From the NCBI GenBank assembly GCA_027600665.1, contig JADGJL010000007.1:1-64000 (forward strand): a stretch of 64,000 bases of DNA, read 5' to 3'. Numbering within the stretch: position 1 is the stretch's first letter; the number at the start of each line of letters is the position of its first letter. The position numbers and the translations under genes were made by a program. The stretch is from Irineochytrium annulatum. Its lineage: Eukaryota > Chytridiomycota > Chytridiomycetes > Chytridiales > Chytridiaceae. Below the pieces are notes generated by a model that was given only the letters and a program-made list of their open reading frames with translations, was not told where the DNA came from and did not search any database. Shown here in pieces: positions 1-64,000 of this stretch.

Positions 1-31
1 GTCCTGAGCCAGGATCAAACTCTCCAATAAA
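1..31 (-). rRNA. 16S rRNA, 5' end (partial)
   Basis: The reverse complement of the first bases gives the universal 16S start: a TTTATTGGAGAG lead-in followed by TTTGATCCTGGCTCAGGAC. The gene is transcribed leftwards and runs out of the window, so only about 31 bases are present. The 5' end at 31 is set by comparison with the usual Bacillales 16S start. Confidence 0.97.
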
Positions 32-228
32 GTATTGAAAAGAGCGATAAGCTCATTTTGAATCTGACGAGATTAAAAATCTCATTTGTGCTCCAGTCGA
101 TCCAAGCCAAGGCTTGTCTCAAACTTTCGCGTTCATTCTGCAAGCAGAATGTTTACTCACTCGTTGTTCAGTTTTCAAAGATCAAACTTGTTTCGTTACC
201 GAATGTCGTTCTCTTCAGCAACTCTTAT
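32..228 (-). other. Pre-rRNA leader with boxA-like element
   Basis: This is the transcribed leader between the rrn promoters and mature 16S. On the minus strand 185-170 reads TTGATCTTTGAAAACT, a boxA-like antitermination element common before Bacillales rRNA genes. Short inverted repeats (around 108-119 and 137-152) fit RNase processing stems. No protein gene is supported here. Confidence 0.7.
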
Positions 229-257
229 ATAATATCATGTCCGGACCAACTTTGCAA
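229..257 (-). promoter_or_regulatory. rrn promoter P2
   Basis: On the minus strand a TTGCAA -35 box (257-252) is separated by exactly 17 bp from a TATTAT -10 box (234-229). It is the promoter nearer to 16S. Confidence 0.75.
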
Positions 258-338
258 GCTCTTTTTTCAAGTTTCTTTCGAAGCTTAATCCATTCGCTTG
301 CCGCACCGTGTTTCTCATGTTTTCTTGGCCGGACTAAT

Positions 339-367
339 AATATATCACGCCAGATCATCAATTGCAA
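339..367 (-). promoter_or_regulatory. rrn promoter P1
   Basis: A second promoter with the same TTGCAA -35 box (367-362), 17-bp spacer and TATATT -10 box (344-339) lies 110 bp upstream of P2. Tandem sigma-A promoters are the usual rrn arrangement. The stretch 368-548 beyond it shows no gene and no convincing terminator for the regulator ending at 549. Confidence 0.75.
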
Positions 368-548
368 CACTTTATTAAAAATACTTATTTGTTGTAGCCC
401 TTCTTGGCTCATCATCTTTCTCTTCATTAATAAAATATGTATAGACACATATTTATGAGTGTATAAGATTCATTTCCACTTCAAACATAATATTAGCCCA
501 CATTTATAATAGACTGTAAGCAGCCATAACAAATGAGGGCTAATATAC

Positions 549-1283
549 TCACTTTTGAACGATATCCTTTAATCCTTTCAAAAACCGACTGGAAGCATAA
601 CAGATCTGACCGTTCACCATCTGAATCTCCCTCGTGGCAAAATCAATTTCTGAAATATTATCTTTATTCACTACATACGAGTTATGACAACGATAAAACC
701 TGCTGTCCATCTCAAGTAAAGCTTTCAATTTTCCATAGAACTCAACTTGACGATTTTTAGCATGAAGAATCACTTTATGTAATTGCGGAGAGGTTTCAAA
801 AAATAAAATATCGTTGTACTCAATACTGATGACTTTATCTCCAGACTTTGTTTGAAAAATTTTACGACTGTTTTGTTTATTTTGAACATATCGCTGATTT
901 GCCGTATTAATACATTCGATAACCCGTTTTTGTATATCAGTGAAATTATCTTTTGTAATATAGTCCATTGCTTCTACTTTATAAGTAAATGTTAAATAGG
1001 TCAGCTCTGAATGTGTCGTCACAAATACTATGGCTCCCTGAGTATCATATTGACGAATTTCCGCTCCGAGTGCAATTCCACTCTTCTCTTCCTGAATGTC
1101 TACATCCAAAAAATATAGACCTGTTGTATTATTTTGCTGGAGATATTCAATAATATCATTAGAATGTGCAGTAGAGACAACAACCTTCATATCTAAGTTC
1201 TCTATCATAATATAGTCCGTGACATATTTGGTTAAACGTTTGCGTTGTTCTTCATCATCTTCACAAATAAAAATCTCCAGCAT
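549..1283 (-). CDS. LytTR-family response regulator (AgrA-like)
   Basis: The 244-residue protein has an N-terminal receiver domain (acidic pocket E8/D9/D10, phospho-acceptor D60 in YFLDVD) and a C-terminal LytTR DNA-binding domain (about 140-240). This is the domain order and length of AgrA/ComE-type regulators. It is transcribed right after the kinase with a 24-bp gap, so it is the kinase's partner. AgrA-like proteins bind direct repeats spaced about 21 bp, and such repeats are found before agrB and before the exporter/NRPS-PKS operon. The target assignment is inference; the family assignment is secure. Confidence 0.9.
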   Translation of the reverse strand: MLEIFICEDDEEQRKRLTKYVTDYIMIENLDMKVVVSTAHSNDIIEYLQQNNTTGLYFLDVDIQEEKSGIALGAEIRQYDTQGAIVFVTTHSELTYLTFTYKVEAMDYITKDNFTDIQKRVIECINTANQRYVQNKQNSRKIFQTKSGDKVISIEYNDILFFETSPQLHKVILHAKNRQVEFYGKLKALLEMDSRFYRCHNSYVVNKDNISEIDFATREIQMVNGQICYASSRFLKGLKDIVQK

Positions 1284-1307
1284 GCCCTTCCCCCCACTTA
1301 AACTGAG

Positions 1308-2657
1308 TTATCCTAATATCACACTGCTCGCAGATCTATTGGCATCACTATTGAACGAGGGCTCGAGCACTTCTAATATTTGAATAAATGTCTTTTCTTT
1401 GCGCTCCGTATCCAAAGCAACGCCCTTGCACTGTGAAACCATCTCTTTTAAGTTGCTAAGACCAAGTCCACGATTGTTGCCTTTGGTTGAGAAGCCCTTT
1501 TCAAAAAGTTTATATAATGCAGGAGTTTCCTCTCTACAACTGTTCATAACCACAATTAATATGCCTCTTTCGTTACGAATCAGTGCTAAATTCACAATCG
1601 GTTCGTCACAATGAATCGCTTCTTCGATAGCATTATCTAGCAAAATCCCTACACATCGGCATAATTGAATGGAATCCATATTGATGTGCTCAATAGGCTC
1701 AATCACCTCAATTACCGCATCAATGTTCAACTCTTGTGCTTTAATCATCTTGGCAGATATGACACCTTTTAATTCCTGTACTTTCAGATTATGTAACGGC
1801 CCTAACTTGTATGTATTAGACTGCATCCCTTGGCTTATTGGCATAATCTTTTTTTCAAAGTAAATTTGTAACTGTTCCATATCTTTATTTCGAATAAATT
1901 CAGACATACTCAGAAGAATATTAATATAATCATGTCGGAATTTCTGCATGTCAGTATATAAGTGTTCCAGATTTTCCGTGTACTCTGTTAATTGTTCATA
2001 CTGTTCCTGTCGATTCTGAAGTGCCGACTCTTTCATAACTGTTCGAGTTAATGCAACGAAAACTCCAATTAACAATGCAAAATAGAATATAAAAAGAATA
2101 CTATTCGCTTGAATGTTCTCATCGGAAAAACCTTGTCGTTGTCCTATCCATATGTTTATATAAAAAATCACAACAGTAAAAAAAGATAGTACCGTTAGGT
2201 ATAGACCATATCTTTTTAAAAAGATATCATGATTACTCCACTTCATAAGTAATACCCTAACTATTGCGCTCATTAGAAATGTTAAAAGCATAATTCCGGT
2301 CACAGAGAGTAACATATAGAACGGATTATTTTGAAGAGATACATTAGAACCGCCAATAACCCTGATATTTATTACACCACATATGTAGTCGCTTATAACC
2401 ATAAAAATAAGCGTAATCGTAGGAATTAGAAAGCTAAGAATGAACTTTCTCAATTTGTAATACACACATAACATTAGAAATAATAAAACTACAAAACTAC
2501 TTGCTGATCCCATAACTAAAAAAAAGAAATATCCTAGAAGGATTGAAACAGTAACCATAAAAGCAATATACTTCCGACTAAATTGATTCTTCAACATGAT
2601 AGGAATAGACAAACTAAAAGTTACCATTTGAATTATAGAACCAATAATCAGCAACAT
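1308..2657 (-). CDS. AgrC-like sensor histidine kinase (HPK10)
   Basis: The N-terminal ~205 residues form about six hydrophobic segments, as in AgrC peptide receptors. A short coiled region leads to the phospho-acceptor motif RHDYIN (His near 242), an N-box LLDNAIEEA and a G-box GLGLSNL. This GHKL layout, with H-D-Y-x-N instead of a classic HisKA box, marks the HPK10 class that senses AgrD-derived cyclic peptides. The longest frame starts with TTG at 2663, but the ATG at 2657 lies 9 bases after GAAGGG and is preferred. It is followed by the LytTR regulator and has its own promoter (2756-2784). Confidence 0.9.
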   Translation of the reverse strand: MLLIIGSIIQMVTFSLSIPIMLKNQFSRKYIAFMVTVSILLGYFFFLVMGSASSFVVLLFLMLCVYYKLRKFILSFLIPTITLIFMVISDYICGVINIRVIGGSNVSLQNNPFYMLLSVTGIMLLTFLMSAIVRVLLMKWSNHDIFLKRYGLYLTVLSFFTVVIFYINIWIGQRQGFSDENIQANSILFIFYFALLIGVFVALTRTVMKESALQNRQEQYEQLTEYTENLEHLYTDMQKFRHDYINILLSMSEFIRNKDMEQLQIYFEKKIMPISQGMQSNTYKLGPLHNLKVQELKGVISAKMIKAQELNIDAVIEVIEPIEHINMDSIQLCRCVGILLDNAIEEAIHCDEPIVNLALIRNERGILIVVMNSCREETPALYKLFEKGFSTKGNNRGLGLSNLKEMVSQCKGVALDTERKEKTFIQILEVLEPSFNSDANRSASSVILG

Positions 2658-2755
2658 TATCAATTACCCTTCTCTCTATGTGATAAAGATTGAGCGATTC
2701 TTGCCTGAATAAATTCTGAATCATTAACAAAAATTAGCAGGAGTTCATAATCATG

Positions 2756-2784
2756 ATTATATGAAATAATATAAAATTTATCAA
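2756..2784 (-). promoter_or_regulatory. Sigma-A promoter of the kinase/regulator pair
   Basis: On the minus strand TTGATA (2784-2779), a 17-bp spacer and a perfect TATAAT (2761-2756) precede the kinase by about 100 bp. It is close to consensus, so the sensor pair is probably made constitutively, separately from agrBD. Confidence 0.7.
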
Positions 2785-2787
2785 CAA

Positions 2788-2846
2788 AATAGTCTATCTT
2801 ACTGTTTCACCAGTCCATAGCTGGGTACAAAGTAAGATAGACTATT
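2788..2846 (-). terminator. Terminator after agrD
   Basis: A perfect 16-bp inverted repeat (2788-2803 and 2831-2846) encloses a 27-nt loop containing a smaller CCAG/CTGG pairing. On the minus strand it is followed by a T-rich run (TTTTGTTG). It separates agrBD from the kinase promoter immediately downstream. Confidence 0.65.
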
Positions 2847-2869
2847 AGGATAAATCAGGTAATATTTAA

Positions 2870-3037
2870 CTACTCCTTATTACTCAACAACAATTCGCTC
2901 GGGATTTTAGACTCATAATTAAAAAGTGAACAGCTCGTTTCCATCGCTATCTCTCCACTTTTAATCGCCATTACCTCCATTGATTTCGCTACATTATTCT
3001 TAAATCCGTCCAACAGCATCTGTTTCATATTTTTCAT
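2870..3037 (-). CDS. agrD: AgrD-like cyclic peptide pheromone precursor
   Basis: This 55-residue protein starts at the ATG at 3037, inside the last 38 bases of agrB, after AGAGGAG. It has the three AgrD parts: an amphipathic basic N-terminus (MKNMKQMLLDGF...), a core ending TSCSLFN with a single Cys (C36), and an acidic tail with YESKIPSEL. Counting from the Cys, four residues and then the nine-residue tail align without gaps to the staphylococcal pattern C-x4 followed by the V-P-K-E-L type motif. The predicted autoinducer is a thiolactone of Cys with the C-terminal residue of the core (Cys to Asn as drawn), with a short N-terminal tail. It resembles the clostridial TSCxxFx-type peptides. The exact cleavage points are inference. 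Confidence 0.88.
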   Translation of the reverse strand: MKNMKQMLLDGFKNNVAKSMEVMAIKSGEIAMETSCSLFNYESKIPSELLLSNKE

Positions 3038-3653
3038 AATTTCTAACACTCCTCTTAAGTATTTTGTATGTTACGGGAAGAATTGAAATGATCTGTAACA
3101 ACATGCCTGTCATCATTAATGTTTTCACCGTATGACTTGGACATAAAAGTGCAATTAAAGTGAGAATTACTGCCGTTCGTACAGAAGCCATTCTCAGTTT
3201 CTTTCTTCTCTTCGCTCCAAGAAGTGGGAATTTGTCAGTATCTGCTGGCGCATATCGATACAAAAGCACTGCAGAGATCAATCCAGTAATTAAAACCATA
3301 TCGTTGCCAATCATTATGTATGAGCATATGTAAGGTAAACCAACGAATAACATGACGCTGATCATGCTGCATCTGAAGCTTGTACTGGCATGCAATCCAA
3401 ATGATATTCGACGGACAGCATAATATGTAGCATGTACAATTAACGTTTCCAGAAGCATATTGAATAAGAGAGCCAGACCATAGACCAAAACACTTTTCAT
3501 GGTATTAATCAATAACGTTTCAATACCAAGCTTCATCTTTAAGTATCGAATGTGTTCTCCATCACGCTCCTTGTTAATCCATAGTGCAATCTTACTAGCC
3601 AATGATTCCGTTAAGCTGGTATGTACTGCGGGTTGTTCTTGTATGTTGATCAC
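3000..3653 (-). CDS. agrB: AgrB-like peptide-processing membrane protease
   Basis: The 217-residue membrane protein has several hydrophobic segments and the AgrB catalytic pair His88 and Cys95 in GLHASTSFRC, seven residues apart as in staphylococcal AgrB. AgrB cuts the AgrD C-terminus and forms the thiolactone. agrD overlaps its 3' end. The start is uncertain. The longest frame opens with GTG at 3653, but the strong Shine-Dalgarno AGAGGTGAT overlaps that codon and is best spaced for a non-standard ATA at 3644. The first in-frame ATG is about 40 residues in, too far to be likely. Confidence 0.9.
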   Translation of the reverse strand: MINIQEQPAVHTSLTESLASKIALWINKERDGEHIRYLKMKLGIETLLINTMKSVLVYGLALLFNMLLETLIVHATYYAVRRISFGLHASTSFRCSMISVMLFVGLPYICSYIMIGNDMVLITGLISAVLLYRYAPADTDKFPLLGAKRRKKLRMASVRTAVILTLIALLCPSHTVKTLMMTGMLLQIISILPVTYKILKRSVRNYEKYETDAVGRI

Positions 3654-3666
3654 CTCTCTGGTACTA

Positions 3667-3672
3667 ATTATA
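3667..3672 (-). promoter_or_regulatory. Candidate -10 box for agrBD
   Basis: A perfect TATAAT lies on the minus strand 14 bp before the GTG codon. No recognisable -35 box sits 16-18 bp upstream, which fits a promoter that needs an activator, but the resulting leader would be very short. Confidence 0.35.
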
Positions 3673-3752
3673 GGGGAGTAAAGACCTATACATCCGTTCC
3701 CTTCCTACTATTGATTCTTTCCGTCACAAACGTACATGATCTGCCTTTACCT

Positions 3753-3785
3753 ATGTCATAAGCGCTTCATAATGTCACGTAACTG
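3753..3785 (-). promoter_or_regulatory. Putative LytTR (AgrA-like) operator of agrBD
   Basis: On the minus strand CAGTTA (3785-3780) is followed after exactly 18 bp by TTATGACAT (3761-3753). The same two words with the same spacing occur before the exporter/NRPS-PKS operon at 28466-28498. The first half-site is GCAGTTACG; the second is GCGCTTATG here. The start codon of agrB lies about 100 bp downstream. Confidence 0.65.
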
Positions 3786-3796
3786 CATGAAAAGAC

Positions 3797-3847
3797 AAAA
3801 CCACCACGATTTCGTAGTCTGTACGACTACTAACCGTGGTGGTTTTT
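3797..3847 (-). terminator. Terminator of the exporter/NRPS-PKS operon
   Basis: Complementary arms AAAACCACCACG (3797-3808) and CGTGGTGGTTTT (3835-3846), plus an inner GTAGT/ACTAC pairing, form a strong hairpin with T-runs on both sides. It lies directly after the phosphopantetheinyl transferase and separates the biosynthetic operon from agrBD. Confidence 0.85.
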
Positions 3848-3859
3848 CTATTTTTTGAT

Positions 3860-4531
3860 TCAGGAAGCAATGAGTAATCTCAGTACCTCCCTTATATCAA
3901 CTTTTTGCGGTACAACCAAACTACATATTTCTTTATCATCTTTCATAAAGCTATAACCTGTAAGGAACGGAAATCGTTTGAATTGTATACGAAACACTTC
4001 TTGTCCATGTATTAATTCTGAAACAACTTCACTTATCTCATAGATTGAATAATCAGCTAGAAGTCCCATTTTCAACGCTTTCCCCAGTGCCTCTTTACAA
4101 CTGAAGAATATATAGGCAAATTGTAAAGCTGGGTAAAGATGTTCTATAAGTTTTTTCTCGGCCTCACTAAGCATCTCTGCAATCGGGATATCTGAACGTA
4201 TGGTCTCTATATCAACTCCGACTACGTTATCCTTGCTGTATAGTACAGAAAGAGCATACGTCTTAGAGTGACTTAATCCCACTTCGAACAGATTGTCATG
4301 AATCAGCGGAAAACGCAGACTCCCATATTCAACAGAGATATTATTCATCTCCCCATGATATGAGGGAAATTGATCCTTCAGATTTTTTTTAATAGCATAT
4401 CGCCCGACCAGAAACTCTTTCCTTCTGCCTTCATTGGTTATGTTATCGTATATTTCATGCTCATAAGGACTCAAGATGTCGTCAGCCTCAATCTCTTGCT
4501 CACTAATAGCAATCAGATTTGGAGTAATCAT
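3860..4531 (-). CDS. 4'-phosphopantetheinyl transferase (Sfp type)
   Basis: The protein converts apo carrier domains to the holo form by adding the phosphopantetheine arm of CoA. It has the two Sfp-family signatures GVDIE (about 107-111) and FSCKEALGK (about 145-153), with the metal-binding Asp/Glu and the conserved Lys-Glu. Its length of 223 residues is normal. Two in-frame ATGs lie at 4537 and 4531; the second is better spaced from GAGGTGA. It is the last gene of the operon, so the pathway brings its own activating enzyme for the five or more carrier domains upstream. Confidence 0.93.
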   Translation of the reverse strand: MITPNLIAISEQEIEADDILSPYEHEIYDNITNEGRRKEFLVGRYAIKKNLKDQFPSYHGEMNNISVEYGSLRFPLIHDNLFEVGLSHSKTYALSVLYSKDNVVGVDIETIRSDIPIAEMLSEAEKKLIEHLYPALQFAYIFFSCKEALGKALKMGLLADYSIYEISEVVSELIHGQEVFRIQFKRFPFLTGYSFMKDDKEICSLVVPQKVDIREVLRLLIAS

Positions 4532-4542
4532 ACGCATTCACC

Positions 4543-5199
4543 TCAATGTGCCAGCATTCTTGATTTGAAATGCAACATATAGAGCACTAGCAAATCAATG
4601 ATAAAACCTGCATTTACCAACATTATAAATCCAAGATAAATACTCTGGCCGATAGAATCAATTGGGAATTTAACAAGAATAACTGCTGAGATCAAGAGAC
4701 TCACGGCTGCACACCAAGGTACTACTTTTGAAGATCTATAATGAACTTTACGATAGAGCCCCATAGCAATCATCAATATACCGGGAAGAAGCAGTGACTC
4801 CTGTATATTGAAAAAGTTAACATCACCATTTCCAAACGTATACACGGGGAGTTTTATACACAACAGAATACCTGTAATAATTAATAGATTGTCTATCCAT
4901 TTACGATGTTTTCCAAGCATGATGGCAAACCAGGCTGTAAAAATATTCAGGTAGGATAAGGTAATAACGAATAATGAGAACACAATTCCCCCAATGAACC
5001 AATACGTTTCCGACGGAAGAAACTGATCCTTTCCTACATAATGGAGAAAAAGAGCAATGTAGATGCCCACTACAATCAGTTTTAATCCCCAGTACCACTT
5101 CATGCTTCCCGTGAATGTTTTCCTAAATGAAGGGTCTTGACCTGCATGATGCAGTTCATACTTTCGGAGCAGAAAATCATAAATTGTACGCTGCATCAT
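4543..5199 (-). CDS. Unknown polytopic membrane protein of the cluster
   Basis: I do not recognise this 218-residue protein. It has a charged N-terminus of about 35 residues and then about six hydrophobic helices separated by short basic loops. No catalytic motif is visible. Its start overlaps the end of the adenylation gene by 23 bp, and the PPTase follows after a few bases, so it is translated as part of the biosynthetic operon. It could serve in transport, self-protection or a membrane-bound tailoring step; the sequence does not decide. Confidence 0.75.
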   Translation of the reverse strand: MMQRTIYDFLLRKYELHHAGQDPSFRKTFTGSMKWYWGLKLIVVGIYIALFLHYVGKDQFLPSETYWFIGGIVFSLFVITLSYLNIFTAWFAIMLGKHRKWIDNLLIITGILLCIKLPVYTFGNGDVNFFNIQESLLLPGILMIAMGLYRKVHYRSSKVVPWCAAVSLLISAVILVKFPIDSIGQSIYLGFIMLVNAGFIIDLLVLYMLHFKSRMLAH

Positions 5200-6772
5200 A
5201 TTCTTCTCCTAACATTTTGGTAATCTCATTGACTGTCGGATTCTCAATAATATCAAAGAAACTGAGATCACTGTGGAACGAATGATTAATCTCTCTTGCA
5301 ATCTCCCAGATCGTAATTGAATCGATGGCGAACTCAAACAAATTGGTCTGTTCAGTGATGTCCGCATTCAAATACCGCTGTAAAATTCGAATAAGTCTTT
5401 TCGTTTTGGTAATAAAATAATGCTCATACAACGTTTTAGTATCGGTCTTCCCGTTCCCTGTCAAAGGCAATTCGCTAACATAAGCTATTTTGGACGGGAT
5501 CATGTAAATAGGAAGCAATCGTTTTAGTTGGCTAGCTATATTTTCTTGGCGTGTTGTAACAGCAAGGTAGATTTTTTTATCCTGAACAAAAGCATGACAG
5601 TTGGAGATACCCAACGACTTTACAGTAGATTCGATTTCCTGAAGATCAATGCGGTAACCATTAATTTTAACCTGGGTATCTTTTCTTCCCATATAGATTA
5701 TTCGGCCGTCTGCATTCACTCTTACAAGGTCACCCGTCTTATACACAGGTAGGCCATTCCAGCTAATAAAAGATTCCATCGTCTTCTCGGGGTTACCAAG
5801 GTATCCTAAGGCTACTCCCTCTCCCGCTGCGTAAAGTTCCCCTTCATTACTCATCTCACCTTGCTCATTAACGATATATACTTCCGTTCCGAAAATTGGC
5901 GTTCCTATTGCAATCTCGTCCACAGAACCTTCCATTACATCTAGTGTAGTGAAAACAGTGTTCTCCGTAGGACCGTATCCGTTAATAACTTTCGTAAATG
6001 GCAGGACCTTCTCCACATGTGACAAGCTTAGCTGCTCCCCGCCCACAATAACATGACTTAATTTCTTGAACATTTCAGGTTTTTTATCCACCCAAAAATT
6101 AAACAAGGAACTCGTTATCCACATGATATCTATTTCTTGTTGAATTCGTTTTTCAACCAGATAAATGTTCAGAACCTCTGTTTTGGAAAGTAGCGCAATG
6201 GTCATGCCACTAAGCAATCCCCCCCAGATCTCAATAATTGAAGCATCAAATTCCAGAGGACTGATATGAGAGATGGTCTTAGCTGCGTCCCATCCCAAAC
6301 GATCTTCATGCAATAATCGCACCACTCCACGATCAGGAATTCCCACTGCCTTGGGAAGGGATGTTGTTCCCGATGTGAAAATGACATAACACATTTGATC
6401 CTCTGTTCTCGTTACACCTGACCACTCTTCCATCCTTTGATGATCTACCTCAAAAACAGATTCAATGGTTATCTTAATGTCCAGTGTTTGTCTCATATAC
6501 TCCTTACGAGTCTCTGGATAGTCTTTATTAATAACCGTATATGCTGCACCATGTTTTAATATGGCGATCATTGCAGCAATAGCTTCTATGCTTCTCTCCA
6601 GTTCAATAGCAACAATATCATTAACGGATACCCCTTTTTCTTCTAGCCAGTCATAGTACTGGTTCGACAATGCATTCAATTCTCCATAAGTAACCATACG
6701 ATTCGTTTCGGAAATGGCAATCTTGTTCTTATACATCTCCACGCTTTGCTGAAGCATTCCAAGTAAACTCAT
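5177..6772 (-). CDS. NRPS A-PCP didomain, stand-alone (terminal position)
   Basis: An adenylation domain (about 1-440) is followed by a carrier domain (about 450-531). Visible motifs are the P-loop-like FTSGTTSLPKA, FDASIIEIWGG (A4), GYGPTENTVF (A5), YKTGDL, GRKDTQVKINGYRI and GNGK with the catalytic Lys. The carrier serine is in FAIDSI, with Ala where Gly is usual. My reading of the specificity code against GrsA is D-A-I-T-V-V-G-V-F-K: Asp235 indicates an alpha-amino acid and the pocket looks hydrophobic, but I do not know its substrate. There is no condensation domain in this protein. ATG follows GAGGAGGGG. Confidence 0.92.
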   Translation of the reverse strand: MSLLGMLQQSVEMYKNKIAISETNRMVTYGELNALSNQYYDWLEEKGVSVNDIVAIELERSIEAIAAMIAILKHGAAYTVINKDYPETRKEYMRQTLDIKITIESVFEVDHQRMEEWSGVTRTEDQMCYVIFTSGTTSLPKAVGIPDRGVVRLLHEDRLGWDAAKTISHISPLEFDASIIEIWGGLLSGMTIALLSKTEVLNIYLVEKRIQQEIDIMWITSSLFNFWVDKKPEMFKKLSHVIVGGEQLSLSHVEKVLPFTKVINGYGPTENTVFTTLDVMEGSVDEIAIGTPIFGTEVYIVNEQGEMSNEGELYAAGEGVALGYLGNPEKTMESFISWNGLPVYKTGDLVRVNADGRIIYMGRKDTQVKINGYRIDLQEIESTVKSLGISNCHAFVQDKKIYLAVTTRQENIASQLKRLLPIYMIPSKIAYVSELPLTGNGKTDTKTLYEHYFITKTKRLIRILQRYLNADITEQTNLFEFAIDSITIWEIAREINHSFHSDLSFFDIIENPTVNEITKMLGEEYDAAYNL

Positions 6773-6786
6773 ATTCTAACCCCTCC

Positions 6787-7512
6787 TCAGATAATGGTCT
6801 TATTTGAATTAGTAATAAAATCAATAACATCCAGACTGACTTGATTCTGGTGGTCATATAAGAAGAAATGTCCAGAAGGGTAGAAATGATACTGTACATC
6901 ATTCTCGGAAAGGTCTGTCCAATAATCTTCATCGGCGACAGACAGATCCTGCTGACCTAGAAAAACAGCAATTTGAACTTTTTCATCAAATGTATAGCTC
7001 TGATAGTTGTTGACGACATTGTACGTATTCACTGCATTAATGTCATGGCGAAGTGCTGGCAGAAACAGCTTACGCATCTGTGCAGAATCAAACTGCCTTT
7101 CTTTAATCAATCCGTAATGTTTGCAGCGTAGAAGAAGTTCCTCATCTCCTGATAAATCCTCATTTCGAATATCTATTCGATGAGGCGGAGTAGCGGCCAT
7201 AAAAATCAGTTTGACTATGTTGTAGCCTTCCCTGATTAGCATTTGTGCAACTTCATAGGCAACAATTGAACCCATACTGTATCCAAGCAACATGATTTCT
7301 TCTTCTTTATTCATTGTTGCTGTAATTCTCATGTATAGATCGGCCGCATTCTCTTGAATGGACTGATACGCTGTCTCAGAAAACCGTCTCCCATGCCCAG
7401 CATATTCCACAGACATGATCTGCATATGGGGATACTTGTTTTTGATCTGATTTTGTAGTTCAACAAATACATTTACATGAGCTCCAGCATAAGGAAAACA
7501 TATCAGTTGCAT
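6787..7512 (-). CDS. Thioesterase (type II, alpha/beta hydrolase)
   Basis: A stand-alone 241-residue thioesterase with nucleophile Ser79 in GYSMGS, N-terminal FPYAGAHVNVF typical of type II enzymes, and catalytic His215 in SGHFFLYDH. Type II thioesterases clear mis-loaded carrier domains. Because no synthase in this operon ends in an integrated thioesterase, this protein may also release the product; that is inference. ATG follows GAGGAGG. Confidence 0.92.
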   Translation of the reverse strand: MQLICFPYAGAHVNVFVELQNQIKNKYPHMQIMSVEYAGHGRRFSETAYQSIQENAADLYMRITATMNKEEEIMLLGYSMGSIVAYEVAQMLIREGYNIVKLIFMAATPPHRIDIRNEDLSGDEELLLRCKHYGLIKERQFDSAQMRKLFLPALRHDINAVNTYNVVNNYQSYTFDEKVQIAVFLGQQDLSVADEDYWTDLSENDVQYHFYPSGHFFLYDHQNQVSLDVIDFITNSNKTII

Positions 7513-7526
7513 GTCTATTTCCTCCT

Positions 7527-8744
7527 CTATCCTTCATCAGCATCCATATGAATGACTAAGTTATACACGTTGCCATGCATTGAATACATGGGCATTGTAA
7601 TCCAATGATAGTCATTCACTTGAGTCGTCCATTGATCCGGTTCTATCTTGCCTATATAGGAGTTGGGCTGAGTAACACCACTTCCCTGTAACTCTGTGTT
7701 ATTTTTCTTCGATTCCAGCAAACGACATAATCCTATTAGTCCATAGTATCCAATCATGTATTGAGCATGCTGTTTGAGATATCCTCCCTTTAAACCAGGG
7801 AATACCTTCTGTACATTTTTCAAACAGGAAAACTCAGCAGTATCATCGATCTCATTAGCTCTTCCATACAGGTCCATAAATATCTCATCTGTAGGAAGTA
7901 CCCCGGCATCTGCCAGAGATTGAAGCACCAGTTTTTTAACTGCATTGCGATTAATTACAGGACTTCCCATAGTGCCTGCGGTGATATCTTTAATCTCAGC
8001 AAGAATGTGATCTCCATCTGCAAGGGCTTGCTGCCTTTCTTTAATTAGAAAGGCAACGCCTCCTTCTGAAAAATAGTGCCCCGAAGCACCTTGTTCGAAT
8101 GGTTGAGTGAATCGATCAGAACCAAACCCAAAGTTGGATAACTCATGGGGGAATGGCATCGTACTAGCGCAAGAACCACCGACCAAGGCTGTGTTAAACT
8201 TCCCCTTTTTAACGGCGTTATACCCGCTATATAAAGCCCCTATACCTGAAGTTGATGCTTCGCTTACCATCTGAATTGCTGGCGGCCTGGATAAACGTAG
8301 CATTTTCAGATATGCCAACGGATCAAGTAACTCTATAGCCTTCATGAAATCAACGCCCTGCATTCCCAAATAGGCCGATTTGGATATCAAGTCTGTTTGT
8401 GCACTTCCGTTGGATACCAACACATCGTGCTTCGTTGTCACGACATTCTGATTGATGAGCGACTGAAACAACGATAGTGTGATTCTTTCACTGGAGAGCA
8501 AATATGTTGTTTTTTCCTCATCTATGCCTTCTAAAGCAAATCTTTCTTCAATGGATGGATAGAAAATCCCATCGAATGAGCTAGCTCCGTGGAAATCTTG
8601 ACTAAAGCGCACGCTCAACTGCTCTATTCTATTTTCCCAGAGCTTGTCCTTGCTATGGAGAAGCTGCTTCGCTTGCGAATCATCCTTCGCCGGCATATCC
8701 CAACGGTAGTCTACTATGACGACACGAGAACTGGATTTACTCAT
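7527..8744 (-). CDS. Degenerate ketosynthase-like protein
   Basis: The 405-residue protein keeps the overall ketosynthase/thiolase order: a nucleophile-elbow region (VSEASTSGIGAL), a GEG-like loop (FSEGGVAFLI), a region equal to HGTGT and a late His. The catalytic residues are changed. The nucleophile position holds Ser164 instead of Cys, the HGTGT region reads DLYGRANEID with Tyr instead of His, and only the last His (about 326) remains. It should not condense on its own. It may act like a chain-length factor paired with an active KS, or as a decarboxylating or transfer partner. Its start overlaps the stop of the PKS gene upstream (ATGA), indicating coupled translation. Confidence 0.8.
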   Translation of the reverse strand: MSKSSSRVVIVDYRWDMPAKDDSQAKQLLHSKDKLWENRIEQLSVRFSQDFHGASSFDGIFYPSIEERFALEGIDEEKTTYLLSSERITLSLFQSLINQNVVTTKHDVLVSNGSAQTDLISKSAYLGMQGVDFMKAIELLDPLAYLKMLRLSRPPAIQMVSEASTSGIGALYSGYNAVKKGKFNTALVGGSCASTMPFPHELSNFGFGSDRFTQPFEQGASGHYFSEGGVAFLIKERQQALADGDHILAEIKDITAGTMGSPVINRNAVKKLVLQSLADAGVLPTDEIFMDLYGRANEIDDTAEFSCLKNVQKVFPGLKGGYLKQHAQYMIGYYGLIGLCRLLESKKNNTELQGSGVTQPNSYIGKIEPDQWTTQVNDYHWITMPMYSMHGNVYNLVIHMDADEG

Positions 8745-11700
8745 GCTGCAGCCTCTTCCATCAGCTCTTTCACATATTCACTTAACTGCACAATCGTCGG
8801 GTAGATAAATACATCAGCAACCTCTATATCAATGTTAAACTGCTCTGCAATAGGCCCGTAAATGCCAAATGCTTTGAGAGAATCTCCACCCAGATCGGTA
8901 AAGCTCTTATGCACATCAATCTCATTAAGATCAAGCACCGAAGCAAATACGACGGTAACAAACTTCTCAATATCATCCTGACGATCCGTCCCTGTTACAG
9001 TTAAAGAACCATAATCCTTGATCTGATAAGGACGAGCCTCCTCCTCTTCCCCTTCCACATTAGTTCGAGTTTTCCCATCACTGTAACCGCTTGGTAACTG
9101 GATATATGCACCTAAATATTCTTCGACCTTGGATGTGTTAAATTCACCTGCAATAAAACCGGAGTCTCCCGCATGAAGTGAAAGTTTAATATATTCTCTG
9201 CCCTCCATGTTAGTAACAGATTTCATTAAGAGATGTTCATCCGCGGCATCCAGATCTCCGAAATTAAGGGCCATTCCCGTTTCTTTCCATCCCGGCCACT
9301 GTATTGCTGTTATTAACGAATCAGATAGTGCCGTCCCTTCCAAAAATGCATTAGCCACGGTATAAGAGAACTGGCCGGCAGAACCTGTAATTGTAGTCAT
9401 TGAAGAACTGGTAACAAAGAATTGTAACTTGTCTGCGTCGACATACTTTTGGAGCAAAAGTGTACCCGTAACCTTTGGTGCTATAATATTTTTGAATTCA
9501 TCCTCCGTTTTGGAGAACAACATGCCTTCCTCTGGAACTCCCGCCAAATGAATAATTCCAGCTATATTATATTTCCCTTGAATTCTAGTTATAGTTGTCT
9601 GTACCTCAGACTCATGTGAAATATCGCAAGGGTAGAACTCCAGGTCAGCCCCTTTAGATATCAGCTTATTCAATTTATTTAGTTTGCTGTCTTCATATGG
9701 TGTGCGTTCTTGTTTGGAAGCGAGGGCTGCTTGGATATCTGTACGTCCCAATACCGCTATGTGTACTTCGGCATTCACATCGAGTAGCTGCTCAATATAT
9801 TCAAGCCCGATACCCCCGTAACCCCCTGTGACAATAACGCAGTCATCCTTCAACAAGTCTACAGATCTATGCTTCAAATCTTTATTTTCGATGAGAGATT
9901 CTTCGTATATGATTCCATCATTAACAATGACTTTTTTACCGTCCAGTTCACTGCGAGCAGCGACCTTTAACAACTCGGTAATATTAAACTCGGAGATCTG
10001 AATCATTTGTGTGGTGAAACCCGTATTCTCCATACCCACAATCCGACCTGAACTCAGCATTGCATATTGAAGCGGGTTAACTTGAAGCTCGTCTTTCTTC
10101 AAAGCAAGACCCTGATCAGCTGCAAAAATTAATTTACCGCCTCTCTTGATGAACTTGTTAGCTGTCTTGGCGAATAGGAAGTACTTCATCATCTCATCTT
10201 CAATTTTCCCGGGATCAGACATGTCCAATCCAATCCACGGTGCATAAACTACCAGATCATATCTAACCCCTGTTGTTATCTGATCTAATTGTTCATAATT
10301 CACATGAGTTATTGTAGAAGATTCAGGCGTTGAAACCAGATCATTGCTTATCAGCAACACTTGTTTGTCTACCCAATGTTCTTCTTCTCCACCTGTAAAC
10401 TCAACCGTTGAACGTCCCCACCCAATAGTATGAAGATACGGCTTAAATAACATATTGGCAAAAGACTTCATAACATATTTATCTACATAAGCAACTAGAT
10501 CCCCCTGATCATTGTACACATGGATGTGCGCAGTGATTACATCATGATCACCGGTAATGTCATAAAGAAGTTCGGTGACGGAATACATCTTCTTGGTGAA
10601 TCTTACTCCTGTATAGGTAAACCGACCATAAGATAAGGGAAGATATGTCTTCTGGCGAGCCTGAGCCCGTTCATACACCATAGCCCCCAGAATTCCATCC
10701 AACATGGAAGGGTGCAGATGGTAGGCGTCAAGATCTTCAAGGAACTCCTCTTGCAGATCAAGTGAGAGAAGCAATTTGGAATCGGCCATATGAACCATCC
10801 GGAAGTCCTGAGCGATAAAGTTCCAACGTCCTTTGAAGAAGTTATTTTCCTCTTCTGTACTTCCCATCGTTGTAGGTTTCAATTGATTCTTTACCTCTGA
10901 GGACAAATCAAGCTTATGCTTCTCCATTACTTCCTGAGGTTTAAGTGTAAAGACCGCATGAGTCGTATACTGCTCCAGATCATCATTCTCGTACGAGAGA
11001 ACCTCAATATCCAGTTGCTTAGCAGACAGCTTGTTAACATGAATCAGGAAACGTTTATCTGTTTTATCATCGAGCTGAATCAGATTTTTGAAATACAACT
11101 TTTCTAACGTGAACGCAGGTTCGTCAAAGTATAAGGAAGCTAACTCAGCAGCCAATTCGGTATACGTGGTACCCGAGAACGTACGCTTACCTCCAATCCG
11201 ATGATCATCCACGAACCAATCATCTGGGGATAAGTTGACTTGGTACACATCCGATTTGGCGGATCTGATCACTTGCTCTTGAATTAATGTCGCTTTCACT
11301 GGAAGACTTGGACCTGATTGAACAGGTGGACTATATCGTTTAACTGTAGCCCATAGAATATCAGATTTGAATTCGTAACCTGGTAATGTTACAGTTCTGG
11401 CCTTCTCATACGGATATTCGTCAAATGTCGTCTCGTACCCATCCAGTTTGAGTTGAATAAGCTCATTCAAGTCAAATTGTCTATAGTCTGTTTTCAATTG
11501 ATAATGGATAAGTTTTTTCATATCCGTTGTTACTTCACGATCACTGGTCGTAAAGATTTCGTCAGTTGGCACTTGGCCTTCCAGCAATGTTATCGCCGCT
11601 CTTACTTTTGTTATGAATTCTTCCATTGAATTAGCTTTGAAACCAACTCCTGTATTAAACCAGTTTCTTCTATGAATAAGGGTATATGAAATATCTTGTA

Positions 11701-13234
11701 GTCTATATTCGCTCATGTATTCTTCATGCCGCACGTACTTGTACAACATCTTGATTAATTGATTAGTCGATTGTGCCGTGAAAACAAATGGAAAGGTATG
11801 TTGATTATGATCTGATTCGCTTATAGCGTGCTCATATTCCTCAAGGATCACATGAGCATTGGTACCGCTGAATCCAAAGGAACTGATTCCTCCTCGACGC
11901 GGGTACTTTCCTTTGATCCACTTCTCAGCCTGAGTAGGAATGTAGAATGGACTGTCCACAAACTTGATATATTCATTCGGAGCTTCAAAAGAATGGTTGG
12001 GGAAGATTTCCTGATTGCGAAGAGCCAGCGACATCTTAATCAATCCGCCTACCCCTGCTGCTCCTACGGTATGACCAATATTTTCTTTCAAACTTGTTAA
12101 TGCACAAAAACCGCGTTTGTTCACATATTTTTTATATGCATCCGTTAGCCCTCGAACTTCAATCGGATCGCCAAGTTTCGTGCCCGTTCCGTGTGCATCA
12201 ATGTAATCCACCGTTTCAGGTGAGATATGGCTGCTTGTATAGGCATCCAGTAGAAGATCCTTTTGAGCATGCGGATTAGGGGCGGTCAAACCGTTAGATT
12301 TGCCATCACTATTAATCATGCTGCCACGGATAATAGAATAAATGTTATCATTGTCTGCTATCGCATCTTTCAACCTTTTCAGAATGACAATACCGACACC
12401 TTCGCCAAAGATCGTTCCTTGAGATTCGGCATCAAATACTTTCAGGAAGGAACGCGGTGTCTCCACATTACTGTATTGATCGAGTACGCTGCCTTGACGT
12501 GGGAATAGTCCAAGAGCAATACCGCCAACAATTGCTGTATCAATCTCTTTATCCCGAAGTGTTTTCAATGCTATATGTGCAGCGACCAACGAGGAAGAAC
12601 AAGCTGTATCAACGACAAACGAACCTCCGGACAAGTTATATATATAATTGAGACGACTTGCCAGTATGCCTTCCCAGTTTCCTGAGTTTATATGATTGGA
12701 GTCCTCTTCAATCTCAGAACGATAACTTGCTGTAATGGATTTGTCTTTGCCTACATAGATAGCTGTTTTGCTATCCTTAACATCGGATAGGCGAATACCT
12801 GCATCCTCCAAAGCAAGATAGGAGTGCTTCATAACCAAACGATGCGTGGGATCAATATATCTGGCTTCGTCCTGACTGATACCGAAAAATTCATAATCAA
12901 AGGTATCAATATCATCGAGATAAGATCCCTTTTCTTTACACAATCTCTCCAGGAATTCCTCTGGTGTGATCTTTAAATGTTTGGCTCCGTTGTGCAGATA
13001 AGTGTGATCTTCGGGAATATAAGCAATTCGACCTTTGGGAAATTCCTTAAACCCCTGCTTTCCATTTTTAACCGTTTGGTAAAACTCAAATGTATCTTTG
13101 ATATCACTGTATTCGCATGACATGCCTACTATCGCAATATCATCTGGAATAATCTCTTCTAATAAGTCTTTGCCTACTGCTGAATCAAGTTGGCCCTTTT
13201 GAATCTGACCGAAGATATACTCACTCGCCTTCAT
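8741..13234 (-). CDS. trans-AT PKS module: KS-DH-KR-ACP
   Basis: Domains in order (numbering from 13240): KS about 33-470 with catalytic Cys214 (VDTACSSS), His350 (HGTGT) and His390 (NIGH); a post-KS linker with LPGYEF; DH about 640-930 with His680 and Asp848; the KR structural half about 955-1110 and catalytic half 1130-1320 with GGYGGIG, Ser, Tyr1293 and Asn1297; ACP with Ser1454 in LGGDSL. There is no acyltransferase domain, so malonyl units must come from the separate AT. The expected unit is an alpha,beta-unsaturated two-carbon extension. In the DH motif the usual final Pro is Ser. The longest frame opens with TTG at 13240; ATG at 13234 is better placed after GAGG. Confidence 0.93.
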   Translation of the reverse strand: MKASEYIFGQIQKGQLDSAVGKDLLEEIIPDDIAIVGMSCEYSDIKDTFEFYQTVKNGKQGFKEFPKGRIAYIPEDHTYLHNGAKHLKITPEEFLERLCKEKGSYLDDIDTFDYEFFGISQDEARYIDPTHRLVMKHSYLALEDAGIRLSDVKDSKTAIYVGKDKSITASYRSEIEEDSNHINSGNWEGILASRLNYIYNLSGGSFVVDTACSSSLVAAHIALKTLRDKEIDTAIVGGIALGLFPRQGSVLDQYSNVETPRSFLKVFDAESQGTIFGEGVGIVILKRLKDAIADNDNIYSIIRGSMINSDGKSNGLTAPNPHAQKDLLLDAYTSSHISPETVDYIDAHGTGTKLGDPIEVRGLTDAYKKYVNKRGFCALTSLKENIGHTVGAAGVGGLIKMSLALRNQEIFPNHSFEAPNEYIKFVDSPFYIPTQAEKWIKGKYPRRGGISSFGFSGTNAHVILEEYEHAISESDHNQHTFPFVFTAQSTNQLIKMLYKYVRHEEYMSEYRLQDISYTLIHRRNWFNTGVGFKANSMEEFITKVRAAITLLEGQVPTDEIFTTSDREVTTDMKKLIHYQLKTDYRQFDLNELIQLKLDGYETTFDEYPYEKARTVTLPGYEFKSDILWATVKRYSPPVQSGPSLPVKATLIQEQVIRSAKSDVYQVNLSPDDWFVDDHRIGGKRTFSGTTYTELAAELASLYFDEPAFTLEKLYFKNLIQLDDKTDKRFLIHVNKLSAKQLDIEVLSYENDDLEQYTTHAVFTLKPQEVMEKHKLDLSSEVKNQLKPTTMGSTEEENNFFKGRWNFIAQDFRMVHMADSKLLLSLDLQEEFLEDLDAYHLHPSMLDGILGAMVYERAQARQKTYLPLSYGRFTYTGVRFTKKMYSVTELLYDITGDHDVITAHIHVYNDQGDLVAYVDKYVMKSFANMLFKPYLHTIGWGRSTVEFTGGEEEHWVDKQVLLISNDLVSTPESSTITHVNYEQLDQITTGVRYDLVVYAPWIGLDMSDPGKIEDEMMKYFLFAKTANKFIKRGGKLIFAADQGLALKKDELQVNPLQYAMLSSGRIVGMENTGFTTQMIQISEFNITELLKVAARSELDGKKVIVNDGIIYEESLIENKDLKHRSVDLLKDDCVIVTGGYGGIGLEYIEQLLDVNAEVHIAVLGRTDIQAALASKQERTPYEDSKLNKLNKLISKGADLEFYPCDISHESEVQTTITRIQGKYNIAGIIHLAGVPEEGMLFSKTEDEFKNIIAPKVTGTLLLQKYVDADKLQFFVTSSSMTTITGSAGQFSYTVANAFLEGTALSDSLITAIQWPGWKETGMALNFGDLDAADEHLLMKSVTNMEGREYIKLSLHAGDSGFIAGEFNTSKVEEYLGAYIQLPSGYSDGKTRTNVEGEEEEARPYQIKDYGSLTVTGTDRQDDIEKFVTVVFASVLDLNEIDVHKSFTDLGGDSLKAFGIYGPIAEQFNIDIEVADVFIYPTIVQLSEYVKELMEEAAA

Positions 13235-13258
13235 GTTCAATCGCCTCTTTCATGATTA

Positions 13259-16200
13259 TTATTTATTGAGAAATGCCAGCATCTCTGCTGCATCATAATG
13301 ACCATCACTTTGTTCTGTCACTGCCTCCTGGTTGTCCAGCTGATTGATAAGATCAACCTGACCCTGTATCGTTGCAATAGAGAACAATGTTGTTACATCG
13401 AATTGTCCAGGAAACGCTAGATTCAATTCATCACATAAATGTACGATTGTAATAGAGTCCCCTCCTTGTTCAAAGAAACTAACATTATGGTCGTAATCAT
13501 CTTCACCAAGAGTTCTCCCCCATGCAGCAACGATATGATCTTTAACACGATCAGAACCCGTGTATACCTTCTCAGTTTGTTGCTTCCTGTGCATTTTTGT
13601 AACAGGACTGAAGAGAGAAGAATATTCATCTGCTGTACGTTTTAGCTTAAAGAGAGCAGCCGACTTGGCATTCGATTGAATGAACCGATTTAATAATGGA
13701 ATGCCCTCTGCACTGGTTAATTTCTCGAAATAGTAATCTTCCATTCCTGCTGACATACCTACATCCTGCCAACCCGTTAGATTGAGAACTCTTACATTCG
13801 TATTCGTTAAGGGCAAGCCCGATTGATATGCATTAGCCATGGAATACTCCGCTTGTCCCATCGCCCCAATTACACCCGCTAGTGAGGAAAAATGAATGAT
13901 CTCTTGTACTTCAGGGAAATACATTCCCAACAGATGTGAACCTTCTATTTTACTTTTTGTTTTCGCACAAAACTCATTCCTGGACTTGTTAACAAACAAT
14001 CCCTGAGCCGGCTCACCTGCAAAGTTCAAAATATAATCAAGTTTGCCATGATACTGAGCAGCAAAAGAAGAAACTTCATCCTCATTAGATATATCCAACT
14101 TGAGATAACTCACATTATCTCTTGATGGCAGACCATCCCACACGGACCTTCTTCCCGCAGCTATGATATGGATGTCAGCATATCGATCAGCCAAATCTCT
14201 TGTGTATGCCTCACCAATTCCAGAACTGGCCCCAACGATCAGTACAGTCTTACCTTCGGAGAATTTGTCCCGGGATGATTCATCCACTTTCAAACTCTTC
14301 AAACGCAGGATATAGAACTTACCTTCCCGGTGAATAATATGTTGCTCCGACCCATAGTCAACTCGCTCCACATCCGTTGAATATGTATGATCTGTATCCA
14401 CAACAATAACTTCACTATTCACTTCCAGTCTTAAGGCATAGGCACCCATGGCTATGGAACGATTTAACGCATTCATTTTGGGATACTCACTCTTCTTATC
14501 TGTGTATCCTAAAACTCCTGAATTCACGTAATAAAACTTTTTCATATGCAGGATTTTATTTAAACTGATTAGCACTTTTCCAAGGGTATACGTCTCATCC
14601 GCAACACGATCTATCTCTGTGTAATTCCGGTCCCACAGGTATACGTGCTTTAACATATCTTTCTCTTGAAGCCCTATCGCCTTCTCGTTGATTTCTGTCA
14701 GTTCCGTAAAATAGACTATTGGACTATCAAGTTGAAGTTGGGAACGCAAGGATTCATGTACAAAATGGATCGCTTCGGATGGACTGTACGAATGTTGTGT
14801 AAACGTTGCAGGTATAATCTCTTCTTGCTTAAAATATGAACTCGATTCTTCCTTGTTAAGAGCATTTTTCACTTTATAATGATCAGCAGATAGAATAAGA
14901 TTCCACTGTCCATCGAACAAATTAACATTAAGTGATAGGATGATGTTTCCTCGTTCATCCATGGTGCGATCTACTAATTCTATTTCCGAATAGAATTCTT
15001 CTCCTACAAGTTCAAACTGCTCAAAACGGATATCGCTCCAATACCATGGAAACACAATCTGTTCCGGTTCAGCCATTCGGTTTAGAGCATTGAAGGCAGG
15101 ATCGAGAATGGAGGGATAAAAGCTATACATTGAGAATTCCACTTTGTACTCTGAAGGAGGTCTCAGCTTAACTACAGCTCTTGTATGTTCTTGATTAGTC
15201 CATAAACGATCTACTACATCCCATCTTCGGGATACAGCAATATCTTCTACTCCTTCGCCCCCAACTTGGCTTGTTACAGCGACTTCCATAAGTTCTCCTG
15301 CTTTTATTCTCTGATCCAGCCCTGTAGCCGTTCTTCTTATCGGTTTGTGCAATGAAGATTTATCATGTAACTCAAACTGTAGCCAAGTCTTCAACACAAC
15401 AGCAGTCCTATATGTTACAACCACCTTTAAGGTTTTCTTATCCAGTTTGAGTAGAATCGTCAGAGGGCCGTCTTGAACTGCCATCTGATTCATAATGTGA
15501 AGACCAGTGATGTCATAGTGCTCAAGAGTGTACGGTGTACAATCTAACCCCTGGGCTATCATTTCAAAAATACTTGTACCCACAAGCAGATGTTTTCCAT
15601 TGAACTGATGTTCACTAATCTCCCATTGTCTCTTACTGTGTAAAGGAAACTGCACGATAAGCCACTCATCCGTTTCCAAGCGCTGAAGATCATCTTGTAC
15701 TGTGAATGAATTTTCATCTAATGGGAACCAGTAACTCTTTAAATTCAATGGCAATTCCTTAACTTGGGATGGCAACGAACAGCTATATTGTTGAAGAATA
15801 ACGTGAGCATTTGTACCCGTCATGCCGAAGGAACTAATACCTGCAAGCGCATGTTCTTCCAGCGGAACAGATTGATCCGGAATATAGAAAGCTGATGTTT
15901 CAAAATCAATCTCCTCATTGGGAATCTGAAAATCCGGATGAGGTAACACAACGCGGTTACGTAAAGATAAGGCCGACTTAATCAATGAGAACAATCCTGA
16001 TGTTACATCCAGATGTCCGAAATTGGACTTACATGCTGTCAGAGCAATTTTCTGTTTTGTTTTAACACGTTCTGAAAAGTAATTACTCAGGCTCTCAAAT
16101 TCGATCGTGTCTCCGATAGCCGTCCCCGTACCGTGTGCTTCAATAAATGCCAGCTGCTGCATCTCATCCTGAAGGGGAGCCCATGCCTGTTCTATCAGTC

Positions 16201-17032
16201 GTTCTTGCGCATCCGGGTTAGGCGAAGACATATTCATCGTTTGACCATCGTTATTCATGGCGTAGCTGCGGATCAGACCATAGATAAAGTTACCATCCCG
16301 TTCTGCATCCTCCTTCCGTTTGAGAATTACAGAACCTACGCCCTCTCCAATGGATGTACCTGTGCTTCGATCATCAAAGGTACGCGTCCTAGCATCTGTT
16401 GCCAAAATGTCTACCAATTTATCGGACTTGTACCCCGGCTTAACATAAAGATTAGAACTAACGACTATAGCCTGATCAATAATCCCTTGTCTAAGATCAT
16501 TTGACGCTTGAATAATAGATACCAGTGATGATGAACAGGCCGTATCCGTCATTATGGAAGCACCACGTAAGTCATAGATATATTGGATGCGACTTGATAT
16601 GGTCGAGTTTAACATCCCAAGCAGATCCGGTTTCAACTTACGCTGCTGCAACAATAATTGATATTGATATTGCTGTGTGGAGTTCACACTTGCATATACA
16701 CTGGTTTGTGTACCGCGGATCTGCTCAAGACAACCCGCATCATTCAGTGCCCGGGTGGCTGATAACAGGGTCAATCTCTGGTTAGGATCCATAAAATCAG
16801 CACTTTTTTGTGCGATGTTGAAATATTTATGATCAAATTGATCGATATGTTCAAGATATGAACCTGGCATGAATATGTCCTCAACCAGTTCACCAATCTG
16901 TGCATGCCTGTTAGTCGGAAATTTCCCCACAGAAATTCGCTTGTCACGTATTTTATTCCATGCATCATTCATATTCCCACACCCTGGAAGCGTAAGGTCC
17001 ATACCGATAATGGCAATATCTCCTATACTCAA
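13259..17032 (-). CDS. trans-AT PKS module: KS-DH-KR-ACP
   Basis: Domains in order in 1257 residues: KS about 3-415 with Cys166 (TDTACSSS), His300 (HGTGT) and His340 (NFGH); DH about 450-720 with His475 in EHQFNGK and Asp644 in ILDPAFN; KR about 770-1110 with GASSGIG, Tyr1063 and Asn1067; ACP with Ser1193 in GGDSI. There is no AT. The linker between KS and DH is much shorter than in the following PKS. The DH signature lacks the usual Pro (Val in its place), so dehydration may be weak or need a partner. The start is TTG, well placed after GAGAGG; no in-frame ATG is near. Confidence 0.93.
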   Translation of the reverse strand: MSIGDIAIIGMDLTLPGCGNMNDAWNKIRDKRISVGKFPTNRHAQIGELVEDIFMPGSYLEHIDQFDHKYFNIAQKSADFMDPNQRLTLLSATRALNDAGCLEQIRGTQTSVYASVNSTQQYQYQLLLQQRKLKPDLLGMLNSTISSRIQYIYDLRGASIMTDTACSSSLVSIIQASNDLRQGIIDQAIVVSSNLYVKPGYKSDKLVDILATDARTRTFDDRSTGTSIGEGVGSVILKRKEDAERDGNFIYGLIRSYAMNNDGQTMNMSSPNPDAQERLIEQAWAPLQDEMQQLAFIEAHGTGTAIGDTIEFESLSNYFSERVKTKQKIALTACKSNFGHLDVTSGLFSLIKSALSLRNRVVLPHPDFQIPNEEIDFETSAFYIPDQSVPLEEHALAGISSFGMTGTNAHVILQQYSCSLPSQVKELPLNLKSYWFPLDENSFTVQDDLQRLETDEWLIVQFPLHSKRQWEISEHQFNGKHLLVGTSIFEMIAQGLDCTPYTLEHYDITGLHIMNQMAVQDGPLTILLKLDKKTLKVVVTYRTAVVLKTWLQFELHDKSSLHKPIRRTATGLDQRIKAGELMEVAVTSQVGGEGVEDIAVSRRWDVVDRLWTNQEHTRAVVKLRPPSEYKVEFSMYSFYPSILDPAFNALNRMAEPEQIVFPWYWSDIRFEQFELVGEEFYSEIELVDRTMDERGNIILSLNVNLFDGQWNLILSADHYKVKNALNKEESSSYFKQEEIIPATFTQHSYSPSEAIHFVHESLRSQLQLDSPIVYFTELTEINEKAIGLQEKDMLKHVYLWDRNYTEIDRVADETYTLGKVLISLNKILHMKKFYYVNSGVLGYTDKKSEYPKMNALNRSIAMGAYALRLEVNSEVIVVDTDHTYSTDVERVDYGSEQHIIHREGKFYILRLKSLKVDESSRDKFSEGKTVLIVGASSGIGEAYTRDLADRYADIHIIAAGRRSVWDGLPSRDNVSYLKLDISNEDEVSSFAAQYHGKLDYILNFAGEPAQGLFVNKSRNEFCAKTKSKIEGSHLLGMYFPEVQEIIHFSSLAGVIGAMGQAEYSMANAYQSGLPLTNTNVRVLNLTGWQDVGMSAGMEDYYFEKLTSAEGIPLLNRFIQSNAKSAALFKLKRTADEYSSLFSPVTKMHRKQQTEKVYTGSDRVKDHIVAAWGRTLGEDDYDHNVSFFEQGGDSITIVHLCDELNLAFPGQFDVTTLFSIATIQGQVDLINQLDNQEAVTEQSDGHYDAAEMLAFLNK

Positions 17033-17068
17033 TCCTTTTCCTCCTCTCCTTGATCAGCTTCCAGGAAT

Positions 17069-18229
17069 TTATCCCGCTTTCCAGGCTAATTTGTTACGAT
17101 AATGCATGATTTGTTCCTCTGGAACTTTTTTGGTCCGAAGAATGAGCTCCAACAAGGATAACGTTTTTTCTACATCCTCAGCCGTTGCCTCTTTTCCAAT
17201 CTGTGATTTGATCTGGTTATATCCACTAATCACAATATTTTCATATGCTTCCGAATCTTCATTATTATTTTTGGTCGAGACAATAATCCCTAGTGCTCGC
17301 GAAAAGACACTGTAGTGTTTATTGACTTCGATGTCGTCTTTCAGTTCATTACTAAGCTTTGAGAGTTGCTCTTCGTTGTGGAGGGCGTGCACTTGGACCT
17401 GATTTCCAAGCATTTTGACAAACATTCCGTTCGGGGATAAATCAATGAATACTTGAATGCCCTGCTTCACTGCATAATCTACAGACTGTGTCCAACAGAC
17501 GGGATTTACCATCTGACTGGATATCCCCTTCTGAACATTAGAAGGCTGATACGGTCTTGCGAATTCGTTGCTAATGACTTCAGTACTCCAATATGGGTTA
17601 AACGAGAAACTGTTCAACTGATTGTAAACTTCGTCTGCCGCTGCCTGCATGTAATGAGTATGAAAAGCGCCACTGACTCCTAAAGGAACAGACTCTACCT
17701 TGTTTTGTTTGACGAAGTCCTGCAGATCAGTCTTCTTACCCGCAATGACCGTTTGCTTAGAAGAATTATAATTGGCTATATAGATATCTTGTCTATCGCT
17801 CAACCACGATTCAACCTTCTCCGGTGAAGCAAACACAGCTGTCATACCCGTACTTTCTTGTGTATCAATTGCTTTTTTCATGGCAGTTCCTCGCACATCT
17901 ACCAGTTTTAATCCCTCACTATAGCTTAGAGCACCTGCAATGGTTAGTGCTGTAATCTCACCCAGGCTGTGTCCAAGAACTATGCTAGGATATAAACCCA
18001 CATGTTCCCGGTACAATTGATACATGCACATGGACCCTACATAGGTTGCCAATTGTGCTTTTCGTGTGTCTTGGCTTAGATCAGAACAGAACCACTCTCT
18101 GATCGGCTCCTGCAACTGTGTCTCTGCTTGCTCAATCCATTTTAGTGTTTGTTTATTTTTCAGCCATGCTTCCTTTACTTCCTCGCTAATTTTAGTTCCT
18201 TGTCCTGCCAACATTAATGCAATTTTCAT
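17069..18229 (-). CDS. trans-acting malonyl-CoA acyltransferase
   Basis: A stand-alone FabD-type acyltransferase of 386 residues with AGQGT near the start, active-site Ser88 in GHSLGE and His190 in GAFH, a combination typical of malonyl-specific enzymes. It would load malonyl groups on the ACPs of both AT-less KS-DH-KR-ACP proteins. It carries an extra C-terminal part of about 80 residues beyond the AT fold whose role I cannot assign. ATG follows AAGGAGG. Confidence 0.92.
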   Translation of the reverse strand: MKIALMLAGQGTKISEEVKEAWLKNKQTLKWIEQAETQLQEPIREWFCSDLSQDTRKAQLATYVGSMCMYQLYREHVGLYPSIVLGHSLGEITALTIAGALSYSEGLKLVDVRGTAMKKAIDTQESTGMTAVFASPEKVESWLSDRQDIYIANYNSSKQTVIAGKKTDLQDFVKQNKVESVPLGVSGAFHTHYMQAAADEVYNQLNSFSFNPYWSTEVISNEFARPYQPSNVQKGISSQMVNPVCWTQSVDYAVKQGIQVFIDLSPNGMFVKMLGNQVQVHALHNEEQLSKLSNELKDDIEVNKHYSVFSRALGIIVSTKNNNEDSEAYENIVISGYNQIKSQIGKEATAEDVEKTLSLLELILRTKKVPEEQIMHYRNKLAWKAG

Positions 18230-18244
18230 ATCGAGTTATCCTCC

Positions 18245-19720
18245 TTATAATCGTTCAAGAATTTTATGTGTCAGCATTTCGGAAGTATAGTGATTAAAGA
18301 AATCACTTATTTTTAGATTCACTTTGAATTGTTCTCGTATTCTTTTTTTGAACTTTACCAAGAGTGTCGAATCCATACCGAGATCAAAAAAGCTCTCTTC
18401 TGCATGTACAGTCTGTTCATTCAGCAATGTGCATACCATCCCGGATACCTCTTTGTATATAACTTCATAGTTATCTTCTCTTAAGATAACGTTTGGAGAA
18501 GCGTTATCTCCATCTGTCTTAGTTTCATCTTTCAAACGTAACATTTGATCCAGCCCTATTTCCGTATCAGCGTATAATGCATGGACATTACGACTAAAAA
18601 TAGATAACAGTTGTTCCATGTCTTCCGAACTATATTCGCTGGATATCATTGTTATATGAAGTTCATTCAGTTGTTTATATATCGAGAAGTGAAGACCATA
18701 TTTTTCATCGCGATATGTCTCGATTTCATGGAGTGTTATTGCATGCTCATGACTAAGCGTAGTCTCGATCAGACTTCCTGATTTGTAGTCAAATATGATA
18801 TCCCGAAAAATGTTCATACATTTCATGGACTCCCGATATCTCACAGCATCATAATGGCTGCTCGTTGTCAGATCCTTGAATATCTGTTGTTGAACTTCTG
18901 CAGTGAGTTGCTCCACGCTTGAATAATTCTGTGTATCAAACCTCTTATGAAAAGGAACTAACTGAACAAAGTTTCCAAGTGCTCTAAAATTGGTCTGATT
19001 TCTACCCAGATACGGATAAGCCAGATACACGGAGTTATGGTTCAGCCAGCCGGCTACACTGATTGCAAAAGCAGTCAGACATAGAGAGAAATCCGTGTAT
19101 TTGTGTTTGACCATACTCCCCAGTTTCACAGTTTCACTTCGATAGTTCACATGCTCAATCTGTTTGTTGAGCAACCGAGATTTAAATCCTTCATATTCTC
19201 CAAAATCAACTGTATTACGCTGTGAGTTAATATTAGAATCCGTATGTTCTTCCACCGAACTGCATTGGAAGGCCAATGGCTCATCCGAGAGATATGCTGC
19301 AATTACATCTTGCAAAAAAAGATTAATACTTAAGCCATCAAGTAATGCATGATGTACATTAACAAAAAGGTAATCATTGGTTTCATCAGCCACCTTACAT
19401 AATACAATTTTGACTAACTCTTTATCTTCCACCGATATCAAGTGAGCATCGAGCATTGCTTGAGGTTCAAACTTAGACTGTGAGCAAATTTCAATTGTAG
19501 GTACTTCTGCCGTGATCCATCTCTCAATGTCAGAAGCAATTCGATAGGAAGTCCGGAAAATATCAAATTGTTCAAAGTATAATGTAAGCAGATTATACAT
19601 TTTGGCAACATTGAGCCCTTCCCCAAACTTCACAATCATGGGAATATTGTAAGCCGTAGGATTCAGTAAACTGCTATTAATAATTCTTTTTTCACTATCA
19701 CTAGCCGGCTTTGACATCAT
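18245..19720 (-). CDS. NRPS C-PCP didomain
   Basis: A condensation domain with an intact HHALLDG motif (His123, His124, Asp128) is followed by a carrier domain with Ser451 in DLGMDS. There is no adenylation domain between them, so the PCP must be loaded in trans, by one of the two A proteins or through an acyl transfer. The start (ATG ATG after GGAGAG) overlaps the stop of the upstream A-PCP gene by 20 bp. Position between the NRPS genes and the PKS genes suggests it hands a peptidyl or aminoacyl group to the PKS part. Confidence 0.9.
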   Translation of the reverse strand: MMSKPASDSEKRIINSSLLNPTAYNIPMIVKFGEGLNVAKMYNLLTLYFEQFDIFRTSYRIASDIERWITAEVPTIEICSQSKFEPQAMLDAHLISVEDKELVKIVLCKVADETNDYLFVNVHHALLDGLSINLFLQDVIAAYLSDEPLAFQCSSVEEHTDSNINSQRNTVDFGEYEGFKSRLLNKQIEHVNYRSETVKLGSMVKHKYTDFSLCLTAFAISVAGWLNHNSVYLAYPYLGRNQTNFRALGNFVQLVPFHKRFDTQNYSSVEQLTAEVQQQIFKDLTTSSHYDAVRYRESMKCMNIFRDIIFDYKSGSLIETTLSHEHAITLHEIETYRDEKYGLHFSIYKQLNELHITMISSEYSSEDMEQLLSIFSRNVHALYADTEIGLDQMLRLKDETKTDGDNASPNVILREDNYEVIYKEVSGMVCTLLNEQTVHAEESFFDLGMDSTLLVKFKKRIREQFKVNLKISDFFNHYTSEMLTHKILERL

Positions 19721-21308
19721 TCACAATCTCTCCTAAGGTGCGTGTAAATAGCATATCCAGATCTATCGGATAACCCTCTCCTCCTAATTTCCAGATGACT
19801 TCCATTGCTTTAATAGAGTCACCACCCAGCTCCAAAAAAGTCTTACTCATGATTAGCTCACTTTGGAGTACACTTGTCATTACTTCTGCAACCTTGTTTA
19901 CACTATTGGACTCCTGATCTTTATGTCGGTTCATTGCTTGCATGTCTGTTTTACCATTGTTATTCATCGGGATTTTTCCCACCACCTTAACTGTTGGTAT
20001 CATATAATCTGGCAGTATATTGCGAAGATGCTGACGGAATGGTTCGAGTTCGATCATATCCGTTACAAACAGGTACAGCCGTGTACCATCGTAATGAGCC
20101 AAACACTCTTTATTTAGGCCATAGTTGTATGCACAACGTTCAATCTCGCCAAGTTCAATCCGATATCCAGAGACTTTAACCTGCCGATCTGCTCGCTCGA
20201 CATAGTTCAATTCCCCTCCAGCACTCTCATAAACAACATCGCCTGTCCGATAATAGCGTTGCCCCTCCCAGTACGCAAACGCCTTTTGGTTCGCTTGATC
20301 GTTGTCGATGTAACCTCTCATCAAACCTGAGTCAGATAACAATAATTGTCCTTGTTCTCCACGGTTAACCGGTATGCCACTTTCATCCAGGATGAGAGAA
20401 TTTCCCTGGTCAAACATCTTCCCAATCGGAATCTCTGTTTCATCCCCAATTACCTTATATCGGGTGGCAAAGACTGTAGTCTCCGTTGGGCCATACACAT
20501 TGTACACATTGCAATATTGCGCCGCTTCATGCAGATGTTTGATGGAAGCACGTTCACCCCCCGTTAAGATGAGTTGCAACTTGCTCAAGTCCTCCACACA
20601 TTCTTCAACATATAGATTAAACAATCGTGTTGTCAGAAATACCGTATCGATCTCTTCCAAAATCTCTGGGAGGATATCAAAGTCTAGACTATCATCCTTA
20701 CTTACCATTCTAAGTGTCATCCCATTCAGCAATCCGCCAAAAATTTCGTAGACGGATGCATCGAATTCAAGAGGAGCAAATTGACCAATTACATTGCCTT
20801 CGTAGAATTCATTTTGTCTCACAATTTTTTCAATAGATCGATCTTCAATAGCTACAGCCTTAGGCTCGCCAGTTGATCCAGAAGTGAAGATAATGTATAA
20901 AAGACTGTTAGCTTGGCGAGAAGCTTGCTGTACCCCCAATACGTCTTGTACCACATTTTGAACGGCACACTCTTGCTTCTCTATTTCATTAAGACTACGA
21001 AGTACGACTTTGCCATTCACTTTAGTACGCATTTTATTTTTGCGATGATTCGGATAGTCTTGTGGAATGACGCAATATGCAGCCCCCGCTCGGACAACTC
21101 CAAGCATGAGAATGATCGCCTCCAACTTATCCTCCGCCTCAATAGTTACCACATCTTCATTGGCTATTTTTTGCCACATTAAATGTTCTGCTACCCTGGC
21201 TGTCAGTATATCCAATTGACCATACGTCAGCGTCTTTGAGGAATCCTTAATCGCAATTTTCTCCTTATGCGTATTGAAACTCCACTCTAATTTTTCTAAT
21301 ACATTCAA
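19701..21308 (-). CDS. NRPS A-PCP didomain
   Basis: An adenylation domain (about 1-440) has FTSGSTGEPKA, FDASVYEIFGG, YGPTETTVFATRY, YRTGD, ERADRQVKVSGYRIELGEIE and NNNGKTD with the catalytic Lys. A carrier domain follows with Ser in LGGDSI. The specificity code I read against GrsA is D-A-Y-T-I-T-V-V-F-K. Asp at the first place indicates an alpha-amino acid; the rest suggests a hydrophobic or aromatic side chain, without a firm match. The start codon is TTG, seven bases after AAAGGGGG. It has no C domain and must work with the stand-alone C proteins next to it. Confidence 0.92.
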   Translation of the reverse strand: MNVLEKLEWSFNTHKEKIAIKDSSKTLTYGQLDILTARVAEHLMWQKIANEDVVTIEAEDKLEAIILMLGVVRAGAAYCVIPQDYPNHRKNKMRTKVNGKVVLRSLNEIEKQECAVQNVVQDVLGVQQASRQANSLLYIIFTSGSTGEPKAVAIEDRSIEKIVRQNEFYEGNVIGQFAPLEFDASVYEIFGGLLNGMTLRMVSKDDSLDFDILPEILEEIDTVFLTTRLFNLYVEECVEDLSKLQLILTGGERASIKHLHEAAQYCNVYNVYGPTETTVFATRYKVIGDETEIPIGKMFDQGNSLILDESGIPVNRGEQGQLLLSDSGLMRGYIDNDQANQKAFAYWEGQRYYRTGDVVYESAGGELNYVERADRQVKVSGYRIELGEIERCAYNYGLNKECLAHYDGTRLYLFVTDMIELEPFRQHLRNILPDYMIPTVKVVGKIPMNNNGKTDMQAMNRHKDQESNSVNKVAEVMTSVLQSELIMSKTFLELGGDSIKAMEVIWKLGGEGYPIDLDMLFTRTLGEIVNDVKAG

Positions 21309-21322
21309 CAGAAATCCCCCTT

Positions 21323-22462
21323 TCAGACAAGACAGTTTTTCAGCGTTGTATCCATTAGATCTAACATAAATCGAATTTGCTCTTCACTGTATTGGCTTGG
21401 ATTATATTCAATTTCGATCTGTGCGTTACCATTCACTAGAAAAACACGGATGTATAGTTCAAATTTGTTTAAGTTATCCGCAGGAATATATTGAAAGTAT
21501 CTGAACATATCTTCTTCATAGGAATAGACAACTGGATGATCCATGTTACATCGTGTTGGTGGTTCCATGCTCCGCTCTGCAAACGCACTGAGATTATCCA
21601 AAGAGATCTGTTTGATCGTTGCTAAAATGTCGCGTCCCCTAACAATTCTTCGGGACTGCATCTGTACAAAACAACCAATCTCATGAAATGCTCCCATACT
21701 CATACGCCAATTACCTATAGTTCCATACACGCTGCCTGTGCAAGTCTGTTCTAATACCGATTCCCATAATCCTTGAAAAACTGAATTTCTGGTTACTTTC
21801 AACAAGGTTGAAATTTTCTCAATATGTTGAAATTGTTCAGGTTTCAATTGTTTTATTAGACGTTCCAAATGACCTTTTTTAGTTGTTACATGCATATTTT
21901 GTCCAGATAGCCTTAAGAATTCTTCCTTAGTAAAAGAAGACTTGTTGGTTTGTAACTCATTAATTCGTTGGTAAAAACCAAAGTCGCTATCTGGTGAATT
22001 CCGAGATCGCCCTGCAAGGTGATCCATAAACATAGATTCAAAGTTTCGAATTCCCCATCCGTCAATACAGATATGGTGAAATTCAATTAGTAAATACATC
22101 TTTTGTTTGTACTCTGCGAATTGAGTTCTCCAGGGATATTCTTTGGTAAGATCGATCATTTCTTTCCTTTGCTTCAAATAAATTTCGGGATGTTCATCTA
22201 AATAGATCTGCGGAATTTCAAATTGATGTGGATCCAGGCGGTGATAAACTTGATTAAACATTCGGTGCTCCGCATCATAGGTATACCGGGTCTGTAAGGT
22301 TTGACACTCCTGTATTGTTATTAAAAGAGCAGTGCAGACCTCCTTAAGACTAACAGGTTCTGGAATTTCATAGATGAATGGCAAACGATACACAGGCAAT
22401 TGATTGCAGATAAACATTTTTCGTTGTATATATGTCAGTTCGCTAGATTGAAGAAGGTCCAT
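21323..22462 (-). CDS. Stand-alone NRPS condensation domain
   Basis: A single condensation-fold protein of 379 residues with intact HHICIDG motif (about 128-134). It has no carrier or adenylation part. Its start overlaps the end of the C-carrier-C gene by 20 bp and the next gene (A-PCP) follows after 14 bp. It may build the first amide or ester bond, for example N-acylation of the residue activated by the following A-PCP, or do a release step. Confidence 0.87.
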   Translation of the reverse strand: MDLLQSSELTYIQRKMFICNQLPVYRLPFIYEIPEPVSLKEVCTALLITIQECQTLQTRYTYDAEHRMFNQVYHRLDPHQFEIPQIYLDEHPEIYLKQRKEMIDLTKEYPWRTQFAEYKQKMYLLIEFHHICIDGWGIRNFESMFMDHLAGRSRNSPDSDFGFYQRINELQTNKSSFTKEEFLRLSGQNMHVTTKKGHLERLIKQLKPEQFQHIEKISTLLKVTRNSVFQGLWESVLEQTCTGSVYGTIGNWRMSMGAFHEIGCFVQMQSRRIVRGRDILATIKQISLDNLSAFAERSMEPPTRCNMDHPVVYSYEEDMFRYFQYIPADNLNKFELYIRVFLVNGNAQIEIEYNPSQYSEEQIRFMLDLMDTTLKNCLV

Positions 22463-25124
22463 CTGATGTTACCCCTCCTTCAATATCCATAGGAATTATC
22501 TGAAACTCCCTCAAAGCTCGCTCAAAAGTAACCATTATCCGTCTTTCTTCTTCTGAGTCATATACGTTACTATCGATATACACACTCAGTTGGGAATTTG
22601 AAAAACCTCTACGCAGCTGAACGAAAATTTGAAACTTGGATAATCCATCAAATTCAATCGTTTCATCAAATATAGATGAATCCTCAGGCTCTTCCCCTTC
22701 TTGCAGTGTTTGAAAAACAACACGAGGATAGGAGAGATTAAATCCATGTTCATTCAAATCCATTAAAGATACCGTTTGGTTCATTCTTGCAATATAAAGG
22801 CTGTTCTTCAGAATATCCGAATTCGTAGTAGAGAAGAACAAAGGTAAGACTCTGGCAAATGAACCAATGACCTGACTGGTTCGTGCTATAACACGCCCAT
22901 GATAGACAGCACCAATATATCCCTCTTCGTAATCAAAATACCTGGATAATGAATAATGGACTACGTTTAGTATCCTTAATTCTGTCTCTTCGAAATTCGG
23001 TATGCCTATATCCAGGTTCCAGTGATATGGATGAAAGTATCCACTACCAAGAGAAGATTTACCCGGATTGTGGAATTGTTTGTACGGAAGAAGACTTTCC
23101 CATTGCTTGAGGGCTATAGAGGTAGCATGACTGTACTCCTCTGCCAATGAAGCATATTGCGAATATACAGGTTTATGATTGTTATAACACTCTGTTATCT
23201 GATCTTTTAGGATTTGAATACCCATATGATCAATAAGTATATGATGAATATTGAAGTACAGATACATATCTCCTGTAGAATTCAAATGAACAAGTTTGAA
23301 GTCCCATAATTGTGAGTGAGGATGTATACGAAGTGTTTCTTGATCTCGCTGTAGATCGCTTAAATCTCCTACATCCACCCATTCAATATGTACCTGCTGC
23401 TGAGGCATTACTGAAGCTATAAACTGGCCATCCTGCATTTCAAATGAAGTGAAAAAAATATCATTTCCTTGAATAACCTGTTCAATAGCTTCCTTAACCC
23501 TTTCCATATGGCTGGCTGCCTGAGACGTTAGACGTAAAGCATAACTTACATTGTACATATCCGTATTTATGAAACGAAAACTATCAATAAAGATTGTTTT
23601 CAAAAAGCCAGGAAGATGATAATGATTAGGGTTAGTCGATTCTGGTCCATCCTCCCGTTCTGAAATGGACTTTTTACTGAGTTTTTGTTTCAATTCTTTA
23701 ATTGTAGAAGAAGTATAAATATCATGGTAAGACAATTGAACGTCATAGTACTCGTAGGCATCTGTAATGATCTGAGCAATCTCGAAAGAGGTGATATCCG
23801 TATCCAGTAGATGATCTTCTTCGTTATATCGCTCAAACAAAAGTTGGAGTGTAGAACTCCGCTGAGCTTTATCAGCACTAATAGTGGCGCTGTTTTTTGG
23901 CTCAACTTCACCTTTTTTGATACTTACTTCCTGCCCACTCATACTTAACTGCTCATCGAGATTAATACTATTCAATTCAAGTACCATCTCTCCCAAACAA
24001 TCACATACGCCCTTTACTAAGGTGTTATCGTAACGAAACTCCATATACAGACCGTCTTCATATTCATTGAATTGGGTATGGTTATCATATTTGTACAAAT
24101 AATCTCCCAAAACAAAGGTTGAGAACACTTCAGAATGGGCAATTGGATCTGACATTCGTGTATAAGAGACGACCAAGTCAAAACCCTTCACGCCAATAAG
24201 ATTCATATATTCCTCATAAGTTAATGCACTTGAAGATTCAATAGCCACAAAAAAATTCTTGAACAGAGCTTTGGCGTTATCCTTGTAACTAAGCTGTTCT
24301 GACAGTTGGAATGAATACGGAACAACATCTGTATAATTACCAATCTGATTTTGTTCTGTCTGATGATTCCGCCGTGATATAACTATCCCGAAACGGGATT
24401 GCCTACGCTCCGTTGCAAGAGCTATTGCATATAATATGACACCAAATTTGGTAATCCGGAGCTTTTGTGCCAATGATCCTATGGCTTCCCACACTTGTGA
24501 TGACAATTTGACTTTTCCATAAACGGGATCTTCCAATGGCTCATGAGCAGAGAAATGGGATATGGACTTAAAGGATTCGAAATAGTCATGGAGCATCGAT
24601 GAATCTTTTTTTCGAATTGTTAGGGACCTCTCTGGCATATCGTACAGACCAGCAGGAACAGAGAACTCACCATGAAGCACTGAATATTCCAATGCGGTCA
24701 TGAACTCGTTCATCGAATCGCCATCAAACACCAGATGATGGATAAGAAATTCAATTCTGCACTCCGCTTCATCTATATAGTATTTTGCCAACCCTTCTCC
24801 CTCAAAAACATCCAGTTTGACATCCTGAAGAGAAATATGACTTCTAAATGAATTAGGCGTGTTTAGCCTTGAACAAAAAGCATATTGGGACTCCTTCTGT
24901 ACAATGGTTAATCCTAAAGCTTTATGGCCTTCCATTACTCGTTCAATAGCATCAGCTATATTACAAGCCGCCCACTTAGAATCATATTTCACGGTGAAGA
25001 ATATATCGTAGTTCTTACGATGTTTCTCGGCATACAGAATTTTTTCGTGTAGAGATGATAGATTGGATAATTCGATGGTTTGCGCAACCTGAATGGTCAA
25101 GATAATCCGTCCTCCGATCTCCAT
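22443..25124 (-). CDS. NRPS C-(carrier)-C protein
   Basis: Two condensation-fold domains flank a small helical domain. The first (about 10-400) has an intact HHLVFDG. The middle part (about 420-490) is the size of a PCP and reads TDITSFEIA where LGxDSxxx is expected: the Ser may be kept but the preceding Asp is Thr and the Gly is lost. The second C domain (about 510-880) has HHILIDH, with His in place of the final Gly. It is the first biosynthetic gene after the exporter. The start is uncertain: ATG at 25124 has a weak ribosome site, and GGAGG lies 10 bases before an in-frame TTG at 25100. Confidence 0.85.
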   Translation of the reverse strand: MEIGGRIILTIQVAQTIELSNLSSLHEKILYAEKHRKNYDIFFTVKYDSKWAACNIADAIERVMEGHKALGLTIVQKESQYAFCSRLNTPNSFRSHISLQDVKLDVFEGEGLAKYYIDEAECRIEFLIHHLVFDGDSMNEFMTALEYSVLHGEFSVPAGLYDMPERSLTIRKKDSSMLHDYFESFKSISHFSAHEPLEDPVYGKVKLSSQVWEAIGSLAQKLRITKFGVILYAIALATERRQSRFGIVISRRNHQTEQNQIGNYTDVVPYSFQLSEQLSYKDNAKALFKNFFVAIESSSALTYEEYMNLIGVKGFDLVVSYTRMSDPIAHSEVFSTFVLGDYLYKYDNHTQFNEYEDGLYMEFRYDNTLVKGVCDCLGEMVLELNSINLDEQLSMSGQEVSIKKGEVEPKNSATISADKAQRSSTLQLLFERYNEEDHLLDTDITSFEIAQIITDAYEYYDVQLSYHDIYTSSTIKELKQKLSKKSISEREDGPESTNPNHYHLPGFLKTIFIDSFRFINTDMYNVSYALRLTSQAASHMERVKEAIEQVIQGNDIFFTSFEMQDGQFIASVMPQQQVHIEWVDVGDLSDLQRDQETLRIHPHSQLWDFKLVHLNSTGDMYLYFNIHHILIDHMGIQILKDQITECYNNHKPVYSQYASLAEEYSHATSIALKQWESLLPYKQFHNPGKSSLGSGYFHPYHWNLDIGIPNFEETELRILNVVHYSLSRYFDYEEGYIGAVYHGRVIARTSQVIGSFARVLPLFFSTTNSDILKNSLYIARMNQTVSLMDLNEHGFNLSYPRVVFQTLQEGEEPEDSSIFDETIEFDGLSKFQIFVQLRRGFSNSQLSVYIDSNVYDSEEERRIMVTFERALREFQIIPMDIEGGVTSDGPSSI

Positions 25125-25204
25125 CGTGTATCCCCGGCATCTCCCTTCATTCGAGGATGTACCGGGAAAACGAGGTTCTGCTATATTTTATACGCTGGAA
25201 GAGC

Positions 25205-26311
25205 TTAAATATCTTCCGTTCTCACTCTTGTCAGTAGTACAAAAATAATCGCAGCACAGACGAACAAACTGATAATATGCACTGTAATCATGCTACTGTT
25301 ACCTGTAAACCCACTGAACATCTCATTGTTCAACTCTGTAATCCAATGGGTAGGCAATACACTTGCAATCTTTTGCATACCTTCAGGCATAATTGAACTT
25401 GGCCAGAGTGTTCCGCCTAACATCGCCAGAGGAAGTGATACTACGGTAATAAGCAACCGCCCGGTAGACATTTTGGTTGTACGACTTACAAGCAGTAACC
25501 CAATACCTGCCGCAATCATATTGAGTAATCCATACGCCAACACGAGCAATAGAAGTTCTCCGAACGATAAAGACAGATCAATTTGGAAAACTCCGGTCAT
25601 CAGAGCAATCATAAGTATAAATTGTCCTACACCGATAACTGCAAACACACTTACGGTCTGCACATAGTAGCTCAATTTACTGCTCGCTGCCAGTAATAAA
25701 CGCTGGGTCGTGGTATGCACCTTATCACCAAGGAATAACAGTGTATTGGTCATTGTAAGGAACATAATGATAAACACAATCATATTGAATGAACTCGTTA
25801 ATACCACCGCATTAGGGTTTCCAAGAATCTTCTGTTCCACTTGTATTGGAGCTTTGGTTGCTGCAGCTTCTTTCATACCTGCGGTTAATGATTCTTCACT
25901 GGTGGCATTTTTGGCCAATGTTTTTAAAACAGAGAATACACTATTCAGTTTAATCTCCAACGAGTTTGAATTGAAATTCTGCTCATTCACGTAACTATTC
26001 ACCTTGAGCAGATCCGGATCATTAAATATGTCCTGAGTGCTTGAAGGGAATACAATTCCCAGATTGGTACTATGATGAATAGCATCATCTGCCGAAGCTG
26101 CTTGAGTAATGGTGACATTCTGCTTCTTCAGCATATCCGTGATATAAGAATTCACAGCTGAATCTTCTACATACATCGTAAGTGTGACCTTGGTTGCTTC
26201 CTCATATTGCGCTACTACAGAATACGTAAATACAACTGGCAACAACAAGATTAAGATAAAGGTAAGTTTTCGCTTGAAAATACGTCTTAAATACAGTTCG
26301 AATACCCGCAT
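25205..26311 (-). CDS. ABC-2 type transporter permease
   Basis: This 368-residue permease has one N-terminal helix, a large extracytoplasmic region (about 30-175) and a block of about five C-terminal helices, the ABC2_membrane_3 layout. An upstream ATG at 26350 is in frame, but the ATG at 26311 has a strong AAAGGAGG nine bases before it and starts right after the stop of the previous gene. With its paralogue and the ATPase it forms an exporter at the head of the biosynthetic operon, probably for the product or for self-resistance. Confidence 0.9.
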   Translation of the reverse strand: MRVFELYLRRIFKRKLTFILILLLPVVFTYSVVAQYEEATKVTLTMYVEDSAVNSYITDMLKKQNVTITQAASADDAIHHSTNLGIVFPSSTQDIFNDPDLLKVNSYVNEQNFNSNSLEIKLNSVFSVLKTLAKNATSEESLTAGMKEAAATKAPIQVEQKILGNPNAVVLTSSFNMIVFIIMFLTMTNTLLFLGDKVHTTTQRLLLAASSKLSYYVQTVSVFAVIGVGQFILMIALMTGVFQIDLSLSFGELLLLVLAYGLLNMIAAGIGLLLVSRTTKMSTGRLLITVVSLPLAMLGGTLWPSSIMPEGMQKIASVLPTHWITELNNEMFSGFTGNSSMITVHIISLFVCAAIIFVLLTRVRTEDI

Positions 26312-26312
26312 C

Positions 26313-27467
26313 TTATCGTGCCTCCTTTCTTGTGAGGGAGTATACTGCAATTAGAACAAAACCCATTGCAGCAATAAGGGCAGTAAATACAGGCATCAAA
26401 TCAATTACGCCTTGCCCAATATAATCGAACATTGGACGTTGGAACACTTCATTGATGCTTATGGAACTGAGCTCACCCATATCAAGTTTAACGAATCCGC
26501 CACCCACAAATGTCATAACCGGAATCAACAATGTCACTACACCATCCACTTGTTTGATTCGGCGTCCAATAACCCCCAAGAGCAAACCTAGAGCGTTAAA
26601 GAAAATTGAACCTGCGATAATGATGAAGAATACAAACATCATGTTGTCTCCATAGCTGACGTTGAAGAAGAGTTTTGCACAGAATACAATGACTGCGCCT
26701 TGAAGAATAGATATCGTACACCCTGTTAGAAACTGCCCCATAATTAATGCTGTTTTGGAAATTGGACTAACCAGATAACGATCTCCTAATGCTTCACTGT
26801 ACTCTTCCTGTACAAAGTTCATGGTATTAGCCAAACCATATACAAGAATCAGAACTAACATAGTCACGCCATAATAGCTCATCGCTGAAATATTGGAACC
26901 ACTCTCCGTGGAAGCCTCTGTTGCAGTTCCCGGAGCAACCAACATGTTACTATACTCATGTGAATATACGATATTCGGATTGCCCGCACTCGCAACTTCC
27001 ATTGCCAGGTAGCCATCACCATAGGCTGATAGGGCCAGGTCTGTAATATTAACTTTCTCAATATTATTATCCTTACCATACACCGTGATGTTACCGTTCT
27101 TATTTTTCTCATACTCACTTGTTAGATCTTTAGGCAGATATATATACTGTTCTACCTCTCCAGACTCCAACATCTTGAGCGCTTGTGTGCTACTAGAGCC
27201 TACCTTGACATTAAACATCTCTTTGTTGTCTTCACTACTAAGGAATGAAACAATATTTTTCCCAACATCTCCACTATCTTCATTGACCACAACTGTTGAA
27301 ATCTGAGATATGATAGTGGACTTTGTTTCCTTATCTCCTGTCTGAAACACACCAGACAATGCATTCCCCAGAATCATAATCAAAAGAAGCGGTAACAGGA
27401 TGTAATTGACAAATACGACAGGGTTCTGAAGCTTACGCTTCATACTCGTTGCAAATATCGTCCACAT
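26313..27467 (-). CDS. ABC-2 type transporter permease
   Basis: This 384-residue permease is a paralogue of the next gene: one N-terminal membrane helix, a soluble outside domain (about 40-185) and five to six C-terminal helices. It starts 4 bp after the ATPase stop and ends at the ribosome-binding site of the second permease. The two permeases probably form a heterodimer on a dimer of the ATPase. Confidence 0.9.
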   Translation of the reverse strand: MWTIFATSMKRKLQNPVVFVNYILLPLLLIMILGNALSGVFQTGDKETKSTIISQISTVVVNEDSGDVGKNIVSFLSSEDNKEMFNVKVGSSSTQALKMLESGEVEQYIYLPKDLTSEYEKNKNGNITVYGKDNNIEKVNITDLALSAYGDGYLAMEVASAGNPNIVYSHEYSNMLVAPGTATEASTESGSNISAMSYYGVTMLVLILVYGLANTMNFVQEEYSEALGDRYLVSPISKTALIMGQFLTGCTISILQGAVIVFCAKLFFNVSYGDNMMFVFFIIIAGSIFFNALGLLLGVIGRRIKQVDGVVTLLIPVMTFVGGGFVKLDMGELSSISINEVFQRPMFDYIGQGVIDLMPVFTALIAAMGFVLIAVYSLTRKEAR

Positions 27468-27471
27468 AGAT

Positions 27472-28389
27472 CTAATCCCTCAGATTCTTTCTTGTTAATT
27501 TGAAAAACACTTGTTCCAGATTAGGGGTAATATATTGAAAGCTTTTCACATCTTCGCCAAAAGAATCTTTGATCTGACTTATTGCATTCACGTCATTTTT
27601 AGGGACTCCCAACTCGACATTGTTGCCTTCTGCCAGTAATACAACATAATCCTCAAGCTGCTTGGTGTACGCCGTACTTTTACGTTGTAGCTCCAAACGG
27701 ATGATAGCCTGGTCTGTATGTTCCTGAATTACATCATTGAGCTTACCTTGGCAGAGCAATTGTCCATCATCGATAATTCCGACATGAGAGCAAATTCGTT
27801 CAACTTCCTCCATGTAGTGAGAAATATAGATAACGGTTGTTCCAAGTTGATTCAACTCTATAATGGCATCCAAAATTCGATTACGGGATTGTGGATCAAC
27901 ACCCACTGTTGGCTCATCCAGTATGATGACATCCGGGTTGTGGACAATACCACAAGCAATATTGAGTCTTCTTTTCATGCCACCCGAGAATTTTTTAGGT
28001 TTTTGTTTGCGTTCTTCCCACAGTCCAACAAATTCAAGGGCGAAACGAACCTGTTTCTTCAAACGCTCTCCCTTTAATCCGTACAGTTTACCGAAAAACA
28101 ATACATTCTCATAAGCAGATAGGTCATAAATCAAGGCCAAATCCTGTGGAACATAACCTACTCGTTTGTTTGTGCTTGCATTGAGATGTTCGTTAAACCA
28201 CTGAATTTTACCATTTTGAGGTTTATCCAGCCCAAGCATAACTCTGGTTAAAGTAGATTTCCCTGCCCCATTGGGACCAAGTAAGCCGTAAATCTGACGA
28301 TCTCCAACCGATAAGGATAATTGTTTTAGTACTGGTTTCTTTTTGTTATAACTGAATTGAATATTCTCTCCAGTAAATACCGTTTGCAT
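27472..28389 (-). CDS. ABC transporter ATP-binding protein
   Basis: A single nucleotide-binding domain with Walker A GPNGAGKST, signature FSGGMKRR, Walker B VIILDEP and the H-loop YISHYMEE, plus a C-terminal extension of about 80 residues as in drug and antibiotic exporters of the ABC-2 class (DrrA/BcrA type). It is the first gene of the operon, with AGGAGG before the ATG. Control of its promoter therefore sets expression of the whole biosynthetic pathway. Confidence 0.95.
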   Translation of the reverse strand: MQTVFTGENIQFSYNKKKPVLKQLSLSVGDRQIYGLLGPNGAGKSTLTRVMLGLDKPQNGKIQWFNEHLNASTNKRVGYVPQDLALIYDLSAYENVLFFGKLYGLKGERLKKQVRFALEFVGLWEERKQKPKKFSGGMKRRLNIACGIVHNPDVIILDEPTVGVDPQSRNRILDAIIELNQLGTTVIYISHYMEEVERICSHVGIIDDGQLLCQGKLNDVIQEHTDQAIIRLELQRKSTAYTKQLEDYVVLLAEGNNVELGVPKNDVNAISQIKDSFGEDVKSFQYITPNLEQVFFKLTRKNLRD

Positions 28390-28405
28390 ATTCGTTTACC
28401 TCCTA

Positions 28406-28441
28406 GATTTGTTGTGCCTTTTATGTAAACTTAGTGTAGCA
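28406..28441 (-). promoter_or_regulatory. Candidate core promoter of the exporter/NRPS-PKS operon
   Basis: About 10 bp downstream of the LytTR-like operator, a weak TTTAAG and a TACACT separated by about 16 bp can be read on the minus strand. The poor -35 box would fit an activator-dependent promoter. Other choices (for example TACATA nearer the gene) cannot be excluded. Confidence 0.3.
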
Positions 28442-28465
28442 CTCAATCTCATCACTTAAACTTTC

Positions 28466-28498
28466 ATGTCATAACAGGCACGTATGAAGTAATAACTG
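28466..28498 (-). promoter_or_regulatory. Putative LytTR (AgrA-like) operator of the biosynthetic operon
   Basis: On the minus strand CAGTTA (28498-28493), exactly 18 bp, and TTATGACAT (28474-28466) repeat the arrangement found before agrB. Read as half-sites they are ACAGTTATT and CCTGTTATG; their GTT cores are 21 bp apart, two helical turns. The ATG of the ATPase is about 77 bp downstream. Confidence 0.65.
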
Positions 28499-28571
28499 TA
28501 CTTTCTGAAACAGATTTTGGCTTCGTAACCGTTAAAACATGACCTCTGATTATTAGGCTCAATAACAAAAA

Positions 28572-28615
28572 CAACGATCCTGAAGATACGATATATCGTA
28601 TCTTCAGGATCGTTG
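28572..28615 (-). terminator. Terminator of the YhgE-like permease gene
   Basis: A perfect 44-bp palindrome (22 bp per arm, centre at 28593/28594) is followed on the minus strand by TTTTTGTT. It lies just downstream of the permease stop and insulates the biosynthetic operon from the gene upstream. Confidence 0.9.
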
Positions 28616-28643
28616 CTGCACATCAGATCTTTCTTAATTATGT

Positions 28644-29804
28644 TTAGGCTGTAACCGTTGCGACTGTGGGTTGGGCAGACTTGTTCTTTTGCATGCCAAC
28701 TCGCAGCAGCGTAATCCCCCACGTTATAACCGCGATCAACAGAAGATGAATCATGTATCCACCTACGGCTTCTCCACTATAGATCAAACGCATAAATCCC
28801 TGTACCCCATTGGAGGCGGGCAGAAAGTTTCCAATATGACGATAGAATGGCGCCAGCATCTCGGCTGGAATGATATTTCCTGCAGTCATCAACTGGAGCG
28901 GAACCATCGCCACATTAAATAGAGGGCCTGCATTGCCAAACAGGGCAAAACTCATTTGTGTGAAACAGATACAAGCCAGACTCACCAGCACATGATACAG
29001 ATACAACGCGCCGAAGGAGCTCGCCACATCCGTGAACTGAAGAGCGACTGTATCCACAATCAGAGGAACGATCACAGCTATACACAATAACAGCAATTGC
29101 CGTCCCCAGAAGATTTCCCATTTGGAGTGATTACGCTTCATGATATTCGACGTGATATTGAACTGAATGTTCATGGTCATCGCAGCAATGTAGGTGATAA
29201 AACCCAGAATCATAGGCAGCATCGATGTAGCAAAATCACTGACACTGTTCGTTTTATTAATTTCAGCCTTCACAGGCCCTTCATTCATCTTCGCCATCGC
29301 TTGTCCAATAGCTGAACTCAGTTCATCGCTGTTTATACTATCGTTATTAAGTGTCACTTGAACCTTGGATTCCAGAATCCCTTGACCCATTTGTGCAGTC
29401 ATTCCGGTCGCCGCATGTTCCACAATGGATTTGGCTACATCGGCATTTCCCTGATTGATATAAAAGGACAAACTCGCGTCTGTACCGCCTGCAATCTGGT
29501 CAGTGAATCCTTCCGGAATAACAATAACCATCGCATAGTTACCCGCATTCATCTGTTTCTCGGCTTCCTGTGAAGAATTCAGAACATTGACATGGAAAGG
29601 CGCGAGCGTTTCAATCTGCTTCTGCGCCTCTGTTCCCTGTGTCCCGTCTTCGTTCACCAAAGCAACTTGAAGTTGATCTACTCTCTCCGTGGCTTGATGA
29701 TAACCCGTCATCCAGATCACAACAAATAACAGCGGAACAATCAATGCAAATACCAACCCTATTTTTGTCTGTGGCACTTTAAGAAAATCTTTGAAGCTTT
29801 TCAT
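28644..29804 (-). CDS. YhgE/ABC-2-like membrane permease
   Basis: The 386-residue protein has one N-terminal helix, a large extracytoplasmic region (about 40-200) and about five C-terminal helices ending in a polar tail. No ATPase is encoded beside it, as is common for YhgE/Pip and SNG1-like proteins, whose transport role is poorly known. The MarR gene lies just upstream in the same direction, so it is probably a MarR-controlled efflux or stress function. Similarity in shape to the two ABC-2 permeases across the terminator is notable, but it has its own control region. Confidence 0.8.
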   Translation of the reverse strand: MKSFKDFLKVPQTKIGLVFALIVPLLFVVIWMTGYHQATERVDQLQVALVNEDGTQGTEAQKQIETLAPFHVNVLNSSQEAEKQMNAGNYAMVIVIPEGFTDQIAGGTDASLSFYINQGNADVAKSIVEHAATGMTAQMGQGILESKVQVTLNNDSINSDELSSAIGQAMAKMNEGPVKAEINKTNSVSDFATSMLPMILGFITYIAAMTMNIQFNITSNIMKRNHSKWEIFWGRQLLLLCIAVIVPLIVDTVALQFTDVASSFGALYLYHVLVSLACICFTQMSFALFGNAGPLFNVAMVPLQLMTAGNIIPAEMLAPFYRHIGNFLPASNGVQGFMRLIYSGEAVGGYMIHLLLIAVITWGITLLRVGMQKNKSAQPTVATVTA

Positions 29805-29846
29805 TCGTTCACGACTCCCATTAGTTAAAATTAAAATAATTGCACT

Positions 29847-29874
29847 ACATATATATGCACATGCACATATATGT
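29847..29874. promoter_or_regulatory. Inverted repeat, possible MarR operator
   Basis: Arms ACATATAT (29847-29854) and ATATATGT (29867-29874) flank a 12-bp centre with two overlapping ATGCACAT words. It lies between marR and the permease start. A MarR-family dimer could bind here; AT-rich sequence makes chance pairing possible. Confidence 0.4.
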
Positions 29875-29884
29875 CCAAAAAAAT

Positions 29885-30316
29885 TTATTTCATCTTTTCA
29901 TAGATGCGATTCATCACATTCATGAATACTTCCAGCTCTTTAGGGGAACATTCGGCGAGTGCCTCTTGCTCTTGCTGTTTTGCCTTTGGTGTCAGATCGT
30001 TATTCATTTCCAGTCCTTCCGCCGTCAAACAAAGCAATACCGCTCTGCGGTCCTGTGGATCTTCTTCTCTTGTCACCAGACCTTTACGAATCAACTTGTC
30101 TATAATTTTACCCACAGTTGTTTGGTCCCGAACGGTTAATTCAGCCAGTTTTTTCTGTGATATATGACTTCCAGCCTTGCTCAATTCATTCAGAACTGCA
30201 AATTGTTCCGGAGTAATATCCTGTTCACTCAGATTTCTGGTTGTTGTTTTTTTATAGGCCAGATACGTCCGTGACAGAATCAGTCCAAGTGGATTTTCAT
30301 CCATATTAACAGGCAT
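29885..30316 (-). CDS. MarR-family transcriptional regulator
   Basis: A 143-residue winged-helix regulator with the MarR core: VLNELSKAGSHISQKKLAELTVRDQTTVGKIID recognition region and the wing REEDPQDRRAV. The longer frame from 30352 is rejected because AAAGGAGCATCAGT precedes the ATG at 30316. It is followed by the permease and probably represses it in the absence of a small-molecule ligand. Confidence 0.9.
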   Translation of the reverse strand: MPVNMDENPLGLILSRTYLAYKKTTTRNLSEQDITPEQFAVLNELSKAGSHISQKKLAELTVRDQTTVGKIIDKLIRKGLVTREEDPQDRRAVLLCLTAEGLEMNNDLTPKAKQQEQEALAECSPKELEVFMNVMNRIYEKMK

Positions 30317-30370
30317 ACTGATGCTCCTTTCTCCATATAGTAGCACTACCATCTAATTTGCGTAAGCTCT

Positions 30371-30400
30371 ATATTATTACCAAATCTACACTACTGTCAA
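30371..30400 (-). promoter_or_regulatory. Promoter of marR
   Basis: On the minus strand a perfect TTGACA (30400-30395), an 18-bp spacer and TAATAT (30376-30371) lie 55 bp before the marR start. Confidence 0.65.
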
Positions 30401-30429
30401 TTTAATTTTATATATTTCCAAACAAAAAG

Positions 30430-30458
30430 AGACCCACCCGTTAGTCAGGCAGCTCTCT
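30430..30458 (-). terminator. Terminator of the small basic protein gene
   Basis: On the minus strand GAGAGCTGCC can pair, with one mismatch and two wobbles, with GGGTGGGTCTC, followed by TTTTTG. It lies about 25 bp after the stop of the small gene. Confidence 0.5.
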
Positions 30459-30481
30459 CCTCTGGCATCGTCAAACCACAC

Positions 30482-30649
30482 TTACTCGGGCTTGCCACTT
30501 GAAGTTTCGGTATCGTCCTTCTTCTTCGTACCTTTACTTTTATAAGGCTTCGGTGTACTTTTTGCCCGGTTAGCGGCGGCTTGCCAACGGTTCCAGCCTT
30601 TTTTACCCGTACCACGGCCGGTGCCGCCTTTTCCTTTTGCTTTACTCAT
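30482..30649 (-). CDS. Small basic Gly/Lys-rich protein (DUF3934-like)
   Basis: A 55-residue, highly basic protein beginning MSKAKGKGGTGRGTGKKG and containing GWNRWQAAANRAK, the pattern I associate with the DUF3934 family of small Bacillales proteins. The function is unknown; the charge suggests nucleic acid binding. A longer frame from 30712 exists, but TTGGAG precedes the ATG at 30649 by a normal distance. Confidence 0.75.
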   Translation of the reverse strand: MSKAKGKGGTGRGTGKKGWNRWQAAANRAKSTPKPYKSKGTKKKDDTETSSGKPE

Positions 30650-30794
30650 CTTATCACTCCAATAATCCTGTATATGCTTAAAAATGACCGTCCTCGGTAA
30701 CTTATTATGCAACCCAGCCCATCTAATTCACTTCCAGCATCTCTTATTATACCAAAAATCCACGTCTTTACGTCCATTTCCATAAATCATTGTA

Positions 30795-30823
30795 TTGTTA
30801 TTCTGTTATGAAAGCGGTATAGT
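30795..30823 (+). promoter_or_regulatory. Promoter and cre site of the beta-glucoside operon
   Basis: TTGTTA (30795-30800), 17 bp, TATAGT (30818-30823). A cre-like word TGAAAGCGGTATAG (30809-30822) overlaps the -10 box and matches 12 of 14 positions of the TGWNANCGNTNWCA consensus, which would allow CcpA repression in glucose. Confidence 0.6.
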
Positions 30824-30858
30824 GGACATAATTGAAAGAGGAAGCTGTATCTTCTTCG

Positions 30859-30921
30859 GGATTGTTACTGGTAAGCAGGCGATACCCAAACCAAGGCTGT
30901 CTATGGAGCCTTAGTTTGGGT
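30859..30921 (+). promoter_or_regulatory. RAT antiterminator / terminator switch 1
   Basis: A RAT element (30859-30886, GGATTGTTACTGGTAAGCAG then GCGATACC) overlaps the left arm of a hairpin (ACCCAAACCAAGGCT at 30884-30898 pairing with 30907-30921, one mismatch) followed by TTTTTT. This is the LicT/BglG mechanism: the dimeric antiterminator binds the RAT hairpin and prevents the terminator from forming. It precedes the antiterminator gene, so the gene controls itself. Confidence 0.9.
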
Positions 30922-30960
30922 TTTTTGTTATTATTATGACCATTGAGGTGAAACACATAT

Positions 30961-31821
30961 ATGATCATTCGTCAGATTTTCAACAACAATGTCATCCGGG
31001 CTGAGAACCAGGTTGGTCACGAATTTGTTGTCATTGGCAACGGTCTTGGCTTTAAAAAGAAAAACGGCCAGCCCGTGGATGAGGATAAAATTGAAAAAAC
31101 CTTTGTGCTGAAATCAGATAAAATACCGCAAAAGCTCATTGATCTGATTGGGGAAACATCGGTTGAATATTTGAAGTTAGCAGACGAAATTGTGGGCCAT
31201 GCCAAAAAGGAAATGGGCGATATTTTTAGTGATAATATCTATATTTCATTGATCGATCATATTCAGTTTGCCATTACCCGGTACCGTAAATCCGTCGGGC
31301 TGAAGAATTCCCTTTTGTGGCAAATTAAAAAGTTTTACAAGAAGGAATTTGGGGTTGGTATGAATGCTGTGGAGCTGATCCAGGAACAATTCGGCATCCA
31401 AATGGATGAACATGAGGCAAGTTTTATTGCCATGCATTTTGTCAACGCACGCCAAGATGCTCAAGGCATGAAACAGACCGTTGAAATTACCGAAGTTATT
31501 GATGATATCTTCAACATTGTGACCAACCATTACCACATCGCCCTGGATGAAAATTCATTTAATTATTCCCGGTTTATTACCCATCTGCAATACTTTGTGC
31601 AGCGAATGTTAAGTAATGAACAGGAGCAATTTGCTTCAGGCGATAACTTTCTGTATGAGCAAGTGAAAGACAAATATAGCAAGGCTTTTCAGTGCACCCA
31701 GTTGATTAATCATTATCTTGAAGACAAGTTTGAAAGTGCCATGTCCATTGATGAAAAGGTGTATTTGACGATCCATATTCAACGTGTCACTTCCCGTAAC
31801 GATTTGCTTGACGCGGAATAA
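30961..31821 (+). CDS. licT: BglG/LicT-family transcriptional antiterminator
   Basis: The 286-residue protein has an N-terminal RNA-binding CAT domain (about 1-58, MIIRQIFNNNV and GNGLGF) and two PRD domains (about 65-170 and 171-280) with the phosphorylatable histidines in LIDHIQF, AMHFVNA and TIHIQR. In the family EII phosphorylates PRD1 without substrate and HPr phosphorylates PRD2 when glucose is absent. RAT elements before this gene and before the PTS gene are its targets. Confidence 0.93.
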   Translation: MIIRQIFNNNVIRAENQVGHEFVVIGNGLGFKKKNGQPVDEDKIEKTFVLKSDKIPQKLIDLIGETSVEYLKLADEIVGHAKKEMGDIFSDNIYISLIDHIQFAITRYRKSVGLKNSLLWQIKKFYKKEFGVGMNAVELIQEQFGIQMDEHEASFIAMHFVNARQDAQGMKQTVEITEVIDDIFNIVTNHYHIALDENSFNYSRFITHLQYFVQRMLSNEQEQFASGDNFLYEQVKDKYSKAFQCTQLINHYLEDKFESAMSIDEKVYLTIHIQRVTSRNDLLDAE

Positions 31822-31879
31822 AAAAAGCTTGCAAACGATTACGGCGTCATATATAGTAGGTCTCACAACTTAACGACAA

Positions 31880-31963
31880 GGATTGTTACTGCTCAAGCAG
31901 GCGATACCTAAATGATTGGCAACAGGTCATCTTTCCGATGATCATAGCCATTCGTTTAGGTAT
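31880..31963 (+). promoter_or_regulatory. RAT antiterminator / terminator switch 2
   Basis: A second RAT (31880-31908, GGATTGTTACTGCTCAAGC then AGGCGATACC) overlaps the left arm of a hairpin (ATACCTAAA at 31904-31912 with TTTAGGTAT at 31955-31963) followed by TTTTTTTG. It gates the PTS and glucosidase genes. Confidence 0.9.
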
Positions 31964-31987
31964 TTTTTTGTTTTCAGGCAATCTTAA

Positions 31988-33904
<1,917 letters not shown>

Positions 33905-33933
33905 CACAACTTATCTATACGAATTCAACTTAG

Positions 33934-35355
<1,422 letters not shown>

Positions 35356-35380
35356 TACCGTAATCCTTTAATAACATAAT

Positions 35381-35424
35381 AAAAAACAGTCGACCACACG
35401 TTAGGTGTGATCGACTGTTTTTTT
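35381..35424 (+). terminator. Terminator between bgl operon and MFS gene
   Basis: ACAGTCGACCACAC and GTGTGATCGACTGT form a 14-bp stem with one G-T pair, flanked by A6 on the left and T7 on the right. It can stop transcription from both convergent genes. Confidence 0.88.
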
Positions 35425-35455
35425 GTGTTAATGTACTTCATTTCCAATAATACAA

Positions 35456-36676
35456 TTACATCTCAGTCTTCGGTTGTTTCACCGTTTTGCCTCCTCGAAG
35501 TACCCGCAGGGATAACAGGAAACAGATCGCCAGAACGGCTGCTGCTGAAACGTAAGGATAGTTAATATTCACATCAAACAGTGCTCCAGCTACAATCGGA
35601 CCTGCGATATTCCCCAAGCTGGTATACGCCGAATTCAGTCCAGCCACAAAACCCTGCTGTTCCTGTGCCAGTTTGGACATCTGTGTACTGATGGCCGGAC
35701 GCAAAATATCCATACCCAGAAACACGATAAACGTTACGACAAGAATGAGCCAATACGTGTGCACGAACAAGGTCAACAATACAAATACGGCTACAAACAA
35801 CAGACAGACTGAAATGACCATCTTTTCACCAAATCGGTTGAGCAACCAACCAATCAGGGATACTTGCACCACCGCACCCGCGATGGAACCAAATGTAATA
35901 ATGAATGCAATGTCTTTCGTGGTGAAACCAAACTTGTGATCCACAAACAATGAAAATACGGTCTCATAGTTTGCCAGACCAAATGCCATAACAAACACAA
36001 TAATCAAGCTGAAGAAGTAGGGTTCACGGTACGAATTCAGTAATTGAGATATCATGCCCGGAGCTTTGACATTCGACTCGCCAGCCACAGGTTTACTTTG
36101 CTCTCCTGTGCTTCGGGTAGATTCAGGCAAAATAATTAATGTAATGATGGATGCCAGCAAACCGGCAACCCCTGCGGCGTAAAACGGAATTCGAATGCCA
36201 AAGTCAGCAATGTATCCACCAATTCCCGGTCCGATGATAAATCCGGTTGTAATGGCTGCATTGATCAAGCCCATCCCTTTACCCCGTTCTTCCTCCGTAG
36301 TAATATCCGCAGTGTAAGCCATAACCGCCGGGAAGATCATCGCTGCTCCAATCCCACCAAGCATACGGGCTGCGAAGAGCAGCACCGGTGCATTAACCAC
36401 ACCAAACATAAACTCCGATACGGCAAAGATCAGCATACCGCCAACGATAATTTTTTTACGTCCCCACGTATCCGACCAACGACCCGCAAGCGGGGAGAAC
36501 AGAAACTGTGTGAAGGAAAATGCCGCGACCAGCAATCCAACTGTGAAGCCAGTGATATGCAGAAGATCCATATACGCAGGCATAATCGGCACAACCAGGC
36601 CAATACCCGTAAAAACAAGAAAAATATTAAACATTAACAGCAGCAATGCGCCCCTGTTCCGTGTTAGTAATGCCAT
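35456..36676 (-). CDS. MFS multidrug efflux transporter
   Basis: A 406-residue, 12-helix major facilitator with motif A-like GRWSDTWGRKK in loop 2-3 and the antiporter motif C GFIIGPGIGG in helix 5, as in the Bmr/NorA/MdtG drug-proton antiporters. The longer frame from 36700 is rejected: CGGAGG precedes the ATG at 36676. It is the second gene of a tetR-MFS operon, so its drug substrates are probably the TetR ligands. Confidence 0.9.
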   Translation of the reverse strand: MALLTRNRGALLLLMFNIFLVFTGIGLVVPIMPAYMDLLHITGFTVGLLVAAFSFTQFLFSPLAGRWSDTWGRKKIIVGGMLIFAVSEFMFGVVNAPVLLFAARMLGGIGAAMIFPAVMAYTADITTEEERGKGMGLINAAITTGFIIGPGIGGYIADFGIRIPFYAAGVAGLLASIITLIILPESTRSTGEQSKPVAGESNVKAPGMISQLLNSYREPYFFSLIIVFVMAFGLANYETVFSLFVDHKFGFTTKDIAFIITFGSIAGAVVQVSLIGWLLNRFGEKMVISVCLLFVAVFVLLTLFVHTYWLILVVTFIVFLGMDILRPAISTQMSKLAQEQQGFVAGLNSAYTSLGNIAGPIVAGALFDVNINYPYVSAAAVLAICFLLSLRVLRGGKTVKQPKTEM

Positions 36677-36708
36677 GATTCCATCCTCCGTAGTTGTCAA
36701 AATGTTGC

Positions 36709-37314
36709 TTAAGCTTTATCTTTTGCAATGCCATGCAAGAATACACTGGCAGCCTGGCGGTATAACGCAAGAGCCTGTTCAGGCTCCATGCCCCGTGACA
36801 TCTGGCTTAGGCCAATAATGGTACTTTCCAAGATCAGTGCGAGATGATCTACATTGTCTGCTTTGAACTCGCCGCTCTCAATGCCTTGTTCTATCATTTG
36901 TTTATTAAATTGAATATGCCGCTCAAACATCAAGGAGATCCGTTCCTCAATATCATTTTCTTTCTTCTCCCCAGTGAAGAACTCATCAGCCGCCTTCGTC
37001 AGTGGATGATTCATGTCATCCATGACGAGTTGTTCAGCCAGTCCGTAAATCTTTTCCGTGGACGTGCGATAGAGATGTTCCTTGGCCGCCCAGCTCGCTT
37101 CCCACTCCCGATCCCACTCATCGATTAGATAGAGGAACAGACCTTCCTTACTTTTAAAATGGTAATATATATTGCCTTTACTGCTACCCGTCGCAGCTAC
37201 AATATCCTCAATGGACGTTGCTTTATAGCCTTTCTGTACAAAAAGGGCTTTGGAAGCATCCGCAAGTTTCTTCTTGGTCTGCTCGGTTTGAAGTTGTTTT
37301 TTATTCATATTCAT
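36709..37314 (-). CDS. TetR-family transcriptional repressor
   Basis: A 201-residue repressor with an N-terminal helix-turn-helix (ALFVQKGYKATSIEDIVAATGSSKGNIYYHFKSKEGL) and an all-helical ligand domain. A frame extends up to 37431 but runs through its own promoter and operator; the ATG at 37314 lies eight bases after CGGAG. It precedes the MFS gene and should repress both genes through the palindrome at 37336-37357. Confidence 0.92.
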   Translation of the reverse strand: MNMNKKQLQTEQTKKKLADASKALFVQKGYKATSIEDIVAATGSSKGNIYYHFKSKEGLFLYLIDEWDREWEASWAAKEHLYRTSTEKIYGLAEQLVMDDMNHPLTKAADEFFTGEKKENDIEERISLMFERHIQFNKQMIEQGIESGEFKADNVDHLALILESTIIGLSQMSRGMEPEQALALYRQAASVFLHGIAKDKA

Positions 37315-37335
37315 TCCATTCACTCCGTTCCATGC

Positions 37336-37357
37336 ATACTGAACATTCGTTCTGTAT
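37336..37357. promoter_or_regulatory. TetR operator (palindrome)
   Basis: A 22-bp element with perfectly complementary arms ATACTGAAC and GTTCTGTAT around a 4-bp centre. It overlaps the -10 box by two bases and covers the start of transcription, as expected for a TetR-type operator. Confidence 0.75.
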
Positions 37358-37384
37358 TTTAACAGATGCTTTGAATATAAGCAA
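37356..37384 (-). promoter_or_regulatory. Promoter of the tetR-MFS operon
   Basis: TTGCTT (37384-37379), a 17-bp spacer and TAAAAT (37361-37356) on the minus strand. Confidence 0.7.
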
Positions 37385-37735
37385 TCAAAAAGGAGACTTG
37401 GCACATCGGCCAACCCTCCCTCCACAATCATTTCACTTTTTTACCTTTGCCATGCAATATTTTCAGTTGACCATTCTCGTAATGGTACCTCTATCTAGAT
37501 TATAGCTGTCGTGCCTGGAATTTCAAACGGCTTTTGTCCACGTCCACCTGGTTAACCTGTAGTCGGCATACCCCTTCGCCGTTTGGTGAATCTGGATTAC
37601 GATATATTGCTTTTTACCAATACGATAGCGATAACCTTTCACGTTTGAACGAATTATAATGAATGCAAAAAAACTTCCTATACAACTATAGGAAGGATCT
37701 ACATACATATTTTTGTCATGCCGAAGGAAAAGTGC
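37385..37735. other. Intergenic stretch without a convincing gene
   Basis: Short frames occur (for example 37523-37708 on the minus strand) but none has a good ribosome-binding site or a family I know. A hairpin with T-run at 37665-37695 is the only clear element. Confidence 0.5.
37665..37695 (-). terminator. Hairpin terminator, minus strand
   Basis: CTTCCTATA (37674-37682) and TATAGGAAG (37687-37695) pair around a CAAC loop, followed on the minus strand by TTTTTTT. The only candidate gene it could serve is the small frame ending at 37736. Confidence 0.7.
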
Positions 37736-37981
37736 TTAGATCCATATAGGAACTTCCCGCAGATGATCATCCATATCCTGAAAACTCCATCCGTACATGA
37801 ATCCTTGATCCTGCGGTTCGTTGATTTCTTCAGGTCTTGAACAGGTAAATTGACAAAAATCTGCATAGAACAGATTCCAACTCAAAATAGAACCTCGCGA
37901 ATACGCTGTCAATTGAATATAATGAAGACATTCCAACTTGTGAGGTGACACGGATGTTGCTCCGTATTGTTCGAAGTACAT
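37736..37981 (-). CDS. Possible small protein of unknown function
   Basis: An 81-residue frame ends 40 bp before a good minus-strand terminator. The C-terminal half (SRPEEINEPQDQGFMYGWSF and the following DMDDHLREVPIW) has the composition of a real protein. Against it, no clear ribosome-binding site precedes the ATG and I know no relative. It could be the remnant of a longer gene. Confidence 0.3.
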   Translation of the reverse strand: MYFEQYGATSVSPHKLECLHYIQLTAYSRGSILSWNLFYADFCQFTCSRPEEINEPQDQGFMYGWSFQDMDDHLREVPIWI

Positions 37982-38122
37982 AGTGGTCGGGCTGGGTCAA
38001 AACGCGTACCAGCTATCAAGGGATACGTCTGTCCAGTTGATCCCATTCGATCATTTACAATAGAACGATTCGGCACAACTCTCTTGTCCTGTTTAATCAA
38101 ACTCACATTGGAGGAAATGTAA

Positions 38123-38893
38123 ATGAAAAACAATATAGATTATGCTGACTTTTATGAACGCGTAGGCCGGACGATTGGCTGGAACTTCAGCTCCATGAAT
38201 GTTGTCTCGGAGAACATCGGATGGAACTTCTATGAGGAAGTTGTTCGCCGTACGCGATCGTCCGATCTGTTACTGGATATTGGAACAGGCGGTGGAGAAG
38301 CTGTGTTGTCCATTGCGGGAAAGGCATTGTTATTGGTGGGAATCGACCTTGCTCAAGGAATGATTGAGACCGCACAGCAGAATCTTCGGGCTGTGGAAGC
38401 TCATTCCGCGGGAACTCATTCCAATGTACGCTTTCTTCAAATGGACGCAGAAAAACTGGCTTTTCCTGATTATTTCTTTAATGTGGTATCCTCCAGACAC
38501 TCCCGGTTCTCTGCTTCAGAAGTTTTCAGGGTACTTGATACGGGTGGGATTTTTCTAACTCAGCAGGTCAGCGAACACGATAAATCCAACATTTCAGAAG
38601 TTTTCGGCCGTGGACAAAGCCTTGGCATTCAACCTGGCACTTTGATGGAACGTTACAAGCATGAACTTCACGAAGCTGGATTTCATGACATTCAGGCCCG
38701 TGAATATGATGCGATTGAGTATTACGCCACACCGGATGATTTGCTGTTTCTGCTCACCCATGCACCGATCATTCCCGGTTTTGGAGAAACTGCCTCTGAC
38801 CTTGAGCGATTCCAGCAGTTTGTGGAAACATATCGATGCGATCAAGGCATTCGCACCAATTCGGCCCGTTTTATGCTAACTGCAAGGAAATAA
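38123..38893 (+). CDS. SAM-dependent methyltransferase
   Basis: A 256-residue class I methyltransferase with motif I LLDIGTGGGEA, an acidic VGIDLAQGM after strand 2 and the MDAEKLAFPDYFF loop of the UbiE/COG2226-like group. The substrate is unknown. ATG follows GGAGG. It stands alone between a gene-poor stretch and its own terminator. Confidence 0.88.
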   Translation: MKNNIDYADFYERVGRTIGWNFSSMNVVSENIGWNFYEEVVRRTRSSDLLLDIGTGGGEAVLSIAGKALLLVGIDLAQGMIETAQQNLRAVEAHSAGTHSNVRFLQMDAEKLAFPDYFFNVVSSRHSRFSASEVFRVLDTGGIFLTQQVSEHDKSNISEVFGRGQSLGIQPGTLMERYKHELHEAGFHDIQAREYDAIEYYATPDDLLFLLTHAPIIPGFGETASDLERFQQFVETYRCDQGIRTNSARFMLTARK

Positions 38894-38921
38894 GCAGAAG
38901 TTCAAAGGATAAGTAATGGCC

Positions 38922-38960
38922 AGGGCTATCCCCTCGTATGAACTGGGGATAGCCCTTTTA
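38922..38960 (+). terminator. Terminator of the methyltransferase gene
   Basis: AGGGCTATCCCC and GGGGATAGCCCT form a perfect 12-bp stem with an 11-nt loop, followed by TTTTA. Confidence 0.9.
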
Positions 38961-39149
38961 TACATTTATTTTTTGTTCCGGAGAGCTAATTCTTTTGGTG
39001 AAAAGATATGGATGGAGTTTTTATTTTTTAGCCACGTATTTCCTTTTGCGATGAAGATATATATTCCAGACCAGCAAATGTAGAAATATCGCGGTAAACA
39101 GACCTGGATTATAGCGGACTTAGCACAGAGGTATTACTGGACAACAAAA

Positions 39150-39223
39150 AACTCATACCCTGATTCTGTGTGAATAATAGTTGCTACACTACCATTCACA
39201 CAAGGAGAATCAGTCCATGAGTT
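39150..39223 (-). terminator. Long imperfect hairpin after the PBP gene
   Basis: A 74-bp imperfect dyad (outer arms AACTCAT/ATGAGTT, inner CTGATTCT/AGAATCAG and TGTGTGAAT/ATTCACACA) is followed on the minus strand by TTTTTTGTTG. Position and T-run fit a terminator of the PBP gene ending at 39284. The length is more than termination needs, so a small mobile-element remnant is possible. The rest of 38961-39283 holds no gene. Confidence 0.6.
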
Positions 39224-39283
39224 AATCACATCTCAGTATAATGAATTCCTTAACCCGCTTTTTAATAAATGTATATCGTTCGT

Positions 39284-41359
39284 TTACTGTTCCGTCAATT
39301 TAAGCTTCTCCAAGAACGGCTTCAAGCGATCCACCACATAATGGCTGCCGCCGCGGCCGTTGACTTCCTCGATTACCGCTGCCACCAGAAAAGACGGTGA
39401 TTCAGTATCAAAGGTGACGAAGAAGCCATTCTCCAGCCCTTGCTCACCCTTCTTCGCTTTCAGTTCTGCCGTGCCAGTCTTACCTGCAAGACTGCCACCA
39501 ACAGAACTCAATGTGTGTGCCGTACCGCCTTGGCGAGATACGACTTCTCTCAGAGCGTCTTTGACCGTATTTGCCACCTCCGGTGTAATGATCACCTCGG
39601 GGTCAGAGGTTTCTTTGCCAGCAGTCAGAACAGGCTTCACCAGCTTTCCTTCATTCACAAATGGCGTAAAGGCAGCGGCGAGATGAATTGGCGACATTAA
39701 CATTTCACCCTGTCCATAGGATGTGTCAGCCAACAGCACCTCGGAGGAAAGGTCTTTATGAGCTTCATTCGCATATTGACTTGGCTTCAGGTACAGCTCA
39801 TCCAACCCGAAATTGTCATCAAACCCGAACTTTTGAATTCCGTCGATGAACTTTGCACTGCCCATCTCGGTGGCTTCCATCGCAAAATAAATATTATCGG
39901 AATACACCAGAGCATCGACCATATTGACAGGGCTCAAGCTTTTCACCCGTTTGACGTAATATCCGCCCCAACTGTCGTCCTTACGCCACTGCAAACCGGA
40001 AATCTCGTGGGTTTTGTCCGCTGTCGTTACCTTCTCCATTAGGCCTGCTGCCGCAGTTATTGCTTTGAAGGTTGATCCTGGAGCATATCGAGTAGTGACT
40101 CTATTGATAAAAGGAAGCTTCTCATTCGCCGAATAAGCATCCCACTCTGCCTGTGTAAGTCCTGTAACCATCTTGTTCGGGTTATAGGAGGGCGCGCTCA
40201 CCAACGCCAGCAAGTTGCCGTCCGTCGGATTCATCAGAACCATCGCACCGGCGTCTCCACCACTGGACAATGTCTGATACAATTTCTTCTGTTGTTTGGA
40301 ACTAATCGTCAGTTGAACATTCTGTCCATCTACAGCATCCTTGCGAATAAGCTCAGAACGGGAGTTGCCGGATTCATCCATAATTTCAATCAATCCACCC
40401 CGTTCACCACGCAGCTGTTTCTCCATGGACTGCTCCAAACCCGCTTTGCCAATCCAATCCTCTGCGCGATAATAGCCTTCTGTATCCTTATCCAGATCTT
40501 CCTTGGTGGCTTTACGCACGTAACCAATCAGGTGCGCAGCCGCATCGCCGAGTGGATAATAACGAATTTCCTTGCTTTGCATCGTAACCCCGCTCAAAGA
40601 TTCTGGCACGTCAAACTCCTCTGTTGAACCAATCGGGACAAAGTACTCCGGCTTCACCCATGTCTGTGCAAGCGCCTTGTGAATCGCATCTTCCGAAACC
40701 TGATAATGATTTGCGATTTGGGTAATCATCTGGTCCGGGTTATCACCAAGTTTCCCAGGTACAATGCCCCATTCGTTCATCGTACCCTTGGTAGCCAATG
40801 GCAAACCATCACGATCCACAATGTCTCCACGCTCAGGGAACAGTGTCCTCACGCGTACCTTACTGCCCTTAATCATGTCATTCAGGATCAGCGAGGGCTG
40901 CCAGTTAATTTTCCAACTTTTGCTTCCATCTTCAAGCTCCAGTCGAACCAATTTCAATGTATGCGTCTCACTGACTTCCCCCAAAAAAGTTGTCAGCTGC
41001 AGGTTATAATCCACCTCATATGTATCCGGGTTTTGTTTCTCTGCATCGGCCGCCGTTTCGGCAACATCCACTGGCTCAACCTCCGCCTTGACGGTGGATA
41101 CTTCCATACCTGAATAGATCGCATTGTATTTTTCAACAAATTGTTCCTTGTTCATGCCGGACTCTTGCAGCGAAGCAGACGTCATCAAGGTATACAGCTG
41201 GTCAAACTCCTTTTTTTGCAGATGCTCTACGTACTGATTCACGGTAGTCTGGGGCTTGGCTTCTGCTTCTTTGTTATTCTGCATGTATAGATACATTCCG
41301 ATTCCACCTGCAAACAAGATGGGTAGCAGTCCGTACATTAATTTACGTTTGGATTTCAT
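39284..41359 (-). CDS. Class B penicillin-binding protein (MecA/PbpC-like transpeptidase)
   Basis: A 691-residue cell-wall DD-transpeptidase with an N-terminal membrane anchor (about 7-27), an NTF2-like MecA_N domain (about 35-150), a PBP dimer domain (about 160-330) and a transpeptidase domain with the three active-site motifs STFK, SDN and KTG. The MecA_N domain is also found in Bacillus PbpC (PBP3), so this does not in itself mean methicillin-type resistance. The frame opens at 41410, but AGAGGTGATG precedes the ATG at 41359. Confidence 0.93.
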   Translation of the reverse strand: MKSKRKLMYGLLPILFAGGIGMYLYMQNNKEAEAKPQTTVNQYVEHLQKKEFDQLYTLMTSASLQESGMNKEQFVEKYNAIYSGMEVSTVKAEVEPVDVAETAADAEKQNPDTYEVDYNLQLTTFLGEVSETHTLKLVRLELEDGSKSWKINWQPSLILNDMIKGSKVRVRTLFPERGDIVDRDGLPLATKGTMNEWGIVPGKLGDNPDQMITQIANHYQVSEDAIHKALAQTWVKPEYFVPIGSTEEFDVPESLSGVTMQSKEIRYYPLGDAAAHLIGYVRKATKEDLDKDTEGYYRAEDWIGKAGLEQSMEKQLRGERGGLIEIMDESGNSRSELIRKDAVDGQNVQLTISSKQQKKLYQTLSSGGDAGAMVLMNPTDGNLLALVSAPSYNPNKMVTGLTQAEWDAYSANEKLPFINRVTTRYAPGSTFKAITAAAGLMEKVTTADKTHEISGLQWRKDDSWGGYYVKRVKSLSPVNMVDALVYSDNIYFAMEATEMGSAKFIDGIQKFGFDDNFGLDELYLKPSQYANEAHKDLSSEVLLADTSYGQGEMLMSPIHLAAAFTPFVNEGKLVKPVLTAGKETSDPEVIITPEVANTVKDALREVVSRQGGTAHTLSSVGGSLAGKTGTAELKAKKGEQGLENGFFVTFDTESPSFLVAAVIEEVNGRGGSHYVVDRLKPFLEKLKLTEQ

Positions 41360-41381
41360 GGTTACATCACCTCTAATATAC

Positions 41382-41410
41382 ACTATAGATTTCCAGCGCC
41401 ATTTAAACAA
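41382..41410 (-). promoter_or_regulatory. Promoter of the PBP gene
   Basis: TTGTTT (41410-41405), 17 bp and TATAGT (41387-41382) on the minus strand, just upstream of the start codon. Confidence 0.65.
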
Positions 41411-41536
41411 TGAAACAAATCTGACGAATTTATCATTAAAAATAGCCGAAAGCTCACATAATATGTTTAAATAAGGATAGTGAGATTACATACTAAAGCT
41501 TTTTTGCTATGCAAAAGGCTGAAAAGGAGCCCGATG

Positions 41537-41941
41537 ATGGAAATCAGCTATTTTTTACTCCCCAAAGCCGAAGTGGCCTATATCAAGTCTACCGCTTCCA
41601 TGAAAGATGCTATTGAGCAATTGGAATCGCACCACTACACCGCCATTCCCGTGATTGACCAGGATGGAAAATATGTTGCTACCCTGTCCGAAGGCGATTT
41701 GTTATGGAAAATGCGAAATACACCCGGATTGACTTTTGATACGATGGATCAGGTTCAAGTCCATGAGATTAACAATCGGGTATATAATGAATGTGTATTC
41801 ATTGAGGCTGAGATGGAGGATATGCTGACACTTGCAGCAGACCAAAATTTTGTGCCTGTGGTGGATGTCGATCGTGTCTTCCTCGGTATTATCCGTCGTA
41901 AGGATATTATTGAATACTATACGCGTAACATTTCGGATTAG
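41537..41941 (+). CDS. CBS-domain protein
   Basis: Two CBS motifs in 134 residues: about 10-65 (KDAIEQLESHHYTAIPVIDQDGKYVATLSEGDLL) and about 75-130 (EAEMEDMLTLAADQNFVPVVDVDRVFLGIIRRKDIIEYY). Stand-alone CBS pairs bind adenine nucleotides; Bacillus DarB (YkuL) of similar size binds c-di-AMP, but I cannot assign the ligand here. Two adjacent ATGs (41534, 41537) follow AAAAGGAG; the second has the better spacing. Confidence 0.88.
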   Translation: MEISYFLLPKAEVAYIKSTASMKDAIEQLESHHYTAIPVIDQDGKYVATLSEGDLLWKMRNTPGLTFDTMDQVQVHEINNRVYNECVFIEAEMEDMLTLAADQNFVPVVDVDRVFLGIIRRKDIIEYYTRNISD

Positions 41942-41968
41942 ATGAAGTCGAACATGCCGTAATAATTG

Positions 41969-42015
41969 AAAGGGTACTCCTATGGTCATGTTTGGCCAAA
42001 CCGGGGTACCCTTTT
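41969..42015 (+). terminator. Terminator between CBS and TPR genes
   Basis: AAAGGGTACTCC (41969-41980) pairs with GGGGTACCCTTT (one mismatch), followed by T's; it may serve both convergent genes. Confidence 0.8.
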
Positions 42016-42044
42016 CGTTGCATGGTATGGATATGGAATTGGCT

Positions 42045-42485
42045 CTACTTGCGCCTAGCCCGCTCTTCCTTATAATAACTCAGTACGTCCTTCGAACTTC
42101 CCTGAAATGCCCGCTCTCTGCCGAACTCATACGCCTGGTGCAGATACATATACGCCTCGTCATGCTGTTCAAGTCTCATGCAGATCATGCCGAGATCGAT
42201 CAATGGACTCGTATTTCTATCCGTACTCCGCGTATGTAACGATATCTCAGCCCACGGCTTCGCCAGTTCATATTGCTTCAGATCGATATGTGCATTCGCG
42301 TGGCAGGACGCGATCCAGCTTGCGATCTCCCATTCCATCTTCGGCTCGGGCAACATGCCCCATGCCTGATCATAATAGATGAGGGCTTGTTCATGCTGCT
42401 GCGTCTCATCCAGCACATTACCGGCTTCTACCGTTTCTATAATTTGTCGCTCCAGTTCGGCATGTTCCGGTGTCAGATCTTTCAT
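42045..42485 (-). CDS. TPR-like helical repeat protein
   Basis: A 146-residue all-helical protein with TPR-type segments (QHEQALIYYDQAWGMLP, QYELAKPWAEISL, QHDEAYMYLHQAYEFG). Its ATG overlaps the stop of the SUKH gene (ATGA) and GGAGGAG lies before it. Partner and role are unknown; translational coupling suggests it works with the SUKH protein. Confidence 0.82.
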   Translation of the reverse strand: MKDLTPEHAELERQIIETVEAGNVLDETQQHEQALIYYDQAWGMLPEPKMEWEIASWIASCHANAHIDLKQYELAKPWAEISLHTRSTDRNTSPLIDLGMICMRLEQHDEAYMYLHQAYEFGRERAFQGSSKDVLSYYKEERARRK

Positions 42486-42931
42486 TGCACCGTCTCCTCC
42501 TCCAGGACGAAATACCATTCCAGAAAAGCATTGAAATCAGCCCACTGCGGTTTGCTCTCGCCATTAAGAAACCGTTCGATGGACTCCCCCAATTCCACCA
42601 GTACTACTTCTCCCGTCCGACGATTGTAGAAAAATCCACCTTCACCTTCAAAACTGTCCAGTGGAATATACGCCTCGGGAAGTCCCAATGTAAGCTGTGC
42701 TACATTCATGTCTTCCATATATACGGTGTTCTCCATAAACCAGCAGATCTGATACAACTCCTGATGCCTGCTGTAAAAAGTCGGTCCGTCCTCTGCATGT
42801 ATATAAAATTGGGCAAAATCCGAATGAAGATCAATCTCAAGCTTCAGTAATGCTTCTTCGTATGCCGTTGGAACATCTTCATGCCACCAACCTTGTTCCT
42901 GGCAATAATCAATTACTTTATGGGATAACAT
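42482..42931 (-). CDS. SMI1/KNR4 (SUKH) family protein
   Basis: A 149-residue protein with the SUKH pattern: an N-terminal helical part, then a beta-rich core with PEAYIPLDSFEGEGGFFYNRRTGEVVLVE and a C-terminal helix rich in aromatic residues (FNAFLEWYF). SUKH proteins are often immunity partners of polymorphic toxins, but no toxin gene is visible in the window. CAGGAGG precedes the ATG. It is the middle gene of a three-gene operon. Confidence 0.75.
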   Translation of the reverse strand: MLSHKVIDYCQEQGWWHEDVPTAYEEALLKLEIDLHSDFAQFYIHAEDGPTFYSRHQELYQICWFMENTVYMEDMNVAQLTLGLPEAYIPLDSFEGEGGFFYNRRTGEVVLVELGESIERFLNGESKPQWADFNAFLEWYFVLEEETVQ

Positions 42932-42956
42932 CGTAAGCCTCCTGATATAATTTTTC

Positions 42957-44093
42957 TCACACAGATTTTACAGGTATCCAGATTTGGGGAGGTGTGCCGT
43001 GACCTTTATACACTTCAAGTTCTGGAATACCTGCATGCTTATATGTAGTGGAAGGAAACCACTCTGTCATAATATGGTGCCACAATCGTTGTATCGCCTC
43101 GGGTTCTAATCCATCCGCCTCAAATACACCCCAATGGGACGCGGGCAGTTCGATAGACACCAAACCTTCAGGCACTTCACCCGAGTGAGAGGTAGCAATC
43201 CAGTACTCCATTTGATTGTCCTGCAACTCCCTCTGATCTACACAGATACCCACCAGACCGGGAATAGCTCCGTTATTGAACCCGTTTAAACGTTCCTCAA
43301 TCCCATCTGCCAAAGCCTCCTGCCACATCTTGGGGATCCCTCTTAAATTCTCACCATCCACACAAGAAAATGTTTGTTTGATTCCCACAAAGGTAAGCGG
43401 CTGCTGTTCAATTACATGTTCATTCACATTCATTCGATGGACTCCTCTCCAAGAGCGATACGGGGCACTGTTCTCCATGACCCATTCGTGAAAACATTGG
43501 TAGGCGCTGCTGGCATCGGGGGCCGTAAAAAGATACGTTCCCTCCACCTCTCGGCGACTCATCCTGGAATCTGCAAGATCCCGATCCTCTTCTTCGTTCA
43601 AAACAATTCGATACGCCCCATCTTCCTCGCGGAAGCCAAGGGCGTGTACATTCGTATGTTGTTTATAGTAGCCCAGCTGCAGAACAGCTGGTTGCTCTTC
43701 TGCCATTTTGCCTGTGAAGGCTGGATTGGGGAACTCCTCATCGAAACTGGCTTCATCGGGTGCGATACCTTGATAGAAACCGTTAACTACATTGCCTAGC
43801 AGATTCACAATCTGATGTGCGTAGACATATGGAAACTGTTTAATCTCATACACATCACGATCCAACTGATGCCATTGCAAATACTCCATGATTTTGGAAT
43901 AGGTGAAGCTGACGGCACTGGAAAGTTCTCGATCCAAAGGCTGATTGGCAGTAAGACGAGTCAGTTCCACAATACTGTTCACGTATTCCCAGAATAGTTC
44001 CTGATCGAAACGTGCTTCCTCATGCAGCATATACAAAAAGGTGTTCTCTTCTGCACCTGCATTTTGCATCAGTATCTGAAGTGCTTGTTCCAT
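42957..44093 (-). CDS. GyrI-like effector-binding domain protein with unknown N-terminus
   Basis: The C-terminal ~165 residues (about 215-378) look like a GyrI/Rob-type small-molecule-binding domain: EQQPLTFVGIKQTF, IPKMWQEALADGIEERLN, IPGLVGICVD, EYWIATSH, LPASHWGVFE and the ending YTP-like WIPVK. The first ~200 residues are mostly acidic and do not match anything I know. No helix-turn-helix is evident, so it is probably not a classic AraC or MerR regulator. It starts the operon with the SUKH and TPR genes. Confidence 0.72.
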   Translation of the reverse strand: MEQALQILMQNAGAEENTFLYMLHEEARFDQELFWEYVNSIVELTRLTANQPLDRELSSAVSFTYSKIMEYLQWHQLDRDVYEIKQFPYVYAHQIVNLLGNVVNGFYQGIAPDEASFDEEFPNPAFTGKMAEEQPAVLQLGYYKQHTNVHALGFREEDGAYRIVLNEEEDRDLADSRMSRREVEGTYLFTAPDASSAYQCFHEWVMENSAPYRSWRGVHRMNVNEHVIEQQPLTFVGIKQTFSCVDGENLRGIPKMWQEALADGIEERLNGFNNGAIPGLVGICVDQRELQDNQMEYWIATSHSGEVPEGLVSIELPASHWGVFEADGLEPEAIQRLWHHIMTEWFPSTTYKHAGIPELEVYKGHGTPPQIWIPVKSV

Positions 44094-44281
44094 ATATGAT
44101 ATATACCTCCGATATGAACTATAGTTACTGTATCAAAAGAGCAGGAAGATTGGAAATAGTGCCAGTACTCCTATTCATAAGAAACATATCGAATTCACGT
44201 CCATCCCTCATTTCCTTATTCTGGTGCAACTTTCTTCTTACTCGTTCGTCTAACTACTGACCAACAACGAAGGAGATGACT

Positions 44282-44884
44282 ATGCGAATAACTTGCAGCC
44301 CCGGTTTTCCTGGAAGCATGATTGGAACCATTAATCTTCAGCCATCGAAGTATTACAGCCCACCTTCCATGAACAGTAAGATTACAGATTATGTTGATGC
44401 CAAACTCGTAACCATTCCCTATGTGGAGGATCCGGCATTCGGATCACACTTTGAGGTCATGAAGGTCATGAACGGAACTTATAAAGATGAAATGCATGTC
44501 AGTTACGATGTGGAGTTTACGATTGATGTAGATAAACAAGGTTATATTACGCAATTTGAACATACGTTCCAGCTGGAACGTTATCTGGACCTAGTTCGCA
44601 CACAGTCCTATAAAGTAATCAAGACAAACTGGCGTGCACAAACATTTCATGTGATGACATACAGTTACTTGGAGGAAGTTATTCATCCGCAGAATGTTCT
44701 GTTTAAATGTAACCTCGCAGAAGATGTGTTTGTTGTAGCTGAACTTGTCTCCAATCACGCCGATGGAAGCACATCTGAGCACAGTATCAGAGATATTCAC
44801 TTCCGTGCATTAATCTCGGCACGTGACGATCTGTACCCATTAGAATATATGTGTGAGCCTGATTTCGACCTGAGTCTCGACTAA
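44282..44884 (+). CDS. Conserved-looking protein of unknown function
   Basis: A soluble 200-residue protein with alternating hydrophobic residues (FEVMKVMNGTYKDEMHVSYD, VEFTIDVDKQGYITQFEH) suggesting a beta-rich fold. No signal peptide, membrane helix or known motif is seen. The first ATG (44276) lies inside GGAGATG, so the start at 44282, six bases on, is preferred. It is single-gene with its own terminator. Confidence 0.75.
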   Translation: MRITCSPGFPGSMIGTINLQPSKYYSPPSMNSKITDYVDAKLVTIPYVEDPAFGSHFEVMKVMNGTYKDEMHVSYDVEFTIDVDKQGYITQFEHTFQLERYLDLVRTQSYKVIKTNWRAQTFHVMTYSYLEEVIHPQNVLFKCNLAEDVFVVAELVSNHADGSTSEHSIRDIHFRALISARDDLYPLEYMCEPDFDLSLD

Positions 44885-44949
44885 CCCAAATAGATACATA
44901 TGTAGAAAGAGCATGAGCTGCCCCGAATCAGCGGGGTAACCTGTACTCA

Positions 44950-44995
44950 AAACCAGCTCGGGGATTCTACATTCGATTTCCCAAGCTGGTTTGTT
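44950..44995 (+). terminator. Terminator of the unknown gene
   Basis: AAACCAGCT...GGG and CCC..AGCTGGTTT pair across about 17 bases, followed by TTGTT. Confidence 0.7.
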
Positions 44996-45075
44996 AGTTA
45001 TGAGGATTGATTCTGGTATGGGATGTGACTTACGTTCAATGTTTAATCTATGGGATCACTGTTTACGTGTAGACT

Positions 45076-46065
45076 TTACATCGGATGACCAAATTGCTCC
45101 GCTTGTTCAGCCATCTTCTGACTCAATTTTGCTCTGAGTGCACTCATCCATTCCGGCTCATGTGAAAATTTCTCTTCGGCAGACCGAAGCACACGCACGT
45201 ATCCATATAAATTGGCAAACCGGCGACATGCGGGGAACATGCTCTCCAGATCATAACGTTCTCCCGCCTTGGACCAGTACCCGTTCAGGAACCATTGTTT
45301 CTTCTGCTCCCATTGCTCAGGCTCGATCTCCTCACGCAGACTATCCAGACTTCGCTCCACATCCATCGCGTACCAGTGATACATCGAGTCATCGAAATCA
45401 ATGGCATTACAAGACTGTTTTTTTTCGTCATAGAAGACATTGTCCGGTTCAAAATCGTAGTGGATAAGTCCAAAATTTTGCTTGTTTATCGGCCATGCTG
45501 CAAAATACGTTCGAAGAAGCTCTACCTCGTTCAGAGCAGCCGCCTCCGCAGGAAAACCCTCCAAAATCTTCTGCATCCAATCCAAAACATCTGTATAGGT
45601 CCAGCGCTGCTTCTCCTTTTGCTCAGGTATGAATGATCGCGATAAATGATGCAGTTCACCCAAAGCCTCACCATAGCTGTACAGGATGGAGTCATTCAGT
45701 TCAATGCTCCCTAACTGCGATCCGGGTACTCGCTTGAATACGGAAGCGTAGTATGTTCCCCACGGCGTGTGAGTCTCTACGAGTTCTGTTCCTGAATGGG
45801 CAGGTACCACCTCCATGGCTCCATAATGATTCGTTCGAAGATAACGGAGGAAATCTAGTTCAGCGCTAAGGTTGTTTTTATTCTTTTCCTCTACCGGGGC
45901 AAATCGAAGCAATCGGACCTCTCCCTGATCTCTAAACGGATACACGGCATTGGAGGATATGCGATAATACTGAAACATATCCAGTGACTCGGGATCATAA
46001 CTCCAATTCTTTAGAATCATCTCGGCAAGGTTGTTATTTTGAAATAAATATTTTAATGATAACAT
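45076..46065 (-). CDS. Aminoglycoside phosphotransferase-like kinase
   Basis: A 329-residue protein of the APH/choline-kinase fold with the catalytic loop LIHYDFEPDNVFYD (HxDxxxxN) and the metal-binding AIDFDD. The substrate could be a sugar, choline, homoserine or drug; the family does not predict aminoglycoside resistance by itself. Of two near ATGs (46071, 46065) the second is better spaced after AAAAAGGAG. Confidence 0.85.
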   Translation of the reverse strand: MLSLKYLFQNNNLAEMILKNWSYDPESLDMFQYYRISSNAVYPFRDQGEVRLLRFAPVEEKNKNNLSAELDFLRYLRTNHYGAMEVVPAHSGTELVETHTPWGTYYASVFKRVPGSQLGSIELNDSILYSYGEALGELHHLSRSFIPEQKEKQRWTYTDVLDWMQKILEGFPAEAAALNEVELLRTYFAAWPINKQNFGLIHYDFEPDNVFYDEKKQSCNAIDFDDSMYHWYAMDVERSLDSLREEIEPEQWEQKKQWFLNGYWSKAGERYDLESMFPACRRFANLYGYVRVLRSAEEKFSHEPEWMSALRAKLSQKMAEQAEQFGHPM

Positions 46066-46135
46066 GGGCATTTCTCCTTTTTGATCATTTCGTGTGGATG
46101 GTTTATAGCCATCGTGTGCCTATTTTTGCGCGCAA

Positions 46136-46163
46136 AAAGCCGCAGGCTATGCCTGCGGCTTTT
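46136..46163. terminator. Bidirectional terminator
   Basis: AAAGCCGCAGGC and GCCTGCGGCTTTT form a perfect stem around TAT, with A and T runs on the two sides. It lies between the kinase and the lipoprotein/glycosyltransferase operon. Confidence 0.85.
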
Positions 46164-46471
46164 AAAAATTCTGAGTGTATGAGAAATTTGCACAAGCAAA
46201 TAAACCTCGCATACGCCAGAAAAATTGAGCAGTTATATCCCTATATGTCGGCAGAACTCAGATCGGACTGGGAAACAAGATGTGCTTCCCCCTTCGTCTG
46301 CTGGTCTGCCGGAATTATTCAGTTCATTCTTACCTTATTTGTAGTGATCGAACATACCATCTTAGACCGTCGTTTCATGACGCTCACTCCCTTCAAAAAA
46401 ACCAGTTGTTTCCATAATAGCCGATAACCCTATTGTAAGCAATTACAAAATGACGATAATCCCATCATCTT
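46164..46471. other. Intergenic stretch with no supported gene
   Basis: A plus-strand frame runs across this stretch (45984-46427), but it passes through the terminator and overlaps the kinase antisense. An 82-residue part starting near 46171 has no ribosome-binding site. I see nothing else. Confidence 0.5.
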
Positions 46472-46981
46472 TTACTGCACAACCATCATCCGTTCCACCG
46501 TCTCAGAGTTATCCTTATACCACACCATCACGATATTTTCTTTTTGAAGATCAGACACTTGAATGGACGTATTCGCACTCGGGCTTGATTTGCCCGAGCG
46601 TGGCATCCCCATGCCTTCAGTGATAGTGACATCATCTTTTATATTCAATTTCAATTCCATTCCGGTATCCTTCCATTCCATGCTTGGAGATGAGGTGTCC
46701 TGCATTTCAAGTAACGCCAGCGTAACTGTGTTTCCCTCCACGGAGACGATTCTACCCGTAATGTCGGCATTCATCGTCCCCTGCGTCATGTCGGGACTGC
46801 CTGTTCGATCATTCGTGCCCGGGGTACCCCTTCCACCTCTTGGTGTTCCTCCGTTCATGCCTTGCACAGAACCGGTGTTGGTAATATTCTGGGCGGTTAT
46901 AACATCGCAAGCCGTCAGCATAACCAAGCATCCTAGCAACAGGAATAGCGTAACCGATGTGAAATATTGTTTTTTTCGCAT
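46472..46981 (-). CDS. Lipoprotein of unknown function
   Basis: A 169-residue exported protein with a lipoprotein signal (KKQYF, hydrophobic core, LTAC with Cys25), then a Gly/Thr/Asn-rich linker (about 30-75) and a beta-rich domain (ITGRIVSVEGNTVTLALLEM; VQVSDLQKENIVMVWY-like end), an OB-like pattern seen in small metal- or nucleotide-dependent surface proteins. The gene starts directly after the glycosyltransferase stop and has AAGGTGATC before the ATG. Confidence 0.8.
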   Translation of the reverse strand: MRKKQYFTSVTLFLLLGCLVMLTACDVITAQNITNTGSVQGMNGGTPRGGRGTPGTNDRTGSPDMTQGTMNADITGRIVSVEGNTVTLALLEMQDTSSPSMEWKDTGMELKLNIKDDVTITEGMGMPRSGKSSPSANTSIQVSDLQKENIVMVWYKDNSETVERMMVVQ

Positions 46982-46985
46982 ATGA

Positions 46986-48569
46986 TCACCTTTTTCTCAG
47001 GGAATATTGCTCCAAGGTACCTTTACGATGGAATATGAAGTCATACATGTCTTTGAACCCCATATAGGACAGCACAACCAACAACGGATATACAGGATAG
47101 ATGTATCTGGACTTAATCTCCCAGAGAATATAAAAACCGATGAATCCGAGAATGACCAGAATCAATGAAACTTCATCATACCTTTTACGACGAATTCCAC
47201 CGATCAACCGAATGAGAATAAAACAGTACATCAGGAAATTCATCACATAAACGATCCAGAGTAATCCCGTCCGATAAGCCGAATCCCCCTGCAACAGTTC
47301 TGTTATTGCATTGGTATAGCTATAGGACCCTGCGATTGCGCCTCCCCTTCCTCTTCCGGCACCGATGGAACTTTCATTGCCGATTCCGTATCGGTCCATC
47401 TGGTATGTCCCTTCGGTCCAGGTCCATATGATCTTTTTGTAGTACATCTGCACCAAGTCACTCGCACTTGCTTCAGACAGCTTGTTACCAATCTCCTGTT
47501 TGAACAATGCTGCGCTGTCGGCCTTATTGTAGTTGGCCTGTCTCTGATAGATCTGATAACTCTCCATGTTGTCCCAGAAGCCAAAACGCTCCAGATTAAT
47601 CCCCATATTTAGCCACATATAGACTGGTGCAGCATTCTCTCCAACAGGTTCGTTTACAGCACCGGAAGATTGAAGAACTGCATTCTGAGTCCAGGTTGGT
47701 ACATTAAACAACATAGCTAGCACACCGATGGAAATGACAACTTTCTTCACTCCGATGCTCCGCATATTCAGCAAAATATAGATGATAGCAGCGATTAGCA
47801 CGATAACACCGATGCTTCGAAAGTAATTGCCCATCGCGAGAAAAATGGCGGCAATGACGATTGTTTTCCAAGACTTTTCACGCACAAAACGAATGATAAA
47901 GTATAAACACGATGTCAGAAATGCTGTGGCAATCACATCGTTATAGATCAGGTTGTTCAGGAACAAGGACGGCAGGTACGTCGCTGCAAAGATCAACACA
48001 CCGTAATCACGTTCAGTGGATCTGTCATTCACTTGTTTATAAATAAGGTAAATCATGAATGTGGTTAATGTTGAAAACAAAATATTGAATAGTTTGATAA
48101 CCAGATAGTTGTCCGGGAACAGGTACAGCAACGTCTTCAGGTACAGTACGATCGAGTAGTTAAACGGGAACATGTGCAAATAACCGCCCGTTTCAAACGA
48201 GGAGTAATCCTGGTCATAGAGCATGTTCATGGCGAGTGAAAGAACCGTCTGCGAATCATCCGTAGGCACTCTTGGAAATACGAAAATGATGATAATCTGA
48301 ATGGCCAGAGAACATAACAGCACGATTGGAATGACAACTTTCGGACTGTATTTGTTCAGTTTCAGACACAGAGCATATAATCCGACACCAGAACCAAGAA
48401 GCAAAAGAATGACCGGCAGAAAAATACTCCACTGCTGCATGCCCAAAATGGGATTGTCCCCATACAAGGCGTAGTTGTACTGTGCCCGAACCAACAAGGA
48501 TGAAGCAATAAACACCGCAACAAACACGAGCAAAATGAGATAAAACGACTTATGCAGCATCTTAGACAT
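46986..48569 (-). CDS. GT-C family glycosyltransferase (PMT/ArnT-like)
   Basis: A 527-residue polytopic protein with about 11-12 hydrophobic helices and an early extracytoplasmic loop VPTDDSQTVLSLA carrying the acidic pair expected at the GT-C catalytic position. GT-C enzymes move a sugar from a polyprenyl-phosphate donor to a lipid, polymer or protein on the outside. AAAAGGAG precedes the ATG. The lipoprotein gene follows after 4 bp, so the two form an operon and the lipoprotein may be a partner or acceptor. Confidence 0.85.
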   Translation of the reverse strand: MSKMLHKSFYLILLVFVAVFIASSLLVRAQYNYALYGDNPILGMQQWSIFLPVILLLLGSGVGLYALCLKLNKYSPKVVIPIVLLCSLAIQIIIIFVFPRVPTDDSQTVLSLAMNMLYDQDYSSFETGGYLHMFPFNYSIVLYLKTLLYLFPDNYLVIKLFNILFSTLTTFMIYLIYKQVNDRSTERDYGVLIFAATYLPSLFLNNLIYNDVIATAFLTSCLYFIIRFVREKSWKTIVIAAIFLAMGNYFRSIGVIVLIAAIIYILLNMRSIGVKKVVISIGVLAMLFNVPTWTQNAVLQSSGAVNEPVGENAAPVYMWLNMGINLERFGFWDNMESYQIYQRQANYNKADSAALFKQEIGNKLSEASASDLVQMYYKKIIWTWTEGTYQMDRYGIGNESSIGAGRGRGGAIAGSYSYTNAITELLQGDSAYRTGLLWIVYVMNFLMYCFILIRLIGGIRRKRYDEVSLILVILGFIGFYILWEIKSRYIYPVYPLLVVLSYMGFKDMYDFIFHRKGTLEQYSLRKR

Positions 48570-48743
48570 GCCAAAACTCCTTTTCCATTACAGGATTCCG
48601 TGAGTATTATAATCGCTCTGGCTGAAAAATCGCTGAATTTGAACACCAATTCCATCCACAAAACTAACGAATTATACCTTTAATGTCGATAACATACATC
48701 GAATACATAATCATATCATTTTTAACTAGAAGGAGATTAGAAC

Positions 48744-50201
48744 ATGTTTATTCAAAAAAGGTACATCCGCTCGTTACTCTTTCTTCCTCTGGCAAGTCTG
48801 TCTCTGGCAGGTCTGTTGTTTATGCTGCTCGGAACGCAGCCAATCGCTGCGGCCCCTGTCGACAGTCTGCTGCCTGAGCGAAGTGAACAAGAAATCAGTC
48901 AAAAATGGACGCAATGGATGAGTGGCAGGAACCAAACTGCTACATTCACTCAGAATCCCTCGACCAAGGCACCTTACGTCGCTGGTGTAGTAAGTGATTC
49001 CACATTAGAGCAAGCTTTAGGAGCAGCCAACTTCTATCGTTATATCTCCGGTCTGGATGGGGATCTCGTTCTGGACGCTGCGCTTAATCGTCAAGCCCAA
49101 CATGGAGCAGTTGTGGTCTCTACCGGAGAATTGACTCATTTCCCGGTCCGTCCTGCCGATATGCCAAAAGACTTTTTTGATCTGGGAGCCAAATCGGCTT
49201 CAAGTTCCAATCTATATGCTGCCTATGGCGTTCAAGGAAATCTTGCAGTCAAAAGTGTCGAAGCGTATATGGATGATTCGGATGCCAGTAACATTGCTGC
49301 ACTTGGTCATCGCCGCTGGATTTTGAGTCCGCAACTGAAGAAAGTCGGCTTCGGGATCGCATCCCGGGACAACAAAAATTATGCGAGCCAATTCAGTACC
49401 ATGCAAGTGATGGATACAAGCCGTTCAGGAAAACTAAATTACAATTACAACTTGTATCCAAGCAAAGGGGCATTCCCGATTGAAGCATTCCATGTGTCAC
49501 AAGCCTGGTGTGCACAGCTGAATCCAGACGTCTTTGCGAAGCCTTCCAACTCCGAGGTACAAGTGGAGATCGTGCGTTCATCCGATCAGAAAACGTGGAC
49601 ACTGGGAGCAAAAACGCCGGTTAGCAGTGATCCTGCAAAGGCCTTTTTCAATGTAAATACCGATGGTTACGGATATAACTACGCTGTCATTTTCCGCCCG
49701 GATAACTTGAAATCCCTGAAGGCAGGCGATACGTTCAACGTTCGCATTACCGGTTTGAAAAAGAAAGACGGGTCCAAAGCAGAAATCTTATATCAGACTC
49801 GTTTCTTCTCGGTCAGCAACCCTTCACAAGAGCCTGTTACTAATCCACCGAATCCTGGGACAGAACCTGGAACAGAGCCACAAGAACCGGATACCGGGAA
49901 CGAGGATTATCTGGATAACCATCTGATGCAATTCGTATATACAGCGGATCGAACGCTGACAGTACGCGGAACCCTCACCGCTTATGCAGGCAAAACATTC
50001 TCTTTCCGAATCCACGGTCCTTCACCTGATGAAAAACATATTCGTACTGAAACGGTGAAGCTGGATGCTGACGGTCGGTTCAGTCTGACCGTTCCTAACT
50101 TGGGCGTGTCCGATTTGACCATCTATTTGCAAGTGGACCCAAGCTTTATGTACTTGATTCCTACGGCAAGTAATTCAGACGTCACGTATTACTTCGAATA
50201 G
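48744..50201 (+). CDS. Secreted CAP (SCP/PR1)-domain protein
   Basis: A 485-residue exported protein with a signal peptide ending near AAA38, a CAP domain (about 85-240; AANFYRYISGLDG, NRQAQHGAVV, GHRRWILSPQLKKVGFGIAS), a beta-rich middle region (about 270-365), a Pro/Glu/Thr-rich linker (PNPGTEPGTEPQEPD) and a C-terminal beta domain (about 390-485). Family roles include cell-wall binding and sporulation-related functions (YkwD, SafA-like contexts). ATG follows AGAAGGAG. Confidence 0.88.
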   Translation: MFIQKRYIRSLLFLPLASLSLAGLLFMLLGTQPIAAAPVDSLLPERSEQEISQKWTQWMSGRNQTATFTQNPSTKAPYVAGVVSDSTLEQALGAANFYRYISGLDGDLVLDAALNRQAQHGAVVVSTGELTHFPVRPADMPKDFFDLGAKSASSSNLYAAYGVQGNLAVKSVEAYMDDSDASNIAALGHRRWILSPQLKKVGFGIASRDNKNYASQFSTMQVMDTSRSGKLNYNYNLYPSKGAFPIEAFHVSQAWCAQLNPDVFAKPSNSEVQVEIVRSSDQKTWTLGAKTPVSSDPAKAFFNVNTDGYGYNYAVIFRPDNLKSLKAGDTFNVRITGLKKKDGSKAEILYQTRFFSVSNPSQEPVTNPPNPGTEPGTEPQEPDTGNEDYLDNHLMQFVYTADRTLTVRGTLTAYAGKTFSFRIHGPSPDEKHIRTETVKLDADGRFSLTVPNLGVSDLTIYLQVDPSFMYLIPTASNSDVTYYFE

Positions 50202-50272
50202 AACTGGAGCAAGAGTACTGGAATAACTAAAGTAAAATGAAGTAGTGATCGGATTAAAAAAATTCAACAACA

Positions 50273-50309
50273 AAAACAGTCGGAATGCATAGGCATCCGA
50301 CTGTTTTTT
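50273..50309 (+). terminator. Terminator of the CAP gene
   Basis: AAACAGTCGGAATGC and GCATCCGACTGTTTT pair around ATAG with one mismatch, followed by T6. Confidence 0.88.
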
Positions 50310-50353
50310 GGTTTATGATACGAGTTTTTGTTATGGTATGATACGAGCTTTGG

Positions 50354-50752
50354 TTAGTTCCGTTCTTCTTTTTTGCGTTTCTTCTCCAGCGCAATTTCCA
50401 CATTTTCTTTCACCCGAAACTCCACAATCCGGCGAATCAGATCCTCCGGCAATGGCTGATCCAGCGGAAACTGGACAGATCCCTTGGCCCCTTTATACTT
50501 GGAGAGTTCCTCCTTGAAAGCCAGAATTCCACTGGGAGCAGGGTAGAAGCCAATATGATGCTGGTATGCGGCAAAATGAACCAAATTCCCATGCTGTGCA
50601 TACGTAGGCATCTTGTAACTGATCTTCTCTTCGGCGTTCGGAGCTGCTTCACGAATTATCTGTCTTAACGCCTGTAATCTCACCTGTACATCGGGTGCAA
50701 ACTCGGAGATATATTCATCTACCAGCACCGAATAATGGTTACTCTCAGCCAT
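50354..50752 (-). CDS. YdhG/DUF1801 family protein (frataxin-like fold)
   Basis: A 132-residue protein with the DUF1801 signatures VQVRLQALRQIIREAAPNAEEKISYKMPTY, LVHFAAYQHHIGFYP and KGSVQFPLDQPLP. The Bacillus relative YdhG (Fra) acts as a frataxin-type iron donor. The basic tail (EKKRKKEERN) is normal. A long upstream frame to 50884 is rejected because AAGGAGTCC precedes the ATG at 50752. Confidence 0.88.
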   Translation of the reverse strand: MAESNHYSVLVDEYISEFAPDVQVRLQALRQIIREAAPNAEEKISYKMPTYAQHGNLVHFAAYQHHIGFYPAPSGILAFKEELSKYKGAKGSVQFPLDQPLPEDLIRRIVEFRVKENVEIALEKKRKKEERN

Positions 50753-50880
50753 TTTGGACTCCTTCCACCACGGATACAGCATGGTCTCGTGGTACGGGCA
50801 TATTTGCTTATATTGTACTTTAAATGAAGGAGCGGAACAGCTATTTTCATGCAATTTGAACTGTAGGATTAAGCCTGAAT

Positions 50881-51543
50881 TCACAACGTCATGGCCCGTC
50901 CATTGCGCATCAGATAATCTTCTTTTGTTTTGTAATCCGGCATGATGCTGCCGATCCGTCGCCAGAAAGAGCGATCATGATTCATGTGGTGAATATGGCA
51001 AAGTTCATGAATGATGACATAATCGATCACTTCCAGTGGCGCCATCCCCAGGCGGTAATTGAACGTCAGCTTTTTGTCCCAACTGCAACTGCCCCATTTG
51101 GTGGGGGAATCTACGATCTCTATCGACTTTGGCTTCACCTTCAACTCCTGCTGATAACGTCCAATGCGCTCCCCAATCATGCGTTTACACTCGGCAAAAT
51201 AAAACTTCTTCAGATTCGCTCGCAGCTCTTCTTCTGTAAGTCCCTCTACAGGAATTAATTCATGTAATGCGTGTTCCTTGCCAAAAAGCAAAAACTTCCC
51301 TTTGCCTTCGTCTTCGTATTCCTTGGCTTGAGGACCATCGAGCGCCCGCTGCATCAGAGCGGACTTCTTCAAAATCACATCTCCATGCTGCTCCACAAGT
51401 TGCCGGATCATGTCTTCACTGGTACCATTGGGTGCTTTGATCGTTACCATATAAGGCAAGTCCATCGTGATGGAAACTTTCTTGCGTTTGCCGTATTCGA
51501 TGTGACAGTTAATGTTATGGCCTTGCATCTCTATCGTTAACAT
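50881..51543 (-). CDS. YgjP-like zinc metallopeptidase (DUF45)
   Basis: A 220-residue soluble protein with the zinc motif HELCHIHHMNH (HExxH followed by a third His) and the upstream SPTKWGSCSWDKKLTFNYRL signature of the YgjP/DUF45 group. The substrate is unknown; relatives are often linked to restriction systems, none of which is near here. GGAG lies eight bases before the ATG. Confidence 0.9.
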   Translation of the reverse strand: MLTIEMQGHNINCHIEYGKRKKVSITMDLPYMVTIKAPNGTSEDMIRQLVEQHGDVILKKSALMQRALDGPQAKEYEDEGKGKFLLFGKEHALHELIPVEGLTEEELRANLKKFYFAECKRMIGERIGRYQQELKVKPKSIEIVDSPTKWGSCSWDKKLTFNYRLGMAPLEVIDYVIIHELCHIHHMNHDRSFWRRIGSIMPDYKTKEDYLMRNGRAMTL

Positions 51544-51696
51544 AATACGCTCCGCTTCTAAAGTTATTCATTCAACCAAATCAAATTGTATACCATCTCC
51601 GATCATAATGCATACTGTTCGGCGATAGATGTATTTATGTTGTATTTTTATACATAATTATGTATTATTATTAAATTATAAAATCGGAGGTTGAAT

Positions 51697-52464
51697 ATGA
51701 CGCATACAACGGATACAGAACACAAAACCATTGAAGAGATATCTCTTAACCACTGGCAGCCCTTGTCTACCTTACTATATGACGGCTGGGTACTGCGTTT
51801 TGCCAAAGGGTATACCAAACGTGCCAATTCCATTCAACCCATCTACTACTCCACACTGGATGTGCATGAAAAAATTGAGGAATGTGAGCGTATCTATGCT
51901 TCCAATCAGTTAAGTACGATTTTCAAAATCACGCCGTTTATTCAGCCGGATCATCTCGACCAGCTTTTGCAGGACAAAGGGTATGCTGTTGTGGATCTGA
52001 CTCGTATCCAGACTCGGAGTCTAGATGATATCAAAGAACCTGTGCACCAAGCTGTACAGATTGACGAACAGTTGACCACAGCGTGGCTGAATCACTTTTG
52101 CCGACTGAACAAGGTGAATGATCTGCAACGGGAAACGACAGAACTTATGTTGAACAATATTCGCACAAAGGCAGGTTTCATCTCGCTGTTACTTGACGGG
52201 CAAGTCGTCGCTTGTGGATTTGGTGTAATCGAACGCGGCTATGTTGGGTTGTATGATATCATTACAGATGCTAACTTTCGGAATCAGGGACTTGCTGAAC
52301 AGATGATCCTTCACCTCCTGCATTGGGCAAAAGAGAATGGCGCCACGTCCAGTTATCTGCAAGTTGTTGCAAATAATGCACCTGCGGTAAAGCTCTACGC
52401 CAAGCTTGGTTATTCGGAAGTATATAGCTACTGGTACAGAGTCAAAGAATGGAACAAGTCCTGA
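51697..52464 (+). CDS. GNAT-family N-acetyltransferase
   Basis: A 255-residue protein. The C-terminal half (about 135-250) has the acetyl-CoA motif of GNATs (VGLYDIITDANFRNQGLAEQMILHLLHWA) and LQVVANNAPAVKLYAKLGY; the N-terminal half resembles a second, degenerate GNAT fold. Start: ATG at 51697 six bases after CGGAGG (a TTG at 51691 is also in frame). The acceptor is unknown. Confidence 0.9.
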   Translation: MTHTTDTEHKTIEEISLNHWQPLSTLLYDGWVLRFAKGYTKRANSIQPIYYSTLDVHEKIEECERIYASNQLSTIFKITPFIQPDHLDQLLQDKGYAVVDLTRIQTRSLDDIKEPVHQAVQIDEQLTTAWLNHFCRLNKVNDLQRETTELMLNNIRTKAGFISLLLDGQVVACGFGVIERGYVGLYDIITDANFRNQGLAEQMILHLLHWAKENGATSSYLQVVANNAPAVKLYAKLGYSEVYSYWYRVKEWNKS

Positions 52465-52480
52465 TCAAGCTGACAGCAAA

Positions 52481-52515
52481 AACTGCCCTCCTCCTATTTA
52501 GAGGAAAGGCAGTTC
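52481..52515. terminator. Terminator between GNAT and GH94 genes
   Basis: AACTGCC-TCCTC pairs with GAGGA-GGCAGTT; a T-run is seen on the minus side (TTTTTGCTG), so it mainly serves the GH94 gene. Confidence 0.7.
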
Positions 52516-52528
52516 TCCGTACTCTTTT

Positions 52529-54907
52529 CTACAAAGGCAGCTTCACCAGCACCTCATAATTCACGCCAGCTTGGATATTCTTGATGATGTCACCTTCTAT
52601 ACGTTCACCGTCAACATACACTTCAATCGTCTGGACTGTTGCATCCTTCTTCATGTTCACGTTCAGCTCAGCCCCGCGGAACAACCGCGTAACTGATGCC
52701 TCGTTCCAATCGGCAGGAAGTTGCGGACGAACCTGAAGCCCTTGTGCGTGACCTTGCAGGCCGAACAATCCATCGATCAGGCAACGATACACCCAAGGCA
52801 CTGTGCCGGTGTTGAACAAATGACTGGAGCGCCCGGCTGTACGTGGGAATTGACGATAAGCTCCGCGATAATAATTTGGGATAAATACAGGCAGTTGACC
52901 CCGTTGGAGAATATCCTCGGCATCGGGCCCCGGAATCATTTTACGCAGCAGACGATACGCCTTCTCCTTCTCACCCACCAGATACAATGCATAAATATAG
53001 AAAGCTGCCGCGTGGTTGTACACTGCACCATTCTCTGCACTTCCCGGATGTTTCTGCGTGACACGGCCTACATCTTCCCGCATCGCTGTGAAAGACGGCG
53101 CGAGCTTCTCGACACCATATGGCGTCTCCAATTGCTCCTCTACCGAGCGGATTAACTTCTCCTGTTTCTCCTGATCGGCAGCACCGCTCATGAGTGCCCA
53201 GCTCTGAGGATTGATATAGATGCGTCCTTCCGCGTCCTTGCTCACACCGAACACTACATTATCATCCGTAATGCCTCGGGCATACCAGTCCCCATCCCAC
53301 AGGTACTCATTCGCAGTCGCATTCGTCTGATTGGCATCCTGACGGAATTCCGCTGCAACCTCTGTATGCCCTGCCTGTTCAGCAATTTCTGCCCACACAT
53401 TAAAAGCATATGCCGTCGCAATGGTCAGCCAGCCGGATACGCCTTTGCCTTTGTATCCCACCATGTTCATCGGATCACACCAGTCACCCTGATTGATATA
53501 GTTCAACCCACGCTCATCCCGCTCATGGATCAACCAGCGCATCGCAAGATTCATATGTTCCAGTACGGAAAGCTTCTGCTGACTGTCTGTAAAAGCAACC
53601 TGTTCCTCCAGAATGCTATAGTCATTGGTTTCATCCAGATAAGTCTTCATACAGACCGGAAGCCAGATACAGTGATCGGTATGAGGAATCTGGTTAATAT
53701 ATTTCAATTCTGCGTCGGGGTGCAAAATAATGCCGTCCGGCATGGCGCCGCTAATATGCTGTTGTGACAATGCAGTCAAGAATGCCGCCCTTGCAACCTG
53801 CGGCTGAATGTAACTCATCCCCATATTATCCTGCAGATAATTCCGTGTCTGTGGATCGGTCGAGAGACGATTTGTTTTCCCGTGATAATACATCTGACGA
53901 GGCAGCCAGTGATTCACGACATTATCCAACCAGCCATCCGATGTCTGGATCTGGATGTTTCCCTGCCCTTCCGCAATATAATCCGCATACTCCTGCTCGG
54001 CAGCCTCAAAACCATCCTGTCCTTCCTCGTTCTGCTTCACAAAATAATGCTGACGGATGCCCTCAATCTCTGCCTCATCATGAGCCGGGCCAAAGATAAA
54101 TCGGTAGGCCTGCTCAGCACCAGCTTCCAGATCTACTCTGTATTGCAATACGGCCACAGGTGTCTCATATCGCGCATCTCCACCAGCGAGTGTCTCCGAC
54201 TGAAGTCCAGAGGGATTATGAAGTCCGCCTTCGCCTTCAAAGCTTTCTTGATTCACTTCCCATGCGGTCGGTTGGTGATCTGCAAGCAGATAGGTTTTGT
54301 CACTGTAGGTTTTGATTTTGCTATAATCCTGATATTTCTGATACGGCGTAACCGCCGAGCAGACAATGCCCTGTAACTCTTCCACATATGAACCGGACTG
54401 GTTCATCCATGACATATAACCGACCGTATAATACGGGTAGATACTCAGCTTGCGTTTTCTCGAAGACAGATTGGTTACCTTTACACGCCACAGCTCCATG
54501 ACATCTTCCTTCGGCAGACGCAGGGACATCTCGATGCAAATGTCGTCCTGAATCACTTTCCAATGAATATCATGTTTGCCTACAGCGAACGTATAACTAT
54601 CCGCCTGCTTGCGAACCGGTTCATACGGGGCCGAGAAGATTTCGCCACTTACTTCATCTTTAATGTAAACAAACCGACCCGGATGGTGGGCATAGTATGG
54701 CTGCTCCGGTTGCATGAACGTCTTCGCTTCCAGGTTGGGCGCGTACGAATATTTGGCAGGTTCGGGCTGCATAAATTGGGCGACAGCGTACCCCCGGCAA
54801 TTCACATGAATCATCATCTTTTCATTCCAAAGAAATCCGGATGCCTTCGGTAAACTTGTCGGGCTTGTCAGTTCGACATATTGATTATCTTCCGTTGCTT
54901 TAATCAT
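52529..54907 (-). CDS. GH94-type beta-glycoside phosphorylase
   Basis: A 792-residue protein of the GT36/GH94 class: an N-terminal beta-sandwich (about 1-290), a helical linker and an (alpha/alpha)6 barrel with the catalytic Asp in INQGDWCDPMN and the phosphate-binding region AGRSSHLFNTGT. Cellobiose, cellodextrin and chitobiose phosphorylases are close in length; motifs alone do not decide the disaccharide. The enzyme would split it with inorganic phosphate. A cre-like site lies in its promoter. Confidence 0.88.
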   Translation of the reverse strand: MIKATEDNQYVELTSPTSLPKASGFLWNEKMMIHVNCRGYAVAQFMQPEPAKYSYAPNLEAKTFMQPEQPYYAHHPGRFVYIKDEVSGEIFSAPYEPVRKQADSYTFAVGKHDIHWKVIQDDICIEMSLRLPKEDVMELWRVKVTNLSSRKRKLSIYPYYTVGYMSWMNQSGSYVEELQGIVCSAVTPYQKYQDYSKIKTYSDKTYLLADHQPTAWEVNQESFEGEGGLHNPSGLQSETLAGGDARYETPVAVLQYRVDLEAGAEQAYRFIFGPAHDEAEIEGIRQHYFVKQNEEGQDGFEAAEQEYADYIAEGQGNIQIQTSDGWLDNVVNHWLPRQMYYHGKTNRLSTDPQTRNYLQDNMGMSYIQPQVARAAFLTALSQQHISGAMPDGIILHPDAELKYINQIPHTDHCIWLPVCMKTYLDETNDYSILEEQVAFTDSQQKLSVLEHMNLAMRWLIHERDERGLNYINQGDWCDPMNMVGYKGKGVSGWLTIATAYAFNVWAEIAEQAGHTEVAAEFRQDANQTNATANEYLWDGDWYARGITDDNVVFGVSKDAEGRIYINPQSWALMSGAADQEKQEKLIRSVEEQLETPYGVEKLAPSFTAMREDVGRVTQKHPGSAENGAVYNHAAAFYIYALYLVGEKEKAYRLLRKMIPGPDAEDILQRGQLPVFIPNYYRGAYRQFPRTAGRSSHLFNTGTVPWVYRCLIDGLFGLQGHAQGLQVRPQLPADWNEASVTRLFRGAELNVNMKKDATVQTIEVYVDGERIEGDIIKNIQAGVNYEVLVKLPL

Positions 54908-54981
54908 CTCTGATCCTCGCTTTCAGATTATGGAGTTAAAAGTCAGAAAACGTTTTAGGTAACTTGTATACAACTTGGTCC

Positions 54982-55004
54982 ATTATAACACGAGAACGCT
55001 TACA
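54982..55004 (-). promoter_or_regulatory. Promoter with cre site of the GH94 gene
   Basis: A perfect TATAAT (54987-54982) is preceded on the minus strand by TGTAAGCGTTCTCG (55004-54991), which matches 13 of 14 positions of the CcpA cre consensus. The cre lies where the spacer and -35 should be, so CcpA binding would block RNA polymerase. Confidence 0.65.
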
Positions 55005-55025
55005 GAAAATCAAAAACTAAAAAAG

Positions 55026-55043
55026 AGCTGAAAAATCAGCTCC
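55026..55043 (-). terminator. Short terminator overlapping the SnoaL-like stop codon
   Basis: GAGCTG and CAGCTC pair around six A/T bases, followed on the minus strand by TTTTTT. The stop codon of the gene is inside the hairpin. Confidence 0.6.
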
Positions 55044-55455
55044 GATTCCGTTCCAATTGTTTTTCGATGCCCAACCTGTCAATCTGAATCCAATATTCTG
55101 CAATCCGTTCGTTTGCCACCCGGTATACCGCACTTGCAATTTCGATCACTGGCAAATTCGTTGGTGTATATCCATCCACGTCTCCTACATGGGTACCGGT
55201 TTGTTTCCAGCGCACATAGACTTTATCCCCTTGTGTCAGCATCTCCTGGATCTCAAGTGAAAAATCCCCGTAAGCTTCGATCATCTCTCGCACATGATCC
55301 GCATAATCGGAAGGCGTTCGGGTCACCGTGACCTCTTCTTCGGATATCACTTGATGGGCAAGTACCTGTTCTGCCATTACAGTGCTTGCATAATCCGGAT
55401 TCCGGCCTGATCGGACCTCTTCAAAAAAGGATCTGACAATCTGTTCTGCTATCAT
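55036..55455 (-). CDS. SnoaL/NTF2-like protein
   Basis: A 139-residue protein of the cone-like NTF2 fold: EQIVRSFFEEVRSG start, EMIEAYGDFSLEIQEMLTQGDKVYVRWKQTGTH centre, AVYRVANERIAEYWIQID end, typical of the SnoaL ester-cyclase family. Most such proteins in non-pathway contexts have no known substrate. The start at 55455 is eight bases after GGAG; a GTG at 55464 is less likely. Confidence 0.85.
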   Translation of the reverse strand: MIAEQIVRSFFEEVRSGRNPDYASTVMAEQVLAHQVISEEEVTVTRTPSDYADHVREMIEAYGDFSLEIQEMLTQGDKVYVRWKQTGTHVGDVDGYTPTNLPVIEIASAVYRVANERIAEYWIQIDRLGIEKQLERNRS

Positions 55456-55591
55456 CTGAGCCACTCCAGTCTATTCAAAATATCCGATTATATATAAATA
55501 TGTAGTAATTCTTGTATTTTAACATGGAACACACGCTACGAAATCACATCTGTTCTATTGTTCTACAGGACTTAAAACCTACCCTCTTACC

Positions 55592-55620
55592 TTGACAATG
55601 CGTCAATATGACCATAAACT
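55592..55620 (+). promoter_or_regulatory. Candidate promoter of the transglutaminase lipoprotein gene
   Basis: A perfect TTGACA, 17 bp and TAAACT. About 140 bp of leader follow, with an AGGAGG (55646-55651) that serves no visible frame. The rest of 55465-55757 shows no gene. Confidence 0.6.
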
Positions 55621-55757
55621 AGCAAAGGATGTCAGGAAATTAATAGGAGGTTTAGCCGTTAAGAGGATTGAGTATGGGTTTTAACCATATCTGATAATCT
55701 TTCGGTGTGTAGAACTAGCCATTAGAGTCACTCAGAAAAACAAGAAAGCGGTGTATC

Positions 55758-58268
55758 ATGAAACGTCTATTTTTTATTATGTTTGCGCTCACCCTGTTAC
55801 TGGCTGGATGCCAGAGTAATGAACAGGAAAGCAGTCCGTCCGAGAATAATCCTACAGAAGTCGTAGAAGGTTCTACCATTTTAAGTTTGAAGCAGAAATA
55901 CGGCTCTGAATCGGAACAAGCGATCATGCCGATGTACAACGTAGCTCAGGATGAAGAATTTACGTTCAAGTTTAAAGCAGATTTACGTAAAAGTAACCTG
56001 CGAGCTAGTGACATTATTAGTGTACATACCGATATTAAAGCACTCAAAGCAAGCGATGTATATGCCATTCCAGAGACAAACGACAATAGTGTTTCCATTA
56101 AACCTCTTGGATGGGGCGTATTAAGTTCAGATTCCATGATGAACAAGGATCAAAGTTCTTGGGGCGGTGCCCCCATTTATTACATTCGTCTGAATTATGA
56201 TCCAGATGCTGAGAAGCTAACACTACTCGATCAGCCCATCATTATTCCGTTTACAGTGAAATCGGAGTTACCTGTGCCCAACCTAAGATATGAGATTGAT
56301 AAAGACAGACGGTTCAAGCTGGTCTGGGACAAAGTTGAAGGTGCCACTGAATATAAAATTTATAAACGTTCTGACCTAACCAACTTCGAAACCAATGTAC
56401 CTCTAACTGGCGCAGAGGACGCTTTCAGTAATAGTCTGCCTTTAGATATTGCGGTAACGACAGAGACGTCTTTCAATGATTTTTTGAGAGACGGAAAAGG
56501 CGGGCTAGGCACTTATAATGAAATGATAACTACCACTCAGAACCATGGTATACGAGGAGAATATTATGTCACTGCAATCGGCGGAGGCAAAGAATCCAAT
56601 TTTAGCAGAGGTGTCCCTACAGCTCCGCTTGCTTCCCAGTTACCAACAGCTTTGAAAGAACAATTGTATAGGGAGAAATTAAAGAATATAGATATACTTC
56701 CTCAGAAAGCAACAGTTGAGTACAATGACGGCTCTCTAGCTCGTGAAACCATTGTCTATGATACCAAAAGCGTAGAAATTTCAGAGTTCAATGAGACGAA
56801 TATTCCTTTTCACGTTAAAGGAACTGCTTTGAAAAGTTACGTACGCGTAGAAAATGTGACCCAAGCAGACCTGGACAGACTTGCTCAGCAAACCGTAGCT
56901 GATTCCAGCAACGGACTGGTGGAACCGAAGAATGACACACCTTACGTTCCTGCCCCTGATGTGCCAACGATCATCAACAATCATGATGCACCTGAGTCTG
57001 CAACAGACACAGAAGAAGCACCGGTAGCGGAAACTCCAACTACAGAGTCCACAACCGATACTGAGACTTCAGAGAATGCAGCTGATCCGGTAACCACCGA
57101 GGCTTCTAGTGATAGTTCCGAGAGCGCCTCCGAGGAAACTTCGAACGAAGCACCTGCTCCAGCTCCTGAAGCTGTAGAAGACAACCTGGTAGATGAACAG
57201 AAATCCAATACACAGCAAAATGTAGAACAAGGTAATCAGGAAACTGTGCCCCAACCTGCTACAGGTGATGCAATGATCAATGCAGATTCCGCATTGGAAG
57301 AAGTTTTGGCCAAAAACATGATTGCGGCACAAGATAAAATTTCGTTAAAGGCTTTTCCTGAGGCTCAAAATTTCACGACACTCTCGGATGTGGTTCTGAA
57401 AGTGATGTACCAGAATCCATTGATTCTTGGTGTGGAAGGTTTCGAATATAACTACGGTACACTTACCCTTTCGATTCATTACAATGAGTCTGCAAGTGGT
57501 ATTCAGAAGAAGCAAAATGAGATTATTGCCAAAGCAAACGAAGTCGTGGCTTCCATCATCAAGGATGGCGTGAACGAAGACGAGAAACGTAAAGCCATCT
57601 ACGATTATCTGAACGATAACGCGAAGTATGACGATGCAGCGCTGGAGAATGCAGAGCAGAACAATTTCAAAAATGTCGACCCACAGTTCAATGACTCGTT
57701 TACTACTTACGGTATTCTAGTCAAAGGTGTTGGGGTATGTGCCAGCTATGCCTCCGTCTACAAATTGCTTTCCGATCTCTCGGGACTGGAAAGCATCGTC
57801 GTAACGGGAGCTTCCAGCGGCGTTCCACATGCTTGGAACAAGGTCAAAATCGGAAACGAATGGTTCCATGTCGATGCCACCAACAATCTGACCAACTCCG
57901 GCATCCCTTACTTCCTGTACAATGCCAACGATGAGACTGCTGCCAGTCAGAAAACGATAGCAGATAAGGATTACTGGCTTGATTCCGAACTCGCGATGTT
58001 CGATGGCGAGAGCGATGCCAATGATTATTATGTGCAGAATGATCTCGAAGTCGCTTCCATTACTGAGTACAAAACCAAGGCTGAGAGTGAACTCAAAAAA
58101 GGAGAGAACCGGGTCATTCTCCGTTTTGCCTCACCAGTTGACTCTGATGAGCTCATGACAGCTGCCGGTGAAGCCCTTGCTGCTGTGGATGAAGCCCTAC
58201 TGAACACGGCGCAATTGGCCACGCTCGGAAGTTATGCCATTCTGGACCCGAAACCAGAACAGAAGTAA
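55758..58268 (+). CDS. Transglutaminase-like lipoprotein
   Basis: An 836-residue lipoprotein (LLAGC, Cys18). After a beta-rich region (about 45-370, with a fibronectin-like stretch near 180-290) comes an acidic Thr/Glu/Ser/Pro-rich linker (about 400-505) and then a transglutaminase/papain-like domain (about 525-745) with the Cys661, His (SGVPHAWNKV) and Asp (WFHVDATNN) triad. Such exported domains are thought to cut or cross-link surface peptides. The ribosome-binding site is weak (AAGCGGTG). Confidence 0.88.
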   Translation: MKRLFFIMFALTLLLAGCQSNEQESSPSENNPTEVVEGSTILSLKQKYGSESEQAIMPMYNVAQDEEFTFKFKADLRKSNLRASDIISVHTDIKALKASDVYAIPETNDNSVSIKPLGWGVLSSDSMMNKDQSSWGGAPIYYIRLNYDPDAEKLTLLDQPIIIPFTVKSELPVPNLRYEIDKDRRFKLVWDKVEGATEYKIYKRSDLTNFETNVPLTGAEDAFSNSLPLDIAVTTETSFNDFLRDGKGGLGTYNEMITTTQNHGIRGEYYVTAIGGGKESNFSRGVPTAPLASQLPTALKEQLYREKLKNIDILPQKATVEYNDGSLARETIVYDTKSVEISEFNETNIPFHVKGTALKSYVRVENVTQADLDRLAQQTVADSSNGLVEPKNDTPYVPAPDVPTIINNHDAPESATDTEEAPVAETPTTESTTDTETSENAADPVTTEASSDSSESASEETSNEAPAPAPEAVEDNLVDEQKSNTQQNVEQGNQETVPQPATGDAMINADSALEEVLAKNMIAAQDKISLKAFPEAQNFTTLSDVVLKVMYQNPLILGVEGFEYNYGTLTLSIHYNESASGIQKKQNEIIAKANEVVASIIKDGVNEDEKRKAIYDYLNDNAKYDDAALENAEQNNFKNVDPQFNDSFTTYGILVKGVGVCASYASVYKLLSDLSGLESIVVTGASSGVPHAWNKVKIGNEWFHVDATNNLTNSGIPYFLYNANDETAASQKTIADKDYWLDSELAMFDGESDANDYYVQNDLEVASITEYKTKAESELKKGENRVILRFASPVDSDELMTAAGEALAAVDEALLNTAQLATLGSYAILDPKPEQK

Positions 58269-58280
58269 CTTAATTTCACT

Positions 58281-58320
58281 AAAAATCCCCTTTGCTTTCC
58301 AACAAGCAAAGGGGATTTTT
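58281..58320 (+). terminator. Terminator between transglutaminase and BtrH-like genes
   Basis: AAAAATCCCCTTTGCTT and AAGCAAAGGGGATTTTT form a perfect stem around CCAAC-type loop bases; A and T runs let it act on both strands. Confidence 0.92.
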
Positions 58321-58339
58321 AGTCTGTTATTGGATGGCT

Positions 58340-59335
58340 TCAAGCCAGCAATTTAACCTGATGCAATCTGGTAATAAAAGAAGAAATAAATGCTTTCTCT
58401 TTTGTAAGATTCTCTTGCAATCTCTCACTTATTTTACGGAGTGTACTTGCATCACGCGTTATATTGTATTTGAGAACAATATTTCTCAATTTAAAGTAGT
58501 CCTGTTTCAGACCAGTGCTTGCTTCCATAAATGCTGCATCTGGCTCAATGATTGATTTCTCCATTAAGTAAGATAAACGCAACTCCATCAGCAGCTTATG
58601 TTCATACAAAAGATGAAAAACTCGTGAATCCAATTCTTCCCCAACTAGGGCTGCCTGCTCAATATCGGTAAAGATGCGCTGAATGGCTTGCATTCCAAAA
58701 TCGTATTGCTGATCCCTTACTAAATCATATGTCTCCCTTGATTGAAGATAGTTTTCCATCGCCGTTATTATCTGTTCTACATGGACGGCGTAATTGATAT
58801 TCTCGATCGGCTTAAGAAATCTCATCTCTGTCCAAAAACTGTACTCATTAGACATGCTCCAGTAGCCTTTCTCAAGTTCATCCAGACTACATAAGGTTTG
58901 TATGAATTTACCATCTTCCAGATTATCAGCAATGTAGATCACATTTTGTTCCAGATCATACCCGTACACCAATAGTTCATGCATGAGATGTTCTTTTTGA
59001 TAATAGTCTGTACACCCAATGTAATATCTGTCTGCATAAATATATAGATAATATCCCATATCTATTGATTCCGTAATCACTTGCTTAAGCGATTTTCCCC
59101 ATTTGTTAATCACAATTTCTTGTGGCAGGTTGTAAAAAGAAATTCCAGGGCAGGTACCTAGCAGAAACTGATGAGAATCAAACGAAAAAATTCCCCATCC
59201 ATGTGCGTACCTGATCTGTATAAAGTTATTGAAAATCCATGGCCATAAATCTTCGTGCATAATGGATGTTAATGCCCCATAAGATGTGTACGTGCTAATG
59301 ACAGGGTCACCTAGTTTAAGTACATTCTTGGCCAT
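58340..59335 (-). CDS. BtrH-like protein (papain-fold N-terminus)
   Basis: A 331-residue soluble protein. Its first ~170 residues contain the pattern YADRYYIGCTDYY-x-KEHLMHELLVYGYD-x-IYIADN, which I associate with the BtrH N-terminal domain family often found next to NRPS/PKS genes in Firmicutes (BtrH transfers the acyl side chain in butirosin biosynthesis). The C-terminal part is helical. No carrier protein or synthase is adjacent here. The frame opens at 59365, but AAGGAGGAATTC precedes the ATG at 59335. Confidence 0.6.
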   Translation of the reverse strand: MAKNVLKLGDPVISTYTSYGALTSIMHEDLWPWIFNNFIQIRYAHGWGIFSFDSHQFLLGTCPGISFYNLPQEIVINKWGKSLKQVITESIDMGYYLYIYADRYYIGCTDYYQKEHLMHELLVYGYDLEQNVIYIADNLEDGKFIQTLCSLDELEKGYWSMSNEYSFWTEMRFLKPIENINYAVHVEQIITAMENYLQSRETYDLVRDQQYDFGMQAIQRIFTDIEQAALVGEELDSRVFHLLYEHKLLMELRLSYLMEKSIIEPDAAFMEASTGLKQDYFKLRNIVLKYNITRDASTLRKISERLQENLTKEKAFISSFITRLHQVKLLA

Positions 59336-59365
59336 TACAGAATTCCTCCTTCGATTCCTAGGCAT

Positions 59366-59588
59366 AGTGTATTCTTCTGAACAGATTCATTGTATAAGCA
59401 ACGCACTCTTAAATCTGGGAGCTAAGAACATGTTCTTGAATATATTACCATGTACCCTTCCCGTTTTAAATAAGAACGCTTTCATATATAAAAATATTTA
59501 TTTCTCTAATCTTAACGAAAAAAAAGAGGATACCGCCCCCACTATGGAGATGGTATCCTCTGATACTATGATCGGATTATCTAAAACC
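59366..59588. other. Intergenic, holds the SDR terminator
   Basis: Only the hairpin at 59526-59560 is evident; the rest is AT-rich and probably contains the promoter of the BtrH-like gene, which I could not place with confidence. Confidence 0.5.
59526..59560 (-). terminator. Terminator of the SDR gene
   Basis: GAGGATACC and GGTATCCTC pair around a 17-nt loop, followed on the minus strand by T8. Confidence 0.88.
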
Positions 59589-60491
59589 TTACGGACTAAC
59601 CGTACCACCATTTGCATTCAATGTTTCGCCGCTCACATAGCTGGATTCCTGGCTTGCCAGGAACACAAATGCCGGAGCCATCTCGGCAGGTTGTCCTGCA
59701 CGACCAAGCGGTGTATTGGAACCAAACTCGGCCAGCTTCTCGACGGGTTGTCCACCTACAACTTGCAGCGGTGTCCATACCGGACCTGGTGCAACAACAT
59801 TGACACGAATTCCTTTGCTGCCCACCTGTTGGGCCAATGCTTTGCTAAACGTGTTAATAGCTGCCTTCGTTGTCGCATAATCCAGCAGGATTGGCGAAGG
59901 TTTGTACGCCTGAATCGACGATGTGTTGATAATGGAGCTGCCCGGCTTCATGTGTTTCACGGCTGCTTTACAGAGCCAGAACATGGAATAGACATTTGTT
60001 TTGAACGTTGCATCAAACTGCTCGGTGGTCAGATCCGCGATCTGCTCTACAAACTGCTGTTTACCTGCCACGTTAGCTAGGATATCAATCCCGCCAAGCT
60101 CTTTGACCGCAGATTCAATGAGTTCCTCACAGTATTTCTCATCCTTCAGATCACCTGGCATCGTAATTGCTTTGCGGCCAGCCTCCTCAATCAGCTTCAC
60201 GACTTCCTGTGCATCTGCTTCCTCTTCCGGAAGATATGCCAGAACAACATCTGCACCTTCACGGGCAAACGCAATCGCTGCCGCACGGCCAATCCCGCTG
60301 TCTGCTCCGGTCACAACCGCTTTGCGGCCTGTTAAACGTCCGCTACCTTTATAACTTTTTTCACCCGCATCAGGAACAGGAGTCATCTCACGCTGAAGTC
60401 CCGGCTCATCCTGTTGCTGTTTCCACTCCGGTGTAGCCTTCGGATATTGTGTCGTTGGATCTTGCATGGTGTGCTGGTCTTGATTAGCCAT
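59589..60491 (-). CDS. Short-chain dehydrogenase/reductase (YhdF/YdaD-like)
   Basis: A 300-residue SDR with TGADSGIG (about 63-70) for NAD(P), NNAG-equivalent ANVAGKQ, catalytic Ser in NTSSIQ and Tyr-x3-Lys in YATTK. The 45-residue polar N-terminal extension ([17 protein letters not shown]) is typical of the Bacillus general-stress SDRs YdaD and YhdF. The start at 60491 follows GAGGAGG; a TTG at 60497 is also in frame. Confidence 0.92.
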
Positions 60492-60685
60492 GTTCAATTC
60501 CTCCTCAGTTATTTATAGTGATCACTACAATCACAGAAGTTGTTTTCATAAAAGTTTCACTCTTTTCTTTGTAACCGAGATTCGTGGAATTTAAACTGGA
60601 CCTGCCCCATTTTCGTTGGCAACTGTCTGGCTTTGAATCTACGGAGATTAGAGAATGTTATATCAAACATGTATTTCCAGATAAA

Positions 60686-60750
60686 AAAAGCACTCCCTGA
60701 ATGATGCTGAATCACCCGCAGGTTCTCCAGTCATTTCAAGGAATGCACGT
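60686..60750 (-). terminator. Terminator of the APC permease gene
   Basis: An imperfect dyad (GCATTCCTTGAAATGA with TCATTCAGGGAGTGC) on the minus strand ends in TTTTTTT, about 40 bp after the permease stop. Confidence 0.65.
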
Positions 60751-60787
60751 ATGATATTACGATATAAGTTGATTACTGAATATTAGA

Positions 60788-62167
60788 CTAACGATCTTTG
60801 CCGCCATCTATGTGTTGTCTTTTTCCGATGCCAAATGCGAAATATCCAGCCACCACGATAGCCATGAACGTAGCTCCAACTATCAGAGGCAAGCGCGTAT
60901 CCGGGTTAAACGCCATACCGATGATAACGAGGATCAGATACACGATGATAATGTAATTGCTGATCGGGAACCATTTGGACTTAAAGTTATGATCCGCCAT
61001 CTCGTTGCCCCAGCGCTTTCTGAATCGGAACTGACTGAACGCCAGCGCGAACCATGGAACCATGCCTGGAAGAACACTTGCGCTATAGATGTACAGGAAT
61101 AGCTTGGAGTCTGGCATCAGATAGTTCAGTACAACTCCGATTAACAACAAGGAGATCGTAATGACGATACTGTTGCGGGGAACCCCACCTTTGGACAGCT
61201 TTTTGAAAAAGGCAGGTGCCTGCCCATTCTCAGCCAACGTGTACAGCATCCGTCCCGCACTGTAGATTCCGCTGTTGCAACCCGACATGGCCGCCGTGAG
61301 CACCACAAAGTTGATGATTCCCGCTGCAGCAACAATGCCGACCTTGGCAAAGGTGAGCACAAACGGACTGCCTGTCTCCCCTACCTCGTTCCACGGGTAC
61401 AAGGTCACGATGACAAATATGGCACCGACGTAGAAAATAAGAATACGCCACACGATATTTTTGATCGCTTTACGCAAGGTGTGTTTCGGATTCTCCGCTT
61501 CGCCTGCTGTAATACCGACCATCTCCACTCCCTGATACGCAGCCGTGACGATACACAGCGCGAAGAGGAAACCTTTGATGCCTCCAGGGAAGAAGCCACC
61601 ATGACTGAACAGATTCGACAGCCCGATTGGCTGCCCCCCATTCCCCCATCCGAAGAAGATCAGCCCCGTTCCGATCACGATCATGGCTACAATAGCCGTT
61701 ACTTTGATCATCGCAAACCAGAATTCAAATTCCCCATAGAACTTCACAGCCGCCAGATTTGCCGCCGCAATGATGAGCACCCCGGCAAGTGCCGGCAGCC
61801 ACTGTGGAATATCCGGGAACCAATACCCGACATAGATGCCAATTGCCGTAACTTCAGCCATTCCAACTGTAACCCACAGGAACCAATAACTCCAGGCGGT
61901 GAGGAATCCGGCAAGCGGACTAATATATTTGTGAGCAAATGTCGCAAACGAACCCGTGACTGGCTCCTGAATCAGCATTTCCCCCATAATACGCATGACA
62001 AAAAAGATAATGATACCGGCCAGCAAATAGGCAAGCAGCACGGATGGACCTGCCCATTTGATCGTACTCGCCGATCCCATGAACAAGCCAACACCGATTG
62101 TACCTCCGAGTGCAATCAGCTCAACATGGCGGGGCTTTAGCCCTCTAGATAGTTGCTTTGATTCCAA
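60788..62167 (-). CDS. Amino acid permease (APC superfamily, AAT family)
   Basis: A 459-residue transporter with 12 predicted helices and the AAT signature near the start ([19 protein letters not shown]), then [22 protein letters not shown] and [24 protein letters not shown] regions (written here as [18 protein letters not shown] in the sequence). Family substrates are amino acids with proton symport; the exact one is not visible. The start codon is TTG, eight bases after AAGGGGAG; no in-frame ATG precedes it. Confidence 0.92.
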
Positions 62168-62513
62168 GCGATTCTCCCCTTTTCTTGTGTACAGCTTCTT
62201 GATGTAATTTTTTAATTTTCACATTCACATTAACGCAATGCAGAATTGCTTCACCAAATTGTACGAGATGTGCCGCAGAAATACAACAAGGAATGTGAGG
62301 AAACGGATTCACTACACATATAGGTATAGGATAACCGCTTAATGAATATGGCAGACAACTGATTCAACAATTCCTCGCAGTGTTGTGTAATCATAGCGCC
62401 AGACTTCCTTTTCCCTGACTCTACAGGGAGGTCACTGGAACCCCTATGGACAGCTCACGTATTGTAACTTTGGGTATTATGCGACTTGTCGTTATCGATC
62501 TGCTTGTATAAAA
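62168..62513. other. Intergenic stretch without a gene
   Basis: The stretch separates two divergent genes and should hold both promoters. I see no RNA gene, repeat or long frame in it and could not place the promoters reliably. Confidence 0.5.
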
Positions 62514-62534
62514 TTGATAAATAGGAGGCTTCAC

Positions 62535-62900
62535 ATGCCTGACTTCTTACTGGTCTTATTTTTGTTTAACCTTTCTCTATTCCTGCTTCATGAAATGGAT
62601 GCGATCAGGCGGTCCGAGTGGAAATTGTTTATTGTATTAAAAGATATGAAAGATGATAAAGCCTACAGGTATTTCACCTGGATTCACTTGCCAATGTACA
62701 CTATCATCCTCTCTCTGCTCTTTAGCTCCTATCAAACGATTACATTCTGGGTGCTGGATATCTTTTTCATCATACATACCGTGTTGCACTTCTTTTTCGA
62801 GAAGCACCCGCACAATGAATTTAAAAATGGATTCTCCAGAACATTCATATATCCAATGGGAATAATTGCTTTAATTCATTTAATATTCCTAATCATCTAA
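62535..62900 (+). CDS. Small membrane protein (DUF6713-like)
   Basis: A 121-residue protein with four hydrophobic helices and a conserved-looking HEMDAIRRSEWKLF after the first helix, followed by FFFEKHPHNEFKNGFS before the last. I relate it, tentatively, to DUF6713; the function is unknown. ATG at 62535 follows TAGGAGG; the frame itself begins at 62514. Confidence 0.78.
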   Translation: MPDFLLVLFLFNLSLFLLHEMDAIRRSEWKLFIVLKDMKDDKAYRYFTWIHLPMYTIILSLLFSSYQTITFWVLDIFFIIHTVLHFFFEKHPHNEFKNGFSRTFIYPMGIIALIHLIFLII

Positions 62901-62963
62901 TCTCTCAATGACGGCGGGTTGAAAGACTGACTAAGATATTTTCTTAAAATGGAGGTAAGCCCT

Positions 62964-63956
62964 ATGCAACAACCTCATGCAGAACGAGTTGAATTATTCG
63001 TTTCCAACACTCAGATCATCAAGAAGTCGTTCAAATGGCAACATGGGATGATTCACCGTCTGGCCGCCCTGCTCTATGCAGCGGAGAATAAAGTTGCTGA
63101 TGCAGAAGCCATACGCCAAAGCCAAGAGTTGATTAAACAAAACACAAAACTCTTCTCTGCCTTCAGAGGTAATTCTGCCATTAGCATTGCTACCATGCTC
63201 TCCCTTACAACGGATGAGAACACAAAGCTGGCAGATACCCTGCATGTCTATGATCTGATGAAAGAGATCAAATTCCGCAACTCGGATTATCTCGTTATTG
63301 CCGCCTATCAGATTGCAACTCAGGTGTCACCCGATCAGTTTCAACCTACGGTGGAGCGAGCAAAATCATTTTATGACGGCATGAAAGCAGAGCACCGCTT
63401 CCTTACTGGGCAGGATGACTACATTTTCGCTGCCATGTTAGCCCTTTCCGATCTCGACGTGCATACTGGTGTGGCACGAATGGAACAACTCTACGGGGAA
63501 TTGAAACCAGAGTTCTCTTTCAGAAACAGTGTGCAGGCGTTAACACAGGTACTCGTTCTTGGAGAGGATACCCCGGATGCAGGGACTCGTGTGATTGCCT
63601 TAAATGAAGCTTTTCGTAAAAGGGATCTCCGAATGGATAAAACGTACACATTACCTTCTCTCGGGTTACTTTCCCTACTGCCCTCGGACAGAGACGCATT
63701 AGTGGATGAAGTCGCGGAGACAAATGACTGGTTACGGACTCAAAAAGGTTTCGGTGCCTGGTCGATCGATAAACAGGAGCTGCTCCTTTTCTCATCCGCG
63801 TTGATAGCCATTCAATATGTGGAGAATCTGCGAAACGGTATGCTAACGACAGCGATCTCAACCAGCATCACGAATATTATCATCGCTCAACAAGCAGCCA
63901 TGGCCGCAGCTGCCGCAGCATCGGCTGCTGCCGCTTCTTCATCATCTTCCAACTAA
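62964..63956 (+). CDS. DUF4003 family protein
   Basis: A 330-residue, mainly helical protein with the DUF4003 pattern (QIIKKSFKWQHGMIHRLAAL; YLVIAAYQIA; LTGQDDYIFAAMLALSD; LGLLSLL). The function is unknown. The last ~22 residues are almost only Ala and Ser, a low-complexity tail. ATG at 62964 follows GGAGGTAAG; the ATG at 62949 is part of that ribosome site. Confidence 0.85.
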   Translation: MQQPHAERVELFVSNTQIIKKSFKWQHGMIHRLAALLYAAENKVADAEAIRQSQELIKQNTKLFSAFRGNSAISIATMLSLTTDENTKLADTLHVYDLMKEIKFRNSDYLVIAAYQIATQVSPDQFQPTVERAKSFYDGMKAEHRFLTGQDDYIFAAMLALSDLDVHTGVARMEQLYGELKPEFSFRNSVQALTQVLVLGEDTPDAGTRVIALNEAFRKRDLRMDKTYTLPSLGLLSLLPSDRDALVDEVAETNDWLRTQKGFGAWSIDKQELLLFSSALIAIQYVENLRNGMLTTAISTSITNIIIAQQAAMAAAAAASAAAASSSSSN

Positions 63957-64000
63957 CAAGGACCAGGTTGCCTTGAATATGAGTTAAAAAAAGACCCTCC

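Follow-up and report, generated by a model that had tools for sequence, protein, structure and literature searches.

The window, by which we mean the whole 64,000-nucleotide stretch of DNA that we analyzed, contains a set of agr-type genes and an exporter/NRPS-PKS operon, all on the minus strand. The operon is a run of genes from 28389 to 3860 (24.5 kb) with no intergenic gap of over 80 bp. The main features are:

27472–28389, minus strand: ABC exporter ATPase, the first gene of the operon
25205–27467, minus strand: two ABC-2 permeases
17069–25124, minus strand: NRPS/AT part, with two condensation-domain proteins, A-T, C-T, and a stand-alone AT
7527–17032, minus strand: PKS part, with two KS-KR-ACP proteins and a KS-like protein
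3860–7512, minus strand: thioesterase, A-T, orf5, and phosphopantetheinyl transferase, the end of the operon
3788–3850, minus strand: strong terminator-like hairpin (−32.8 kcal/mol, z −8.4), after the biosynthetic operon and before the agr promoter
3000–3653, minus strand: agrB (PF04647, E = 9.2e-33), starting at GTG 3653 or ATA 3644
2870–3037, minus strand: agrD, 55 amino acids (TIGR04223, 27.2 bits against a cut-off of 19)
1308–2663, minus strand: agrC, sensor histidine kinase (HATPase_c_5)
549–1283, minus strand: agrA, response regulator with receiver and LytTR domains (aligns to S. aureus AgrA, 3bs1)

DH is clear in the KS-KR-ACP protein at 8741–13240 and weak in the one at 13259–17032. 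Orf5 has no matches in Pfam or NCBIfam. Another ABC-2 permease gene (28644–29804) lies just upstream of the exporter operator on the same strand, in the window and in the relatives G182, G131, and G134; it is not clearly a member of the operon. The window's contig looks like it is from a Paenibacillus contaminant or associate inside a eukaryote assembly. (The assembly, which was treated as intron-bearing, contains one AgrB. By eye, positions 1–20 of the window read as the 5' end of a 16S rRNA gene.)

The four agr genes have the makings of an agr system: an AgrB peptidase, an AgrD with a conserved cysteine (one Cys is conserved in all 20 loci), and an adjacent AgrC-type kinase and AgrA-type LytTR regulator. 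By analogy, the predicted signal ring of AgrD is CSLFN. The regulator at 549–1283 had been described as AgrA-like, and we agree: it matches the DNA-binding domain of S. aureus AgrA (3bs1) with E = 6.2e-27, and it has kept the DNA-contact residues. H169, N201, and R233, which we take to be the DNA contacts, are conserved along with C199 and C228 in 19 of 19 readable close loci; this count leaves out G352 (its agrA is outside the fetched stretch) and two distant AgrA-like proteins that are not in register. The C199/C228 pair is named in PMC4227749. AgrA and AgrC score below the NCBIfam cut-offs for the quorum-sensing AgrA (262.9 of 400 bits) and the staphylococcal AgrC (301.8 of 500 bits), so these are agr-type proteins rather than members of those equivalogs. 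A scan of Rfam at gathering thresholds, which was the only search for an RNAIII-like gene, gave no match.

In agrB, a ribosome-binding site, GAGGTGATC, lies ahead of the codon at 3644, which is ATG in most relatives and TTG in G242, and is ATA here. Since G182, G131, and G134 have the ATA as well, a sequencing error can be dismissed. Translation may begin at this ATA, as a rare start codon that restricts AgrB, or at GTG 3653.

A preliminary description of this DNA had reported the motif CAGTTA-N18-TTATGACAT at both 28498–28466 and 3785–3753 on the minus strand. We confirmed both copies, and the window has no third match; none turned up in 100 shuffles. The agrB-side copy is just past the hairpin and ahead of agrB, agrD, agrC, and agrA. 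A search of the whole assembly, which had been proposed as a check, also found only the two copies at these promoters (26.9 Mb, 1082 contigs). The distances to the start codons, given as 77 bp on the exporter side and 100 bp on the agrB side, agree with the coordinates, the latter if agrB starts at GTG 3653. To put a rate on the similarity of the two 220-bp upstream regions in the window, we used dinucleotide shuffles of one region against the other: 6 of 1,000 equaled the observed similarity (15 matched bases in at most two exact blocks). So, the match within the window is by itself only moderately unlikely, which is suggestive but not decisive, and this rate is the point in favor of a chance likeness or of a functionless recent duplication of one promoter. 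We consider the conservation of the putative shared site among relatives to be the decisive support for it.

To find relatives, AgrB was scanned for in genome contigs, which yielded P. camelliae and P. montaniterrae, and their AgrBs were the profile for a family search. Against 394 Paenibacillaceae genomes (a set that does not include P. montaniterrae), the profile gave 22 at E ≤ 1e-25, of which 18 were at E ≤ 1e-60. The comparison of the larger locus leaves out the weak AgrB matches in G154 and G157 and a second copy in G271. Two candidates with distant AgrB, G381 and G376, had no cluster genes in the fetched stretch and are not part of the operator counts. In 15 of the 18 genomes, agr has the biosynthetic cluster immediately upstream (with only its last part on the contig in G297, and without orf5 in G232), and orf5, which marks the cluster, occurs in 15 of the 394 genomes, all of which carry this agr. 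The window and G182 are nearly the same, with a DNA identity of at least 99% in the eight genes compared. In G042, the cluster is on the opposite side of agr and convergent. In G267 (L053), most of the NRPS/PKS genes between the exporter and agr are gone, and both operators and agr are in place. P. camelliae (L003 7169–9863) and P. montaniterrae (L004 4806–7707) have open frames for agrB, agrD, agrC, and agrA next to a shrunken cluster of exporter ATPase, truncated permease, and one condensation-like gene; their fetched stretches have no PKS match.

Across the 394 Paenibacillaceae genomes, the exact motif occurs 13 times in 10 genomes, and every copy is before agrB or before the exporter/NRPS-PKS operon. 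A reversed-pattern control had 3 exact matches in these genomes. Many copies at unrelated sites would have counted against the idea of an operator, but there is no exact copy away from the two promoters in this set. If one mismatch is allowed, then the 18 genomes have 28 matches, 17 at the two promoters and 11 elsewhere (4 of them intergenic), versus 23 for the control. At this stringency, 14 of 18 genomes have the motif at one or both promoters, G242 and G232 have no match anywhere, and G042 and P. camelliae have it only off the two promoters. Among these rejected candidates, the best intergenic one (17.3 bits, in P. camelliae) lies in an apparent hairpin near a periplasmic-binding-protein-domain gene. 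In G182, allowing up to two mismatches gave 12 matches versus 14 for the control, and of the 12 only the two exact copies fall at the agrB and exporter promoters. We rejected 9 of the 10 others as extra targets (best 18.2 and 17.3 bits) because they lie inside open frames of at least 60 amino acids, and the tenth is intergenic with 7.3 bits. True operators are sometimes within short spurious frames, so an in-frame location is not proof against further targets. Overall, no further target was visible at the stringency searched (up to two mismatches in G182 and up to one in the 18 genomes), and weaker sites are possible.

The earlier expectation that relatives would conserve the motif was borne out in essence, though not literally. 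More distant relatives too have a pair of half-sites in a 21-bp register at both promoters, but before agrB the literal string is exact only in the window, G182, G131, and G134. Because relatives diverge from the string before agrB yet retain the 21-bp pair, we rejected the 15-base motif, taken literally, as the operator. The underlying element is, as judged from these alignments, a tandem pair of 9-bp half-sites of the AgrA/LytTR type:

28466–28499, minus strand: predicted AgrA-type operator of the exporter/NRPS-PKS operon, a half-site pair and then ACAT
28499–28491 and 28478–28470, minus strand: exporter-side half-sites ACAGTTATT and CCTGTTATG, 21 bp apart
3753–3786, minus strand: predicted AgrA-type operator upstream of agrB, a half-site pair
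3786–3778 and 3765–3757, minus strand: agrB-side half-sites GCAGTTACG and GCGCTTATG, 21 bp apart

The preliminary description had placed GTT cores 21 bp apart. The register holds at both sites, but the GTT core is absent from the second half-site before agrB (GCGCTTATG), which has 6 of 9 matches. Pairs of half-sites that resemble ACAGTTATG, at a 21-bp spacing (that is, with a 12-bp gap), can be placed in 19 exporter promoters and 20 agrB promoters, and GACA usually follows the second half-site. (G297 is not among the 19 because its agr contig lacks the exporter gene; its exporter-side site, followed by the ATPase, is on a separate contig.) Before agrB, what we placed was the best 21-bp pair available, which to some extent guarantees that one is present there. 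The pair before agrB is poor in P. montaniterrae (10/18), and the second exporter-side half-site has drifted in both P. camelliae and P. montaniterrae.

We also scanned for pairs at various spacings with what we take to be the S. aureus-type AgrA half-site. Before agrB, a spacing of 21 bp scored highest, at 13.15 versus 10.2–11.55 for other spacings. Before the exporter, 21 bp (12.16) and 30 bp (12.11) were about equal, with 9.8–11.0 for the remaining spacings; if averaged by clade, the scores were 12.06 for 21 bp versus 12.13 for 30 bp. Random 220-bp stretches from the same loci scored 9.8 (standard deviation 0.95) for the S. aureus-type pair. In G042 and G352, the top such pair before the exporter is not the operator, whose position was taken from the alignment.

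We trained a weight matrix without the clade being tested, with the loci grouped by similarity into seven clades. In 16 of 19 loci, no other match outranked the two promoters; the agrB site came third in G247 and G301, and in G232 the sites came second and fourth. The agrB pair ranked first or second in its own locus in 18 of 20 loci. In the window, the two sites score 32.0 and 25.3 bits, and the next-best match, at 36295, scores 15.2 bits. This third candidate is within a coding gene (which reads as MFS-like), and we attribute it to coding conservation. Taken together, these comparisons indicate that the operator common to both promoters is genuine and conserved and that, at the stringency of our searches, it does not extend beyond these two.

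The exporter operator is also at a fixed place relative to a predicted promoter:

28433–28438, minus strand: predicted −10 box TACACT with extended TGC, 61 bp from the start of the operator

An extended −10 (TGCTAnAnT) precedes the exporter in 19 of 19 loci. The operator start is 60–61 bp from it in all 19, while the distance from the −10 to the ATG varies from 41 to 108 bp. If the first base of the −10 is counted as −12, and assuming that this −10 sets the start, then the pair is centered at about −58, close to the center of about −60 reported for AgrA repeats in S. aureus. The constant distance to the −10, the conservation of the element over seven groups of loci whose flanks diverge, and the lack of exact copies elsewhere in the 394 genomes all argue against a chance likeness or a functionless duplication, and we give that explanation almost no credence.

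Before agrB, the geometry is different:

3667–3672, minus strand: predicted agrB −10 box TATAAT, placed from the alignment
3725–3733, minus strand: position of a third half-site, 61 bp upstream of the agrB −10, with 6 of 9 matches in the window

A TAnnAT box, placed from the alignment, precedes the ribosome-binding site of agrB in 20 of 20 loci. The strong pair is 112–114 bp upstream of this predicted −10 in 18 of them, and the 60–61 bp seen at the biosynthetic promoter recurs only in P. camelliae and P. montaniterrae. Because of this, direct activation is less secure at agrB than at the biosynthetic operon, and the distal placement is where the case for feedback is weakest. AgrA might instead activate only the biosynthetic operon, with the distal agrB site used for fine tuning, repression, or DNA looping, and with agr feedback that is weak or that arises from degenerate proximal half-sites. 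The distal spacing would fit with this. So would the third half-site at −61, which is kept on average across clades, even if P. camelliae and P. montaniterrae are left out; no good partner is found 21 bp beyond it. However, the high rank of the agrB pair under the leave-one-clade-out matrix and the 60–61-bp geometry in P. camelliae and P. montaniterrae speak against another role for the distal site, and we think this account is unlikely. AgrA feedback at agrB is likely.

We also considered that the shared sites might be recognized by a regulator other than the linked AgrA, as two more LytTR matches are present on other contigs of this mixed assembly. But the half-site, the 21-bp period, and the position at the promoter suit AgrA, and the sites, agrA, and the cluster are inherited together, so another regulator seems very improbable.

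We propose, with considerable confidence, that both sites are AgrA operators and that a dedicated agr circuit drives the exporter/NRPS-PKS operon and its own agrBDCA. AgrB and AgrD would produce a cyclic peptide signal, which AgrC would sense at high density, leading to phosphorylation of AgrA. AgrA would then bind the tandem 9-bp half-sites with their 21-bp period and would turn on the exporter/NRPS-PKS operon from its extended −10 promoter, which has a poor −35. AgrA would also act at agrBDCA as positive feedback. What the sequences show directly is the genes, the sites and their spacing, their conservation and (at the stringency searched) restriction to the two promoters, and the joint inheritance of sites, agrA, and cluster. 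That the linked AgrA binds the sites, that it activates and does not repress, that cell density matters, and that a product is formed are our inferences. On the sequence evidence, AgrA control of the biosynthetic operon is by far the best explanation. Because the detectable targets of AgrA are these two promoters only, the circuit appears to be dedicated to one natural product. And because, in this group of Paenibacillus, the same control site precedes both the agr genes and the product genes, the product is probably made only if enough cells are signaling.

The proposed circuit resembles the agr P2/P3 system of S. aureus in its AgrB, AgrD, AgrC, and AgrA genes and in a LytTR-type AgrA with the same contact residues (whose roles we presume). 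In both systems, 9-bp direct repeats are separated by a 12-bp gap, with a center at about −58 at the biosynthetic promoter here and about −60 in S. aureus; the portion of PMC4227749 that gives this center also describes the −35/−10 spacing there as non-optimal. Unlike in S. aureus, the target here is an adjacent NRPS-PKS operon, and the main pair before agrB is distal. LytTR repeats are mostly 12 bp apart and just upstream of the −35, according to the part of PMC6193735 that we rely on. The same part describes HdrRM and BrsRM of S. mutans, which similarly have such repeats before their own promoters and those of antimicrobials, with positive feedback. However, those systems comprise a regulator and a membrane inhibitor, not agrBDC, and their targets are ribosomal bacteriocins. 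In relatives of P. polymyxa, antiSMASH regions join "cyclic lactone autoinducer" and NRPS-like genes (in the excerpts of PMC10938842 and PMC11000672 that we cite, one of which also places an autoinducer beside the paenibacillin lanthipeptide cluster). These resemble our locus in that agr-type genes neighbor NRPS-like genes. The likeness is of gene neighborhood alone: the operator and regulatory link are described here and not in those excerpts. In the open-access literature, we found no published link of agr to NRPS/PKS control and no Paenibacillus agr system so linked.

If our proposal is correct, then the right cyclic peptide, or an active AgrA, should elicit the product of an uncharacterized NRPS-PKS family. 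It would also add a megasynthase operon to what AgrA controls directly, in a circuit with very few, dedicated targets.

The signal itself varies among the relatives. The AgrD rings, whose limits are set by analogy, include CSLFN, CGFLL, CMTFF, CSLLF, CLFWS, and others. Between the window and G131, the DNA of PKS1 is 91% identical and AgrA is 97% identical as protein. The first 150 residues of AgrC are 21–25% identical versus 85–93% for the rest. (This test excludes G134, in which apparent frameshifts break up AgrC.) In G297 (L048), four cluster genes are 93–98% identical to those of G247/G213 and 80–85% to those of G303/G285, and agrA has the same pattern (96% versus 87%). Its agrD and AgrC-sensor DNA, in contrast, is 95–96% identical to that of G303 (92–96% to G285) versus 83–89% to G247/G213. 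By these identities, the specificity cassette has either been exchanged or persisted as an ancient polymorphism, while the cluster was inherited vertically. More tentatively, and with slightly more doubt than belief, we suggest that this is a private, cluster-bound agr: the NRPS-PKS cluster, AgrA, and the operators would remain in place, and species would replace or swap agrD and the sensor half of AgrC. With such swapping over a constant product, strains that make the same compound would be split into mutually deaf groups. Swapping of the specificity cassette over a conserved cluster would offer a system for asking whether signal groups evolve to limit the sharing of a costly compound. We also noticed that G042 and G352 (among L043, L044, and L042) each have two matches to agrC, and that in G242 an adenylation-domain gene separates agrD from agrC.
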